Assembly (NCBI GenBank): GCA_019653755.1
Contig: BPCL01000001.1
Location: forward strand, 124,001-188,000
DNA: 64,000 bases
Source of the DNA: Woeseia sp.
Lineage (GTDB): Bacteria > Pseudomonadota > Gammaproteobacteria > Steroidobacterales > UBA11654
Direction: 5' to 3'
Positions 1-64,000 of this stretch are shown here, piece after piece (positions within the stretch are counted from its first letter, which is position 1; each line of letters begins with the position of its first letter). The translations under genes and the position numbers were made by a program. The notes under the pieces were generated by a model that did not search any database, was not told where the DNA came from, and worked only from the letters and a program-made list of their open reading frames with translations.

Positions 1-444
1 AGTTGCATCTCAGAATCAATGTTCCAATGATCGGTCCGAATGCTATAAAATCCAAACATTCTTTCAGGTTGACCTTTGATTTGTTCGTGCAAGAATTCAT
101 TGCTGGCTATCCCGGTTGTGTCAGGACTGTAGACAGCAAAAACACCACCTCTCCTGATGCCTGCATTATCCATTTGTTTAAGGATACCTTCAGAGGTTAA
201 ACCACTGCCCAATAGTCCACTCATTAGGAATTTAAAAGGCTTTGGGACTCGTTCTGAATATCTTTCCTTGTAGGGCTCGGTAAGAGCTTCCCATGTTCCA
301 GTGTGAAGATGCATATCAATGATATCGATATCAACCCCATCTACAGTTATCCCGTAGGTGACCGGGGTCATCTTTTAACAGATAGTTATAGGCAACTCCG
401 CCTAAAATGATCAATACAATTGCTCTTAGTATAAATTTTTTCAT
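1..444 (-). CDS. amidohydrolase-like protein, partial at window edge, one frameshift near 360
   Basis: Start MKKFILRAIVLIILGGVAYNYLLKD; after a frame change, ...PVTYGITVDGVDIDIIDMHLHTGTWEALTEPY (DMHLH metal-binding style motif). ORF 3..200 (+) is antisense to it. Confidence 0.5.
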
Positions 445-483
445 GTTTCTTTGTTTCCTTGTTCTAATAATAAGTAATCTTAA

Positions 484-2603
484 CTAATTTTGTAATAAAT
501 AATGTAAAGCAAAGCCATAAACATCAGAAATGTAATTGATGGTTTTGTTTCTTGGGGTACCAGCACCGTGCCCAGCTCTGGTTTCAATTCTTATTAATAT
601 TGGGTTAATGCAGTTTTGTGCTTCCTGAAGTCTGGCTGTAAATTTATAAGAATGAGATGGTACCACCCGATCATCGAGTTCGGATGTTGTCACCAATGTT
701 GGTGGATAGCATTCGCCTTTTTTAATATTGTGATAGGGGGAGTATTTCACTAGAGTTTCAAACCCCTTTTCATCTTCAGGTGATCCATAATCGCTCTCCC
801 AGGCCCAGCCAATGGTAAATTTATTAAATCGAAGCATGTCCATAACCCCTACACCGGGAAGCGCTACACCAAATAAATCAGGTCTCTGAAGCATCGTTGC
901 TCCCACCAAAAGACCTCCATTTGATCGTCCCTCGATAGCTGTTCTTCCAGGCTTGAAAGCTTTTGATTATGGAGGTATTCAGCCGCTGCAATAAAATCAT
1001 CAAATACATTTTGTTTATTATCTAACATACCTTGTCGATGCCATTCTTCTCCATATTCACCGCCGCCACGAAGATTAGGCACTGCAACGATACCTCCCAT
1101 TTTCATCCATGCAAGATATCGCTCTCTAAAACTAGGCAGTATTGAGATATCAAATCCACCATAACCATATAAGAGTAAGGGTGTGTTTTGATTTATCTTT
1201 AAATCTTTCTGGTGTGAGATATACATAGGGATTAATGTGCCGTCTTTACTCGGATAAAATGTCTGTCTTGTAATGAAGTTTTCAGAATTGTAATCAGGGA
1301 CTTCTTTTTTCCATAAGAGACGAGTTGAACCATTTCTTGCATTGTATTCATAGATTTCGTTTGGCTTGATGTAGTTCGGGGAACGTAAAATAAAAAACAT
1401 CAGAATCATGGTTAGAAGAAATACTTGAGATAATCCCTTTTTTGTCAAAACTTAATTTTTTCTTAGCCAGTGTTTGCTTGTTGTAAAGAAAGATTTCAGT
1501 CGAGACGTCATTAAGATATTGACACAAAATAAAGTTTTCCAATAATTCAACACGTGTTAGAGCATTTTCAGTCTCTGCAACCATTAATTTCCAATTTACT
1601 TGGTCTGGATTATTAATATCAATGGAGATTATCTTGCCATTGGGGGCTTCAAAATCTGTGAAAAATAAGAACTCTGTGCCAATATTTCCTAGAAAAATAA
1701 ATTGACCTATCAATTCTGGGATAAGTTCTACAAAGGCTTCATTATTATTTCTCAAGTCTTGATAGAAGATTCTGTTTCTTTCATCTGTGCCTTGACTAAC
1801 CGAAAGGATTAGATAACTGCCGTCTTCACTAACAGTTGTACCCCAACCCCATTCAGGCTTATCGGTCGCTCATAAATGAGTCTGTCTTGAGTTTGAGCTT
1901 GACCGATTGTGTGAAAGAAGAGTTTTTGATTTCGATTCAACTCTTCGTATTCATCACCTGCTTTAGGTTCAGAATATCCTGAGTAATAAAATCCTGAATT
2001 ATCTTTAGCCCATTCAGCGCCACTAAATTTTGACCAATTGATTGTGTCTGATAAATCTTTTTTGGTTTCTATATTTTTAATTTTCCAAGTTCTCCAATCA
2101 GAGCCTCCATCAGAGATTGAATAAGCAAGGAGTTCTGCGTTTGGGCTAATGGATATTGAGCTAATTGATATTGTTCCGTCTTCGGATAAATCGTTTGGAT
2201 CTAACAACAGCGTTTTTATTGAATTGACATCTTCTGAATAAAACAATTTGCTTTGTTCCCATGAGCCATCGTTGTAATAAGAGAAAAATTTTGTTTTTTC
2301 TCTAAAGGGAGCAGATTGAGTCTCTTTATTAAAAATATTATCTAGTATTTCCTTAAACTCTTGTTGTTCTTTAAATCTCTCTAGAAAAGATTGACTAAGA
2401 ATATTCTGATTCTTAATCCAGGTTTTAGTTTCAACTGAATCTAAATTTTCTAAATCTCTATAGGGGTCTTCAATCAGGTACCCATGATAATTATCGACGA
2501 CATCCGACTTTTTTGAAAAAGGGTAATCTATACTCTCTGTTAGGCTAGCTGACGAATAAATAAACAAGGAAATATAAATTAATAAAGGATAGTATTTGCT
2601 CAT
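484..2603 (-). CDS. prolyl oligopeptidase (S9A family), split by about 3 frameshifts
   Basis: Four consecutive minus ORFs join into one S9A protein: N-term YPFSKKSDVVDNYHGYLIEDPYRDLE, later YGYGGF, EGRSNGGLLVGATMLQRPDLFG (catalytic Ser) and C-term RAGHGAGTP. Confidence 0.85.
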
Positions 2604-2648
2604 GGCTGTAAATATTAGCTCAATATAAAATTTTGATAAACAAAATCT

Positions 2649-3029
2649 ATGGAACATCTTCTTGAAAACCTAGGATTGATACAAGACGGAACTATTTTAC
2701 CTGGATTTATTTTCGGAGTCGTTCATGTCAGTTTAGTTATTCTAGGGTTCTATACCGGCTGGAGCATTAATCGACTCTTAAAGAATGCCACAAAGGGTTA
2801 TATAGCTGGAATTATTGGAGCTTCTTTAGCCCATGTCATAGCTGACCTGTTAGCTGCACTGATAGATCCGACAATGAGAGCAAGAACAGCAGGTATTGTT
2901 TTAGGTGGACTCTTACCCCTACTTTTTATTCCATTACTCGAAAAATATGTCACCAAGAGCAAAAGCCATATTATGGTTGGAGATCACGAGGACATTGAGA
3001 AAGATTTAAATGATGAGCACCACCACTAA
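2649..3029 (+). CDS. hypothetical small membrane protein
   Basis: Intact 126-aa ORF with hydrophobic Gly/Ala-rich segments and a His-rich C-terminus (DEHHH). Confidence 0.5.
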   Translation: MEHLLENLGLIQDGTILPGFIFGVVHVSLVILGFYTGWSINRLLKNATKGYIAGIIGASLAHVIADLLAALIDPTMRARTAGIVLGGLLPLLFIPLLEKYVTKSKSHIMVGDHEDIEKDLNDEHHH

Positions 3030-3070
3030 CCAGGCTAGTAATAAATTGTGCTAAAATAGTTAAAAATGGA

Positions 3071-3523
3071 TTGAGGGAAGAAATGAAAGACTTAGATGTA
3101 GAGGCAACCTGTACTATTTTAAACAATATCATGGAATACGAACTAGCAGGTGTTGTTCGATATACCCATTCTTCAATAATGGTTAGCGGGCCTTATAGAA
3201 TACCTATTGTTGAATTTCTTCAAGCCCAAGCTCAAGAATCACTTCTTCATGCTCAAGAGGCTGGTGAATTGCTAACAGGTCTAGAAGGCCATCCCTCACA
3301 GCAAATTACACCGATCGAGGAAACCCATAAGCATTCTGTTGATGATATTTTAAAAGAAAGTTTGGAGCATGAACTAAAAGCACTAGATCTATACAAAGAT
3401 CTTTTGAGTGTTGTAGAAGGTAGATCTGTTTTTATAGAGGAATACGCTAGAAATAAGATAGGGCAAGAAGAACAGCATTCATTAGAGCTTAGAAAAATGC
3501 TTAGAGATTACTCAGTTGAATGA
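3071..3523 (+). CDS. ferritin-like / bacterioferritin-type protein
   Basis: Four-helix pattern with E...YELAGVVRYTHSS, AQAQESLLHAQEAGE, EHELKALDLYKDLL and GQEEQHSLELRKML (ExxH motifs). Confidence 0.7.
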   Translation: MREEMKDLDVEATCTILNNIMEYELAGVVRYTHSSIMVSGPYRIPIVEFLQAQAQESLLHAQEAGELLTGLEGHPSQQITPIEETHKHSVDDILKESLEHELKALDLYKDLLSVVEGRSVFIEEYARNKIGQEEQHSLELRKMLRDYSVE

Positions 3524-4302
3524 GATCCAGATAGGCCATAGTAATTATTAACTGTTAACTGAGCTATTTTTTGAAGAAATAGCTTGTCATCTGCACTTAC
3601 ACTTCCGTTGTAGTCATAATTGATTCCAACAGGGGATTCACCAAAAACACTCGCAAAAACTGTGCATGCTGCTAAATAAGTTCCTAATAAATCCGGGTGT
3701 GTCCCATCTAATTTATGTAACTTGATATCAGGTCGTTCCTTGTAAGCTGCCTCAAATGCCAAACCAACAGGTATTACTAAAGCTTGGTTTGCATTCCCTG
3801 AAAATGTGTACATTTCCTCAATTGATCTAATTAGGTTTGGGGCATAATTTTTATGTGATTCTGTGTATGCATGTGTCATATAAAGAGCAGGTTCAATATC
3901 TTTTGATCTGATGGTTTCAATATGTTGGTGAGCTACTTCATTGAATTCAATTCTGTCGCTTTCCGATAGTACTTCGCCGCTCCCACCTTGGAGTATAACT
4001 AGATCAAATTTCTCTATGCTGCTAATAGCAAGAGGTTGGATTAAACGTTCAACATCATGATGCTTTAGCCTAGAGCCTCCAATCGTTGCCGATTTCACAT
4101 TCTTGCTACCGTCGAACTTGGCGAATCTTTCATTTGCCATGTTTTTAAAGTGATTATGTAGACTGTCGTTGTAATATAGGTAGCTATTACCAATAAATAA
4201 GACACTGTTTGGATTATCTTTAAGTGCTTTTATTTCAGGTGTTATTTCTCCAAATGTATTAAAGCTGAAGAGAATTAGGGACGTAAGTAGGATTTTCTTC
4301 AT
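3508..4302 (-). CDS. secreted SGNH/GDSL-like hydrolase
   Basis: Signal peptide MKKILLTSLILFSFNTFG; FIGNSYLYYND, VILQGGSGE and DGTHPDLLGTYLAA blocks. Confidence 0.65.
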   Translation of the reverse strand: MKKILLTSLILFSFNTFGEITPEIKALKDNPNSVLFIGNSYLYYNDSLHNHFKNMANERFAKFDGSKNVKSATIGGSRLKHHDVERLIQPLAISSIEKFDLVILQGGSGEVLSESDRIEFNEVAHQHIETIRSKDIEPALYMTHAYTESHKNYAPNLIRSIEEMYTFSGNANQALVIPVGLAFEAAYKERPDIKLHKLDGTHPDLLGTYLAACTVFASVFGESPVGINYDYNGSVSADDKLFLQKIAQLTVNNYYGLSGSHSTE

Positions 4303-4312
4303 TGTTTTTTTA

Positions 4313-5239
4313 TTACCTTTCTCTAAATGCTTCGTTAGCAACTTTTGTAACAGGTTGTAAAAGATAATTCAGAACAGTTTTTTCACCACTAACTATATCT
4401 GCTTCCGCAACCATCCCTGGGAGAATTCTTATGTTTTTTCCTAAAGATGTAAAACCATTTTCCTCAACAGCTATTTGGCAGATGTACCAAATAGTGCCAT
4501 CTTCTTTTTGAATTGTGTCAGCTCCTACTGTTATAACCTCTCCATTCAGGGACCCAAATTTAGAAAAATCAAAGGCTGTAAGTTTAATAATAGCCTCTTG
4601 TCCTGGGAGAACGTAGGCAATATCTTTGGGGTTAATTTCAACCTCAATAATAAGGTCATCATCTATAGGGACTATTTCAAGTAAGGGTTCTCCAGGTTGT
4701 GCAACTCCTCCCGTTGTATTTACCAAGAGTCTATTTACAATCCCATCCACTGGAGCAATTACAGTTGTTCTCATAAGCCTATCTTGAAGTATTGGAAGAG
4801 TTTCTTCTGATTTCATTAATCCTGCTTCCGCATCAGAAATACGCTGGAGTAGACGGATTAATTCCATTCTGGATTCCACTCCAGAATCAACGAGGGGTTG
4901 AAGTATTTCTAACTCCTCATTGAGTAAGTCAAAATTGTTTTCAGCTGCTTTTTTTTCTTTTACTAAGGCCGATAATTCCGATTCAAACTTGGTGCTATCA
5001 AATACTATTAGAGGATCTCCTGAAGAAACTGATTGCCCAGTTCTTGTCAGAATTTCTTTTATTATTCCTCCTTCTAAGTTTTGGATAACCTGTATCTTCG
5101 AAGAGGCAACGACTCTCCCTTGTGCTTTTGTTACTTCTTCTAGTGTCGCAAAATTTGCCCAAACTAGGATAACGATCCAAAATAAGCATATTAAATATAA
5201 AACTATATTTGCATTTCTAAGTTGTCTTTCTTCAATCAT
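4313..5239 (-). CDS. HlyD-family type I secretion membrane fusion protein
   Basis: N-terminal TM then AQGRVVASSKIQVIQNLEGGIIKEILTRTGQSVSSGDPL and a coiled coil; directly downstream of the ABC transporter. Confidence 0.9.
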   Translation of the reverse strand: MIEERQLRNANIVLYLICLFWIVILVWANFATLEEVTKAQGRVVASSKIQVIQNLEGGIIKEILTRTGQSVSSGDPLIVFDSTKFESELSALVKEKKAAENNFDLLNEELEILQPLVDSGVESRMELIRLLQRISDAEAGLMKSEETLPILQDRLMRTTVIAPVDGIVNRLLVNTTGGVAQPGEPLLEIVPIDDDLIIEVEINPKDIAYVLPGQEAIIKLTAFDFSKFGSLNGEVITVGADTIQKEDGTIWYICQIAVEENGFTSLGKNIRILPGMVAEADIVSGEKTVLNYLLQPVTKVANEAFRER

Positions 5240-6929
5240 TTTTTTGTCTTAATTTCATTAAAACTTCATCTTTTTCACCATCCAAAACTACCGATCCATT
5301 AGCTAAAACAATAATGCGATCAACCAGTTCTAACATAGACATTCGATGAGTTACCACTATGATTGTTTTAAACCCTCCCAAATTAAGATTTTCAAGAAGG
5401 TCTTTCTCAGAATTGATATCGAGTGATGCAGTGGGTTCGTCCAATAGCAGCACTTCAGGGTTTCCCGCTATTGCCCGAGCTAATGCAATGGACTGCATTT
5501 GCCCTCTTGATAAGGACTTACCTTTATCCGAGAGTATGTACTCTAAACCACCTGGAATGGTATTCAGGAAACTATTTAGGCCGCTCAGCTCTATTGCATT
5601 CTGGATTGCTTTGTCTTCTATCCAATTTCTCCCCATAACGATGTTTTCTTTAATCGATCCAGAGAACAGTTGGAAATCTTGAAGCACAACCGCTAATTTT
5701 TCTCTGAAAGTATCCTGATCAATTTCATCTATATTAAGATGATTGAAGCTTAAAGAGCCTTGTGTAGGCGTGTAAATTCCAGAAATAAGTTTTATTAAGG
5801 TCGTTTTTCCTGAGCCATTTTTACCCATAACGGGAATTTTTTCTCCCTCTTTGATTTGTGTTGTCAGTTGGTTGATTGAGGGAATAGATGAATTTAGATA
5901 GAAAAAGCTAAGATTTTTTATTTCAAGATTGCCCAATGTTTGGACTTTCATCCCTTCATTATTATTGCTTCGATCTGAGATTGTATTCATCAATAAATCA
6001 ATCTTTTTATATGCTGTCTTAGCATGATTCAATCTTCCAAAGAGGTTAGCTACTTGAGCTAAAGGGGAGAGGGCTCTTGAAGAGAGAAGAACCGCAGCGA
6101 CCATGGCACCCATAGAGACTTCTCCAGAATCTATCAAATAAGTTCCATAAAAAATAATCCCTACAAGACTAATAAGTTGTGCGCTTGACGCCGAGTTGGT
6201 TGCAAGTTGGGAGAGGACTTTAGATTTTCTTGATGAGCTTGATCCATCCTTTACGCTGTTTCTGTATCGATCGATGAATAATGAAGAGCTATTATTGGTC
6301 TGTATGGCATCCAAGCCTCCTAAACTTTCAACCAATAAACTGTATTTACTTTGGTTCATTTCAGAGACAGTCTTGCTGTGTTTCTCAATAAAAGGCTGAA
6401 CAGCTATACCAATGATTAAAATTATTGGAATGACTGATAAAGGGATAATTGCTAAAGGTCCTGCAATGAGATAAATGACCAAAACAAACAAGAATACAAA
6501 AGGCAAGTCAACCAATAATGCAATTGTTGCAGAAGCAAAAAATTGTTTGAGAGCATCGAATTCTTTGAAAGTGTTTGCAAGACTTCCCACCGAGTTATCA
6601 ATTGAACCAATTGGTGAGTGGAGAAGGCGATAATAAATCTCTTCCCCGACACCCAGATCTAAATCTTGTCCAGCTAGATCGATATACCATGATCTTAAGT
6701 TTTTTAAGATGAAATCAAATACAACAACTATCGCCATTCCGAAAGTGAGTGCAAACAGGGAAGAATAGGCAGCATTAGGTATAACTCTGTCATAGACCAC
6801 CATGATAAAGATAGAGCTAGCAACAGAAAGAAGGTTAACCATGGCCGAGGCCAGAAGAACCCTGGAATATAGATTCTTATTTTCGCTGAAGGCAGCTTTG
6901 AACCAATGATTAGTTTTTTGTTCACTCAT
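5232..6929 (-). CDS. type I secretion ABC transporter (HlyB/LapB-like), permease-ATPase fusion
   Basis: Walker A GKNGSGKTT, signature LSRGQMQSIALARA, Walker B VLLLDEPTASLD; N-terminal TM domain; overlaps hlyD-like ORF. Confidence 0.9.
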   Translation of the reverse strand: MSEQKTNHWFKAAFSENKNLYSRVLLASAMVNLLSVASSIFIMVVYDRVIPNAAYSSLFALTFGMAIVVVFDFILKNLRSWYIDLAGQDLDLGVGEEIYYRLLHSPIGSIDNSVGSLANTFKEFDALKQFFASATIALLVDLPFVFLFVLVIYLIAGPLAIIPLSVIPIILIIGIAVQPFIEKHSKTVSEMNQSKYSLLVESLGGLDAIQTNNSSSLFIDRYRNSVKDGSSSSRKSKVLSQLATNSASSAQLISLVGIIFYGTYLIDSGEVSMGAMVAAVLLSSRALSPLAQVANLFGRLNHAKTAYKKIDLLMNTISDRSNNNEGMKVQTLGNLEIKNLSFFYLNSSIPSINQLTTQIKEGEKIPVMGKNGSGKTTLIKLISGIYTPTQGSLSFNHLNIDEIDQDTFREKLAVVLQDFQLFSGSIKENIVMGRNWIEDKAIQNAIELSGLNSFLNTIPGGLEYILSDKGKSLSRGQMQSIALARAIAGNPEVLLLDEPTASLDINSEKDLLENLNLGGFKTIIVVTHRMSMLELVDRIIVLANGSVVLDGEKDEVLMKLRQKND

Positions 6930-6934
6930 CGTTT

Positions 6935-8282
6935 CTAGAATTGATTTACAGTATTTTCTTGTTCAAAATATTTGATGATTTTCCCCAAGAGAAACAGTTG
7001 TCTCAATTGTGAGGAATTAATTTCTTTTTTATTAATAATTAACAATTCAGCGGACTCAATATAGTCCCTTTCAGCTTGCAACAACTCTAATAGAGAAACA
7101 TTGGATGATTCAAATTGAAGACTTAATTTATTTTTGCTTTGCTCATATGCTTCAAACGCATTATTAAATATTGCTAATCTTTCGCTGCTGTTTTCCAACT
7201 CCTGCTAAGTTGGCTTCAGATTTTATTTTTAATTCTTTCAGAAGTATTTCTTTTTTTAGTGTAGAAGAATTTAATTGTTCCTCGGCCAGTCTAACCAGCG
7301 CTTTTTTCTTGCCCCCGGTATAAATATCTACATTAAAATTTACCCCTGCATAGAGATCATAATTTTGATCCCCTGTAAGATCATACCTATCCCCTCTAAG
7401 TTCTAGGTTAATCTTGGGTTTAAAGCCAGCCTTAGCTTTTTCCAATTCTCTTTCAGAGGCTTTGATTAGTTCATTGGCCTTCATGATAGAGTAGTTTTCT
7501 TCGATCGCATCCCTAACTTTACTGCTATCATTAATCAATTGCTCTGAATCGACCTTTAAAAATTTTAAACAGGGTTTAGTGTCTACAATTAATTGACTGA
7601 ATTTAGCCCTAGCGCTTTGAAGCTTAAGATCTATGGTCATTTTTTTTGCCTGCGCTTCTGCCAACCTAGCCTCTGCTCTCATCATTTCCGCTTGAGCTGC
7701 TCTTCCGCTCTCAACTCGCATTTTTATTCGTCCGACGATTTGTGAATGGCTATCTATTGAAATATCAATCAGATCAGAAATAATTTTATACGCAGCGGTG
7801 TCTTGACAGGCTATAGCCATATCCAGAGTAAGCTCAGAGACTTTTTGCTGATTATTGTAATAATCAGCTTGCAGTATATATTCTTGCTTGCTTATCTCTT
7901 CTTTAATAATCGGGTCAAATAAGGATTGTTGCATTATCAAGCTACCATCGGCTCTATGCTGATCTTTTGAGCTTTCCGTAAGTGCACTGAGTGGATTATT
8001 AAACTTTTGTTTAAGGCTGTTCCTAGAATTTCCCTGAAACTGTATCTGTGGCTTATTGGCTGATTGGGCTATATCCAAAGAGGCTTTACTTGATCCAACT
8101 ATTGCCAGAGATTCTAGGTATACAGGATGATCTTGAATAGAGGAAATTAGCGAATCGATAAAAACCTCTTGTTCTTGTTTGTTCATTTCAAAATCACTAA
8201 TCACAATGGATTGTGTAAGTGCAGTCTGCCCAATAAGCAAACATAGCAGCACTACAATTATTTCTTTTTTATTAAAAGTCAT
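6935..8282 (-). CDS. TolC-family outer membrane efflux protein, one frameshift near 7195
   Basis: Two overlapping ORFs; signal peptide; coiled-coil repeats; ESGRAAQAEMMRAEARLAEAQ and FNVDIYTGGKKKALVRLAEEQL typical of OMFs. Confidence 0.85.
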
Positions 8283-8371
8283 ACTCTTGTCTAATTTTAT
8301 ATAAAAAATTTAAAAAAGAACCTTAATAGTTCACTTTCTTCTCATCAATAATTACGCTATGATTTGCATCA

Positions 8372-11300
8372 ATGCCTCTTAGGAAAAATAAAACAAACCT
8401 AACTTTCCCAACTCTAGCAGCATTGACTCTCACCGCATGTGGCGGTGGCGGCGGCGGGGGAGCAATGGTTCAACCATCGCCCCCAACAAATAGAGCTCCT
8501 AACACGGGAGGCACTGTTACTAAGACAATGGACGAGGATTCCAGTGATGTTGGACTTGATATTTCTACACCCACCGATGCCGATGGAGACAGCCTCACAA
8601 TCACGGTAACCGGATTACCCACAGGGGGAACCCTGTACACAGCTGATGGCGACGAAGTTACAAATGGAATGACTTTATCCATTTCTCAGCTTACGGGACT
8701 GATTTTTACTCCAGATGCCAATCTGAATGACGATAACACTGACTTTGGCTCTTTTACATACAGCGTTTCTGATGGAAGTACATCCACCTCAGGAACAGTC
8801 AATATCTCCGTTACTCCCGTCAATGATGTACCAGAGTTTAATTCAGGTCCTGATCTTAATATTGAGGAAAATCGTACTGAGATTAATGGTCTTACTGCAA
8901 CAGATATCGATGGTGATACTCTCACTTATTCTATTAGTGGAGGCGAGGATCAGTCTTTCTTCACTATAGATCCAGACACTGGTGCGCTGGTATTTATAGA
9001 TCGTCCTGATTTTGAAAATGCACAAGATAGCGACGCAGATAATATTTATATCGTTGAAATTACGATTGATGATGGGAATGGAGGCTCTGCCACACAAACG
9101 TTTAATATTATCGTTACTGATGTAGTCACGGGCATAACCATTTCTAATACAAGTATTGATGAGAATATAGAGGGGGCTGTGGTTGGTGATCTAATAGCAG
9201 CAATTGATGATATTAATGCCACTCATGAGTACAGCTATTCTCTAACTGGGGAGGATGCCGATAAGTTTGAAGTAGTTGATGGCCAACTAAAACTTAAAGA
9301 CGGAGTCAGTGCTAACTATGAAGAAAAGAACATCTATAGTGTTTTAGTCACCGCAACCGATACCGGCGGTCTTTCTGTATCTCAAAATTTCTCAGTTACA
9401 ATTAACGATATCAATGAGGCACCTACTGATATCGGTGTATCGAGACTCTCATTAAAGGACAACAGCGATGCTGCTGTTGTTGGAACATTAAGCACCGTTG
9501 ATGAAGATGGAAACGAAAGTCATAGCTACACTGTAAATGACGATCGTTTCGAGGTAGTGGATGGGGTATTAAAGCTTAAATCAGGAATAACCATTGACAG
9601 TCTTACCGAGCCAAGAGTTACTGTCATTGTTACCACCACTGATAAGGGCGGTCTGACTTATCAAGAAGAATTCACTCTAAGTGTAGGAACAGTTCAAATA
9701 ACAGGGCTTCAATTTGAAGAAAATAAAGCCGGCGCGATTATCGGCGATCTATCCGTTATTGACTCTGATTTAAGTGGCGATATAACCTACACAATATCAG
9801 GAGAGGGTTCTGAGAATTTTGAGGTGGTCAATGGTCAATTAAAGTTAATTGACTCCTATAGTGCCAATTTTGAGGTGCTTAATAGCTATCAGATTACGAT
9901 CACTGCTTCTGATGGAACCAATGAAGAATCGACCACTTATCCATTTAACGTCGTTGATGTTAATGACGCTCCTACATCTGTTTCACTTTCCGCTTCAGCG
10001 ATTGATGAAAATCAGTTTGGGGGAATCGTTGGTTCCTTGACAACAGCAGATGAAGATTCAGGCGACACTCATACTTATACGATATCTGGAGATGGCTCAG
10101 AATATTTTGAAGTAGTTAATGGTCAATTAAAGTTGAAAGATAATTTTGCAGCAAATTATGAGGATAAAAATACTTACACTCTAACTTTGACCTCCACCGA
10201 TTCAGGAGGTTTATCAATTTCTACTGATATTACAGTAAACATTAACGATATAAATGATGCGCCAACCGGCATCGATATAACCGGCAGTCTATTTGTTAAT
10301 GACGGTGTAACTGGCGGTAGTGTTGGAGTGATATCAACTATTGATGAGGATGCAGTTGATAGTCACTCTTATAGCATATCAGGAGCTGACGCTTCTTCGT
10401 TTGAAATTGTTAATGGCACACTCAAGCTGAAAAATACTGCCACTGCTGTTAGCAGTATACAAAGTACATATGAAATCAGCATAACAACTACCGATAAGGG
10501 CGGGTTGAGTTGGTCTGAGGACTACACGATCGAAGTGAACGTTGCACCAACAGCAGTAACACTTGACAGTATGGATGTTGACGAGAGTTATATCGGCGCT
10601 TCTGTGGGCGCCTTTCTGGTTTTTGATCCAAATGCCAATGATGAGTTTACCTACGTTCTAAGTGGCAGTGATGCAGCAAGTTTTGAGGTTATCGATGGCG
10701 TGCTTAAGGTTAAGTCTGGGACTTGGCTCGATTATGAAACTAAGGCTACCTATACAGTAACGGTCACCGTTATTGACCAAGGTGGGTTCAGCCTCCAAAA
10801 AACATTTAATATTGATGTTAATGATGTTCATTATGGCAATCCTTATCACACCGAAGTGCAGAGCGATTTTGTTGCACCGATATCCGACGACCCGAGTGTT
10901 CAAGCACTTCAATGGACTTATGGAGGAGACGGCGAAGGTAGCCTCATTTTTGTTCATGACAATGACCCGAACACCCCATTGGTGATCACTTATAGTCTTA
11001 TCGATTCAAACTCTGTTTTGGGAGACAACTACGATGATGGCTACGATCAAGATGTTTATGATAATAGATCTGACTATTCTGCAGAATGGGAAGCTATGGT
11101 AGTCCAGGCTTTTGAGTATTGGGGTGAAGTCTCAGGGATTACATTTGTTAGAGTCGATGATAATGCCAATATGTGTGGCGATATTAGAGTAGGGCTTTCG
11201 ACTGGTGATTTTGGGGGAGCAGGGGGTTGGGCTAATGTGCCTTATTATTATCAAGGTGAAAACAACAGCACAGCCAATGATATTTGGATACGTCAACAGT

Positions 11301-12958
11301 ATGACCCTATCGTCTATGGCTCTGTCTATGGCCCGTTGATATTGATTCATGAGATTGGGCATGCGATTGGTCTTGCTCATACTCACGATAACGGTTATCG
11401 ATCTACAGCTGAAGAGAACACCAATATCTATTCTGTTATGTCGTATATCGGATGGGGTAATTTTAACAATGATGATTGGATCGATTTTGGCTATGAAGCT
11501 GGCGATTGGTTTCCTGCGTATCAACCAATGGTCAATGATATAGCAGCAATACAGCACCTTTATGGCATGAGACCCATGAGTAATCCTGGTCCGACTACCT
11601 ATACTTTTTCGGGACCAGTGTACACCACTATTTACGATACTCAGGGAATTGACACCATTGATTTAAGTGCCTACACAATCAATACCACATTGGATCTTAG
11701 ACCTGGTAGCGTCTCATACATTGGTACCAATGAATTGGATTTTGAGGTTCCTTATGGTAATCGAAGTTGGGAGTGGGATTGGCAAGACACAGGGTTTCCT
11801 CTCACAATTGAGAAAGGCACCATTATCGAGAAGGCTGTTTTAGGAAGTGGTGACGACATCATTTTTTGCAACAGTGCAAACAATAATATTACCTGCGGTT
11901 TCGGAAACGATGATACATATTTCATTGGGACCAATGATATTGTTTATGGTGGGAACGGTTACGATAATTTTTTTATAGATTCATTTGATTTTGGACTTAT
12001 TGATGGCGGAACTGGAACCAGTGTAGCTGGTGGCGAAGGCGATTCCCTATACTTTTTTGGAGTCTACGCCAATCAGACCATTGATCTTAGGAGTTTCACA
12101 GATTTTCATATAACGGGTATTGAGGACATTAATATCAATGATGGTAAAGCCACAATTCTCCAGATTTCTGAGCAAGCTTTAAGAGACCTTGAGGGAAGTT
12201 ATACCAGGGATATAGATGGCGATGGGATGCTCGAGATCGTTCATTACATTTACACCTATGACGATGCATCTATTGATGAAATACAAGTCAATCAAGAGGG
12301 TTGGACATTAGTGGAAGGTCTAGTGGTCGATGATGATAATGTCTATGAAGGTTACGACTATTATAAATCGAGTGATGGCACGATCTGGTTTGCTGTCAAT
12401 AGTGGTACCAGTGTGGTCGAGATATCTGCTTTAGGTGCAAAAAATCTTAATACTTATTCCTACGATGGCAGCACTCCTACAGCAGCTTATAACAAAGACA
12501 TTGGCGATGATGACACTGACTATAGTCAACCGAATCAGCCTAGAGTTGTCAACGATGATTATACTGAACATAAGCCTGTTGGACCGTGTGGATGTAAAAT
12601 GTGCAAGACCACCAATGAAATAGACGGCGAACAATCTAAAGAGGATTTTCCTATAGTCGACTTAGATCAATATGAGGGGCCTATCGTCTTTCCAGACATA
12701 ACTGATTATAAGATTCAAACTACTGTTGCATTAGATGCCACAGAGCTCTCTAATATTTTATTGGAAGAGCTTACCGAGGATACTGATCTTCTTTATTTTG
12801 ATCATCTGCCAGATAGCCCCGTTTCTCATAATTCGAGTCAAATTATATCTCATAATAATCTCCCTAAAGAACAATACGAGCTATTGCTTAATTATGAAGA
12901 AATCATTCACCTAGAAATTTTGCAAGAAGATCTGATTTATACTTCAGAACTTGGTTAA
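8372..12958 (+). CDS. giant predicted lipoprotein with cadherin-like repeats and an M10/serralysin-type zinc metalloprotease domain; putative T1SS substrate
   Basis: Lipobox-like LTAC followed by GGGGGGG; cadherin-like repeats with xNDxNDAPT linkers; HEIGHAIGLAH plus SVMSY Met-turn; degenerate GSGDD/GFGNDDTY/GGNGYDNFF RTX-like motifs; divergent from a T1SS operon. Confidence 0.85.
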   Translation: MPLRKNKTNLTFPTLAALTLTACGGGGGGGAMVQPSPPTNRAPNTGGTVTKTMDEDSSDVGLDISTPTDADGDSLTITVTGLPTGGTLYTADGDEVTNGMTLSISQLTGLIFTPDANLNDDNTDFGSFTYSVSDGSTSTSGTVNISVTPVNDVPEFNSGPDLNIEENRTEINGLTATDIDGDTLTYSISGGEDQSFFTIDPDTGALVFIDRPDFENAQDSDADNIYIVEITIDDGNGGSATQTFNIIVTDVVTGITISNTSIDENIEGAVVGDLIAAIDDINATHEYSYSLTGEDADKFEVVDGQLKLKDGVSANYEEKNIYSVLVTATDTGGLSVSQNFSVTINDINEAPTDIGVSRLSLKDNSDAAVVGTLSTVDEDGNESHSYTVNDDRFEVVDGVLKLKSGITIDSLTEPRVTVIVTTTDKGGLTYQEEFTLSVGTVQITGLQFEENKAGAIIGDLSVIDSDLSGDITYTISGEGSENFEVVNGQLKLIDSYSANFEVLNSYQITITASDGTNEESTTYPFNVVDVNDAPTSVSLSASAIDENQFGGIVGSLTTADEDSGDTHTYTISGDGSEYFEVVNGQLKLKDNFAANYEDKNTYTLTLTSTDSGGLSISTDITVNINDINDAPTGIDITGSLFVNDGVTGGSVGVISTIDEDAVDSHSYSISGADASSFEIVNGTLKLKNTATAVSSIQSTYEISITTTDKGGLSWSEDYTIEVNVAPTAVTLDSMDVDESYIGASVGAFLVFDPNANDEFTYVLSGSDAASFEVIDGVLKVKSGTWLDYETKATYTVTVTVIDQGGFSLQKTFNIDVNDVHYGNPYHTEVQSDFVAPISDDPSVQALQWTYGGDGEGSLIFVHDNDPNTPLVITYSLIDSNSVLGDNYDDGYDQDVYDNRSDYSAEWEAMVVQAFEYWGEVSGITFVRVDDNANMCGDIRVGLSTGDFGGAGGWANVPYYYQGENNSTANDIWIRQQYDPIVYGSVYGPLILIHEIGHAIGLAHTHDNGYRSTAEENTNIYSVMSYIGWGNFNNDDWIDFGYEAGDWFPAYQPMVNDIAAIQHLYGMRPMSNPGPTTYTFSGPVYTTIYDTQGIDTIDLSAYTINTTLDLRPGSVSYIGTNELDFEVPYGNRSWEWDWQDTGFPLTIEKGTIIEKAVLGSGDDIIFCNSANNNITCGFGNDDTYFIGTNDIVYGGNGYDNFFIDSFDFGLIDGGTGTSVAGGEGDSLYFFGVYANQTIDLRSFTDFHITGIEDININDGKATILQISEQALRDLEGSYTRDIDGDGMLEIVHYIYTYDDASIDEIQVNQEGWTLVEGLVVDDDNVYEGYDYYKSSDGTIWFAVNSGTSVVEISALGAKNLNTYSYDGSTPTAAYNKDIGDDDTDYSQPNQPRVVNDDYTEHKPVGPCGCKMCKTTNEIDGEQSKEDFPIVDLDQYEGPIVFPDITDYKIQTTVALDATELSNILLEELTEDTDLLYFDHLPDSPVSHNSSQIISHNNLPKEQYELLLNYEEIIHLEILQEDLIYTSELG
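9130..10827 (+). repeat. six tandem cadherin-like units of about 88-99 aa
   Basis: Recurring FEVVxGQLKLKD ... TDxGGLS ... INDINDAPT; boundaries near 9130, 9427, 9691, 9973, 10264, 10551. Confidence 0.8.
11348..11380 (+). other. zinc-binding metalloprotease motif HEIGHAIGLAH
   Basis: Direct translation of the in-frame codons; matches HExxHxxGxxH. Confidence 0.9.
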
Positions 12959-12975
12959 TTTAAGAAAATTAAGAA

Positions 12976-14922
12976 TTAGAGATATTTTTCCAAAAATAAA
13001 ATAACCGTTTGTTCATAAATATCACGATTTTCTTTTTTTTTGAAGCCATGCCCTTCATTTAATGCATTCATATACCATACAGTCTTACCGTTCTGCTCGA
13101 GAGATTCAACGACTTGCTCTGATTCAGTTACTGGAACTCTAGGGTCATTTTCACCTTGAACAACCAAAATAGGCACATTAATTTTTTCAATATTATTGTT
13201 TGGACTAATCGATTGAAGAAAGGCTCTCATTTCAGGATCTCTTTCATCGCCGTATTCCACTCTTCTCAGGTCGCGTCGATAGTCTTCAGTATTTTCCAAA
13301 AATGTTACGAAATTTGATATCCCCACAATATCTATTGCAGCTTTGAGTCGATCGCTATAGTTTGTGGCACTGGCAAGAACCATATAACCCCCATACGATC
13401 CTCCTATTACTGCCACTCTTTTTGAATCGAGGCATGGCTGTTTCTCGATCCAATCAAGCAATGCTCCAATGTCGCGAACAGAATCTTCACGGAGGAATCC
13501 ATTATCAAGACCTAGGTATTGCTTCCCATAACCATCGCTGCCTCTAACATTAGGTCTAATTACCGCGGCACCCAATCTTTCAATCCACAATTGGATTGTT
13601 TGACTAAAGGATGGTCTAGACTGGCTCTCAGGACCTCCATGGATTGAAATAATGACTGGCTGAGGATCTTTGCATGTTCTAGCATAAAGGAAAGCTGGTA
13701 TGGATCTATCATCAAACGTCTGAAAAGAAATGAGTTTAGGTTCTACGAATTTCGAAACATCCAACCCACCAACTTCTGAAAACGTCCACCGGGTTAGACC
13801 TCCATAGAGCAGAGGATTGTCTTTCAGATCGAGCACATAACTCTCAGCTGGCGATTGGTAATTATTTAATGTTAAGCCCAACTTTTCACCATCTTCACTA
13901 AACTGCATACTACCGATAAGACCAATTGGTATCCCATCAACCTTGCTAAATTGTTTGCTCTGGGTGTCTAGTAAATACAGAGAACTGAAGCCATCTTCAT
14001 TAACTGTAAAAGTGGCTTTCTGTCGATCAGTTGAAATCGTGAAACCGTCTACATCCCATGGGATTGATTCTGTTAGGACGGTAACTTCATTGGTGATCAA
14101 ATTTTTGTATGCAAGTTGATTAAAGTCAGCAAATTCATTGGTAATAAAGAAAATACCCTTTTGTGATGCATCAAAGGCTAATCCTGCATTAAAGGATTGC
14201 TTACCAATTGCTCCCAAGACGATCTCTTTTGTTCTAGATTGAATATCTAGAATGTAGCTCTTGGCATTAGTGATGGATATATAGTTTTGAATAAGTATCT
14301 TTTCTCCATCATCAGACCAATCGCTTGGGCCCCACCAAGTTCCATCAGGGGATTCAAGGATCAATTCAGCAGAATCAGGGTCATTATGATTCATCATCCA
14401 GATATCATTTGATTGCCCATTTCTCCGAGTACTCTGATAGGCAAAGCGAGAACCGCTTCTTTCCCACAAAGGGCCACCATTTCTGGATTTGCCATCAGTG
14501 AGTAACGTTGTAGAGCCATCTTCAGGGTTCAAAAGATAAATTTGGTTATTCTCTGTGCCTCCGGCATCCATTGTAAAAGCAATTGAGTTTCCTGAAGGCT
14601 GTCTAGCTGAAGATCCGATTGGCTCATCAAAGAATGTTATTTGCCTTCTTGCACCACCATTCTCTTTAACCTTATGCAACTGACTCACATTTCCAAATCG
14701 AGTAGTGATGTAAATTTCATCTCCAGATCTGGTAAAGCCTCTGAAGGGGGCAGAGCGAACATTTTGATATTTTGAAAGATCGCTTTTTATGCCGTTTGGA
14801 ATGTCTGGAATATTTTTGAGGATTAAATTGCCATTATTCTCAGTTCTCTCACTAGCATGGGTGTTTCCTACACTCAAGAAGGTGATAAATACAAGACAGG
14901 GCAAAAGAAGGAGTTTTTTCAT
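12976..14922 (-). CDS. S9-family peptidase (acylaminoacyl-peptidase / DPP-like)
   Basis: Signal peptide; beta-propeller-like repeats; HGGPESQSRPSF, GGSYGGYM catalytic Ser, VQGENDPRVP, NEGHGF. Confidence 0.92.
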   Translation of the reverse strand: MKKLLLLPCLVFITFLSVGNTHASERTENNGNLILKNIPDIPNGIKSDLSKYQNVRSAPFRGFTRSGDEIYITTRFGNVSQLHKVKENGGARRQITFFDEPIGSSARQPSGNSIAFTMDAGGTENNQIYLLNPEDGSTTLLTDGKSRNGGPLWERSGSRFAYQSTRRNGQSNDIWMMNHNDPDSAELILESPDGTWWGPSDWSDDGEKILIQNYISITNAKSYILDIQSRTKEIVLGAIGKQSFNAGLAFDASQKGIFFITNEFADFNQLAYKNLITNEVTVLTESIPWDVDGFTISTDRQKATFTVNEDGFSSLYLLDTQSKQFSKVDGIPIGLIGSMQFSEDGEKLGLTLNNYQSPAESYVLDLKDNPLLYGGLTRWTFSEVGGLDVSKFVEPKLISFQTFDDRSIPAFLYARTCKDPQPVIISIHGGPESQSRPSFSQTIQLWIERLGAAVIRPNVRGSDGYGKQYLGLDNGFLREDSVRDIGALLDWIEKQPCLDSKRVAVIGGSYGGYMVLASATNYSDRLKAAIDIVGISNFVTFLENTEDYRRDLRRVEYGDERDPEMRAFLQSISPNNNIEKINVPILVVQGENDPRVPVTESEQVVESLEQNGKTVWYMNALNEGHGFKKKENRDIYEQTVILFLEKYL

Positions 14923-14975
14923 GACTAAATCCTAACAAAACTGTTGAGATTCACAAAGTTTGGGTTTCTGATAAG

Positions 14976-15233
14976 ATGAAAATTATGAAAAAGAAAGAAT
15001 CAGAAATATTCCATCAAGCACTTGGAGATGCAACCCATAAACCTACAATTAATTGGGAAAAAGAAATAGAGAAAGCTGAGAAAACAAAAACTCAAAGACC
15101 AAATAAAGAGGAGCTAATAAAAAATATCGTTATGCAATCTGAAGATTTCAATTTTATTTGGAATATTAGGAGCCTGCAGAAAACAACTATAGGAAATCTT
15201 CAGAATATACTTAGTTTGTTGCTAAAGTATTAA
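14976..15233 (+). CDS. hypothetical protein
   Basis: Intact 85-aa Lys/Glu-rich ORF between annotated genes; no recognised motif. Confidence 0.35.
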   Translation: MKIMKKKESEIFHQALGDATHKPTINWEKEIEKAEKTKTQRPNKEELIKNIVMQSEDFNFIWNIRSLQKTTIGNLQNILSLLLKY

Positions 15234-15253
15234 TTGCAATTAAACTAATTATT

Positions 15254-15700
15254 ATGAACAAGTTAAATAATTTTCTAGAGCAACTGGCATCACCTTTAAA
15301 GAAATACTCTACATGCCTATTGAGAATAGGTCTCGGAACCTCTTTTTTTCTTCATGGCTATGGGAAAATACCTATTCAGCAGAGCTTTATTGATTGGCTA
15401 GCATCTAAAGGTATTCCATTTGCTGATACAACCGCTCATCTTGTTGCATGGGGAGAAATATTATCCGGAATCGGTATTATTTTAGGCGGTCTAATTGGAG
15501 TAAAAGCTCATGTAATTGGAAATCTAATCACAAGATTATCCGGTGGAGCAGTAATGGTAATAATGATAGGTGCCTTATTAATAGCCCACTCTAATTGGTC
15601 AATTTTCTTTGGTGAACGCGGTTCTATTTTATTTGCTAGTGAACAATTGTTTCTTTTACTTTTGGGTACTTACTTTGCCATTAAAGGAAACGAAAAATAG
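15254..15700 (+). CDS. DoxX-family membrane protein
   Basis: LLRIGLGTSFFLHGYGKI, WGEILSGIGIILGG and TM pattern typical of DoxX/DoxD. Confidence 0.75.
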   Translation: MNKLNNFLEQLASPLKKYSTCLLRIGLGTSFFLHGYGKIPIQQSFIDWLASKGIPFADTTAHLVAWGEILSGIGIILGGLIGVKAHVIGNLITRLSGGAVMVIMIGALLIAHSNWSIFFGERGSILFASEQLFLLLLGTYFAIKGNEK

Positions 15701-15719
15701 ATGTTAATCTTTATCTAAT

Positions 15720-16253
15720 CTATTCCTCTTCAGCAATTAATACTCTTGAGCGCACTAAGATAAATTTAATTTTACCTTTTTCAATTTGTACATCAAAAAG
15801 CTCTTCAGAGGCAACTTCTTCGCCATCGATGGTGTCTGTCACTGTGTAGGATGAGGTCACCCAATGATCGTGTGTCCCATCTGCTTGGAGAACATCGCTT
15901 GCCATTGCATAGTTTAATTCCCAAGATGGATTAGATGTTGCGAACCACTCCTTTAGAAATTCAGCGTGAGCTTCTGGTCCTTTTACGATAAGACCGTTGG
16001 GTGCCCGGCCTTCAAAGTCAGCAGCATTTGAGTTGTCGATAGCCTCAAGGTCACGTTTATTATGTGCTTCAACGTATTTAACCCAGACGTCGACGACGGA
16101 TATGTCTCCGGCGACAATATCAAGCTTCTCACCTTCATCTGATATTTCATAACCAATGATGGTTCTCATGTCTTTCTCACTCTTTTCATGATGGCCTGCA
16201 AAAGAGTGTTGAGCCAATAATAGTAAGGCGATGCTTAGCAGTGTCTTATTCAT
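15720..16253 (-). CDS. secreted SnoaL/NTF2-like protein
   Basis: Signal peptide MNKTLLSIALLLLAQHSFA; VWVKYVEAHNKRDLEAIDNSNAADFEGRAPNGLIVKGPEAHAEFLKEWF. Confidence 0.6.
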   Translation of the reverse strand: MNKTLLSIALLLLAQHSFAGHHEKSEKDMRTIIGYEISDEGEKLDIVAGDISVVDVWVKYVEAHNKRDLEAIDNSNAADFEGRAPNGLIVKGPEAHAEFLKEWFATSNPSWELNYAMASDVLQADGTHDHWVTSSYTVTDTIDGEEVASEELFDVQIEKGKIKFILVRSRVLIAEEE

Positions 16254-16420
16254 AATAGTTCCCTGATTTTATATATTAATTATATTATTTAAACGATAAC
16301 TAGCTACTTTATCACAGTTGTTTAATTTTCTTTTAGTTCGAATCTATCAAGGTTCACAAAGGTTTGTTATTAATCTTTATCTAATCATGAGATAGAGTTA
16401 GAATAAATCTCTTACTTTAA

Positions 16421-16496
16421 GCGGGAATAGCTCAGTTGGTAGAGCGCAACCTTGCCAAGGTTGAGGTCGCGAGTTCGAATCTCGTTTCCCGCTCCA
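16421..16496 (+). tRNA. tRNA-Gly(GCC), CCA encoded
   Basis: Cloverleaf gcgggaa...tcccgctcca, anticodon loop cttGCCaag, T-loop gttcgaatc. Confidence 0.95.
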
Positions 16497-16517
16497 GTTT
16501 AATAAACGAGGAGAATC

Positions 16518-16952
16518 ATGAAATACTTACTATTAATCCCACTTTTAATTTCTAACTTTGCTTTTGCTGAAATTTATGAAGATTATGAGCCAAGCGAGCA
16601 AGTCACAGAACTCACTGTTATTGCTGTACAACCTAATTATATGGATGACTACCTAGTCAATTTAAAAAAGACATGGGTAAGAAATTCTGAGATTCAGAAA
16701 GAGCTTGGTCACATTGTTGATTATGCTGTTTGGACTTCTGAAGTTGCCAATAGTCCTAATTTATGGATCACGGTTACATATGAAAATATGGGTGCAATGC
16801 AACAAACTAAAGAAAAATATGATGCTGTAAATAAAATTATGGCTGAAAGGTTTTCTGAGACAGATGAAGAATACAATACGATTTCTAAGAGTTATGAAGA
16901 AATCAGAAAAATGGTTGATCATCAGATAATTAATAGAGTCAATTTTAAATAA
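16518..16952 (+). CDS. hypothetical secreted protein
   Basis: Signal peptide MKYLLLIPLLISNFAFA, RBS gaggag, 144 aa. Confidence 0.6.
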   Translation: MKYLLLIPLLISNFAFAEIYEDYEPSEQVTELTVIAVQPNYMDDYLVNLKKTWVRNSEIQKELGHIVDYAVWTSEVANSPNLWITVTYENMGAMQQTKEKYDAVNKIMAERFSETDEEYNTISKSYEEIRKMVDHQIINRVNFK

Positions 16953-16977
16953 GACTTAAAGCTATTAATAAAAAAAG

Positions 16978-17018
16978 TTCCTAAAGGGCATTAAAAAGAT
17001 ATCAATGCTCTTTAGGAA
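16978..17018. terminator. 15-bp hairpin, possible intrinsic terminator
   Basis: ttcctaaagggcatt / aatgctctttaggaa around an 11-nt loop; A7 tract on the left arm reads as T7 on the minus strand. Confidence 0.5.
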
Positions 17019-17036
17019 TTAATCGAAGAGCTACCG

Positions 17037-18743
17037 ATGAAAAAAAGAATCAATTTTTCTACACCATTAAGTTGGATCATTGCATTGGTTTTGATAGTCC
17101 CTTTTGAGACTTCATATGCTGCTCCAGACTTAATTATAGTCAATGCTGATATTAGAACAGCAGATCCCAAACAAATGACAGCCCAAGCTATCGCCATAAA
17201 GGACGGTAAATTTTTTGCGTTAGGAAGTTCCTTGCAAATTGAAAAACTTAAAGACAAAGATACTAAGGTCTTGGATGCTGAAGGTAAAACAATATTGCCT
17301 GGCTTTATAGACAGTCACACGCATTTATCTTCTGGTTCTAAAATAGTTACCGGCATTAATTTGACAAGTATCCAAGAAAAATCTGTTTGGTTGGAGATGA
17401 TTGCAGAAAGAGTTAAGACCATGGAGCCTGGTGAATGGTTATTGGGTGGTCGATGGGATCATACTTTTGAGAACAAAGGCCTTCCTACTCGTTGGGATTT
17501 GGATAGTGTTGCTCCTAATAATCCAGTTGCACTTTCAGATATAGATGGACATTCAATGTGGGTCAATTCCTTGGCCATTGAAAAAGCTAAGATAAAAGCT
17601 GATTCAGAAGTCCCTGTAGGTGGGCAAATACTAATTGATGAAACATCAGGTGAACCCAATGGAATCCTCCTTGAAGGTGCCATGCAACTCATCTGGGATG
17701 CACCAACTTATATTAGAGATTCAGATCGCGCTAGGAATGAGATAGAGCAGGTTATTGATTACGCTAATTCTTTAGGTATTACTAGTGTCCATGATATGTC
17801 CAGCCGTATTGAATTAAATAAATACAAGGATTTGGCACTTAGCAAAAAACTATTTTTAAGGATCTTTTGGGGAGAGATGTCAAAATTTAGCCAAGAGGAT
17901 GATAGTACTGATGATGAGGATCTGATTAAACAACTTATCAAGGAATATAAAGTTCATGATCAAGATTATGGACCCATGATTGAATACGGTTTTATAAAAT
18001 ATGTGATTGATGGGGTTCTATCTACTCACACAGCAGCATTGATAGATCCTTATTCAGATCGACCTGATATTGTTGGCGAACCTTTCTATATCCAAGGAGA
18101 GATTAATCGTCTGGTTAAACGTGCTAACAATCTTGGAATGCCAGTAGCAATACATGCAATTGGTGATCGGGGGGTAAAAATGGCATTAAACTCATTTGAA
18201 TACAGCAACAATATCTCTTTAGCCAATCGAATAGAACATGTTGAGATTATAGAGCCTAATGATGTGGAAAGATTTAAAAGGCTTAAAGTCACTGCTTCAA
18301 TGCAGCCTAATCATGGCACTGGAGTTATTGGGAAATACATCACACCTAGAGTAGGGGAAGAAAGAGAGCAGTTTGCCTATATCTGGAATGGTTTTCTTGA
18401 GTCTGGGGTTCGTCTAGCACTCAGTAGTGATTTTGCAACATCTCCGTTTTCGCCTTTGATTCAATTAGCTGACGCAGTCTTTAGAGAAAGCCCAAGCGGT
18501 CTTTATGATGGTCCATGGTACCCAGAGCAAGCGCTTAGTTTTGATGACGCGTTGTATGCTTATACTCAGATTGGTGCAGAACTATCTGGGTGGGGCGATC
18601 AAATTGGTAGTATAACTGTCGGAAAATACGCCGATTTCGTCATCCTTGATCAAACGCTTTCAAAACCAGTTGGACGAGAATTAAAATCAACAAAAGTTTC
18701 TAAAACCTACTTTGCTGGTCAATTGATCTTTCCGAAGAATTGA
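17037..18743 (+). CDS. amidohydrolase (YtcJ-like, amidohydrolase_3)
   Basis: GFIDSHTHLSSG, VAIHAIGDRGV, LSSDFATSPFSPL, VGKYADFVILDQ. Confidence 0.9.
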   Translation: MKKRINFSTPLSWIIALVLIVPFETSYAAPDLIIVNADIRTADPKQMTAQAIAIKDGKFFALGSSLQIEKLKDKDTKVLDAEGKTILPGFIDSHTHLSSGSKIVTGINLTSIQEKSVWLEMIAERVKTMEPGEWLLGGRWDHTFENKGLPTRWDLDSVAPNNPVALSDIDGHSMWVNSLAIEKAKIKADSEVPVGGQILIDETSGEPNGILLEGAMQLIWDAPTYIRDSDRARNEIEQVIDYANSLGITSVHDMSSRIELNKYKDLALSKKLFLRIFWGEMSKFSQEDDSTDDEDLIKQLIKEYKVHDQDYGPMIEYGFIKYVIDGVLSTHTAALIDPYSDRPDIVGEPFYIQGEINRLVKRANNLGMPVAIHAIGDRGVKMALNSFEYSNNISLANRIEHVEIIEPNDVERFKRLKVTASMQPNHGTGVIGKYITPRVGEEREQFAYIWNGFLESGVRLALSSDFATSPFSPLIQLADAVFRESPSGLYDGPWYPEQALSFDDALYAYTQIGAELSGWGDQIGSITVGKYADFVILDQTLSKPVGRELKSTKVSKTYFAGQLIFPKN

Positions 18744-19573
18744 AGTTACTTTTCCCATTCGCTAAAAGATTTATAGCTGGTGAAAACCTTGAGGATGCAT
18801 CTGAGCAAATAGTAGACCTTCAAGATCAAGGTTTCAGAGTTGCTCTTAACTTAGTCGGTGAGTCAGGCAGTACTAAAGAAGAAGCTCTGAATGCTCAAAA
18901 TGAATACCTAAAGGCACTAAAGCTCTTTCCTATGGAAACTCTTAGTCTTTCAATTAAGCCTTCACTCCTAAGTCTTAATTACTCGATTAAAGATTGTTTG
19001 GAGTATTTAACTCCAATTGTTGAAATCGCACATCGTTCGAATCAAAAGATACGTTTTGATATGGAAAGCAGTGCGATAACTGATTCGACGATCGAGATAT
19101 GTCAGCGACTGAATAAGAGCTTTCCAAATGTTGTAGGTCTAGCACTTCAAGCTAATTTATTCAGAACTGCTGATGATCTGGTGGCATTAAAATCTGAGAA
19201 TATTTCCATACGCCTCGTCAAAGGCGCTTATAGGGAAAAAAAATCAATTGCTTTTATATCCATGAATGAAATTAGAGATAATTTCCTAAAGCTCGCAGAT
19301 ATTTTACTTAGTTATCAATCAGATCACGATGCCCTAGCGACTCATGATGAACTTATACTAAATTCACTATTAAATGACAACATTGGTAAAAGGATCGCCT
19401 TCGAATTTCTTTTTGGTGTTCGAAGAGATTTGCAGCATAAATTGAATAAGAAACATTCTGTTGGAATCTATCTGCCTTATGGAAGTGATTGGTTTGCCTA
19501 CACCATGCGTCGTCTTAGTGAATGGAAGAATATTAAGTTTATAGCTAGGAATTTACTTAAAGAAAAGCTATAA
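18740..19573 (+). CDS. stand-alone proline dehydrogenase
   Basis: RLVKGAYREKKSI, ATHDELI, EFLFGVRRDLQ, YLPYGSDWFAYTMRRLSE are PRODH-domain signatures; TTG start overlaps the upstream stop. Confidence 0.85.
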   Translation: MKLLFPFAKRFIAGENLEDASEQIVDLQDQGFRVALNLVGESGSTKEEALNAQNEYLKALKLFPMETLSLSIKPSLLSLNYSIKDCLEYLTPIVEIAHRSNQKIRFDMESSAITDSTIEICQRLNKSFPNVVGLALQANLFRTADDLVALKSENISIRLVKGAYREKKSIAFISMNEIRDNFLKLADILLSYQSDHDALATHDELILNSLLNDNIGKRIAFEFLFGVRRDLQHKLNKKHSVGIYLPYGSDWFAYTMRRLSEWKNIKFIARNLLKEKL

Positions 19574-19603
19574 AAAAAAGGCCTGCATCAGCAGGCCTTT
19601 TTA
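19572..19603. terminator. bidirectional rho-independent terminator
   Basis: aaaaaggcctgc-atca-gcaggccttttt between convergent proline dehydrogenase and TonB-receptor genes. Confidence 0.9.
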
Positions 19604-19620
19604 TATTCATTAAGAGTTAA

Positions 19621-22317
19621 TCAAAAACTCTTCTTGATTCTGATTCCATAGCGTCTGCCATCAGGAAAGAACATCGCATGACTTGTTGGGAGCACAAAAG
19701 TACTCGGGCCATTTGATTGTCCAATATTTGCAGCATTTACGCATGGAGTAGGGTAGAAGACTCCGGATCCTGCTCCTGGTCCTGCTACTCCGCAGAATTT
19801 TGGAATTCCAAGAACAAACTTCATCTGCTCAAAATCAGTAAAACCGTATCCTGATCTTGTGGAAGTGTCATCAAAAGCATTTTCTACATAGGCTATGACT
19901 TCAAAATCGTCAGAAACCCAACCAGCTCTTAAGTCAACTTTATAGTATGAATCCAAAGATACTCTCTTGAAAGAATCAATATATCGCTCATCTTGATAGA
20001 CAACATCAGCTTCAACCACCCATGAGCGTCCATCAGCTGTGTCCCAATTGTATGAAGCTCCTAGCACAAATGCATTCTCAGGAGCATTCTCAAGCGGGTT
20101 GCCTGAAAGATCAATAGAGCATGTTTTAGAACCACCTGAATCAGTCACCACAGTACAATTACCCGCGTTAGCTAAGTTTGAAGCACCTGCTGTTAAGCGT
20201 CTAAAGTCTCCATACTCATTATTAAGATGTGTGTATGAGAGTGTTAAGCTTAGATTATCAGAGGCTAGATAAAGCATATCTAATTCAATACCTTTCACTT
20301 CAGCAGAAGCTGCATTAACCACCTTACTTTGAAGTAATCCAGTAGTTTGATTAACAACCTGAGTAGCTGCTTGCTTATCGGTAAAGTCTTGTAAGAAGAT
20401 ATCACCGTTTAATTGCAGTCTACCGTCCATTAGAGTTGACTTGATACCTAGTTCATAAACCATCATTTCTTCTGATTCAAAACGATTATCATCCGGGTTA
20501 TAGATACTGAAACCTCCACCTGTAACCGTACTGATACCACCAGGCTTCTTTCCAGAGGATGCAGAACCATAGATCATTAAATCATCAGAAACAGTGTAGG
20601 TTCCCGTCATCTTAGGCGTCACTAAAGTCTCCTTATGATCACCGCAAATTCGATAGGTCCACATTCCTGGAGTTAATCGTGTTGCTCCACCAGGACCGGC
20701 AAAACCAACCCCATTAGGGTCAACTGTTCCACCGCCGTCAGATCCACAAACTGTTTCTTGTTCTTCACTATATCTGCCCTCTATTGAGAGAGTAAAATTA
20801 TCAGTGATATCGAATTCAAACATGGCATAGATTGATTCGTGCTTGCCATCTCGACTCCAGAGTTGCATACCTCTTGTTAGACATCCAGAAGCTTCTCCTC
20901 CTGCCGTTCCTGGGGCACAAACAGCACCTAAATATTGATTGCTGTTGCCATTAGTTATTGGATTGTTATGAATCGAGTTATATAAGAAGGCAGGTGGAAA
21001 CCAAGGACGCGTCTCAAGATAAGTAATGGCATTAAATGAACCATCGTTTAATTCCATTTCTTGGTCCCATAATTGCATACCAAAGGTCCATCTTACTTCA
21101 CCATCATTGTTCGATTGAATTCTTAGTTCCTGGCTGTGTGTCTCGGTGCTTTGATCGTAATAAATCTCCCCACCATGTGTTCTCAGAGAGGCATCCCCTC
21201 TAAAAGCAGCATCTTCAAACGTGAAAACATCAGCATTACTAAATCCTGTTACAGAGGTGAACGTAAAGTTATCGTATTCTTTAACAGCAGTCATCGAGAA
21301 TCTTGTTATTTCCCTGTTCATCCCTGGATAATCTTGACCAGTTCTCGGGTTATGATTTAAGGCTGCCCCGCCTAGATCATCAATATCAGGCAGAATACCT
21401 ACATTACTAGGCATGCTTGTGACTAATGGTGAGATAATATTACCTACAGTGTAGTAGGCCAAACACGATGGTCCAGCAGGAATAATACAGACATTAACAG
21501 GCTCAGTTGCTATCGATGGCACTGGAAGCATAGTTGATCCAGATAACTGGAATTGTGCTGCTGGTTCTATGTCATCATCACTGACTTCCATTCTTGTAAC
21601 CAGGCTAAAGTCATCAGATGGCTCATAGTTGAAAGTAATTGCAGCAGCTGTTCCTTCTTCTCCACCAATTTTTTCCCCAGTGACAGAATTATCGTGATAT
21701 CCATCTCTACTCCATGAGGCTATATTGATACCCATGGCAGTTGAATCTGAAATACCAGTGCTCCAACTTAACCTAAGATCAACTTCATTCTCAGAAGCTA
21801 TTGTGGCTGAATAATTTCCCCCACCTTCTTGAGTTGGCTTCTTAGTAATATAGTTTATGGCTCCAGCAAATGCTGAACGACCGTATAAAGCACTTTGAGG
21901 TCCTTTAACGACTTCAACTCGTTCAAGATCAAACAGTCTTGGGTTGATCAGAGCTGTTCCTCCGGCAGTGGTTAAGTTTTCACTTGATAAATCCACACCG
22001 TCCTGGAGGACCGCTACATTCTGTCTGCCTCTAATAGGAGATAGACCTCTCAATGAGATTCTTGTGTCCGATTGTGTAAATCCATTATCAAAAACCAGGC
22101 CTGAACTAAGTTTAGAAACATCTTCCAAACTAGTTACACCTTTTCTAAGTATTTCTTCTCCAGTCAATACATCAACTTGGACAGGAATGTCTTGTAAAGA
22201 TTCTGATTTCTTCCGAGCAGTTACAACAATTTCTTCGATTTGAGCGAAGGCCGAAGAGGAAAAAGCGATAACAGCAAACAAAAGAATATTCTTTTTAATA
22301 AGATAGTTAATATTCAT
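19621..22317 (-). CDS. TonB-dependent outer membrane receptor
   Basis: Signal peptide, TonB box-like IEEIVVTARKKSESLQDIPV, plug LRGLSPIRGRQNVAVLQDGVDLS, VEVVKGPQSALYGRSAFAGAINYITKKP, C-term RRYGIRIKKSF. Confidence 0.95.
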   Translation of the reverse strand: MNINYLIKKNILLFAVIAFSSSAFAQIEEIVVTARKKSESLQDIPVQVDVLTGEEILRKGVTSLEDVSKLSSGLVFDNGFTQSDTRISLRGLSPIRGRQNVAVLQDGVDLSSENLTTAGGTALINPRLFDLERVEVVKGPQSALYGRSAFAGAINYITKKPTQEGGGNYSATIASENEVDLRLSWSTGISDSTAMGINIASWSRDGYHDNSVTGEKIGGEEGTAAAITFNYEPSDDFSLVTRMEVSDDDIEPAAQFQLSGSTMLPVPSIATEPVNVCIIPAGPSCLAYYTVGNIISPLVTSMPSNVGILPDIDDLGGAALNHNPRTGQDYPGMNREITRFSMTAVKEYDNFTFTSVTGFSNADVFTFEDAAFRGDASLRTHGGEIYYDQSTETHSQELRIQSNNDGEVRWTFGMQLWDQEMELNDGSFNAITYLETRPWFPPAFLYNSIHNNPITNGNSNQYLGAVCAPGTAGGEASGCLTRGMQLWSRDGKHESIYAMFEFDITDNFTLSIEGRYSEEQETVCGSDGGGTVDPNGVGFAGPGGATRLTPGMWTYRICGDHKETLVTPKMTGTYTVSDDLMIYGSASSGKKPGGISTVTGGGFSIYNPDDNRFESEEMMVYELGIKSTLMDGRLQLNGDIFLQDFTDKQAATQVVNQTTGLLQSKVVNAASAEVKGIELDMLYLASDNLSLTLSYTHLNNEYGDFRRLTAGASNLANAGNCTVVTDSGGSKTCSIDLSGNPLENAPENAFVLGASYNWDTADGRSWVVEADVVYQDERYIDSFKRVSLDSYYKVDLRAGWVSDDFEVIAYVENAFDDTSTRSGYGFTDFEQMKFVLGIPKFCGVAGPGAGSGVFYPTPCVNAANIGQSNGPSTFVLPTSHAMFFPDGRRYGIRIKKSF

Positions 22318-22423
22318 TTTTACTCCCCATATAAAATTAACGTAATTATTATAGAGCAATACCATAACACATGTTATTCAATTATTTTCTATATAGAAGA
22401 TGTATAATCTGATTGTTTTATTG

Positions 22424-22494
22424 GGCAAGGTGGCAGAGTGGTTATGCAGCGGCCTGCAAAGCCGTGGACGTCGGTTCGATTCCGATCCTTGCCT
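22424..22494 (+). tRNA. tRNA-Cys(GCA)
   Basis: ggcaagg...ccttgcc acceptor, anticodon loop ctGCAaa, T-arm cggttcgattccg; CCA not encoded. Confidence 0.93.
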
Positions 22495-22504
22495 CAATTT
22501 TTGA

Positions 22505-22591
22505 GCCCGGGTGGCGGAATTGGTAGACGCTACGGACTTAAAATCCGTTGAGATTTTTCTCGTGCCGGTTCGAGTCCGGCCCTGGGCACCA
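22505..22591 (+). tRNA. tRNA-Leu(UAA), CCA encoded
   Basis: gcccggg...cctgggcacca, anticodon loop ctTAAaa, long variable arm. Confidence 0.94.
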
Positions 22592-22663
22592 AGGATTTTG
22601 TCTTTTTTTGAATCTAAATCATTAAAAGCAATCGAAGAATTATAGTGATTAGGGGTTAAACTA

Positions 22664-23644
22664 ATGGTTGTAAAGACAATCCAAAAACCTAGCATGAAAT
22701 TATATAAGTCTGAAGAGGGCTTAGAAAAAATTATGTCCTGGTACGAGCGAGTAAAAGAAGAAATCACTGTTGAACATGAATCACAATATGTGGATACAAG
22801 ATTCGGCAAAACCCATGCCATAGTTGCTGGAAAAAACAATGATAAATCTCTAATTCTAATTCCTGGTGTGGCAGGTTGTGCTCCACTCTGGAGGCATCAA
22901 ATTAATGAACTATCTAAACACTTTAAAATCTATGCTCTAGATATTGTTGGTCAACCAGGGAATAGTGATCCAAATCCTCCGTCCGTCTTCAATGATGATT
23001 TTGTAGATTGGTTGGAAGATGTGATAAATGGTCTAGAGTTGGATAAACCCCATTGCATCGGAGTCAGCACTGGCGGAACCACTGCCATGGACATGGCAAT
23101 TCGTAAATCAGATTTAATAGATAAGGTGGTCATGTGTGGGCCCACGGGATTAGCTAGAGCAAGACTACCTTTTCATCAATGGTTCTCAAGAGCTATGGCC
23201 AAGCAAAAAGATGCCGATGTATTATCGGATGATTTAACAGCTTCATCGTTCTCAAAGCCTAGATCAGGAAAGACATTTGGATCTTTCGATCGTCAGCTAG
23301 CCAGGGGAATGGCTCTATGCACGCGCTTTTATCGAGTCGATAAGTCTTTGGGTGTATACAATGAAAAAACCTCAAGGGTTAACTACATTAAAGCCCTTAA
23401 GGTTATTGGAAAATTTTTCTTCTCGGTGAATAAAAAAAAGCTGAAGACATTTAGCAATAAAGGCTTGCTAATATTTGGCGAATTTGAAGTTCTTTACAAC
23501 CCTTATAAAATTAGTAAGAAGATTAAAAAACTTATCCCGCATCTACAAATCGAAATAGTCAAAGATGCCGGGCATGCTGCCATCTACGATCAGCCAGATG
23601 AAGTCAATAGAAAAGTTTTAGACTTCTTAAAATCAAGCACTTAA
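22664..23644 (+). CDS. alpha/beta-fold hydrolase
   Basis: LIPGVAGCAPLWRHQINELSKHFKIYALDIVGQPGNS, GVSTGGTTAMD nucleophile elbow, DAGHAAIYDQP. Confidence 0.88.
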   Translation: MVVKTIQKPSMKLYKSEEGLEKIMSWYERVKEEITVEHESQYVDTRFGKTHAIVAGKNNDKSLILIPGVAGCAPLWRHQINELSKHFKIYALDIVGQPGNSDPNPPSVFNDDFVDWLEDVINGLELDKPHCIGVSTGGTTAMDMAIRKSDLIDKVVMCGPTGLARARLPFHQWFSRAMAKQKDADVLSDDLTASSFSKPRSGKTFGSFDRQLARGMALCTRFYRVDKSLGVYNEKTSRVNYIKALKVIGKFFFSVNKKKLKTFSNKGLLIFGEFEVLYNPYKISKKIKKLIPHLQIEIVKDAGHAAIYDQPDEVNRKVLDFLKSST

Positions 23645-23649
23645 CTGTT

Positions 23650-24232
23650 ATGAAAAAATACCTCTCATTATTTTTACTGCTCTTTTCAATGCCTTTATTC
23701 TCTCATGAGGCACAAAGCTTGCCATATGGCCCTTTCCTTAGCGGGATAACCCATCCTGTTTTAGGTTTAGATCACCTTTTGGCTATGGTCAGTGTTGGTA
23801 TGGTCAGTGCTCAGATAGGTGGGAGAGCAATTTGGAGTGTCCCTTTGACATTTGTGACCGTGATGTTTTTTGGAGGTCTGGTAGGACTCAATATGGGTGG
23901 TTTAACCGGTTACGAGATTGGAATTGCACTTTCCGTTCTATTTTTAGGGTCATCGCTAGCGGCTGATAAGACTCTGGATTCTAGATTTGCCATGCTTGCA
24001 GTGGCTATATTTGCGATATTTCACGGCTTTTGCTCACGGGGAGGAGATACCAACAATTGCTGAACCAGCGCCCTATATTGCTGGTTTTATGACGGGCACT
24101 ATCCTTTTACATGTTTCGGGACTGATCTTGGCCGATATCTCCACACACTATGAGAAGGGTAAGACCCTGCTCAGAGCTCTTGGCGGATTCATTGCATTAT
24201 CTGGACTTTATTTCTTAATCTCTGCTATTTAA
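23650..24232 (+). CDS. HupE/UreJ-family membrane protein, one frameshift near 24035
   Basis: HPVLGLDHLLAMVSVGMVSAQ then, in the next frame, FHGFAHGEEIP. Consistent with one extra T in cttttgc. Confidence 0.85.
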
Positions 24233-24248
24233 AGAAAAAAGGAATCAT

Positions 24249-24840
24249 ATGAAAAAAAGACTTATAACTTGGGAAATAGGAAGCTTTATCTGGGTTGCAA
24301 TGGCAGGATCGGCGTTCCATTTTTCCTTTGAGTTGAGCGAGTTTTGGACCCCTCTTGCATTTTTCTCTTCGGTTAACGAGAGCACTTGGGAACATTTGAA
24401 AATGTATTTCTGGCCAGGACTGATCTACGCCTTGGTTCAATATACCTACACCAGGGATATTGCGAATAATTATTGGTACGCCAAGCTAGCTTCTTTGGTG
24501 ATGACACCGATTGGTATCTGTGCTTCATTTTATGGTTATCTAGGGAATTTCACTGCCTTTGTACGGCACTGGTTTTTTCAGAATGGACTTATTGACAATG
24601 GTTGTTGGTTTAACTCTTGGTTCAGTTGTCGCCTATAAAATTATGATTAAGCCACCTCTATCAAAACCAACTAAGAATGCAGTTTTGACCGGTTATCTTG
24701 TCATGCTCGCGATGTTTTCTACATTTACCTACTATCCTCCAAAATTTTTTCTCTTCGAGAATTACTTTGGCTATGAGTACAGCGGAGAATACGGCATACT
24801 CGAAGATTATGAGCCTTACCGCGTCTTTAGAAAAGAATAG
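24249..24840 (+). CDS. conserved membrane protein (DUF6512-like), one frameshift near 24560
   Basis: Two overlapping frames form one membrane protein; HFSFELSEFWTPLAFFSSVNESTWEHLKMYFWPGL; C-term EDYEPYRVFRKE. Confidence 0.6.
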
Positions 24841-24844
24841 CTAA

Positions 24845-25521
24845 CTAGGCGTTTTCGAAAGAATAACCGATCCCGTATATCGAACGGATGTAGTCCCTTT
24901 CAGGGATAGCTTCCTTTAGTTTTTGTCTTAGATTTTTTATGTGGGTATCAACCGTTCTATCCAGAACAATTCTTCCATCGTCAAAAACATTATTTAGAAT
25001 CTGGTCTCGGTTGTAAACCCTTCCAGGTTGACTCATAAACATTTCCAACATTCTAAATTCAACCGGGGTCAGATCTAATTTTTTACCCCTAATTGATATG
25101 GAGAAGGCATCGTGATCAATATTAAATTCATCCGTTCTGCTTGATTAATAAAATCAGGGTCCATTCTCCTGAGAACGGCTTTGACTCTGGCGACAACTTC
25201 CTTGGGGCTAAAGGGTTTGCATATATAATCATCAGCGCCTAGCTCAAGACCGATTAATCGATCTATTTCATCGATCATGGCAGTAACCATTATGATGGGT
25301 ACCGCTGAGAAGTTTCTAACTTCCTTGCATATATCCTTGCCATTGGCTCCGGGCAACATGAGATCCAATAAAATTAAGTCAGGTTTATTTCTCTTAACCC
25401 AGTCAACAACCTCATCCCCGTTAATAAGGTGACTGGTTTTAAAATCATCTTTTTCAAGATAATCAGCCAAGACCTTTGCAAGCTTGCTTTCATCTTCAAC
25501 AATCAAAATACTCTTACTCAT
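24845..25521 (-). CDS. OmpR-family response regulator, one frameshift near 25130
   Basis: Receiver [28 protein letters not shown]; after frame change a winged helix [28 protein letters not shown]...YGIGYSFE. Confidence 0.9.
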
Positions 25522-26931
25522 GACTCAGCCTTGTTAAATATTATAACGATCTCCAGCCCGCCGATTGAGGATCGTTTAGCCTTAATCGATCCCGAGTGAG
25601 CATCGACAATTTCACTACAAATTGACAACCCAAGACCAGCACCGCCCATTTCTCGTGATCGGGATAACTCAACTCGGTAAAAACGATCAAAGATTTTGTC
25701 CAGCGTTTCTTCATCCACGCCAGGAGCACTGTCAGCAAAGGAGACAATAATTTCATTATCAATACCTTGCATATTAATGTTTAGCGAACCTGGGCCGTCG
25801 GTGTACTTTAGTGTGTTTTCCAACAGGTTAGTAAATAATTGGGTAAGACGGTGTTGGTCTCCCAAGATATTTCCCACCTCATCGAAATTCGTTTTGATAT
25901 CAATTTCAGCTTCCCTGTATCTGTCTCTAAAGGATTCAATGGAAGACTCGATATTGGTTTTTAATGTCCGTTTCTACCATTTGGTACTTCATTGCACCTA
26001 AATCTGAAAGCGATAGTTCGTAGAGATCATTAACCAAGGTGTTGATTCTTTTCACTTCGTGGGTGAGAGAGTTGAGTGTTTCTTCGTCAAATTCCCTGAT
26101 GCCATCCTCAATGGCTTCCAGTTCGCTTTTAAGAATAGCCAGAGGCGTTCTGAGTTCATGCGAGATATCAGCTAACCATTTGTCAGCAGATTCGGCTTCC
26201 TTATCGAGTGTTTTAGCGAGAATATTAAAATCTCTTGATAATTTACCCAGTTCATCCTTGTTTGTGATGTTAACTCTGGTTTTAAATTCACCACTAATTA
26301 GACTTCGAGTCGCTCGGGCTAATTTTCGTATCGGTCCGCTTATATTTTGTGTCAGGATAAGGGAAATGATCGCAGCTATTAATAAGGCCGCAAATCCAGA
26401 TAAATATAACGCTTGTCTTTGCGCATCAGCAAACTGAAGGTCAATGCTTTCAAAGAGTTTATTCGACGGCAAAAGCGCTAAGGTTCCTACAACTTCTTCT
26501 TCAAAGTTAATCGGTATTTGGATTAAGTTCTCTGGTAATTCCTTGGCGCCAATAATCACTTCTTTTTCTTGGTTTAAAAGAATCAGACGACCCATAGCTC
26601 TAGTGTCATTTGGTTCATCAAATGAAAACCTAAATCTCCGTCTTTCTCTCATGGCTCTAGGGACAATAATAATATTTTGATCAAAGGATCTTGATTGACG
26701 CAAGATCAGCTCAGCAATTCTAGGGTTTGACTCGAGAAAATCCCATGTTTGTACTTCCGCATAGTATTCTTCTAATTCCGATGCAAATACTTCCAATTGG
26801 TTGGTTTCTATGTTGTTGATATAGCGAGTTAGATCTTGTTCGAACCTCCATTGAATAACAAACAGCATAAGGCCGATCACCACAAGAAAACTCATGGAGG
26901 AGGCGAGAAATAATTTTGGAAAAATTTTCAT
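25518..26931 (-). CDS. BaeS-like sensor histidine kinase, one frameshift near 25950
   Basis: TM-periplasmic-TM-HAMP layout; H-box [21 protein letters not shown]-box [17 protein letters not shown]-boxes [14 protein letters not shown]. Confidence 0.9.
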
Positions 26932-26989
26932 ATCACTTTTAATCCATTCCGTTTGAATTATAGATATTTTTTCTATTCACAAACGAATC

Positions 26990-27022
26990 ATTCATTGTTT
27001 CTTCATATTTACTTCATCTTTT
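26990..27022 (+). promoter_or_regulatory. three abutting 11-bp direct repeats, candidate OmpR-type operator
   Basis: ATTCATTGTTT|CTTCATATTTA|CTTCATCTTTT in the intergenic region between the sensor kinase and the Spy-like gene. Confidence 0.55.
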
Positions 27023-27063
27023 ACCATAATAATAACAATCAAAGAAATACCTTGGAGGTAAAT

Positions 27064-27524
27064 ATGAAACAAGGAATAGCTGTAATAATTTCACTTAGCC
27101 TATATTTAGGCTCTTTATTCCTGATAGATAGTGCCATTGCTGGTGGACATAAAGGCGCAGAAGGTCACGATCACGATCGCGGTAATAACTCAGCCAGGAT
27201 GTTGTTCAGAGGAATCGATATGACCGATGAACAAAGAAAAGAAGTCAAACAAATCATGAACTCAAGCATGCAGCAGGGTAAGGAACTCAGAGAAGACTCA
27301 AAAAAGCAAGGCGATGCGATTAAGAAAGACACCGAGAGCAATTAGCCGGAGTTCTTAATGATGATCAAATGTCTCAATTTGAAAAGAACGCCAAACGTAT
27401 GAATAGAGCCAAGATGAGCAAAGGCAAGATGCGTGGTGATAACAAACGTAAAAAAATGAACAAACACGGAAAGGGCGGAAAAGGTCATAAACATAAGAAA
27501 AAAGGAAATAAGCCAAAAAACTAA
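27064..27524 (+). CDS. Spy/CpxP-like periplasmic protein, one frameshift near 27340
   Basis: Signal peptide; LFRGIDMTDEQRKEVKQIMNSS; next-frame continuation LAGVLNDDQMSQFEKNAKRM then a Lys/Gly/His-rich tail. Confidence 0.7.
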
Positions 27525-27572
27525 GAAGGTCTCAGACAAATATAGATTTGATTGCCTAGCAAGGCAGAACCA

Positions 27573-27626
27573 AGGCTGGAATTAGTCAAAATCCCCTAAT
27601 TTAGACTGATTCCAGCTTTTCTTTTT
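27573..27626 (+). terminator. rho-independent terminator after Spy-like gene
   Basis: aggctggaattagtc ... gactgattccagctt followed by ttcttttttt. Confidence 0.8.
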
Positions 27627-27696
27627 TAGACCCAGAAAAAACTAACCTTTCTTCATAAACTTTTAAGCAAATCAACATGACCTGTATTACCATTGT

Positions 27697-28722
27697 ATGT
27701 TGATTTTATTCATGGAGAGGACAATGAAATTATTTGAGTTACAGTCATTCGAGGAGGGCGGTTTAGTTGCCACTGAGAGAGGAACGCCAAGCCCTTGTTT
27801 AGGAGAAGTTGTTATAAAAGTAGAAGCAGCTTCGATCAATTTCAGAGATTTTATGATAGCTAAAGGTTTGTATAACCCAATGTTATCTCTACCTATGATC
27901 CCTTTATCAGACGGAGCTGGTGAGGTGATTGCCGTAGGCAATGATGTTAAGGACTTTAAGGTTGGTGATAGGGTAAGTTCAGTATTCTGGCAAGATTGGA
28001 ATTCAGAGCAATCCACTAGAATGAGTTCAACGGGTTGTGAAGCTGCAGGTGTCCTTAGTGAATATGCTGTGCTACCTCAGACAGCGGTTCTCAAAATTCC
28101 TGATTACATGAGCTATGAAGAAGCAGCAACTCTACCCTGTGCAGCAGTTACCGCTTGGACCTGCATTATGGCTGCGAACATTAAAGCCGGAGACAATGTC
28201 TTATTTCTCGGAACTGGTGGCGTCTCAATTTTTGGTTTGCAAATTGCTAAAGCAATGGGAGCTAATGTCATTATTACGTCAAGCAGTGATCAGAAATTAG
28301 AGCGAGCAGCAGAACTTGGAGCCGATACAACCATTAATTATAAAGACAATGCTGATTGGGGTAAACAGGCTTTTGAAGCTGCTGGTATGGGGGTAAATTT
28401 AGTTATAGAGATAGGCGGTGGAGCCACTTTTGCTCAGAGTATGGAGGCCATAGCAATTGGTGGTCATATAAGCCTTATTGGAGCTCTTACAGGCGTTCAA
28501 GCTGAACTTAATCTTCTGCAAATGGTTTTCAAAAACGCACACACCCATGGTATCACCGTGGGCACAAGAGAAGATCATCAGGCAATGAATGAGTTTTTCG
28601 ATAAACACCAAATTCATCCTGTTATCGATAAAGAGTATTCATTTGACGAAGGCATTGACGCAATTATGGGCATTGCATCCGGACAGCACTTTGGTAAAAC
28701 GATTATAAAATACAATAGCTAA
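27697..28722 (+). CDS. zinc-type alcohol dehydrogenase / quinone oxidoreductase-like (MDR) protein
   Basis: FRDFMIAKGLYN, DGAGEVIAVG, LFLGTGGVSIFGLQIAKAMGANVI; start probably 27724. Confidence 0.88.
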   Translation: MLILFMERTMKLFELQSFEEGGLVATERGTPSPCLGEVVIKVEAASINFRDFMIAKGLYNPMLSLPMIPLSDGAGEVIAVGNDVKDFKVGDRVSSVFWQDWNSEQSTRMSSTGCEAAGVLSEYAVLPQTAVLKIPDYMSYEEAATLPCAAVTAWTCIMAANIKAGDNVLFLGTGGVSIFGLQIAKAMGANVIITSSSDQKLERAAELGADTTINYKDNADWGKQAFEAAGMGVNLVIEIGGGATFAQSMEAIAIGGHISLIGALTGVQAELNLLQMVFKNAHTHGITVGTREDHQAMNEFFDKHQIHPVIDKEYSFDEGIDAIMGIASGQHFGKTIIKYNS

Positions 28723-28745
28723 GTGAGTACTAGAGGGTAAATCTC

Positions 28746-29359
28746 TTGAATCGCAACCTTCTTCAAGTCGAATCGCTCGAACTGTATCGAGAAGATCATT
28801 TAATTTTCTCCGATATTTCATTTCAAATAGAGAGTGGCGATCATCTGGTTATCCGAGGGCAGAATGGCAGTGGAAAAACCAGTCTTATTCGAACGATTTG
28901 TGGATTAACACAAGCCGATAAGGGTAAGGTCCTTGGAATGAAGCTTCCATAGATGAGTCTCTCTTTAATTATTACGAGCAACTGTCATATCTTGGTCATA
29001 AAAACGGTCTCATTCCAGAGTTGACCTTGGATGAAAATCTAAACTACGGACTAGATCAGACAGACAAGGATGGACAGGATCAAGTTATTAATGGGTTTAG
29101 GTTGACGGATTTAAAACACTCCTTGATTCAAAACTTATCCAATGGCGAATCCAGAAAGACCGCTTTGAGTAGAGTTGTGTCTTCTAAGAAACCTCTGTGG
29201 GTATTGGATGAGCCTTATGCGAACCTTGATAGTGATTCAATTAGCTACCTTAATAACTGTATAGGTGATCATATAAACACAGGTGGAATCGTGATCACTT
29301 CCACCAATAGGGATGACAGTATTGCAACTAAAACCACAGAATTATTGATTGGCTCTTGA
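28746..29359 (+). CDS. ccmA: cytochrome c biogenesis ABC ATPase CcmA, one frameshift near 28932
   Basis: Walker A GQNGSGKTS; LGHKNGLIPELTLDENL; LSNGESRKTALSR; WVLDEPYANLD; first gene of a ccm cluster. Confidence 0.9.
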
Positions 29360-30024
29360 TGAATATTTACTTAAAAATATTTGTGCGAGAAATCAAAGTC
29401 TCAATGAAACGTTGGTCTGATATTTTAACTGGGGTAATTATGTTTGTTCTGGTGGCACTTATTTTTCCTTTAACAGTCGGTTCTGATCAGATGTTTCTTA
29501 TCAAAATCATAGGTCCTGTAATGCTATTATCAGCTCTTCTTGCCTCCTTGATATCAATGCAGAACATTTTTAAACCTGACTTTCTCAATGGGTCGCTAGA
29601 ACAGCTTACTCTTAGTCATCACTCGCTTAATGGTTTGGTTTTGATGAAAATTCTAAGCTATTGGGCTACCTCATCACTGCCGTTGGTGGCGGTATCAGTT
29701 TTTATTGCTTCCACTTATTATGTGACTGGAACGAGTCTAATTGCCGTTGTAATCACAGTTTTATTGGCCTCAACCACTTTAGTTAATATTACCGCACTAG
29801 CTGCAGCCTTGACTCTAAGTGTTCGGTATCCAGGAGCATTGATGACATTAATTTTGTTTCCTTTATCATTGCCAATTCTGATTTTTGGATCAAAAGCTAT
29901 AGAGTATTCTATTGTTGGTATTGATTCTTCTGGACCATTCTATTTCCTTACAGGTATGATGTTGCTGAGCTTTAGCTTAGGCCCCATAGCGACTGCTTTT
30001 GCGATAAGGATTTCTCTTGATTAA
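29356..30024 (+). CDS. ccmB: heme exporter protein CcmB
   Basis: Position between ccmA and ccmC; LEQLTLSHHSLNGLVLMKILSYW; multi-TM. Confidence 0.92.
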   Translation: MMNIYLKIFVREIKVSMKRWSDILTGVIMFVLVALIFPLTVGSDQMFLIKIIGPVMLLSALLASLISMQNIFKPDFLNGSLEQLTLSHHSLNGLVLMKILSYWATSSLPLVAVSVFIASTYYVTGTSLIAVVITVLLASTTLVNITALAAALTLSVRYPGALMTLILFPLSLPILIFGSKAIEYSIVGIDSSGPFYFLTGMMLLSFSLGPIATAFAIRISLD

Positions 30025-30039
30025 TTAGGGAATAGATGA

Positions 30040-30786
30040 ATGAATTTTAAAAGAATTTACAAATACGGTTCTCCACCAAATTATTTCAGATTATGTTTAA
30101 AGTATGAGAATTGGTTTACTGTTCCAGGTTTTCTGTTAATCATCATTGGTTGTTATGGTGGTTTGTTCTTAGCGCCTCCTGACTACCAGATGGGCGACGC
30201 ATTCCGGATAATATATTTTCATGTGCCTAGTGCGTATCTCTCAATGAGTGCTTATGCCTACATGGCGTTAGCAGCCTTAGTTGGAATTGTATGGCGATCC
30301 AATGTGGCTTTCTCAGTGGCTAAAAGTATTGCTCCCTTTGGTGCCTCGTTTACATTTCTTGCTTTGGTAACTGGAATGCTTTGGGGTAAACCTATGTGGG
30401 GAACTGCTTGGGTTTGGGATGCACGGTTAACCTCTGAATTTATTCTACTTTTGCTCTACCTTGGTTATATGCTTTTACACGCATCAATTAGAGAGCAAAA
30501 AAAAGCTGACCGAGCAGCTTCGGTTCTGGCAATTGTTGGCGTTATTAACTTGCCTATCATTCATTACTCTGTGGTTTGGTGGAATACTCTTCACCAGGCA
30601 TCGACAATTTCAAAATTAAGTTCCCCCTCTATTGCCGGCGAAATGCTATGGCCTCTCTTGGTCATGATTTTTGGTTACGGTTTCTTTTTTTGGGGCGTTA
30701 TCTGTAGAGCCGGTGCAACTGAATTATTGAAAAGAGAAAAAAGGTCTAACTGGGTTAAGGAATATGTTGAGGAGCATCAATCATGA
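30040..30786 (+). CDS. ccmC: heme exporter protein CcmC
   Basis: FRIIYFHVPSAYLSMSAY and WGTAWVWDARLTSEFILLLLYLGY (WWD domain), VVWWNTLHQ. Confidence 0.95.
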   Translation: MNFKRIYKYGSPPNYFRLCLKYENWFTVPGFLLIIIGCYGGLFLAPPDYQMGDAFRIIYFHVPSAYLSMSAYAYMALAALVGIVWRSNVAFSVAKSIAPFGASFTFLALVTGMLWGKPMWGTAWVWDARLTSEFILLLLYLGYMLLHASIREQKKADRAASVLAIVGVINLPIIHYSVVWWNTLHQASTISKLSSPSIAGEMLWPLLVMIFGYGFFFWGVICRAGATELLKREKRSNWVKEYVEEHQS

Positions 30787-30926
30787 TCGAAGCTTTATCT
30801 ATGGGTGAATACAGCTTTTTTGTCTGGTCTTCTTTTCTTATTTCAATGTTTGTTCTATTGATAAATTACTTATGTGTTCATAGAGAATTTATTTCAGAGC
30901 TAAATAAAGTAAAATTAAATAAATAA
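30783..30926 (+). CDS. ccmD: CcmD
   Basis: 47-aa ORF MIEALSMGEYSFFVWSSFLISMFVLLINYLCVHREFISELNKVKLNK between ccmC and ccmE. Confidence 0.8.
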   Translation: MIEALSMGEYSFFVWSSFLISMFVLLINYLCVHREFISELNKVKLNK

Positions 30927-30945
30927 GATAATTTTAAAGAGATAA

Positions 30946-31367
30946 ATGCTTCCAAGACATCGCAGATTTTTGGGTATATGTTTGGTTCTGCTGACCGTAG
31001 GCCTGGCTTCTTTTTTTATTTTAAAATCTTTCCAAGATAACCTCTTATATTATCTAACCCCATCCGAAGTGATTGCTGGCAAAGCTCCAGAGGATCGAGA
31101 ATTCAGAATAGGGGGTTTGGTGGTCACTGGAAGTTTTTTTAGGCAGACAGGAAGTTTAACTTCTCAATTTGTCTTAACTGACGGTCAGCTTCTATAGAAG
31201 TCAGCTACAAGGGTATCCTTCCTGACTTATTTCGAGAAGGGCAGGGAATTATTGCTAGAGGGAAATTTAATAGCGCTAATCTCTTTATAGCTTCTGAAGT
31301 GTTGGCAAAACATGATGAAAACTATATGCCACCTGAGATACATGCAATGGAGACATCCTTGGAATAA
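30946..31367 (+). CDS. ccmE: heme chaperone CcmE, one frameshift near 31190
   Basis: [23 protein letters not shown]; next frame [23 protein letters not shown]...[14 protein letters not shown] (heme-binding His motif). Confidence 0.92.
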
Positions 31368-31368
31368 T

Positions 31369-33276
31369 ATGATTCCTGAGATCGGACAACTCTTAATGAT
31401 TACAGCACTTGCAGCGGCTTTGTTGCAGTTTTTAATTGGCCTAAAATTATTTACAGTTGATCAATCTCTTAGAATGATTTTGATTAAGCGTTTTACGCTT
31501 ATCCAATGCCTTTCTATTTTTCTCGCTATCTGTTGTTTGGGTTACAGCTTTCTCAATGATGATTTTTCAGTGCTTTATATAGCATTGAATTCAAACACCA
31601 ATCTGCCTGTACCGTATAAAATTGCTGCAATATGGGGAGCTCATGAAGGCTCATTATTATTATGGATGTTTCTCTTATCATTTTGGGGCGTGACGCTAGC
31701 TTTTTCGAAAAAATTCAACGATCAAGATAAAATGCTAAAAATTTATTCCCTATCAATATTAGGGTTAGTTAGTTTAAGTTTTATACTCTTTATTATTTAT
31801 ACTTCCAATCCCTTCGAGAGAATATTTCCGATGCCTGATCAAGGCCGAGGGCTCAACCCATTACTTCAAGACCCTGCTTTGGCCATACATCCTCCTATAC
31901 TCTATGCTGGTTATGTTGGTCTAGCTATTCCCTTCGCGCTGGCTTTAGCTTCTCTATTGACGCCTCATTCATCATCTTGGGCAGGTATCGCAAGAATATG
32001 GACCATCAATTCATGGTTGTTTCTCACTGGGGGTATCGCCCTTGGGAGTTGGTGGGCTTATTATGAGCTAGGATGGGGTGGTTGGTGGTTCTGGGACCCT
32101 GTGGAGAACGCCTCATTAATGCCTTGGTTGGTGGCTACTGCCTTAGTTCATTCGTTAATTGTCACTGAAAAAAAAGGGTTGTTTAATAGTTTCTCCACGC
32201 TGTTGGCAATCATCGCCTTTTCCTTAAGCCTTTTGGGAACCTTCCTGGTTAGATCTGGCGTTCTCATCTCAGTCCATTCCTTCGCATCTGATCCTGAAAG
32301 GGGATTGTTTATTTTAATGTTAATTGGCTTATTTACCGGCGGGGCCTTAATGCTTTTTGCCCTAAAGCAAAAACGCTCAGCACCATTAAAGCTTGAGCTT
32401 TTATCAAGAGAGTCACTGTTGCTTTTAAATAACGTTTTTCTATGCTCGGCTGCCGGTTTAGTTATGATTGGAACACTATACCCACTGGTTCTCGAGTTGG
32501 TTAACTCTGAAAAGATCTCAGTAGGCCCACCTTATTTTAATTTTGTTATTTTATTCCCCTGTATCCCGTTGTTAATTTTTGTTGGTCTTGCCATGTTCTC
32601 TGCCTGGAATGGAAAAGGGAGTAAGCTCTTATTAAGATCATCCAGAGTTGCTCTCCTATCAATTCTGATTGGATTAGTTGTTTCATTGCTAATTCTTAGT
32701 TACGACACACCACTGACCACCATTGGATTAATACTTGCAGTTTGGACAATTATCACTGGCTGTCTACCTCTAATCAGATCTAGAACTAGCAGTTTGGTAA
32801 AAAATTTACCGATGGCGTTGGCCCATATTGGATTGGGAATTATGGTGCTTGGCATCACTGTAACTAGTTCATACGGAATTACATTTGATGACACCCTAGG
32901 GTTTGGTCAATCCAAAACGGTGGGTGAGTATGAGTTTAAATTAATCACCATTAATGATCGAACTGGTCCTAATTACACGGCTAAAGTTGCGATGGTAGAG
33001 ATTTATTCAGAAAATCAAAAAATTGGCACTGTGTTTCCAGAAAAAAGAGTCTATGACACCACATCCCCTTCGATGACGGAAGCAGGGATAGAGGCCAATT
33101 TATTTAGAGACCTGTTTGTTGCGCTCGGTGAGGATTTAGGGGGCGATATATGGAGCATGCATCTGCAATACAAACCTCTTCTTAGATTAATTTGGCTTGG
33201 TCCTTTCATAATGATTTTAGGAGGTCTAGTTAGATTGTTTCTTTTAAAACCTTTATCTGAGACGGCGAACTCGTGA
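31369..33276 (+). CDS. ccmF: heme lyase CcmF
   Basis: MIPEIGQLLMI start; WGAHEGSLLLW; GWGGWWFWDPVENASLMPWL (WWD); 636 aa. Confidence 0.95.
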   Translation: MIPEIGQLLMITALAAALLQFLIGLKLFTVDQSLRMILIKRFTLIQCLSIFLAICCLGYSFLNDDFSVLYIALNSNTNLPVPYKIAAIWGAHEGSLLLWMFLLSFWGVTLAFSKKFNDQDKMLKIYSLSILGLVSLSFILFIIYTSNPFERIFPMPDQGRGLNPLLQDPALAIHPPILYAGYVGLAIPFALALASLLTPHSSSWAGIARIWTINSWLFLTGGIALGSWWAYYELGWGGWWFWDPVENASLMPWLVATALVHSLIVTEKKGLFNSFSTLLAIIAFSLSLLGTFLVRSGVLISVHSFASDPERGLFILMLIGLFTGGALMLFALKQKRSAPLKLELLSRESLLLLNNVFLCSAAGLVMIGTLYPLVLELVNSEKISVGPPYFNFVILFPCIPLLIFVGLAMFSAWNGKGSKLLLRSSRVALLSILIGLVVSLLILSYDTPLTTIGLILAVWTIITGCLPLIRSRTSSLVKNLPMALAHIGLGIMVLGITVTSSYGITFDDTLGFGQSKTVGEYEFKLITINDRTGPNYTAKVAMVEIYSENQKIGTVFPEKRVYDTTSPSMTEAGIEANLFRDLFVALGEDLGGDIWSMHLQYKPLLRLIWLGPFIMILGGLVRLFLLKPLSETANS

Positions 33277-33797
33277 AGCGATTACTACCTATAGCAATTT
33301 TTCTGGGACTATTCATCCTTTTAGCTAGAAGTCTTTTTGTTCCTCAAATGGATCTCCCATCACCATTAATAGGGAAGCAAATACCTAGTTTTTCTCTTAA
33401 CGAATTAGGTAAATCTAGCACCGTTACCCATCAAGATTTATTAGGTGATATTGCTCTGATAAACATCTGGGCCACATGGTGTGTTGGATGTGAAATTGAA
33501 CACGATTTTCTCGTCGAGCTTAGCCTTGATCAGGATCTAGATATACCAATCATAGGTATCAACTGGAAGGACCGAGATGATTTGGCTACCCGTTGGCTTA
33601 TTCAAAAAGGCAATCCTTATTCCAAGATACTCTCTGATCCAATAGGTAATACAGCTATTGATTTTGGAGTCTATGGTGCACCGGAAACATTTTTAATTGA
33701 TGATCAAGGAATCATTCATTACAAACACATTGGACCGATGGATCGTCAAAATTTTGAACAAGATATTCTGCCAAGAATAGTGGCATTAAGAAAATGA
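33273..33797 (+). CDS. ccmG: thiol:disulfide interchange protein CcmG/DsbE
   Basis: INIWATWCVGCEIEHDFL thioredoxin-like WCxxC; position in ccm cluster. Confidence 0.92.
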   Translation: MKRLLPIAIFLGLFILLARSLFVPQMDLPSPLIGKQIPSFSLNELGKSSTVTHQDLLGDIALINIWATWCVGCEIEHDFLVELSLDQDLDIPIIGINWKDRDDLATRWLIQKGNPYSKILSDPIGNTAIDFGVYGAPETFLIDDQGIIHYKHIGPMDRQNFEQDILPRIVALRK

Positions 33798-33810
33798 AGA
33801 AATTGCTCTA

Positions 33811-34164
33811 ATGTTTTTACTGTTGCCTTTTCAGGTTGTTCCAGATGACCTGAATACAAACCTGACAGCAACTCAGCAGGAGTTATATCAGGGGATTATC
33901 CAGGAAGTCAGATGCTTGGTTTGTCAGAATCAGTCCATTGCAGAATCCAACGCTGAATTAGCCAAAGACTTGAGAGAGGAGATTTTTCAGCAAGTGGAGC
34001 AAGGGAGGAATGAAGCACAGGTAAAGAGCTATTTACAGGAACGCTATGGTGATTTTGTCCTCTATGAGCCAAGCTTCAAGCAAAGCACTTATTTTTTATG
34101 GTTATCACCTATCCTAATACTTATCCTGATATTGGGTTGGCTAAGAAAGATAGGCGTATTCTAA
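33811..34164 (+). CDS. ccmH: CcmH
   Basis: VRCLVCQNQSIAESNAELAKDLR; C-terminal TM. Confidence 0.93.
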   Translation: MFLLLPFQVVPDDLNTNLTATQQELYQGIIQEVRCLVCQNQSIAESNAELAKDLREEIFQQVEQGRNEAQVKSYLQERYGDFVLYEPSFKQSTYFLWLSPILILILILGWLRKIGVF

Positions 34165-34167
34165 ATT

Positions 34168-34791
34168 ATGACTATTGAGGTTTATTTATTTATCGCTCTA
34201 GGAGTTCTAGTCATCACCTGGAGCCTTGCCTCTTTGTTCAAGAAATCACCAGATCAAACTAAGACCATACTAATACTAATTTGTTCTATTGCATTAGTCT
34301 CAGTTTTTTATCTACTGACTTACCAGAGTGTCTCAAATTACCAAGAGGCTAAGAACGAAGAAGAGAGTCAAAGAGATAAAGTACTTGAGGCTCTAGTGCA
34401 ATATGTCGAGGCTAACCCTAGTGATGCCCAAGCAGTAAAAGTAATTGCAGAATATAACTTGGAACTTGGTAATTATGATGGGGCCTATAAGTACTATCAG
34501 CAAGCCTATCTAGCCAATGCTTCAAATGATATTTCAATCATCATAGGACTAATCGAATCGACACTTCTGAGTCGACCCGAAGTATTGATCTACGATTTAA
34601 ATGACTTGGTTAACCAAGCGTTGGCAATTGATCCAGTAGATCAACGAGCACTGTGGTTTGGAGGCCTGATTGCTAGAGCCAATGGTGATCAAGCATTAGC
34701 ACGAACGAGATGGCTGAAGTTATTGGAAGACTCCCAGCTATCCGTTGACATGAGACAGGCAATTAATGAACAATTGAGCTTAATTAATTAA
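34168..34791 (+). CDS. CcmI-like TPR protein
   Basis: TM pair and TPR-like region (AEYNLELGNYDGAYKYYQQAYLAN) directly after ccmH. Confidence 0.75.
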   Translation: MTIEVYLFIALGVLVITWSLASLFKKSPDQTKTILILICSIALVSVFYLLTYQSVSNYQEAKNEEESQRDKVLEALVQYVEANPSDAQAVKVIAEYNLELGNYDGAYKYYQQAYLANASNDISIIIGLIESTLLSRPEVLIYDLNDLVNQALAIDPVDQRALWFGGLIARANGDQALARTRWLKLLEDSQLSVDMRQAINEQLSLIN

Positions 34792-34809
34792 CATCTATGT
34801 TGGAAAAAA

Positions 34810-35151
34810 ATGATAAATGAGAAAGTTTTAAAATATTATCAAAATCTACATCAATCTAGATTGAATCTGATTCTCCACATTATCGGTTCAGTCCTTTTTA
34901 TCTCCGCCAACATTTTTCTCTTATACTCCTTGTTTACTGTTGATCTTTATAATCTTGCGTTGTCATTTGCAGTTATTTCATTAAGCATTATTCTTCAAGC
35001 TATAGGACATCAGTTTGAACCCGAGCAATTCGAAGGTTTCAAAGGTCCTGTGGACTTCGTTAGAACTTTTTATTTGGAGTTAATAATTGTATTTCCTATT
35101 TTTTTATTCTCTCCGTTTTTTAAGGAGAATTGGAATAAGGGAATCAGCTAA
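34810..35151 (+). CDS. DUF962/Mpo1-like membrane protein
   Basis: YYQNLHQSRLNLILHIIGSVLFISANIF, IGHQFEPEQFEGFKGP. Confidence 0.6.
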   Translation: MINEKVLKYYQNLHQSRLNLILHIIGSVLFISANIFLLYSLFTVDLYNLALSFAVISLSIILQAIGHQFEPEQFEGFKGPVDFVRTFYLELIIVFPIFLFSPFFKENWNKGIS

Positions 35152-35152
35152 G

Positions 35153-35542
35153 ATGAAATCTATACTTATCACTTTAGCTTCGGTATTTCTGGGGCAAGTA
35201 ATCTATGCTGCTGAACTTTGGAGTGTTAATGAGTTAAAAGCCATTATTGATATATCATCAGAAGAGATCGTTCTTCTTGATGTAAGATCAAAGGAAGAAT
35301 TTGAATCTGGAAGTATAAAGGATTCAATTAATATACCTCATGAGGATTTACTTTCGGATATTGCTCTCGTCTCTCAATATAAGACAAAGAAAGTGGTTGT
35401 CTATTGCAGAAGTGGCAGGAGAGCAGAACTAGTGATTAATGAACTAGAGAAGAATGGCTTTCTTGATATTATTGATATAGACGGCGACATAATGGCGTGG
35501 TCTCAATCAAATTATCCGTTAGAGATAGAGGAGGGGAGATAA
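35153..35542 (+). CDS. secreted rhodanese-like sulfurtransferase
   Basis: LLDVRSKEEFESGSIKDSINIPHEDL; active site VVVYCRSGRRAE. Confidence 0.88.
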   Translation: MKSILITLASVFLGQVIYAAELWSVNELKAIIDISSEEIVLLDVRSKEEFESGSIKDSINIPHEDLLSDIALVSQYKTKKVVVYCRSGRRAELVINELEKNGFLDIIDIDGDIMAWSQSNYPLEIEEGR

Positions 35543-35543
35543 G

Positions 35544-36140
35544 GTGAATAAATATTCTGGTGATTTCACCGCTACATTAGTATCTGTAAATATTGGTAAA
35601 ACGGTAGAATTTATTAAGGACTCTATCAGCAGTGCTCAAGCTGAATTGGATGGTTTTGAGGGAGATAAGCATCGGAGTTATATGCGAGGTGCTTACGAAG
35701 GAGAATCTTATCCAGTTGGCACCGTAAGGAGGAATGACCGACAATGGTCAGCCGTTTCTGTTGAGGAGCTCGCTGAGATTACAGAGTCTATGAGCCTGCA
35801 GGAACCCTTAACACCTCAAGAGCTAGGAGCTAATCTTTGCTTTGGAGGAGCTCCTAATTTGTCTCAATTACCTAAAGGCACAAAGCTCTTATTCCCTTCA
35901 GGTGCAGCCTTGATAGTCGAAGAATACAATCCTCCTTGTCATGACATGTCTGAACAAATAGCTAAAACCCATATCACCTCATCGGGCGAAGCTCCTGGAA
36001 AACTTGATTTTCTTAAAGCTGCAAAAAAATTAAGAGGTCTAGTAGGGGTGATTGATGTGGCTGGATCAATTCATGAAGGCGATGAAGTTCAAATTAAAGT
36101 CTACGATGCTGAGCGTATGAAGACTTTTCTTGAGAAGTAA
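35544..36140 (+). CDS. MOSC-domain protein
   Basis: VSVEELAEITE, PQELGANLCFGG, LLFPSGAALIVEEYNPPCHDM. Confidence 0.8.
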   Translation: MNKYSGDFTATLVSVNIGKTVEFIKDSISSAQAELDGFEGDKHRSYMRGAYEGESYPVGTVRRNDRQWSAVSVEELAEITESMSLQEPLTPQELGANLCFGGAPNLSQLPKGTKLLFPSGAALIVEEYNPPCHDMSEQIAKTHITSSGEAPGKLDFLKAAKKLRGLVGVIDVAGSIHEGDEVQIKVYDAERMKTFLEK

Positions 36141-36211
36141 TAAAAGTCTAAATTCAATTAGTTTTGTCTTTGAAAAGAGTTGGTAGGAATTTAACCAAGT
36201 GATTCATTTCT

Positions 36212-36910
36212 TCAGGGACAATGAATCAATAAGTTTCTAGCTAAGTCATCTGTTATTAAAATATTTTTTGCTAAACGACTCTCAAGTAAGGGTTTGATGA
36301 GCGAGGTTAAGATACTGTTCGTGTGAGTTGGGTTCATACCCAACCAAAAGCTGCTCTGCATTCTAGAACCCTCTGCGTTTCGACTTACCAAATGGGTAAT
36401 GCTAGCCACAGAGATATTGTTACTCATATCTCTGACATGAGCACAAATTGCTGTTTCTTTCTCATCGTTTAAGTCTGAAAAGCCAAATTGTTTAGGTTCA
36501 ACAAAACTAATACACAGATCGTTTAATTCATTACCAATGTACTCACTTACATAAGAGTCCATATTTAAGTATTTTTCTTTATCGGTTTCAAAGTGAGAAT
36601 TATCTTCTTTAAGTGATGCAGAGATATGAGCTTTAGGGTGCCATAACTGATATCGCTCAGATTCATTTAAATGCCAACCGAACCACCAATCAATCATCCT
36701 TGGCGTCACTTCAGGCATTTCAGTGATGCAAGTAACCAGCATTTCTTTATTCTGATTTCTGTATATTCCAACGGAAAACGGTTCTTTTTGGTGTAAATGA
36801 GCAGCGTCTTTGAACCCTAAGAATTCACAATTCTTGATATCATTTTTTATGGACTCTCTTATGCTCTGAGGCAATTCGCCCATGGGGATTTTATAGTTAG
36901 CTAGACTCAT
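36212..36910 (-). CDS. DAPG hydrolase (PhlG)-like protein
   Basis: MPEVTPRMIDWWFGWHLNESERYQLWHPKAHIS resembles the metal-binding core of PhlG-type C-C hydrolases. Confidence 0.6.
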   Translation of the reverse strand: MSLANYKIPMGELPQSIRESIKNDIKNCEFLGFKDAAHLHQKEPFSVGIYRNQNKEMLVTCITEMPEVTPRMIDWWFGWHLNESERYQLWHPKAHISASLKEDNSHFETDKEKYLNMDSYVSEYIGNELNDLCISFVEPKQFGFSDLNDEKETAICAHVRDMSNNISVASITHLVSRNAEGSRMQSSFWLGMNPTHTNSILTSLIKPLLESRLAKNILITDDLARNLLIHCP

Positions 36911-37856
36911 CCCCTAGAACAAGACTATCGATCGTTTGAATTTCTTCCTCTGATATATCCCATGAAATAGCTTCTATATTTTGGACCATTTGTTCAGGGC
37001 TTGTGGCTCCCACTAGGACCGAGGCAACTTGACTCCGGTTGGCTACCCATGCGAGCGACATCTCAAGGAGATTACGCCCAATCTCAGACCCGAAACCATT
37101 TAATTTATCGATAATGTCGAATTTTTCTTCAGAGGTGAATGCTCCTTTCCACAAGGCTAATCGACTGCCTTTAGGCGCCTCTTTTTCTCTGGTAACTTTC
37201 CCAGTCAATAAGCCGCTTTCTAAAGGAAAGTAGGGCAGTAGACTCACATCATGCTTGGCGCATACTGGTAATATTTCTTTTTCTATATCTCTGGTTAAAA
37301 CGCTGTATCTAGTTTGCAGAGATACAAATTGATTTAATTCATTGGTTAATGATGTCCAGCCTGATTCTGAAATTTGCCATGATGCAAAATTTGAAGCTCC
37401 TATGTGTCTGACTTTACCTGAAGAGATGAGCTCTTCCAATGCTCTTAGAGTTTCATCAATTGGAGTTTCTGCATCTGGGAAGTGCATTTGATACAAATCA
37501 ATATAATCTGTGTCTAATCGCTCAAGACTTTCTTCAACAGCTCCCATAATGTATTTTTTGGTGCCACCACCTTTTATAGAACTTCTACCCGTTGCAGGAT
37601 CAGTCCCGAATTTCGTGGCAATGATTACTTTGTCCCTAATGCCTTTTATAGCTTTGCCCGTGATTGTTTCTGAATTGCCTCTCATCCCCCCATAAGTTGG
37701 GGCTGTATCGATACAGTTCACTCCATTATCAACTGCTGCTTTTATTGTCTCTATGCTCTTTTCTTCATCGCAAAAGAATCCAAAATTAAGTGCCCCCAAG
37801 GTAATTATTGGGAGTTCAAGATCAGAGTTACCAAGTTTTCTGAATTTCATGTTCAA
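36897..37856 (-). CDS. aldo/keto reductase
   Basis: GVNCIDTAPTYGG, YIDLYQMHFPD, VRHIGASNF, ASVLVGATSPEQMVQN. Confidence 0.92.
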   Translation of the reverse strand: MNMKFRKLGNSDLELPIITLGALNFGFFCDEEKSIETIKAAVDNGVNCIDTAPTYGGMRGNSETITGKAIKGIRDKVIIATKFGTDPATGRSSIKGGGTKKYIMGAVEESLERLDTDYIDLYQMHFPDAETPIDETLRALEELISSGKVRHIGASNFASWQISESGWTSLTNELNQFVSLQTRYSVLTRDIEKEILPVCAKHDVSLLPYFPLESGLLTGKVTREKEAPKGSRLALWKGAFTSEEKFDIIDKLNGFGSEIGRNLLEMSLAWVANRSQVASVLVGATSPEQMVQNIEAISWDISEEEIQTIDSLVLGDESS

Positions 37857-37871
37857 TCCTTTATATCTAAT

Positions 37872-38664
37872 TTACCATGGCATTGGTGTTCCATCGCAGT
37901 TTACAAACAATGGCTTTGTTTCAATCGTAAGTTCTTCTATATAACTCATCATCTTGGTCACTGATTCATAAGTTGTAATCATCGGTATCTTACCTTCTTG
38001 AATCATCCGAATTAAGGTCTCTGGGACCATCTTTGTCAATTCTTCAGGTATAGGATCCTCAGGTTTTAAATCCAGGAAGCCACGTGTGTCTACCAGTCCA
38101 GGATTAATTAATGAGACCATAATATTTTCACTCATTAATTCATGGTAGAGATTATGCACCGCTAAATGGAGCGCGGCTTTACTTGATCGATAAGAGTATA
38201 GCGTTACTGGTGGAGTGATCTGTGCAATAGAGCCAGCAGCACTGCCTAGGAAAATTATTTTTTTGGTGTCACTGGATCGAACGTTGTCAATGAGTCTTTC
38301 GGTAATTCTAATAGGACCAATAGCATTAACTTCAAAACTTCTAGTAAACATTTCATAATCAATGGCACCAAATTTTTGAGGGTCAGGCGGACCTAAGTAG
38401 GCCGCATTATTTATCAGAATATCAATCGGTTGATTATTCAGCTCTGCCGATAAATTATTAATACTTTCTTCTTGAGTAATGTCTGCAGCAATGATGCTTT
38501 TTATTACTATTTGTTTCTGCAAGCTCATTGAGATCATCGGCTTTGGATGGATTTCTGCATGTGGCAATCACATTACAATCGTTCTGACTGTATTGTTTAA
38601 CAAACTCTAGACCAATACCTCTATTAGACCCTGTGATTAAAACTGTACTCATATCTTGGCTCAT
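37872..38664 (-). CDS. short-chain dehydrogenase, one frameshift near 38510
   Basis: ITGSNRGIGLEFVKQY; ADITQEES; NNAAYLG; YSYRSSKAAL (YxxxK). Confidence 0.88.
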
Positions 38665-38666
38665 AG

Positions 38667-39789
38667 TTATGTATTTATCCTTGGAATTGCAGGGTATTGC
38701 CAGTTTTCAGGGTTATTTTTTCTAGTGACTGAAGGAATGACACAATACTTTCCATCTTCAATTAATTTGTTCCAAGCTGAGTAGTCAATTTGCCAGCCCT
38801 TATCTTTCATTTCATGCATTAAGTCCCAGTAGACTTTAATAACTGTGTCTTCGTGTTTGCCTACTATCTCTGACATTCCATCAGGACCGTATTTAGGTAC
38901 TTGGGCTTCTGCAATCACCTTATCCTCAAAGATATTCTTCAAGTTTCTTTTTAGAGCCATTTTATTCATCCATTTGTGTGTCATGAAATTCCTGAAGAAA
39001 TAGTATCTCATCATGGTTCTGGTTCGATCAATTGGTGTAGAGAACTCATAGAAACAATTGAATTTTCCCGAGCCAATAGCGCCAATCTCAACCTGACCTC
39101 TTAGAGTTTGCCCAGCAATAAAGTACTTAAGTATCGACTTTACCTTAGTGCCTTCTTCGCGAACATTGGACCATGCACCCTTACTGTATGTTGATTCTGT
39201 TTCTATAAAGGCAGTCATTCCATAATCAGTTTTTTCAACTGTATGTGGAGGAGGTTGGTACGGGTTTTCTTGATCCTCAAATCTAATGCCATGAACAATA
39301 GGTAAATGTACATAGTCTAGATTACTGAATTTTGCCAAATGAAAATTTGATTCGAAAATTACGTCATAAGGAATTACTGCGTATTGTGAATCGTCTAGTT
39401 CAGGAATATCCATAATAGGCTTAGCGCTTTCGGGGTCATCGCCTAAGAATGCCCAAATGAGTCCTTGTTTTTCTATAGTGGGATAGGCATCAACTTTTAC
39501 ACCTGGGGCAGCCGTCTGTGGGTCATCGTCACCAATTGAAGGAATCTTTGTGCATTGCCCATCACGATTAAATTGCCAACCATGAAAAGGGGGAAATAAT
39601 TTCTCCATTATCACTGATACTTCCATTAGATAGGCTGTCACCTCGATGAGGACAAGCATTGCTTAGGCAAGCAGGATTACCCTTATCGTCTCTGAAAAGA
39701 ACAAAGTCCGCACCCAGCATTTGGACATATAGAGGTTGGTCTTTTAGCTCTTCACTTCTTGCTGCAACATACCATACATTTGTATACAT
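38667..39789 (-). CDS. Rieske aromatic-ring-hydroxylating / O-demethylase-type oxygenase, one frameshift near 39590
   Basis: NVWYVAARSEEL, CLSNACPHRGDSLSNG, PFHGWQFNRDGQC, NLDYVHLPIVHG. Confidence 0.85.
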
Positions 39790-39880
39790 CTTTATTTGTC
39801 CTTGTTACATTTTGATACCTTATCGAAAGCAGATAATAAGATACAATTAATTCAATCTAAAACTATAAGTGATTAAATAA

Positions 39881-41173
39881 GTGAGTCAAATCAATAATAA
39901 TAAAATAGGTCCAATCTTGCTCATGCCAGGTGTAGGAAAGATTAACGCCTTAAGTATTTTTCCTGTAGCTATGCTCAACAACTCTGTGTTTGCATTTATG
40001 AATTTCATGCAGCCTTATGTATTAGAACAGCACTTAGGTATAGCTCGAAACATACAAGGAGCTGTAACCGGATCAGTTGCGACCATGCAGGAGATTATGA
40101 TACTTCTTCTCACTGCAGTAATGGGGGCTTTGGCGGATAAGGTAGGCAGAAGACCAGTGTTTGCGATTGGATTGGTTCTTATGGCTTTGGCTTATTTCTG
40201 TTTCCCATTGATGACCAATTTTTATGAGATTTATTTTGTTAGGGCAATTTTTGCTGTAGGTGTTTCTGCTGCTTCAACAGTCCTGCTTATATATACAGGT
40301 GATTATCCACAGGAGCAATCGAGAGGAAGGTTAATCGGCATTATGGGGTTCTTCCAAGGTATTGGTGTAACAGTGACTTCATTGGTCTTGGTTAAGATGC
40401 CTTCTGTTTTTACTGAAAGAGGTTTTGACCCCATAGAATCAGGTACATACACCTTGTGGATTGGAACATTGATTTGTCTTTTGGCTGCAATTATTGTTTT
40501 TATCTTTCTCAAGCCTGGATTGCATCAAAAACAACAAAACACGTCCTCATTCAAGAAGCTGTTTACTGAGGGACTTCAAGCAGCAAGAAGTGATGCGGAT
40601 ATCCGTTTAGCATATTTTGCCTCTCTTGCAGCGAGAGGCGATTTAATAGTTGTTGGCCTCTTTACTTTCCTGTGGACACAGAATTATGCTTTAGATAACA
40701 ATATGAGCATACAGGAGGGTTATGCTAGAGGTGCAATGATTGTTCCTATTATTGCCTCGACGGTCTTGGTTACAGCTCCCATCTTCGGCTTCATTATTGA
40801 TCGTATCGGTCGCATGTATGGGATTATGATTGCTTTCTTTTTGGCTTCTCTAGGTTATACGGCAATGGGCTTTATAGATAACCCAATGTCTAACAGCATA
40901 ATACCTGTAGCCATCCTTTTAGGAATGGGAGAGGGCGCCGCCATTATTTCATCGACCGCAATGATCGGTAAAAGAGCTCCTACAGCTATTAGAGGGACTG
41001 TTTTTGGTGCATTTGCAATGTGTGGTGCTGTTGGTCAGGTTATAGCTGGAGGTGTTGGTGGGTTCTTATTTGATTACATTTATACGGGTCCGTATTTATT
41101 AATGGGCTTTCTTAATTTTACTGTGCTACTTTTAGCGATATATACTTGGTATATTAGAAAAAAAATGAGGTAG
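39881..41173 (+). CDS. MFS transporter
   Basis: 12-TM pattern; GALADKVGRRPVFAIG; GFIIDRIGRMYGIM. Confidence 0.9.
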   Translation: MSQINNNKIGPILLMPGVGKINALSIFPVAMLNNSVFAFMNFMQPYVLEQHLGIARNIQGAVTGSVATMQEIMILLLTAVMGALADKVGRRPVFAIGLVLMALAYFCFPLMTNFYEIYFVRAIFAVGVSAASTVLLIYTGDYPQEQSRGRLIGIMGFFQGIGVTVTSLVLVKMPSVFTERGFDPIESGTYTLWIGTLICLLAAIIVFIFLKPGLHQKQQNTSSFKKLFTEGLQAARSDADIRLAYFASLAARGDLIVVGLFTFLWTQNYALDNNMSIQEGYARGAMIVPIIASTVLVTAPIFGFIIDRIGRMYGIMIAFFLASLGYTAMGFIDNPMSNSIIPVAILLGMGEGAAIISSTAMIGKRAPTAIRGTVFGAFAMCGAVGQVIAGGVGGFLFDYIYTGPYLLMGFLNFTVLLLAIYTWYIRKKMR

Positions 41174-41986
41174 ATGATGGCTAGCGTGGTAATTACAGGA
41201 AGCACTAAAGGAGTTGGCAGAGGACTTGCCAATGAGTTCGCACGCCTGGGACATAATGTGGTGATAAGCAGTAGAAGTGAAGATGATATTGTAAAGGCCA
41301 CGAAAGAGATGAATAAAAAATCTGAGGGTACTGTGATTGGTCAAGTCTGTGATATTTCTGATAAGAGACAAATTGAAGCCCTTTGGGAATTAGCAAAAAG
41401 TGAATTCGGGCAAGTTGATTATTGGATTAATAATGCCGGTTATGCATCAGGTCAAAACCCTGTTCATAAAGTTCCTGAAAGTCTTATTAATACGATGATA
41501 AATACCAACTCTATAGGGACTTTATTTTGTTCTCAAGTGGCCATAAATGGATTCAGAGCCCAAGGGAGTGGAAATTTATACAACATGTTGGGCGGCAGTT
41601 TTGATGGGAAATTCTTAACCCCTGGTATGGGAGTATATAGTTCGACTAAAGCTAGCATCAATATACTCACAAAGTATTTAATTACAGAGAATAAAAAAAC
41701 AGGTATCACCATAGGTTCAATTAGCCCTGGAGTTTTGGTAACTGAAAACTGGTTGAATGAACAAAAGAGATTAACAAGCGAGGAGTGGGCCAATATCAGA
41801 CCAATGGTAAGCATCATTTGTGATCATGTGGAGACTGCCACACCCTGGATAGTAGAGGAAATACTAAAGAACAAAAAGAGCGGCAAAAGAATTGCTTGGA
41901 TGCCTACTTATAGGCTTGCGTGGAGGTTTATACAGGCTAAAATCTTGGGTAGAAAGAGGGATATTTTTACTAGATACGGACTATAG
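41174..41986 (+). CDS. short-chain dehydrogenase
   Basis: ITGSTKGVGRGLANEFA, WINNAGYASG, YSSTKASI. Confidence 0.9.
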   Translation: MMASVVITGSTKGVGRGLANEFARLGHNVVISSRSEDDIVKATKEMNKKSEGTVIGQVCDISDKRQIEALWELAKSEFGQVDYWINNAGYASGQNPVHKVPESLINTMINTNSIGTLFCSQVAINGFRAQGSGNLYNMLGGSFDGKFLTPGMGVYSSTKASINILTKYLITENKKTGITIGSISPGVLVTENWLNEQKRLTSEEWANIRPMVSIICDHVETATPWIVEEILKNKKSGKRIAWMPTYRLAWRFIQAKILGRKRDIFTRYGL

Positions 41987-41989
41987 TCC

Positions 41990-43324
41990 TTAGGCTTTCA
42001 TTACTTCAGTATTTGGTTCTCTATCTCCTGGGGCAAAAATTCTTACACCTATAGCTCCGAGCATAATGAAAACCTGAGACATACCAACAATAATAAATGG
42101 CCAGTTTGGCCCCCAAGCATCAAACACACGTCCACCAATACCTTGGGTGAGCATGATTCCAAAAGCACCAAACAAACCTATCATCCCCATAATTGATCCT
42201 CGATTCTGTGGCGTAGCCTCCTGACCAGATAAACCGATTGATACAGAGATTGATGTTGCTGAACCCACACTGAGTAGGGCAAAAAATGGTAAATTAACAT
42301 AATCAAGAGGCGAGGAGACAAAATACATAGACATATAACCACTTGCACATAAACCCATTGATACAGCTGTGGCTGTGACTCTATTAACTCTATCGAAAAA
42401 GAAGCCCCATGAAAAATGAGTAAAAATCCCGACCGTCAACATAAAGCCGAAAAGAAGACCTGCCTTTGCCAATGATTCTGCTGGTGTTAATCCTAGGCTT
42501 ATGCCAGATTGAACAGCCCATAATGAAATAAAAGTACCTTTTAGAGTAAGATCAGCTCTTGCTTCTAGAGAGACTAAATATGCAAGCATTATCCTTGGGT
42601 TTTTAGCTTCGGATAAACCATTTGTAAGTAAATCTAGGAACTTTACCTCTTTATTGTCTGCTGAGGCTTTTGTGAGAACTGGTCCATCAAACCCTTTAAA
42701 GAATATGTATGTTGATAACAAGCAAGCACTAGTTAATACCCAATAAGCAGCTTGGCCGGCCAACCTAGCATCTGTGCCATTGCTCATTAGATAAGCGGGT
42801 AACTGTGATAGACCAAGAGTAACCATCAGGATACCTATATTATTGAAAACGTTACCGGTCCCGATAAGTTTGCCTCTGCAATGATTTTCAGGAATATCAG
42901 TTGTTATAGCTGATAGTGTAGTGGCTGTTGATGCAACTCCAACAGCCCAAATACCTCTATAGATATAGAGTTCATTTATTGTGTCTGCGGTAGGATATAA
43001 AGCAAACCCTAAACCAAGTAAGAGCACTCCTACTGTTAAAACAGGAACTCGTCCAATTCTGTCCGATAAGGAGCCAAAAGGTTTTATAAGTAGAATGGTC
43101 ACAATTTCACTTACAACTCCCAGGTTCCCTGAAACAAGACCTTGCTGACCCCTTATTATTCCTAGATTTGCATTGAGAACATAGGGCTGAAGAAAGCCCA
43201 TTGCAGATAGGAGGGCAATACTTACCAGTGAGGCATAAAGATAAGTGTAAAAGTTCTTGTAACTAATCCCTGGAGATAGATCGTAGATCCATAGCCTTAA
43301 AGATTTTATTGATTCTGATGTCAT
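41990..43324 (-). CDS. MFS transporter
   Basis: KPFGSLSDRIGRVPVLTVG, 12-TM pattern. Confidence 0.9.
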   Translation of the reverse strand: MTSESIKSLRLWIYDLSPGISYKNFYTYLYASLVSIALLSAMGFLQPYVLNANLGIIRGQQGLVSGNLGVVSEIVTILLIKPFGSLSDRIGRVPVLTVGVLLLGLGFALYPTADTINELYIYRGIWAVGVASTATTLSAITTDIPENHCRGKLIGTGNVFNNIGILMVTLGLSQLPAYLMSNGTDARLAGQAAYWVLTSACLLSTYIFFKGFDGPVLTKASADNKEVKFLDLLTNGLSEAKNPRIMLAYLVSLEARADLTLKGTFISLWAVQSGISLGLTPAESLAKAGLLFGFMLTVGIFTHFSWGFFFDRVNRVTATAVSMGLCASGYMSMYFVSSPLDYVNLPFFALLSVGSATSISVSIGLSGQEATPQNRGSIMGMIGLFGAFGIMLTQGIGGRVFDAWGPNWPFIIVGMSQVFIMLGAIGVRIFAPGDREPNTEVMKA

Positions 43325-44159
43325 TAATAGGGCTTATGAGTACCATCAACCGTTAGCCTGTGCATTACTCTGAGGCTACTATAATCACCTACAGCAAAAT
43401 GCTGAGTAATCTGGTTATCCCAAAATGCAATTGAGTTTTTTTCCCAGATAAAACGACACTGAAAATTTGGATTGTGTAAGTGTTTATAGAGAAACTCTAA
43501 GATAGCATCACTTTCGTTTATATTAAGTCCTTTAATGTGGGATGTAAAAATCTCATTAACATAGATTAATTTTTTGCCAGTTTCTGGATGAGTTCTAATA
43601 ATAGGATGTTCGATAGGAGGTAATTTTTCATTCATAATATTAAATCTTTTCAGTGAATTACCATCCAATAATTCATCGTGTGTAATGGTTTTTACTATGG
43701 AATGAACTGCCTTTAATTTAGATAAAAATTTCTTCATGTAATCCGATAGTTCTTGATAGGCTAGGGCAGCATTTAAGAACATGGTATTACCACCACTTTC
43801 AGGATTTTTTGTGCCTTTAGGATCCTGCATATGGAGGTTTTTTTGTATAAGTCATATCTGAATGCCATACAGCTGAGTTTCTAGTCATAGGTCCGGGACC
43901 GGTTTCCAAGCTAGCTAATTCTATGATTTCAGGAGGGCCTTTAAGTTTTGGAATTAGGGATGTATTTCTAGGGCCAAAGTTTTTTCCAAAATTAATGAAT
44001 TGTTGAGAGGTTATATCCTGATCTCTAAAGAATACTACGTGATACTTATTAATAGCATCTTTAATAAGAGAGAGGTTTTAGTAGATAATTTTCTCCCAAG
44101 GTTGATATTTAGTATTTCAGCCCTAGAGCTTCAGTGTAGGGTTTTTTTTTTACTGCCAT
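43324..44159 (-). CDS. TauD/TfdA-family Fe(II)/2OG dioxygenase, several frameshifts
   Basis: Across frames: INKYHVVFFRDQDITSQQFINFGKNFGPR, VWHSDMTYTKKPPY (HxD), ESGGNTMFLNAALAYQEL, FWDNQITQHFAVGDYSSLRVMHRLTV. Confidence 0.8.
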
Positions 44160-44568
44160 TTGAATGTTATTTTATCTATTTTTGAAGAAATAGGGCATTT
44201 TTATAGTTTTGAGAGGTATAAGTTCTAAATCTGCATTTTTTAATTTAGGGGTATCTTTAGTTCAAAATGACGTGAAAAAGAGTTTTTATATGACGATTTT
44301 CATATTAATTTTTGTTGGTATTTTCGTAGGGCGATTTTATGAATTTCAAATTTTTAAGAAATTTTAGAATTCTCTAAAAGTTATTATTTGGAAATATCTA
44401 AAAATAGTAAATTTTTTCAAATAAAAAAATAAACATTAATAAGTATCTATAAAAAATGAAATATAGATATATATTCTAATATAAGTATAAAAACTTTACA
44501 TAATATATATTATACGCATATAATTCATAAAATAAGGCTTACATAAGCCCACTATTCTTATAAATAAA

Positions 44569-44599
44569 GGGTTTAATTAGGGTTTTAAGGGTTTTAGGG
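44569..44599 (+). repeat. G-rich telomere-like / potential G-quadruplex tract
   Basis: GGGTTTAATTAGGGTTTTAAGGGTTTTAGGG in an otherwise very AT-rich intergenic region. Confidence 0.6.
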
Positions 44600-44890
44600 A
44601 GTCTTTTACTAGTGTTTATAATGATTTATTGTGCCCGGGTTTTGGGTATAAAGGGTTTATTTTGTGCTATATGGACACTTTTAGCTCAAAATAGCTGTAA
44701 ATACTTTTTTGTAAGTTTAAAGGTATTGCTCCACATTTTCATAAATTACCCCTTTTTAGAAATTTCAAAAGATAACTAAGTGCTTGATTATGATAAAATT
44801 AACCTATTAAAGTGTTTATATTATTTGTCTGCAAAACATAATGAGAAGCAATCATTAAAATTAGAACTTAATCAAAAAATTTTTTAATAA

Positions 44891-46749
44891 ATGAGTAATC
44901 AAGATCCAAAAATTTTGGAAAACATCAAAACTAGTAAGTTTCTTAGAGGAAGCTTCATTGGCCTATGAAATGGCTCCCCTATTATTGATGATGATCTTAC
45001 GATCATATTTATTTAGCAGAACTGCGAAAACGAAACCTGAGCACCCTTTTTAAAAAAAATTGAAGAAGAGCCTGATTTTGGCACAGGCAGATTAAGACAC
45101 TCAGAACCAATGCTCAGTATTGAAAAATCATACTCGTAGAAGAGACTCAAAAATGGGTGAATAGGGTTTTAAAAGAAGCAAATAAACAAACCATAGATTC
45201 AGATGAGATTCGCGTAATTGCCACTGCAAAATTAGACGGACTAGCTGCGGTATATCGTGAGGATGGACTTTTAGCCACTCGCGGTGAGGACTCATGGGAA
45301 TGATATTACTTCTTGTTTTGATAAAGGCGTGGTTAATTCGGGAAAGGTACCCCTGGGGTTGGTGACTGGGGATGACCCCAGATTATTTTGAAAAAAATCT
45401 AAAAAATTGGGTTACGCTCATCCCGAAATATTTGTGTTGGAGTGGGCAACTCAGATGAGGTCAAAGAGGATTTTATCGAAGCACTTAAAGATGGAGCAGT
45501 CCGTTTTTTCCCCTACTCCACAATGGATGCTGGGAAGGAAGTTTTAATGAACTCATTGATAATCATGAACAGATTCAACAGAAAGGTTTTGGAATCCTGC
45601 GAATACCCAACAGACGGAGTTGTTGTTGAAATTACACATATTTTCTAAAGACCAGCTTGGCTCAACGAGCCATCATCATCGCTGGCAATTGCTCTTAAAC
45701 AGCGTTCTGAGACCAAGCAAACCACTGTCATCAATATTGTTTGGCAAACCAAAAGAACTGGGCGTGTTACCCCGGTTCTGGAAGTCGAGCCTATTGAGCT
45801 ATCGGGGGCAAATGTATCGAGAGTAACAGCCCACCATGCAGGTAATGTTAAAGCACTAAAACTTGGTAAAGGAGCTGTTATTTCCGTTGAGCGTTCCGGT
45901 GAAGTTATTCCTAAGATTGTAGATGTTATAAAAGCAGCTTCTAAAACAAAGATTGCTAATACATGTTCTTCTTGTGGCCAGGAATTGACATGGCATCGTG
46001 ATTTTCTAGTGTGTACAAATCACTCTGAATGCCCTGCCCAGATGGAAAACACACTCGAACACTTTTTTAAGATTCATGGACAGGTCGATGGATTTGGTTC
46101 CAAGAGTATTAAAAAATTAGTTGCTGGAGGTATCGATACATTAGAGAAGATTTATGCTTCAAACGAGGAGGATTTTCAAAGTATTGGGTTTGGTCCTGGC
46201 CAATCAAAGAATCTAAGAAGAGAGTTGGATCGATCCTTGAGTGTTGAAACTGAGGATTGGCGTTTTCTCGGAGCGTTTGGGATTCCTCAATTAGGGAAAG
46301 GCGATTCAAGACGTTTACTTGAACATATGCGTATTGAAGAACTTGACAAGATAACCCAAGAAGAAATTATGGCAATAGAAGGATTTGCAGAAATTTCATC
46401 AGCAGATATCGTCCAGGGTTTATCCAAGCGATGGCCTACAATTCGATATATGCTTGGTCTTGGGTTCAACCTTATCCAAACACCATTGCTTTCTGAAACA
46501 AAGACTATTAACTCCCCTATAAGCGGTATGAAGCTTATCTTTACTGGAAAAATGGTGTTTGGATCAAGGGATGAGATGAAAAAAAATGCACTGCAACTTG
46601 GAGCTAAGGTACAAAGTTCGGTTTCCTCGAAAACAGATCTTTTAATATGTGGAGAAAAAGTAGGACCAGCAAAGATAGCTAAAGCTGAGAATCTAGGTGT
46701 TCGTGTTATTAGCGAGGCAGATTACAATTCTTTACTCGCTGGAGACTAA
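44891..46749 (+). CDS. divergent NAD+-dependent DNA ligase (LigA-like), multiple frameshifts in the N-terminal half
   Basis: Across frames: LEEASLAYEM, RHSEPMLSIEKSYS, AKLDGLAAVYRE (KxDG), YPTDGVVVEIT, SGEVIPKIVDVIK, CSSCG...CTNHSECPAQ zinc site, HhH region, C-term BRCT. Confidence 0.8.
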
Positions 46750-48220
46750 TTATCTTCAAGCACTTCTTTTAGTTTAGGTTTCGTAATTTTGCCCATCGAA
46801 TTTTTGGGAAGGTTTTTCATTACGATCACTCTTCTTGGTATTTTATAGTCCGACAAGTAACTAGAGCACCAGGCTTGGATTTCCTCTGATTGAATTATCT
46901 CTTCCTTAATCACTACAGCTGCAGCAACGATTTCTCCCCATTTATCATCTGGTATACCCACAACAGCACACTCTTTTATCTCAGGATTTCTTAGGAGAAC
47001 ATCTTCTATCTCTAGAGCTGAGATCTTGTATCCTCCCGATTTAATAATATCCACAGAATCTCTGCCTAAGATCTTGTAATAGCCTTTTTCAAGCATGACA
47101 ACATCGCCTGTTGCAAACCAACCGTTTTTAAATGATTCTTTAGTTTTATCAGCAAGATTTAAATAGCCTTGGAAGACCTGAGGTCCTTTAATTAATAATT
47201 GCCCTGCTTCGCCTTCACTATTTATTGTGACTCCATTATCATCTTCTAGCCTCACTTCAACTCCCGGAAGAGGAACTCCTACTGATCCTGGTCTTCTTTC
47301 ACCGTTGAGTTTATTTGAAAGTGCCATACCAACTTCTGTCATCCCGTACCTTTCAAGAAGTTCTTGTCCTGTTAGTTCTTTCCATTTTTTATGTATTTCT
47401 GGAGCCAGAGCTGCAGAACCTGACATCATTAACCTCATCTTCTTAAAACCTTCAAAAAGGTCTTTATTATTGGAGTTTTCTAATTCTTCTATGAGTGAGA
47501 AGTAAATAGTTGGAACAGCTGTAAAAACACTAAAATTTTTTGAAGCAACTTGATTGCAAACTTTCTCAGCTTCAAATGAACCTAACATTGTCACTTTAGC
47601 TCCAACATAAAGTGGGCAAGAAAGGGAATTAATAATTCCATGAATATGATGCAATGGAAGAAAAAGAGGTATGTGATCATCTTTGGTCCATTCCCAAGCT
47701 TTAACTAATGCCGTTATTTGTGATTCGACATTCTTGTGTGTCGAGATAACACCTTTAGGTTTGCTGGTAGTGCCACTGGTATAGAGAATCATAGCTTTTC
47801 TGTCTGGTAAGATTTCAGGAAGCTTGTTTATTACTTGGGAATTAAAGTCCTCCAGATGCTTAACCTCCAGTCCTTCTTTGTTGGGTAAATGTTGTTTTGC
47901 ATCACATGACTTAGAGGAAATAATAAGTTTTATATTGCAGTCAGAAATACAGTGTTTTAGCTCATTCTCTTTTGCTGAAAGGCTCAAAGGAACAGCAATA
48001 CCCCCTGCCTTCCATATACCCCAAAGTGAAGGATATAGTCAATATCGGGGTTCATCAGCAGACCTATCTTTTCTTCCATTAAATCTGGTTTATCATCCAG
48101 TAAAGATGAAGCTATCAAATCTGATTGTTCTATTAGATAGGAATATGAGAATTGCTTATTATTAGACTCTATGGCAATTCGTTCCTTAAAAGAATCTATT
48201 TGTTTAAATATGTTTAACAT
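46746..48220 (-). CDS. AMP-forming acyl-CoA ligase, malonyl-CoA synthetase (MatB/ACSF3)-like, one frameshift near 47985
   Basis: ILYTSGTTSKPKGVISTHKNVESQITALVKAWEWTKDDHIPLFLPLHHIHGI; GWFATGDV; KIPRRVIVMKNLPKNSMGKI. Confidence 0.8.
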
Positions 48221-48236
48221 TGCTTATTTGTTTGCT

Positions 48237-49630
48237 TTAAGAGTAATTAAAAATACGATGATACCTTTTAGCAAAGGACACCACTTTTAAGTCGTCGCCC
48301 TGCTTGCCAATTATTTGCATTCCCATTGGTAACCCATGTTTATTGAAGCCAATTGGGACTGACATTGTTGGCAAACCAAGAAGGCTTGCTAAGATAACTA
48401 CTTCCATCCACCGATGATAGGTATCCATACTATAGCCTGCTATTTGATCGGGGTATTCTAATGACTTATCAAATGGGAAAACTTGTGCAGAAGGAATTGC
48501 AAGAAAATCATATTTCATAAATAATTTCTCCACGACAATATTGCATTCATTCCTCTGATCAAGAGATGCCTCAATATCTTTGGATTTTAAGCCCCTACCC
48601 TTTTCGTATTCCCATCTAACTGGTAGACCTAATTCCTCGTTCATCTCTAATTTCATTTCTGTCAAATAATCAAAAATATTTTTTGCACGAAGCGTTGTCC
48701 AACTATCCCATAACATATTTGTATTAATGTCTGACACTAGACTTGAGACATGCATCTGAGTTTTATCTAACTCTTTTAACTTTTTTTCACAAAGATCCAT
48801 TATTCCTGCTTCAAATTTATATGACCCATTCATGTTTGAAAGCCATCCTATTTTGATTTCAGAAAAATCATGATCACTCTCTTTTCTAAACGAGAATTCA
48901 GATCTATGGAGAATGGGTCTAAGGGGTGTTTACCGGATACAGCATCTAGGAATAGAGCCATATCATCAGGGGTTCTTGTTAGGCAACCAGGTGTAGATAA
49001 CAGGGGAAATTGTTTATCTATTTTCATGATTCGGTATTCTGGAATTAAGCCTGGTGTGGGTCTAAAACCATAAAGATTTGAGTACGCGGCTGGATTTCTG
49101 CACGAACCCATCATGTCTGAACCGTCAGCAAAGGGAAGCAAAGAATCTCCCACTGCTGAAGCAGCTCCTCCACTTGAGCCACCAGCTGTTTTTGTGTGAT
49201 CAAAAATATTAGATGTGGGACCAAACAATTTATTTGTGGTGTGCGAACCTAGTCCTAATTCAGGTGTGTTCGTCTTTCCTATTATGATGGCTCCATGTTT
49301 TATCAACCGATCGACCATTATCGAGTTTTTTGATGGCAGGTTATTGTTATACTTTTTTAGACCATATGTGGTCGGTAGACCTTCTGCATCTGTAAGATCT
49401 TTAATTGCCATTGGCAGACCAAATAATAGTGATTTAGTATTTTCATTGCTTTGTTTTAAATGTTTAACCTCATCCCTGATCAGATCTTCATCTTTAAGCG
49501 AAACAATAGCGTTTAAGACTGGGTTCAGTTTTTTTATTCGATTAAGGTAAAATTCTGTAACTTCCTCAGCTTTTATTTTCTTTGAAAGAATGTTTGAAAC
49601 AATGTCTTGGACAGATAGACTTTCAAGCAT
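48237..49630 (-). CDS. amidase-signature family amidase, one frameshift near 48840
   Basis: GLPMAIKDLTDAEG, KTAGGSSGGAASAVGDSLLPFADGSDMMGSCRNPA, VPIGFNKHGLPMGMQIIG. Confidence 0.9.
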
Positions 49631-50821
49631 CTATCTTGCCTTTGAAATAGCAGCAGAGACGATTTCAAGAACTTGATCGTATGAAGATGATCTAGGATTG
49701 GTTGCGTAGGCAGGATCCAGCATGGCTTTTTCGCTGATTCTCTCAGCACTGTCTTCTGGAACGCCAATCTTATTTAAGCTTTTAGGGATATTAATTTTAT
49801 CCAAAAGCTCATCAATGTTGGATATGAAGGATTCTACAGAATGATCCTTGTACTGCATCGCTTCAGACATACGCCTTACTTTTTTATCCATTCCCGGTAA
49901 GTTAAAACGGGTCACAACAGGGAGAACGATGGCATTGGTTAGTCCGTGATGAGTATCAAATTCTGCACCGACCATGTGGGATATTGCATGGACTAGACCC
50001 AATCCTTTTAAAAATGCAACACCACCTAAACATGAAGCAACAAGCATGCCTCCTCTTGCCCTAAGGTTATCCGGTTCTTCTACAGCTGGAATAAGGCTCT
50101 TTGAGATCAAATAAAGACTCTGTAAAGCTGCTCCGTCACACAGCGGATGGTCTCCTGGAACACAATAGGCTTCTAGAGCATGGATCATGGCATCGGCCCC
50201 TGTCCATGCCGTTAGGTTTGCTGGCAGACCTAGAGTTAATTCTGGGTCTAAAAGTGCCAATGATGGTTTTAGGTCTGGATGACAGATACAAAATTTCATG
50301 CCTTTTTCTAGATGGGTGACCATGGCTGTGCTTTCTGTTTCTGCTCCGGTTCCTGCCGTGGTTGGGATACAGATCAGTTTCGGAAAGGAATTACGCTTGC
50401 CAATTTTTGGCGTTGGTTTTTCCCACTCAAAATCCCAAAGAGGAATTTCATTATTTACTGTTAAGCAAACCGCTTTACCTCCATCCATTGCACTGCCTCC
50501 ACCTATGGCAATAATGGCATCATGTCTGCCCATTTTAAAAATTTCACAACCCTTCTCTATTTCATCATCCCTAGGGTTAGGAGAGATTTTATAAAACACC
50601 TCCGAATCAAGACCTGAATTGGATAAATATCTTTCTAAAGTTTCTATAAATGCCAGATCCTTACTTTTGTTATCGGTGACTAATAAAGGATTATTAATTT
50701 CGAATGATTTACAAAAGTCACCAATTTCCTTGAGTCTTCCAGGGCCATAAGCAATCGGGATAGGGGTTGTCCAATCATGAGGTTGTAAGATCTCTGAACT
50801 ATCTATCTCAAAAGTATCCAT
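49631..50821 (-). CDS. iron-containing alcohol dehydrogenase
   Basis: AIGGGSAMDGGKAV, PTTAGTGAE, GADAMIHALEAY, HAISHMVGAEFDTHHGLTNAI. Confidence 0.93.
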   Translation of the reverse strand: MDTFEIDSSEILQPHDWTTPIPIAYGPGRLKEIGDFCKSFEINNPLLVTDNKSKDLAFIETLERYLSNSGLDSEVFYKISPNPRDDEIEKGCEIFKMGRHDAIIAIGGGSAMDGGKAVCLTVNNEIPLWDFEWEKPTPKIGKRNSFPKLICIPTTAGTGAETESTAMVTHLEKGMKFCICHPDLKPSLALLDPELTLGLPANLTAWTGADAMIHALEAYCVPGDHPLCDGAALQSLYLISKSLIPAVEEPDNLRARGGMLVASCLGGVAFLKGLGLVHAISHMVGAEFDTHHGLTNAIVLPVVTRFNLPGMDKKVRRMSEAMQYKDHSVESFISNIDELLDKINIPKSLNKIGVPEDSAERISEKAMLDPAYATNPRSSSYDQVLEIVSAAISKAR

Positions 50822-50844
50822 ATTGATAAGTGATTTATTCAGGC

Positions 50845-51645
50845 TTATTTCTGCTCATATCGCCCAGGAGCCAAGACATTTTCAAGCAATCTTATAAAAG
50901 AGTATGGTGTGACCCTCAGTAGAAAAACCAGGAATCTATATGTCTTTGTTGGAACACATAAGCTCTTCCCTTTAAACATGGCTTCAACGCCCTCTTTAGC
51001 AATTCTTTCAGCACTGAATTTCATGAAAGAAGGGACTGCATCCATCATTTCTTGCACATTACTCGCTGTGTGAAAATTGGTCACAGTAAAACCTGGGCAG
51101 ACAGCAGTGGAAGTAATTCCTAGACGGTTATAGCTAGAATTCATGGCATCACTAAATCGATTCATAAATGTTTTAATAGGCCCATAGAGAACCTGAATTG
51201 CAGAAGGTGGCGCAAATGCTGCTACTGAAGAAACTATCATGATTTTACCGCTTTTCTGTTTAATCATATCTTTAACGAATAGCTTGGTTAGAGTGATCAC
51301 TGAGGTTCCTAAAACACGAATGAAGTTTTCTTCATCTTCTATGGAAGTGACATGAAATGGGGTTGCGATTCCATAACCAGCATTATTGACCAATATCTCG
51401 ATGCTATATCCTCTTTGTTTTGAGGTTTCGTAAATATAAGTCACCGAGTCTTTGTTTGCTAGATCGCTCGAAATGTAATCCGCTGATACATTAAATTCAT
51501 CTGCAATTTTATGACAACAGTCTTGTAGGTTTTTCTCATTCCTTGAAATCAAAAGAATGTTATATCCTCGCCCAGCTAAATTCTTGGCAATTTCATAACC
51601 AATTCCTGAGGAGCCACCCGTAATCAGTGCGTAATTATTTGTCAT
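50845..51645 (-). CDS. short-chain dehydrogenase
   Basis: ITGGSSGIGYEIAKNLA, NNAGYGIATPF, SSVAAFAP...YGPIKTF. Confidence 0.9.
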   Translation of the reverse strand: MTNNYALITGGSSGIGYEIAKNLAGRGYNILLISRNEKNLQDCCHKIADEFNVSADYISSDLANKDSVTYIYETSKQRGYSIEILVNNAGYGIATPFHVTSIEDEENFIRVLGTSVITLTKLFVKDMIKQKSGKIMIVSSVAAFAPPSAIQVLYGPIKTFMNRFSDAMNSSYNRLGITSTAVCPGFTVTNFHTASNVQEMMDAVPSFMKFSAERIAKEGVEAMFKGKSLCVPTKTYRFLVFLLRVTPYSFIRLLENVLAPGRYEQK

Positions 51646-51684
51646 AGCCTAAAAATACTTCAAAGATGTATTGAAATCACAATC

Positions 51685-53304
51685 CTATTTTTTATCAATT
51701 AATAAATTTTTATATTCTTCTCTTAAGTCAAACTTGAGAAGTTTACCCGTTGCACCATGAGGGAGTTCTTTCAGAAAAATAATTTCATCAGGAAGCCACC
51801 ATTTCGCTACTTTTGAAGAAAGAAAATCAAGAATATTATCTTTGCCAATCTCATCACCTGAATTTGTTACCACAAACATAATTGGCCTTTCATCCCATTT
51901 CGGATGAGGAACACCGACTACACATGCTTCTGCTATTTCTGGATGACCAACAGCTGCATTTTCTAAATCTATTGAGCTAATCCATTCCCCACCGGTTTTA
52001 ATTACATCTTTAGCTCTATCGACAATAGTCATGTAACCGTCTTTATCTATACTTGATATATCGCCAGTATCGAACCATCCCTCTTCATCAACGGCATCTT
52101 CTTCAGCTTTAAAATACTTTTGCAAGATCCATGGACCTCTGACCATCAAATGCCCATAGGCTTCTCCATCGTTAGGTAAGTCATTACCATTATCATCTGT
52201 AATTTTAAGTTCCACACCAAATACAGGTCTTCCTTGTTTAAGTTGTATTGCGTATTTTTCGTCTTTGCTCATCGTCTCCATTTCTGCTGTGGGTAGGTTC
52301 GTGGTTCCTAATGGGCTCATTTCAGTCATTCCCCAGGCATGGATAACATTAACGTCATGAACTTCATCAAACTCTTTAAGCATAGCGAGAGATAAAGCGG
52401 ATCCTCCGATGATGGTGTTTTTAACTGAATCTAGGACTTTATTGTTTTCTCGGCAATAAGCCAAAAGTTGCATCCACACTGTGGGAACACCAAAGGTACT
52501 GTTCACACCCTCTTTATCAATAAGTTCATAGAGTGAATCACCCTCCATCCCCATTCCTGGCATTACCAGTTTATTCCCCGTCATCGGACCAAAGTATGGA
52601 ATACCCCAAGCTAAAACATGAAACATTGGGACCACCATTAAAATACAATCATCTTTATTAATTGTCAGTGCTGCATAAGCTGAGGTGGCATGATAAATGT
52701 TAGATTTATGTGAGTACAAAACCCCTTTTGGGTTTCCTGTTGTTCCCGAGGTATAACAGAGAGCACAAGCCGCATCGTCCTCAAGAGCCGGCCACTTATA
52801 ATCTTCATCACCATCTTTGATGTATTCTTCATATGAGATTGTATTTTCAAGGGTTGTTTCAGGTATCTCTGATTCATCGCAAAGAATGACATATTTTTCT
52901 ACAGTTTTAAGTTGATCTTTTAGCGCTTCAAGAATTGGTATGAAAGGCAGTTCACAGAAAATTATTTTATCCTCGGCATGGTTGATTATATAAACAGCCT
53001 GTTCGGGATGAAGTCTGAAGTTTAATGTGTGGGTAACTGCACCCATGCCAGAAATACCAAAATACATTTCAAGATGCCTAAAAGTATTAAGAGCCAATGT
53101 GGCAAGGACATCTCCTTTTTTGTATCCATCTTTCTCTAGGGCTGAGGCAAGTTTTCTAGCTCTTACACATACTTCATCATAATTTGTTCTATGAATCTCA
53201 CCAGAAATCATTCTGCTTACGATTTCAGTTGTTGGATGTAACTCTTTTGCATGCTCAATAATTGAGGCTACATTTGGTGTCCAACGTTGCATATCTCCTT
53301 TCAT
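51685..53304 (-). CDS. fatty-acyl-CoA synthetase (FadD/AlkK-like)
   Basis: LCYTSGTTGNPKGVLYSHKS, AWGMTEMSPLGT, GWFDTGDI, DRAKDVIKTGGEWIS. Confidence 0.92.
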   Translation of the reverse strand: MKGDMQRWTPNVASIIEHAKELHPTTEIVSRMISGEIHRTNYDEVCVRARKLASALEKDGYKKGDVLATLALNTFRHLEMYFGISGMGAVTHTLNFRLHPEQAVYIINHAEDKIIFCELPFIPILEALKDQLKTVEKYVILCDESEIPETTLENTISYEEYIKDGDEDYKWPALEDDAACALCYTSGTTGNPKGVLYSHKSNIYHATSAYAALTINKDDCILMVVPMFHVLAWGIPYFGPMTGNKLVMPGMGMEGDSLYELIDKEGVNSTFGVPTVWMQLLAYCRENNKVLDSVKNTIIGGSALSLAMLKEFDEVHDVNVIHAWGMTEMSPLGTTNLPTAEMETMSKDEKYAIQLKQGRPVFGVELKITDDNGNDLPNDGEAYGHLMVRGPWILQKYFKAEEDAVDEEGWFDTGDISSIDKDGYMTIVDRAKDVIKTGGEWISSIDLENAAVGHPEIAEACVVGVPHPKWDERPIMFVVTNSGDEIGKDNILDFLSSKVAKWWLPDEIIFLKELPHGATGKLLKFDLREEYKNLLIDKK

Positions 53305-53338
53305 AAAATTTCTCCAAATAACAATTTTATATTATTAA

Positions 53339-55412
53339 TTACTGAATTACAGGGTACTCAAGCTTGAATTCATTGATTGAATCCCCATCTTCTTGATCAA
53401 ATGTATTCGCATAAAGGTGACCAGCATAGACAGCATGAACAACTGCCCCTGGCGCATTAGAATCACCAATATTTTGAAGTGTTTTAATGCCTGATGCTTT
53501 TAAAGCTTCTTGGTTTGATTTAAGTGACTTATAAAGCGAATCGTTCTGTTTTCTATTACCGACGAGCACAAGTGAACCCCTGGTAATATCTTTTTGCTTA
53601 TTGCTCACCTCATGATTGATTCTCACTGATGATTCTTCTATCTCTATAATGCGATGATCAGTGATAGCTTTAATACCTTTTTCTAATAGTTTCAGCTTAA
53701 TTTCAGTGACCTCATTACTATTAAAACTCCATGGAGAAACTTTTTCAAAGGGCGTAATAATAGTTACTTCGTGACCTAAATCTTTTATAAATTCAGCCAA
53801 AAGGCCGCCCATATAATAATAATCAAAATCGAATATTATCACCGGTGATGTTAGCTCACAACCCTTAAGCACGTCCTCAGGAGTGAGAATGCTATTCGTC
53901 TTAGTTATGGCTATAGGCGCTGTTTTTTCATCCATGATCGAGGGTTGCCAAACCGAACCTGTAGCTGTTACCACATGATCGAATCCCAATTTCAAAACAT
54001 CATCTGGATTCAATTTATTTTCTAGGTATATATCAACATTATCCATTTGATTAATTTGACTCACTCGGTAATCAGTTACTCTTTTATATGGAGACATACC
54101 AGGAAGTATTGACTCTTTATTGATTCGTCCTCCTAGTTCTTTTTCTGAATCTGCAATAGCGACTGGATACCCTCTTCTAGCAAGCGATAAAGTTGCTTCT
54201 AGCCCTGCTGGACCTCCCCCAATAACCAGAACTGAATTATCAGAAGATTTGGGTTTTATTCTCTCTGGATGCCACCCTCTTCTCCATTCTTCACCCATCG
54301 ATGGATTTTGTGTGCAACGAACAGGTATACCTTGGTTGTAACATGAGGCACAGATATTACAGCCAATGCATTCTCTAATATCATCTTCTTTGCCTTCCAA
54401 TATTTTATTTGGAAGGAATGGATCAGCTATTGATGCTCTTGCTGAACCAACAAAATCAAGAATTCCTCTATTAATCTGACTAACCATGTTATCTGGCGAA
54501 GTAAACCACCCTACTCCTACAACAGGCTTAGAAGTCAGTTGTTTTACAAAACCGTTGTAAGGCTCCATATGACCTGGTTCTGAAAATCTACTGCTTGGAC
54601 ATTCTTTAGACCATTTTGATAATTTGATATCCCATAGATCAGGTAATTCACCATTTAACTCAAAGAATTCATGAGCTTCACTCTTACTTGATTCACTTTT
54701 AAAGCTTAATAACTCATCTGTTGAAATTCGAACAGCAATTGCAGCTTTATCACCTGCAACTGATTTCATCTCAGTTATCAATTCCCTCATTAATCTGGAA
54801 CGATTTTCTAGACTTCCTCCGTATTCATCCGATCGATTATTGAATGTGGGGTGAAGAAAATGATAGGGCAGAAAACCCATTCCTGCATAACAATATATAA
54901 TATAAAAAGCCAGCTTGGATCGCTCGCTTGGTTGCATCCAAATGCCATTGAATGAGATCTTTAATGTCTCTCTTGTCCATTACTTTTGGTCCTGTAAGAT
55001 GCATGTCCACAAGTTCACTTACCTTTTCTTGTATTCCAGATGGAGAGATTGGAGGCATTCGTGTATGTCTGTTAGCCGCATATGCTCCTCCGTGAAAGAA
55101 TTCAATACCAGCAAGTGCATCATGCTCATGCACTGCATCTACCATAGGGACATGAGAAGCAATATCTTTATCAGACCATAATCTTGCAAATGGAAGTGGT
55201 CTATCATCTGAGCTCGGATGAATAGAGCAATAACCTGTGTTAATGACACTCCAACCACCCTCCGCTTTAATTCCTCTTTGAGCAGCTCTTGTGTTAGGCA
55301 TGTCATTACCTGAACCCATAGCATGAGGAACTTGATAGAATCTATTTTTTGCTGTCTTTGGTCCTATCTTTATGGGATCAAACAAGACTTTGTATCTTGG
55401 GTTAACATTCAT
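53339..55412 (-). CDS. TMADH / dimethylglycine dehydrogenase (DgcA)-family FMN/[4Fe-4S]/FAD oxidoreductase, one frameshift near 54890
   Basis: LFDPIKIGPKTAKNRFYQVPHAMGSG; AEGGWSVINTGYCSIHPSSDD; NRSDEYGGSLENRSR; CIGCNICASCYNQGIPVRCTQNPSMGEEWRRGWHPE; GGGPAGLEATLSLA. Confidence 0.88.
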
Positions 55413-55447
55413 ATTAAAATTTTGTCTTTTTTAAGAAATCATTTCAA

Positions 55448-56713
55448 TTATTTAAACTTTATTTGCATGAAGGAAAAGACTCCCAATAGAGCAAAAAATA
55501 CCCCACTATTTAGAGCTATCACCCAGCCAAACTGATTTGCTAATATTGGGATTAATGGAGTTGCTAGTACTCCACCTAAATTTCCACCTGTATTAAGAAT
55601 TCCACCTGCAGCTTGAGGTTTTTTTGAAACAAAACCTATGGCTGACCAGAATGGCCCTTCTGTTAATTCAATAAAGCCATAACATAGAGATAAAGAAAGA
55701 ACTGCGAGATAGGGATTTTCGGTAATCGAGCCAAAGATTAAGAAGCCAGCAGATGGGACCAGACCAACGATAACAGGGATTCTATGCCCCCATATGACGC
55801 CATAGCTTTTTTGCAGCCTATCGCATAGGTATCCACCTAAAGTTGCACCTATCGCACCCATAAGAAATGGTAAACTTGCAAGAAAACCACCTTCCAAAAC
55901 ACTGAAACCTCTAATATTGACGAAATAAATAAAAATCCAAGAATAGAATATAAAAAAAACATAGTTCATTGACATATAGCCCAATGCAGCAAATAAAACA
56001 TTCTTATCAGCAAGCACTTCCTTAACCATTGACCAAGACATCTCATTATTGTTGAATTCAGACTCGCCTATCAAATCCAATTCCTTTTGATTGATATCAG
56101 GGTGTTCTCTGGGCCAGTTTTTTGAATATTTCCACCATATTATTGAGCCGATTAGACCCAATATTGAGATCATGAAAAATGTCGATTGCCAACCAAAATT
56201 CTCAGCCAAAAGAACAATGATAGGAGGAGTCGATGCTGACCCCAATGCAAGTGCTGTGGAGGTCATTCCATTGGGGAGTGCCCAAGACCCTGAAGGAAAC
56301 CATCTTGCTATTACTCCTCCTGCCATAGCAGGAAATAAAGGACCTTGAAATGCACCTAATAGGAATCGACAGATAAATAAAAGTGGAATCATCAAAGCTA
56401 CTGAGAAACCACCCATTACAATTAAACCAGATATTATTGTTATTAAAGTGCAACCCAATGTACAAAAAACTAGTGTGCTTTTAGGACCTATTTTCTCTGA
56501 GAGCAAACCTCCTGGAAATTGAAAGAGTGTGTAACCCCATAAAAAAGAGGAGAGAAGCCAACCTAATTCTATTTGTGTGATGCCGATATCATCCATCAAA
56601 TATTTACCGATTACTGAAAGATTACCCCTGAATACGTAAGCAATATATCCAAGCAAAAGGGTAATAAATAGAACTCTCCATCTAATATTTGTTGCTCTGA
56701 TTGAGTTTGTCAC
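55448..56713 (-). CDS. MFS transporter (anion:cation symporter-like)
   Basis: LLSSFLWGYTLFQFPGGLLSEKIGPK, RFLLGAFQGPLFPAMAGGVIARWFP. Confidence 0.88.
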   Translation of the reverse strand: MTNSIRATNIRWRVLFITLLLGYIAYVFRGNLSVIGKYLMDDIGITQIELGWLLSSFLWGYTLFQFPGGLLSEKIGPKSTLVFCTLGCTLITIISGLIVMGGFSVALMIPLLFICRFLLGAFQGPLFPAMAGGVIARWFPSGSWALPNGMTSTALALGSASTPPIIVLLAENFGWQSTFFMISILGLIGSIIWWKYSKNWPREHPDINQKELDLIGESEFNNNEMSWSMVKEVLADKNVLFAALGYMSMNYVFFIFYSWIFIYFVNIRGFSVLEGGFLASLPFLMGAIGATLGGYLCDRLQKSYGVIWGHRIPVIVGLVPSAGFLIFGSITENPYLAVLSLSLCYGFIELTEGPFWSAIGFVSKKPQAAGGILNTGGNLGGVLATPLIPILANQFGWVIALNSGVFFALLGVFSFMQIKFK

Positions 56714-57786
56714 AATTTGATGTCTAGCCTTTCTTGAATATACTTCCGAATATCTAGGCTCTCATCTTCCATTGGCGAATAGTAGCCATATTTGAAAGTA
56801 TTGGATTGCATTCCTTTTTGCACTCGTTCGCAAATATTCCAATCTTGTTTGTTGACCAAGTTCCAAAATTCAGAAGCGTCATCTGGATCAAAATCTGATT
56901 TAACTACCTCATCTGGGTGAAACAAAATACGACAGTCTATTCTTGTATAAGTTGGCGAAATTGGCTGAAGAATAAATGCAGCAACATGATCCATGGAAAG
57001 ACTCATCATTAGATTTGGGTAAAGCGCTTGACCGAAATGGTTGTTTTTCTCAGATTGATTAAGCCCCGGGAAGGGTTTTCTATTTGTTGTTCCTGAGAAT
57101 GTAAAAGTATTTGCACCAGGTCTATGAGGAATACCCTCATCCCAATCTAAACCGTTCCCGCCGTTCTCCTTGAATGCAGGAATAATACTAACCAACTCAG
57201 GATGAACCCCAGCACAGTGATAGCACTCATTATAGTTTTCAACGATCACTTTCCAGTTTGCTGAGACGTCATATTGATATGATCTAGAAGAAACTAATTC
57301 ACTTAAGGGAAAACGAATAAATTGATCACTTAGTTTTTTAATATATTTCTCAAAAGAAGATGGTTTTTCATCGAGATTAATGAATATGAAGCCGCCCCAT
57401 GCTTCGCTCTTTACTCTATTCAAATGAAACTTTTTATCTTTTGTATCTACGTCTAAATGAGGTGCTTTAAATAAGCTTCCATCAAAGTTATAGACCCATG
57501 AGTGATATGGACATCTGATATTTCTTTTCAAAGGACTAGATCTTTCATCCTCAAGAATTTGGCAACCTCTATGTTTGCAAAAATTATGAAAAACCCTAAT
57601 CTCATTATTTTTATCTTTGATAATAAATAGATTCTCATTCCCAATTGTAAAGATTTTATAACTACCAGTTGAATCAAGATCTTCTTCTCTGCCACAACAT
57701 ACCCAATCCGAGTAAAAGATATTATCTAATTCCTGATTATAGATCTCGTCACTGAAGTAGTATTTTTTATCTAGGCTTTTTTCCAT
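56710..57786 (-). CDS. Rieske oxygenase, choline/glycine-betaine monooxygenase (GbcA/CMO)-like
   Basis: CKHRGC-x15-CPYHSW Rieske ligands; VIVENYNECYHCAGVHPEL mononuclear iron site. Confidence 0.85.
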   Translation of the reverse strand: MEKSLDKKYYFSDEIYNQELDNIFYSDWVCCGREEDLDSTGSYKIFTIGNENLFIIKDKNNEIRVFHNFCKHRGCQILEDERSSPLKRNIRCPYHSWVYNFDGSLFKAPHLDVDTKDKKFHLNRVKSEAWGGFIFINLDEKPSSFEKYIKKLSDQFIRFPLSELVSSRSYQYDVSANWKVIVENYNECYHCAGVHPELVSIIPAFKENGGNGLDWDEGIPHRPGANTFTFSGTTNRKPFPGLNQSEKNNHFGQALYPNLMMSLSMDHVAAFILQPISPTYTRIDCRILFHPDEVVKSDFDPDDASEFWNLVNKQDWNICERVQKGMQSNTFKYGYYSPMEDESLDIRKYIQERLDIKL

Positions 57787-57791
57787 TGTGA

Positions 57792-58973
57792 TTAAAAAAC
57801 TCCATATCCTGCAGAATTCATTCGATAATTAATTCCTTTTTCTTGATCCTGCTCAAGTTCAACATATTTTTTAATTTCTGCTATCTTTGACTTCCTATCA
57901 AATTTGTCCATAGCCAGTCCCATTTTATGATTTGATTGTAGTAAGTGTGATATCTCACCTTGCATTTTCTTCTGATATATTTCTAGTACTTCCGCGACTC
58001 GTTGTTTATTAAAATCAGTGTATTCAGGTAAGAGTTTGACCAATTCATCTATGCATTTAATTGTAGTGTTCATTCCTTGGCTTCTTCCAGGGTGAAGGCC
58101 ATGACAAGCATCACCAATAAGAACAAGATTATCTTTTGTCCAGCGTTTGGCAATAATCATTGATGGTGGATAAATACCTGCTGAATACATCGGTAAGGAT
58201 TTGTATTCTGGGACTAATGAGCCTATAAAATTGGTGTAATCCTCATTACTCATTTTTTTCCATTCTTTAACCTCATTCCTGTCGATGGTTAGCCCAATTT
58301 TGCAGCCTCCTTTTGATCGAGGTATCATTGTGACTATACCTCTATCTGTAAGATAGGTTCTCAGGTTGTTTTCTGAATCTGCTTCATAGTCTTCAGAAAA
58401 AAGTACAGCCAAGGCTCTTTCATATCGAAATGTTTGTCTTTCTAATTCAAATTTTCGAGCAATGTTTGACGCAACACCATCAGCTCCAACAACTAACTTA
58501 GTTGCTATAGTAAGTTCAGTTTTGTCCTTCAATATTAATTGATACAAACTTTCATCATGATCTGTGGATACATGCTGACAATTGATAATAGGTCTATAAA
58601 GGCTAAAATTTTCATCCTTTGATGCGAATTTTAAAAACACTTCACTGATATCTTCATGGTTGATAAACATAAAGAAAGGCTGAGGAATATCTAGTTTTGA
58701 GACATTAGCATCCATTAAAAAATTGGCTGATTCATCAAACCAAAGTGAACCGGCTCTTTTTTTAGCGCCTGCATCAAAGAAATCATCCAGAACACTCCAT
58801 TGATTAAGAATCTCGCAGACAAAAGGCTGAATATGATCACCTCTTGCGGTATCTTGTGGTTTTTCTGATTTTTCAACAAGAACCACTTTATAACCTTTAT
58901 CGGTTAAGCAAGCTGCCATAGCAGAACCGGCAACTCCGCCTCCGATAATGAGTACATCTGTTTCAATTCTCAT
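57792..58973 (-). CDS. FAD-dependent monooxygenase (PHBH-like fold)
   Basis: DVLIIGGGVAGSAMAACLTDKGYKVVLVEK; VVGADGVASNIAR; VLIGDACHGLHPGRSQGMN. Confidence 0.9.
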   Translation of the reverse strand: MRIETDVLIIGGGVAGSAMAACLTDKGYKVVLVEKSEKPQDTARGDHIQPFVCEILNQWSVLDDFFDAGAKKRAGSLWFDESANFLMDANVSKLDIPQPFFMFINHEDISEVFLKFASKDENFSLYRPIINCQHVSTDHDESLYQLILKDKTELTIATKLVVGADGVASNIARKFELERQTFRYERALAVLFSEDYEADSENNLRTYLTDRGIVTMIPRSKGGCKIGLTIDRNEVKEWKKMSNEDYTNFIGSLVPEYKSLPMYSAGIYPPSMIIAKRWTKDNLVLIGDACHGLHPGRSQGMNTTIKCIDELVKLLPEYTDFNKQRVAEVLEIYQKKMQGEISHLLQSNHKMGLAMDKFDRKSKIAEIKKYVELEQDQEKGINYRMNSAGYGVF

Positions 58974-58993
58974 ACAATAGAACCCTCTATTTA

Positions 58994-59698
58994 TTAAGTG
59001 ATTTCTAAGCTATCAAGCAAGTAGTCTGATTTTAAGTGATCCCATCTTATTTTTACAATGATGAAATCATCACTATAGGTCCAAATGTGGATTGGTGGCC
59101 AGTCATAACCCACGACATCGCTGTCCCAGCTCAATTGAAAATAGTTTGTTTTAAAGGTTCCTGCAGGGACAGACAATTCTTCGTTGCCATGAAAGCTTAA
59201 AAATTTTTCTGTCATCGTTATATTTGGACCTGTATTTCCATGAGGTGTCTTGGAAGTGGTCACACAGTTCTTAAAATGCTGTCTCTCTTCTTTATTATTC
59301 ATATCAAATACAGCGCAACCCCAGGCATCGTTTGCCACAGGGTGTGCACCAAATGCCATAGGCCAACTATCAACTTTTTGTTGTTGTGAGAATCGACCTG
59401 CATCTTTAGTTATAGCTTCGCATTCCACCATTTGATCTGAGAAGTTATACCAAGTTGTTCCTTGAAAGGCGCCACCAACTGAGAGCCTGACAAAAGCGTC
59501 TATGGGTAACCAATGCTTATCAACGGTGTACACAACATCTCTAAGGAGCTGATCCTCATCAATCTCGCATCTAGCACGCAGTGTCCTAAATCCATGGTTG
59601 TCTTTACTGATAGTGAAGTACTCTCGCCCTACTTCACCTCGATCATCATGACAATAAAGAACTTTCCCTGAAATATATTTAAACGGTTTGTCCGCCAT
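58994..59698 (-). CDS. conserved-looking hypothetical protein
   Basis: Intact 234-aa soluble ORF inside the minus-strand gene run; no recognised motif. Confidence 0.6.
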   Translation of the reverse strand: MADKPFKYISGKVLYCHDDRGEVGREYFTISKDNHGFRTLRARCEIDEDQLLRDVVYTVDKHWLPIDAFVRLSVGGAFQGTTWYNFSDQMVECEAITKDAGRFSQQQKVDSWPMAFGAHPVANDAWGCAVFDMNNKEERQHFKNCVTTSKTPHGNTGPNITMTEKFLSFHGNEELSVPAGTFKTNYFQLSWDSDVVGYDWPPIHIWTYSDDFIIVKIRWDHLKSDYLLDSLEIT

Positions 59699-59711
59699 TA
59701 AGGATTCCGAC

Positions 59712-60773
59712 TTAAGGGTTTGAAATTTCTTTGACTAACTCTAAGGCTGTTTTATTGGAATCAGGAAGGACAGCGTCTGAGGTTTTAATGGATGTTACTC
59801 GACTGCCCCAGTCAATAACAGCAGCAGCACCTGTTAGTCCACCTCCAAATGCTAGAAATAGCATTTTTGAATTGGGTTTAACTTTACCTTCATCAAGAGC
59901 TTCTGTTAAAGCAATAGGGATTGATCCGGCCGACGTGTTTCCGTATTTATCCAGATTAATAATCATTTTCTCCATTGGAAAATTACATCTTTTAGCAGTT
60001 GCTTCCAAAATTCTTAAGTTAGCCTGATGAGGTATACAAAGATCAATATCATCAACCGTAAGGTTTGATTCTTCTAAAGCTTCCTGAGCTAATCTAGCCA
60101 TTGTTTTGACTGCATTTTTAAATATTTCTTGTCCCTCAAAATGAATACCTAGAAAATAACCATCTTTTGGATCTTTGAATTCCATGCTAGAGCCAAAATT
60201 ATCAAGTTTTAGCGTATCACCCAGAAAAGGATCACAGGTTAGTTTAGACGAGTAGAGCTTAGAGTCGTTATCAACTGCTTCAATCACTACAGCTCCAGCA
60301 CCATCACCAAATAAAACAGCAGTATCTCTTGCACTCCAGTCAAGAAAGAAACTAACCTTTTCACCGCCGACCAAGAGAATGTTTTTCATAACCCCTGATG
60401 AAATTAATGAGTAGGCAGTGGTTAAGCCATAGACAAAACCAGTGCATGCAGAGTTCAGTTCAAAAGCTGCTGCATGTTTGTTACCGATATTTTCTTGTAT
60501 TCTTGATGCTGTGGTTGGGATGATGTATTGAGGTGTGCAGGTTGCCATAATAACCGCATCTATATCTTGGGGGTCTTTATCAGCCGCTGCAAGTGCGTGT
60601 TGGGCTGCAACAGTTCCCATATCTCCTAGAGATGTGTGAGCTATTCTCCTCTCTTTAACTCCTGTTCTGGAAATAATCCACTCATCATCCGTATCAAGAA
60701 ATGTTTCAAGATCTTTATTTGTAAGTATTGAGGGTGGTGTGCATTTACCCCAACCTGTAATTTCTATACCCAT
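59712..60773 (-). CDS. 3-oxoacyl-ACP synthase III (FabH)-like
   Basis: DDEWIISRTGVKERRIA; ELNSACTGFVYGL (Cys), IPHQANLRI (His), YGNTSAGS (Asn). Confidence 0.92.
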   Translation of the reverse strand: MGIEITGWGKCTPPSILTNKDLETFLDTDDEWIISRTGVKERRIAHTSLGDMGTVAAQHALAAADKDPQDIDAVIMATCTPQYIIPTTASRIQENIGNKHAAAFELNSACTGFVYGLTTAYSLISSGVMKNILLVGGEKVSFFLDWSARDTAVLFGDGAGAVVIEAVDNDSKLYSSKLTCDPFLGDTLKLDNFGSSMEFKDPKDGYFLGIHFEGQEIFKNAVKTMARLAQEALEESNLTVDDIDLCIPHQANLRILEATAKRCNFPMEKMIINLDKYGNTSAGSIPIALTEALDEGKVKPNSKMLFLAFGGGLTGAAAVIDWGSRVTSIKTSDAVLPDSNKTALELVKEISNP

Positions 60774-60809
60774 TTCTTCATCCCCTATTGAAGAAATTAT
60801 AGTTTACCT

Positions 60810-61862
60810 TCATTTTTCTGATACCCCTAGTCGTTCTTGAAGTTTTGGACTGGTTGTTGTGTATTGAAGATGAACTTTTTTACCAGGCTCTATTATGGCT
60901 TTTGCAGCAAATGCAGCAAGCGCTGCCTCATGAAAACCACTGAGGATTAATTTTTTCTTTCCGGGGTAGTTAGAAATATCACCTATTGCAAAAATTCCCG
61001 GTAGATTAGTTTGAAATTTTTCCGTATCAACCTCTATAGATTTCTTATTAATTTCTAGATTCCATTCAGCAATAGGTCCAAGTTTTGGTGATAGCCCAAA
61101 ACAGACAAGCATGCTATCTGCAGCTATAACTTTTTCTTCTTTGTTTACTGATAGCGTTAATGTTTTTAAGTTTTCATTATCAACACTGTAGGATTTTAGA
61201 TTGCTTTTTTCGTAAAGATTAATTCTCCCTTCATTGACTAAAGCCTTCATTGTTTTGACCGAGGCAGCAACTCCTCTGTATTTATCTCTACGGTGAACCA
61301 AGGTTACAGTACCTCCAGAATCTATAAATTCCTTATCACTTGCAAAGTCATTAGCCCAATCAAGTGCTGAATCTCCGCCACCAAAAATAACAAGATTCTT
61401 ACCAAAAAAACCTTTCTTATTTTTAACTTTGTAATGTAGCCATTTGTCTTCAAAATCATCGATGTCTTTTAATTTGATTTTTCTAGCCTGAAATGAGCCT
61501 ACGCCCCCAGCTATAAAGATAGTTTTGGTGATAAATTGGTTGTTAGTACTAGTGGTAACAAAATATTCTTCATTTTTACTCTCGACTGAAACAACTTCTT
61601 CTCCCAAATATATCTCAGGGTTAAATGGTTCAATTTGTTCCATCAAATTATCAACCAATTCTTGAGCTGAACAAACTGGAATGCCAGGAATATCATAGAT
61701 CGGTTTATCAGGATAAAGTTCAGAGCATTGGCCGCCAATCTTCTCCATACTATCAATGATCACAGAATCAATGCCGAGCAATCCTAGTTCAAAGATTTGG
61801 AATATGCCGCAAGGGCCAGCTCCCACTATCAAGGCATCAATATGTTTGGTTTCTTGGCTCAT
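60810..61862 (-). CDS. thioredoxin-reductase-like ferredoxin/flavodoxin-NADP+ reductase
   Basis: LIVGAGPCGIFQIFELGLLG; GGQCSELYPDKPIYDIPG; VIFGGGDSALDWA; lacks TrxR CxxC; C-term TTTSPKLQERLGV. Confidence 0.88.
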   Translation of the reverse strand: MSQETKHIDALIVGAGPCGIFQIFELGLLGIDSVIIDSMEKIGGQCSELYPDKPIYDIPGIPVCSAQELVDNLMEQIEPFNPEIYLGEEVVSVESKNEEYFVTTSTNNQFITKTIFIAGGVGSFQARKIKLKDIDDFEDKWLHYKVKNKKGFFGKNLVIFGGGDSALDWANDFASDKEFIDSGGTVTLVHRRDKYRGVAASVKTMKALVNEGRINLYEKSNLKSYSVDNENLKTLTLSVNKEEKVIAADSMLVCFGLSPKLGPIAEWNLEINKKSIEVDTEKFQTNLPGIFAIGDISNYPGKKKLILSGFHEAALAAFAAKAIIEPGKKVHLQYTTTSPKLQERLGVSEK

Positions 61863-62823
61863 TATTTTGTAATCCTTTTAAATTTGAATACATTGGACTA
61901 AGTAAATTAGTTATTTGCAGACTCCAATTTAATGTTCTCCCTTCTATCTTATATTTCCTTATACTCGCTACTTCCTTCAAGAAAGTAAAACTTTCTTCTG
62001 CATTAAGATCGAGCTTCAATAACTGATTCAGAGAATCAGGCAATAGATTACTTTCTCCTTCTTGCAAAAGGTTATGATAAAGGAACTTGGAAAACCAGAA
62101 ATAAAGTATCCTTAAGTTAGTCTCTAAATCTTCAGATTTCCAGGAGCCAGCCAGCGCAGAAGGCTTTATTTTTTTTGTAAGAAGGTTCTCTAGATCTTTT
62201 GCCACTTGTTGGATTTGACTGTTCAAGTATTCGAACCCAAGATCATTTAGAAGAATTGGCCTTGAGCCAAATATATCAATTATTTGTTCCCAGTTCTGTT
62301 CTGGATTCATGGCGCTCAACCAGTTTAATGTTTCTTCTCTAGTTGGCCTATTAACTTCAATAATTTGTACTCTACTGATAATAGTTTTTGGAAGATTATT
62401 ATTAGGTTCCGAGATTAAAATTATTAATGTATTTTGAGGCGGCTCTTCAAGAATTTTTAAAAGACTATTGGCCGCAGCTCTGTTCATGGCATGAGCAGGA
62501 TTAATGACCGCTACTTTCCCTTTACCTTTTAGGCTGGTGAGTAACATAAAGGATTTTAACGATCTTATTTGGTCTATAGAGATTATCTCTTTGCCTTCAT
62601 CAGGGTTAATCAATTTACAGTCAGGGACTTTCCCTTCATTGATATCTTCTTCATCGAGATCAATATTCTCTGCTAAGAAGCTAGCAGTTAAACTCAAAGC
62701 AAGCTTTGCTTTACCAATTCCTTGATCTCCTTGTATTAATAAAGCATGTGCGCTTTGATGATCTTCTATAGGCTTAGCTAACTTATTGTATAGTTCATCT
62801 AGCCATGACATTTCTTTAATCAT
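61837..62823 (-). CDS. holB: DNA polymerase III delta' subunit
   Basis: HALLIQGDQGIGKAKLALSLTASFL; AAANSLLKILEEPPQNTLIILI; adjacent to tmk. Confidence 0.9.
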   Translation of the reverse strand: MIKEMSWLDELYNKLAKPIEDHQSAHALLIQGDQGIGKAKLALSLTASFLAENIDLDEEDINEGKVPDCKLINPDEGKEIISIDQIRSLKSFMLLTSLKGKGKVAVINPAHAMNRAAANSLLKILEEPPQNTLIILISEPNNNLPKTIISRVQIIEVNRPTREETLNWLSAMNPEQNWEQIIDIFGSRPILLNDLGFEYLNSQIQQVAKDLENLLTKKIKPSALAGSWKSEDLETNLRILYFWFSKFLYHNLLQEGESNLLPDSLNQLLKLDLNAEESFTFLKEVASIRKYKIEGRTLNWSLQITNLLSPMYSNLKGLQNNEPRNQTY

Positions 62824-63446
62824 ATCTTCTTTTTGATAAATTCTAGTATGTGAGTTTGGATATTTGATTGAACTTGCTCTATTGGTTTAGTTGCATCAAC
62901 AATAATCATTCTTTCTTTAAAAATATCTGCTAACTCCAGATAACCTTCTCTCACTTTTTCAAAAAATAACTTGTCTTGAGATTCAAACCGGTCATTGGGA
63001 TTAAGCTTTCTGCGTTTAGAAATAACATCAATAGGGGCATCTAAAAGAAAAGTCAGATCTGGATCAAAGCTACCTTGGATAATTTTCTTGATTTGGTTGA
63101 CTTGTTCAAATCCCAAGCCTCTTCCAAAACCTTGATAAGCAAAGCTAGCATCTGCAAAACGATCACAGATAACCCATTTGCCTTCTTTCAAATTAGGCTT
63201 AATTACTTCGTTGATGTGTTTTTCTCTTGCAGCAAATAGTAGAAGTAATTCACCCATAGGCGAAATAGTGTCATCTTTTTCATACAAGAGTGTCTGCCTA
63301 ATTTTTTCCCCCAATGAGGTGCCACCAGGCTCTCTGGTCATGTGCGTTTTTATATTCTTTTTATTTAGGAGATCGGATATAAATTTTGCATTAGTTGATT
63401 TACCAACACACTCTATCCCTTCTATTGTTATAAATAAGCCTGACAT
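62820..63446 (-). CDS. tmk: thymidylate kinase
   Basis: FITIEGIECVGKSTN; TREPGGTSLGEKIR; CDRFADASFAYQGFGRGL. Confidence 0.95.
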   Translation of the reverse strand: MSGLFITIEGIECVGKSTNAKFISDLLNKKNIKTHMTREPGGTSLGEKIRQTLLYEKDDTISPMGELLLLFAAREKHINEVIKPNLKEGKWVICDRFADASFAYQGFGRGLGFEQVNQIKKIIQGSFDPDLTFLLDAPIDVISKRRKLNPNDRFESQDKLFFEKVREGYLELADIFKERMIIVDATKPIEQVQSNIQTHILEFIKKKI

Positions 63447-63588
63447 ATATCTCTATTCTAAATTATCATCTTATGAACCTAAGATAATTCTTATTATGCA
63501 TTAAATTTTACGATTTAATTCGAAAATCAAAGAGTAATAAAGAAAGAATTTATTCCTTCAGATCTTCTATAAAAGGGTAGTTGTTTTA

Positions 63589-63822
63589 TTAGTCGGGGGA
63601 CTTATTGATATAGTCGATTGCAGTTTGAACCGTTGAAATATTCTCCGCCTCTTCATCAGAGATTTCTATATCAAATTCTTCTTCAAGTGCCATGACTAGT
63701 TCAACTGTGTCTAATGAATCAGCTCCCAGATCATCTATAAAACTAGATTCATTGTTGATCTCGTCAACGCCAATACCAAGTTGCTCAGCCACAATGCCCT
63801 TAACTCTTTCATCAACGCTCAT
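63589..63822 (-). CDS. acpP: acyl carrier protein
   Basis: [33 protein letters not shown] with phosphopantetheine Ser in DSL. Confidence 0.96.
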
Positions 63823-63895
63823 GTAATTCCCCTATATTCAGATATTTTGTATTGTATGAAAAATCATTGTTTTCTCAAGCAATTTTAGACAAATA

Positions 63896-64000
63896 TTATT
63901 CCATGTGCATTCCACCATTCACATGAATAGTTTGACCAGTGATATAAGACCCTGATTTAGAAGCTAAAAAAATAGCAGCTTTAGCAATATCTTCAGGATC
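63896..64000 (-). CDS. fabG: 3-oxoacyl-ACP reductase FabG, C-terminal part (runs off window)
   Basis: Minus-strand translation [34 protein letters not shown]; upstream of acpP. Confidence 0.9.

Follow-up and report, generated by a model that had tools for sequence, protein, structure and literature searches.

A conserved trio of genes in Woeseia, for a Rieske oxygenase, a TMADH/HADH-family flavoenzyme and an MFS importer, with a putative role in betaine catabolism

We identified in Woeseia sp. a core trio of genes, encoding a Rieske oxygenase, a flavoenzyme of the TMADH/HADH family and an MFS importer, that is kept well outside the lineage. On the evidence of active sites and neighbourhoods, we lean, if only slightly, towards a role in the catabolism of a quaternary ammonium carboxylate (of betaine type, probably not glycine betaine) through import and two-step demethylation. 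The pairing of the two enzymes is seen again in many unrelated bacteria and, judged by sequence, neither of them is a known glycine betaine enzyme. Betaines and methylated amines rank among the main currencies of carbon and nitrogen in the ocean, and many of the genes for their degradation have no assignment. Here, two sharply defined clades (a Rieske clade with the motif YNECYHC and a flavoenzyme clade with Ala30 and Met172) are found in recurrent partnership, which makes the question of the substrate directly testable, also in strain HTCC2080.

Organization of the gene run

The window, a stretch of 64,000 nucleotides, carries the genes for the Rieske oxygenase, the flavoenzyme, the MFS protein and an FAD monooxygenase in one tight run on the minus strand, located where the preliminary description had placed it. 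The motifs reported there (KNRFYQVPHAMGSG, AEGGW, CIGCNIC...CTQN and ENYNECYHCAGVHPEL) are all present in the proteins of the run, and the equivalent of Cys30 in TMADH is indeed Ala. Pfam also recovered the neighbours given for the Rieske gene, an MFS protein (55448..56713) and a PF01494 class A FAD monooxygenase (57792..58973). The MFS gene overlaps the stop of the Rieske gene by 4 bases, and its product is a predicted importer whose nearest models are of the organic-anion/galactonate type (ACS), with scores under their cut-offs. A protein of 234 aa (58994..59698, minus strand), described as uncharacterised, has no match in Pfam or NCBIfam.

The Rieske oxygenase has a group V active site

The Rieske oxygenase alpha subunit (358 aa; 56710..57786, minus strand) was assigned to the group V type from its Pfam domains (Rieske and Ring_hydroxyl_A) and from residue alignment. 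It has the ligands of the [2Fe-2S] cluster (C70, H72, C92 and H95), the 2-His-1-carboxylate site of the mononuclear iron (H190, H195 and D315) and, beside this iron, a bridging E187 with the Cys pair C188/C191, found in 80 of 80 relatives. A bridging Glu and a Cys-x-x-Cys by the mononuclear iron are features of group V Rieske oxygenases (PMC10952381, PMC7948474). By its aligned residues, the protein thus carries the Tyr-x-Glu-Cys-x-x-Cys site of this quaternary ammonium group, with Y185, E187, C188 and C191 corresponding to Y203, E205, C206 and C209 of CntA. The motif YNECYHC is identical in all 80 relatives, a count that is partly circular because ENYNECYH was among the six patterns used for retrieval.

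The nearest solved relatives by sequence are the homologue 3n0q, Stc2 (stachydrine demethylase, 3vca) and CntA (6y8j). Tyr203 is the mark of group Va, to which CntA, choline monooxygenase and OxyBAC belong, whereas Stc2 and GbcA have Asn (PMC7948474). With Tyr185 at this position, the protein departs from group Vb (GbcA, Stc2). It does not match CntA in full either: Tyr203 is present, but Tyr295 is replaced by Cys285, and no FAD_binding_6 reductase of the CntB type was found in its own genome. The label GbcA-like, given in the preliminary description, did not hold. GbcA is the top NCBIfam model, yet the score is 199.4 bits against a curated cut-off of 670 (NF058607), and the residue at CntA position 203 is Tyr, not Asn. 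When 56 genomes of the class were searched for GbcA under a strict E-value, there was no match, not even in the controls, so that this result carries little weight.

The flavoenzyme belongs to a distinct clade

The flavoenzyme has the OYE-type FMN barrel, the four 4Fe-4S cysteines and the C-terminal nucleotide-binding domains (Pfam) of the TMADH/HADH family. Over the full length, it is 44% identical to HADH, 39% to TMADH and 25% to a DgcA picked by synteny, i.e., found beside DgcB (DUF3483). DgcA membership, which had also been suggested, was rejected on this comparison. In the tree, the enzyme groups apart from TMADH, HADH and DgcA. Its clade is recognised by Ala in place of the FMN-binding Cys30 and by Met at the position of the catalytic His172. 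TMADH proper has a 6-S-Cys30 FMN and the triad Tyr169/His172/Asp267, versus Ala30, Met172 and Glu267 in the window. The HADH pocket comprises Cys30, Gln60, Glu74, His172 and Asp355 (PMC10180351), replaced here by Ala, Tyr, Phe, Met and Tyr. With Y60, F74, F105, W264 and Y355, the pocket is aromatic as in TMADH, in contrast with Q60/E74/D355 in HADH. These residues vary, from Y60/W264/Y355 in the genus to A or Y60/S264/W355 in other carriers of the module. Together with the change of the catalytic His172 to Met, this suggests that the substrate may differ or that activity may be altered. The same change probes how far the accepted TMADH/HADH mechanism requires His172.

The gene occupies two frames of the minus strand, a split that the preliminary description had not noticed. 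The N-terminal part (54837..55412) holds the FMN barrel up to the frameshift, with VPHA instead of VPHC, and Y60; the C-terminal part (53339..54937) holds the rest of the barrel (Y169/M172/W264/Y355), the 4Fe-4S cysteines and the nucleotide-binding domains. A single additional base near 54,909 (54905..54911, minus strand) splits the frame; it is an insertion relative to the related loci L035 to L037, which have a single intact frame at the aligned site. The genomes behind L035 to L038 have open frames of 701, 701, 701 and 696 aa. On either side of the break, most differences from L035 fall on the third position of the codon (19/8/75 and 69/43/246), a pattern that indicates purifying selection on both parts and argues for a sequencing or assembly error, or a very recent lesion. 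Old pseudogenisation was ruled out by this pattern and by the intact relatives. Other genes of the window, such as an amidase (48237-49630) and a prolyl oligopeptidase (484-2657), are also split.

The trio is conserved in distant bacteria

In the loci of 29 of the 80 relatives, the flavoenzyme and Rieske genes are at most 1.3 kb apart and mostly within 150 bp of each other; 22 of these loci also have the MFS gene. The other 51 have no flavoenzyme within the tested distance, many of them on short contigs. The linkage recurs in Halieaceae, Steroidobacteraceae, Porticoccaceae and other lineages. A methyltryptophan-oxidase-like gene (a representative scores 294 for an NCBIfam cut-off of 257) is near the Rieske gene in 18 of the 80 loci, never together with the flavoenzyme, and in HTCC2080 a BCCT transporter adjoins the trio (447 versus 408). 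Among 11 genomes of the family, the Rieske gene (a match of at least 85%) and the flavoenzyme co-occur in the same six and neither was found in the other five. The MFS and flavoenzyme genes have been swapped as one block between strains.

The neighbours of the flavoenzyme were also compared according to the residue at position 172. Outside the genus, 22 flavoenzymes of the Met172 type have a Rieske gene within 3 kb in five cases and an MttB-like gene within 150 bp in four, versus none and two, respectively, for 42 of the His172 type (Fisher p 0.003 for Rieske, 0.0006 for either Rieske or MttB-like). The closest out-of-genus relatives (L258, L259, L262 and L265) adjoin DAO+GCV_T and/or soxBA genes (soxB, 616 for a cut-off of 529). 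Elsewhere, one or other of the two enzymes is found next to MttB-like methyltransferases, a BCCT transporter, and enzymes of the sarcosine-oxidase, dimethylglycine-dehydrogenase-like and methyltryptophan-oxidase-like kinds. These neighbourhoods, the active-site residues and the trio's conservation in distantly related bacteria support the N-methyl-compound catabolic module put forward in the preliminary description; the run is conserved, and its enzymes do not group with unrelated clades. Among the papers covered by our search, none described a homarine, trigonelline or stachydrine operon with such gene content.

Accessory genes and electron partners

The PHBH-like monooxygenase and the 234-aa protein, previously counted in the module, lie outside the conserved core, since the former adjoins the Rieske gene only in loci of the genus and the latter belongs to a large paralogous family with many gene contexts. 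The 234-aa protein has a confidently predicted, beta-rich structure (pLDDT 91), a putative open beta-barrel with only distant fold matches (DUF1849/PA1994/VioE/LolA-like).

The reported absence of GbcB and DgcB extends to the whole of the genome (88%-complete), in which we found neither a GbcB-type FAD_binding_6 reductase nor a DgcB-type DUF3483 protein. For GbcB the absence is thus genome-wide and not special to the run, and the missing reductase was dropped as a peculiarity of these genes. It is not strict for the genus either, since one weak FAD_binding_6 match, in a frame of about 290-325 aa, occurs in 9 of the 11 family genomes. The Rieske gene has no dedicated reductase or ferredoxin gene linked to it. 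A TrxR-type ferredoxin-NADP reductase (60810..61862, minus strand) might supply the Rieske protein with electrons. The genome also has ETF-QO and, at a separate locus, two MttB-type and two DAO+GCV_T genes.

Proposed pathway and alternatives

We infer a route based on N-demethylation rather than C-N cleavage, in which the class of substrate, order of steps, electron donor and acceptor, and product would be as follows. The MFS protein would import a quaternary ammonium carboxylate, and the Rieske oxygenase would hold the N-methylated cation close to its Fe(II). Using O2 and two electrons supplied by an unlinked ferredoxin/reductase, it would release one N-methyl group as formaldehyde and leave a tertiary (N,N-dimethyl) amine. 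The flavoenzyme would then dehydrogenate an N-methyl group of this amine to formaldehyde and a secondary amine, its electrons passing through the 4Fe-4S cluster to ETF, and the leftover methyl groups might be handled by folate-linked DMGDH/SARDH-like enzymes elsewhere in the genome. The lack of a linked reductase or ferredoxin, the frameshifted flavoenzyme copy, the unlinked Rieske relatives (51 of 80), the Met in place of His172 and the pocket residues that vary between the genus and other carriers count against this route.

One could instead envisage a CntA-like route, in which the Rieske enzyme hydroxylates a carbon by the quaternary N, the C-N bond splits to give trimethylamine, and the flavoenzyme acts as a TMADH to give dimethylamine and formaldehyde. 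The flavoenzyme of the genus is aromatic at all three TMADH bowl positions (Y60, W264 and Y355), and PDB entry 1djq, which we take to be the C30A mutant of TMADH, likewise has Ala at position 30. The Rieske protein has the Tyr203 of group Va (PMC7948474); since the N-demethylases with an established activity (Stc2 and GbcA) carry Asn, this residue favours C-N cleavage and goes against N-demethylation. We nevertheless consider this route unlikely, given that the carnitine-site residues differ (Y295 to Cys, F258 to His), that His172 is Met and that the flavoenzyme clade is tied elsewhere to N-methyl amino acid demethylases. Moreover, the genome has no gamma-glutamylmethylamide synthetase over the cut-off, so that a standard route for methylamines is not apparent. 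The known glycine betaine pathway (GbcA and DgcA), with its missing partners supplied from elsewhere, seems very improbable: GbcA is the best NCBIfam model and the flavoenzyme shares a superfamily with DgcA, but the 199 bits fall short of the 670-bit cut-off, position 203 is Tyr and not Asn, identity to the DgcA found beside DgcB is 25%, and DUF3483 is absent from the genome.

The presence in the genus run of the PF01494 monooxygenase, an amidase and acyl-CoA ligases would fit the degradation of an aromatic compound or alkaloid, with the Rieske and PHBH-like enzymes acting on the ring and the flavoenzyme on an amine side chain, as in the oxidation of 6-hydroxypseudooxynicotine; the family of the flavoenzyme includes Pno, from nicotine degradation (PMC5500553). 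The position of the monooxygenase outside the core, the group V quaternary ammonium signature and the BCCT, MttB and sarcosine-oxidase neighbours, which point to betaines, make this quite doubtful. Finally, the frameshift, and the occurrence of flavoenzyme and Rieske genes apart from each other, might be taken to mean that the neighbours are functionally unrelated or that the flavoenzyme is decaying. We give this hardly any credence, in view of the linkage repeated across the several lineages named above, the purifying selection before and after the frameshift, and the intact flavoenzyme of the closest relatives.

A more novel proposal is plausible, if somewhat short of probable: an undescribed betaine pathway joining a Tyr203 group V Rieske clade to a new Ala30/Met172 subfamily of TMADH/HADH that demethylates although its active site is altered (lacking covalent FMN and a catalytic His), the substrate being a marine osmolyte to which no degradation genes have been assigned.

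Comparison with known systems

Among the characterised Rieske enzymes, Stc2 (group Vb) is one of the best PDB matches and is alike in bridging Glu, Cys pair, iron ligands and quaternary ammonium chemistry, but it has Asn where the window protein has Tyr at position 203 and lies on a separate tree branch. CntA (group Va) has Tyr203, Glu205 and Cys206/Cys209 in common with it, whereas the Tyr295 and Phe258 of its carnitine site are Cys and His in the window, and the genome yielded no CntB-type reductase. GbcA is the highest-scoring NCBIfam model, but at 199 versus 670 bits and without a GbcB-type reductase in the genome. DgcA/DgcB hold a similar place in the logic of the pathway, acting on a tertiary amine after a Rieske-made demethylation, but identity is 25%, the active-site residues are others and the genome has no DgcB. 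HADH is the best sequence match of the flavoenzyme (44%), yet it forms a separate clade, and its Cys30, Gln60, Glu74, His172 and Asp355 have no equivalents in the window. TMADH is 39% identical and, although its Cys30, His172 and Asp267 are replaced by Ala, Met and Glu, it shares the FMN barrel, the 4Fe-4S cysteines, Tyr60/Trp264, an aromatic residue at 355, Tyr169 and Arg222 with the flavoenzyme of the window.

Gene run and genome context

The module lies in a gammaproteobacterial draft genome of 1.5 Mb (88% complete); the closest relatives with a name are assemblies from single cells or metagenomes, recorded as 'uncultured gamma proteobacterium'. Every gene from tmk (63.4 kb) to the acyl-CoA ligases is on the minus strand, with small gaps, in the order tmk, holB, a TrxR-type ferredoxin-NADP reductase (top PDB match 5ygq), a FabH-like gene, a 234-aa protein, a PF01494 FAD monooxygenase, the Rieske oxygenase (56710..57786), an MFS transporter (55448..56713), a TMADH/HADH-family flavoenzyme (53339-55412), and then a ligase, an SDR, an Fe-ADH and an amidase. 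There is a 4-base overlap between the Rieske and MFS genes.

The 234-aa protein (58994-59698) belongs to a multi-copy family present in 53 of the 147 genomes of the order, with homologues located in sphingomonad plasmid gene clusters. Its AlphaFold model is a confident open beta-barrel, and its top PDB matches are DUF1849, PA1994, VioE and LolA-like folds. The acyl-CoA ligase at 51685-53304 scores 728 with the model for 3-(methylthio)propionyl-CoA ligase, an enzyme of DMSP demethylation, close to its cut-off of 822; the ligase gene adjoins the flavoenzyme in the window and in L035, one of four close relatives of the locus, not in the other three (L036-L038). Elsewhere in the window, a second Rieske-type oxygenase (38667-39659), its N-terminus apparently absent, has MFS and SDR genes on either side. 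By eye, the region 4313-12958 resembles a type I secretion system plus cargo: ABC transporter, HlyD-like and TolC-like genes adjoin one for a 1528-aa protein with cadherin-like repeats and a metalloprotease-like HEIGHA motif.

Rieske oxygenase

The top PDB matches of the Rieske protein were a Stc2 homologue (3n0q), Stc2 (3vca) and CntA (6y8j). In CntA numbering, Tyr203, the bridging Glu205, Cys206, Cys209 and the iron ligands are all present, while Tyr295 and Phe258 of CntA are replaced by Cys and His. The motif YNECYHC occurs in 80 of 80 relatives, a count that is partly circular because one of the six retrieval patterns contained it. Group V Rieske oxygenases are those with quaternary ammonium substrates (PMC7948474), and their Cys pair has been described (PMC10952381). 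Group Va has an aromatic residue at position 203 and acts on carnitine, choline and benzalkonium; group Vb has Asn at this position and comprises the glycine betaine and stachydrine N-demethylases (PMC7948474). Judged by this marker, the window protein is on the Va side. It scores 199 bits against the GbcA cut-off of 670 bits. In the tree, the 81 Rieske sequences form a branch of their own, separate from Stc2 and CntA, although long branches limit confidence in this placement.

Flavoenzyme

In the window, the flavoenzyme is split into two ORFs in differing frames, with one additional base at ~54,909 in the alignment with L035, L036 and L037. For the genomes that L035-L038 come from, uninterrupted frames of 696-701 aa are reported, and differences from L035 fall mainly in codon position 3 (19/8/75 before the break, 69/43/246 after). 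Frame breaks are frequent in this assembly: the amidase (48237-49630) comprises two ORFs and a prolyl-oligopeptidase-like gene (484-2657) several. Since these genes are also split, we interpret the break in the flavoenzyme as either very recent or an error of sequencing or assembly. Identity between the window and L035 is mostly 87-96% over tmk to the Rieske gene, and likewise in the ligase gene, but just 76-81% over the MFS and flavoenzyme genes (about 53300-56800), where L035 and L036 share 84-90%. These two genes form a recombination block, exchanged together.

Using the intact L035 form as reference, the flavoenzyme is 44% identical to histamine dehydrogenases (HADH), 39% to TMADH and just 25% to DgcA. 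It retains Tyr169, Arg222 and the four cluster cysteines of TMADH, whereas Cys30 is replaced by Ala and His172 by Met. Its pocket is aromatic (Y60, F74, F105, W264, Y355), in contrast to that of HADH (Q60, E74, A105, W264, D355; PMC10180351). Beyond the genus, the aligned flavoenzymes have Ser264, Trp355 and either Ala60 or Tyr60 (one Val60); hence, the pocket varies between lineages. Among the copies from Rieske loci covering these positions, Ala30 is present in 20 of 21 and Met172 in 21 of 22; the copy that departs from this is a second, HADH-like one in locus L080. The Ala30/Met172 proteins form one clade (support 100/98), separate from HADH, TMADH and DgcA, the latter recognized by its DUF3483 neighbour.

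Linkage in relatives

We analyzed the 80 Rieske loci with flanks of up to 10 kb. The flavoenzyme was within 1.3 kb of the Rieske gene in 29, together with the MFS gene in 22, and the distance between the two enzymes was at most 150 bp in all linked loci except L080 and those of this genus. Among the carriers are Halieaceae/Luminiphilus, HTCC2080, Steroidobacteraceae, Porticoccaceae and Rhizobiales, and the same 6 of the 11 genomes of the window's family hold both enzymes. In 18 other loci, a methyltryptophan-oxidase-like gene (a representative scores 294 vs a curated cut-off of 257) takes the place of the flavoenzyme, and none of the 80 loci has both. In HTCC2080, the trio is adjoined by a transporter of the BCCT (betaine/carnitine/choline) type (447 vs 408 bits). 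In one locus (L056), the Rieske gene is accompanied by a sodium symporter, a SoxB/ThiO-like oxidase and a gene of the BCCT family. FAD amine-oxidoreductases of a CrtO/CrtI-like family are found repeatedly, both next to the Rieske gene (18 of the 80 loci) and next to Met172 flavoenzymes (L078, L272 and other loci).

For the reverse analysis, flavoenzyme matches were drawn from 296 genomes of the order and 399 of the phylum, and their surroundings were read. Among the 22 Met172 types beyond the genus, a Rieske gene lies within 3 kb in 5 and an MttB-like methyltransferase within 150 bp in 4, vs 0 and 2 (adjacent), respectively, of the 42 His172 types (Fisher p = 0.003 for the Rieske gene and 0.0006 for either gene, indicative values since genomes are not independent samples). 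The closest flavoenzymes outside the genus (53-54% identical) include some that adjoin DAO+GCV_T proteins resembling dimethylglycine/sarcosine dehydrogenases (loci L258, L259 and L265) or soxBA (L262 and L265, the latter with soxB at 616 vs a cut-off of 529), and in Fuscovulum an Ala30/Met172-clade flavoenzyme adjoins an annotated trimethylamine methyltransferase family protein. All these neighbours are N-methyl amine enzymes.

Proposed function and comparison with known systems

The window's own genome (88% complete) yielded no FAD_binding_6 reductase and hence no evident partner of the GbcB/CntB type; 9 of the 11 family genomes have a single weak match each. The obvious alternative electron partner of the Rieske protein would be the TrxR-type ferredoxin-NADP reductase of the run. 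ETF-QO, the acceptor chain that TMADH-type enzymes usually employ, is present in this genome, where GMAS had no match above its cut-off. One of its contigs (C3, 86000-105500; L299) encodes two MttB-type methyltransferases, one in pieces, two DAO+GCV_T proteins and a distant methylenetetrahydrofolate-reductase-like protein; therefore, folate-linked demethylation is present elsewhere in the organism. A malonyl-CoA decarboxylase gene lies at the C3 locus too.

We favour a mechanism, suggested by gene neighbourhoods, where the Rieske protein would N-demethylate a betaine and the flavoenzyme would then carry out the dehydrogenative demethylation of the resulting tertiary amine. The main rival is that the Rieske protein cleaves a C-N bond instead, to which its Tyr203 marker points. 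N-demethylation is preferred because the neighbours of the flavoenzyme clade make (MttB, Rieske) or use (DMGDH, SoxBA) N-methylated amino acids. We found no counterpart of the Rieske-flavoenzyme pairing, of the Met172/Ala30 subfamily or of the Tyr203 Rieske clade, either among the curated models or in the literature searched, whose coverage was partial, so that an earlier description is possible. The chemistry and the superfamilies of the module are already known.
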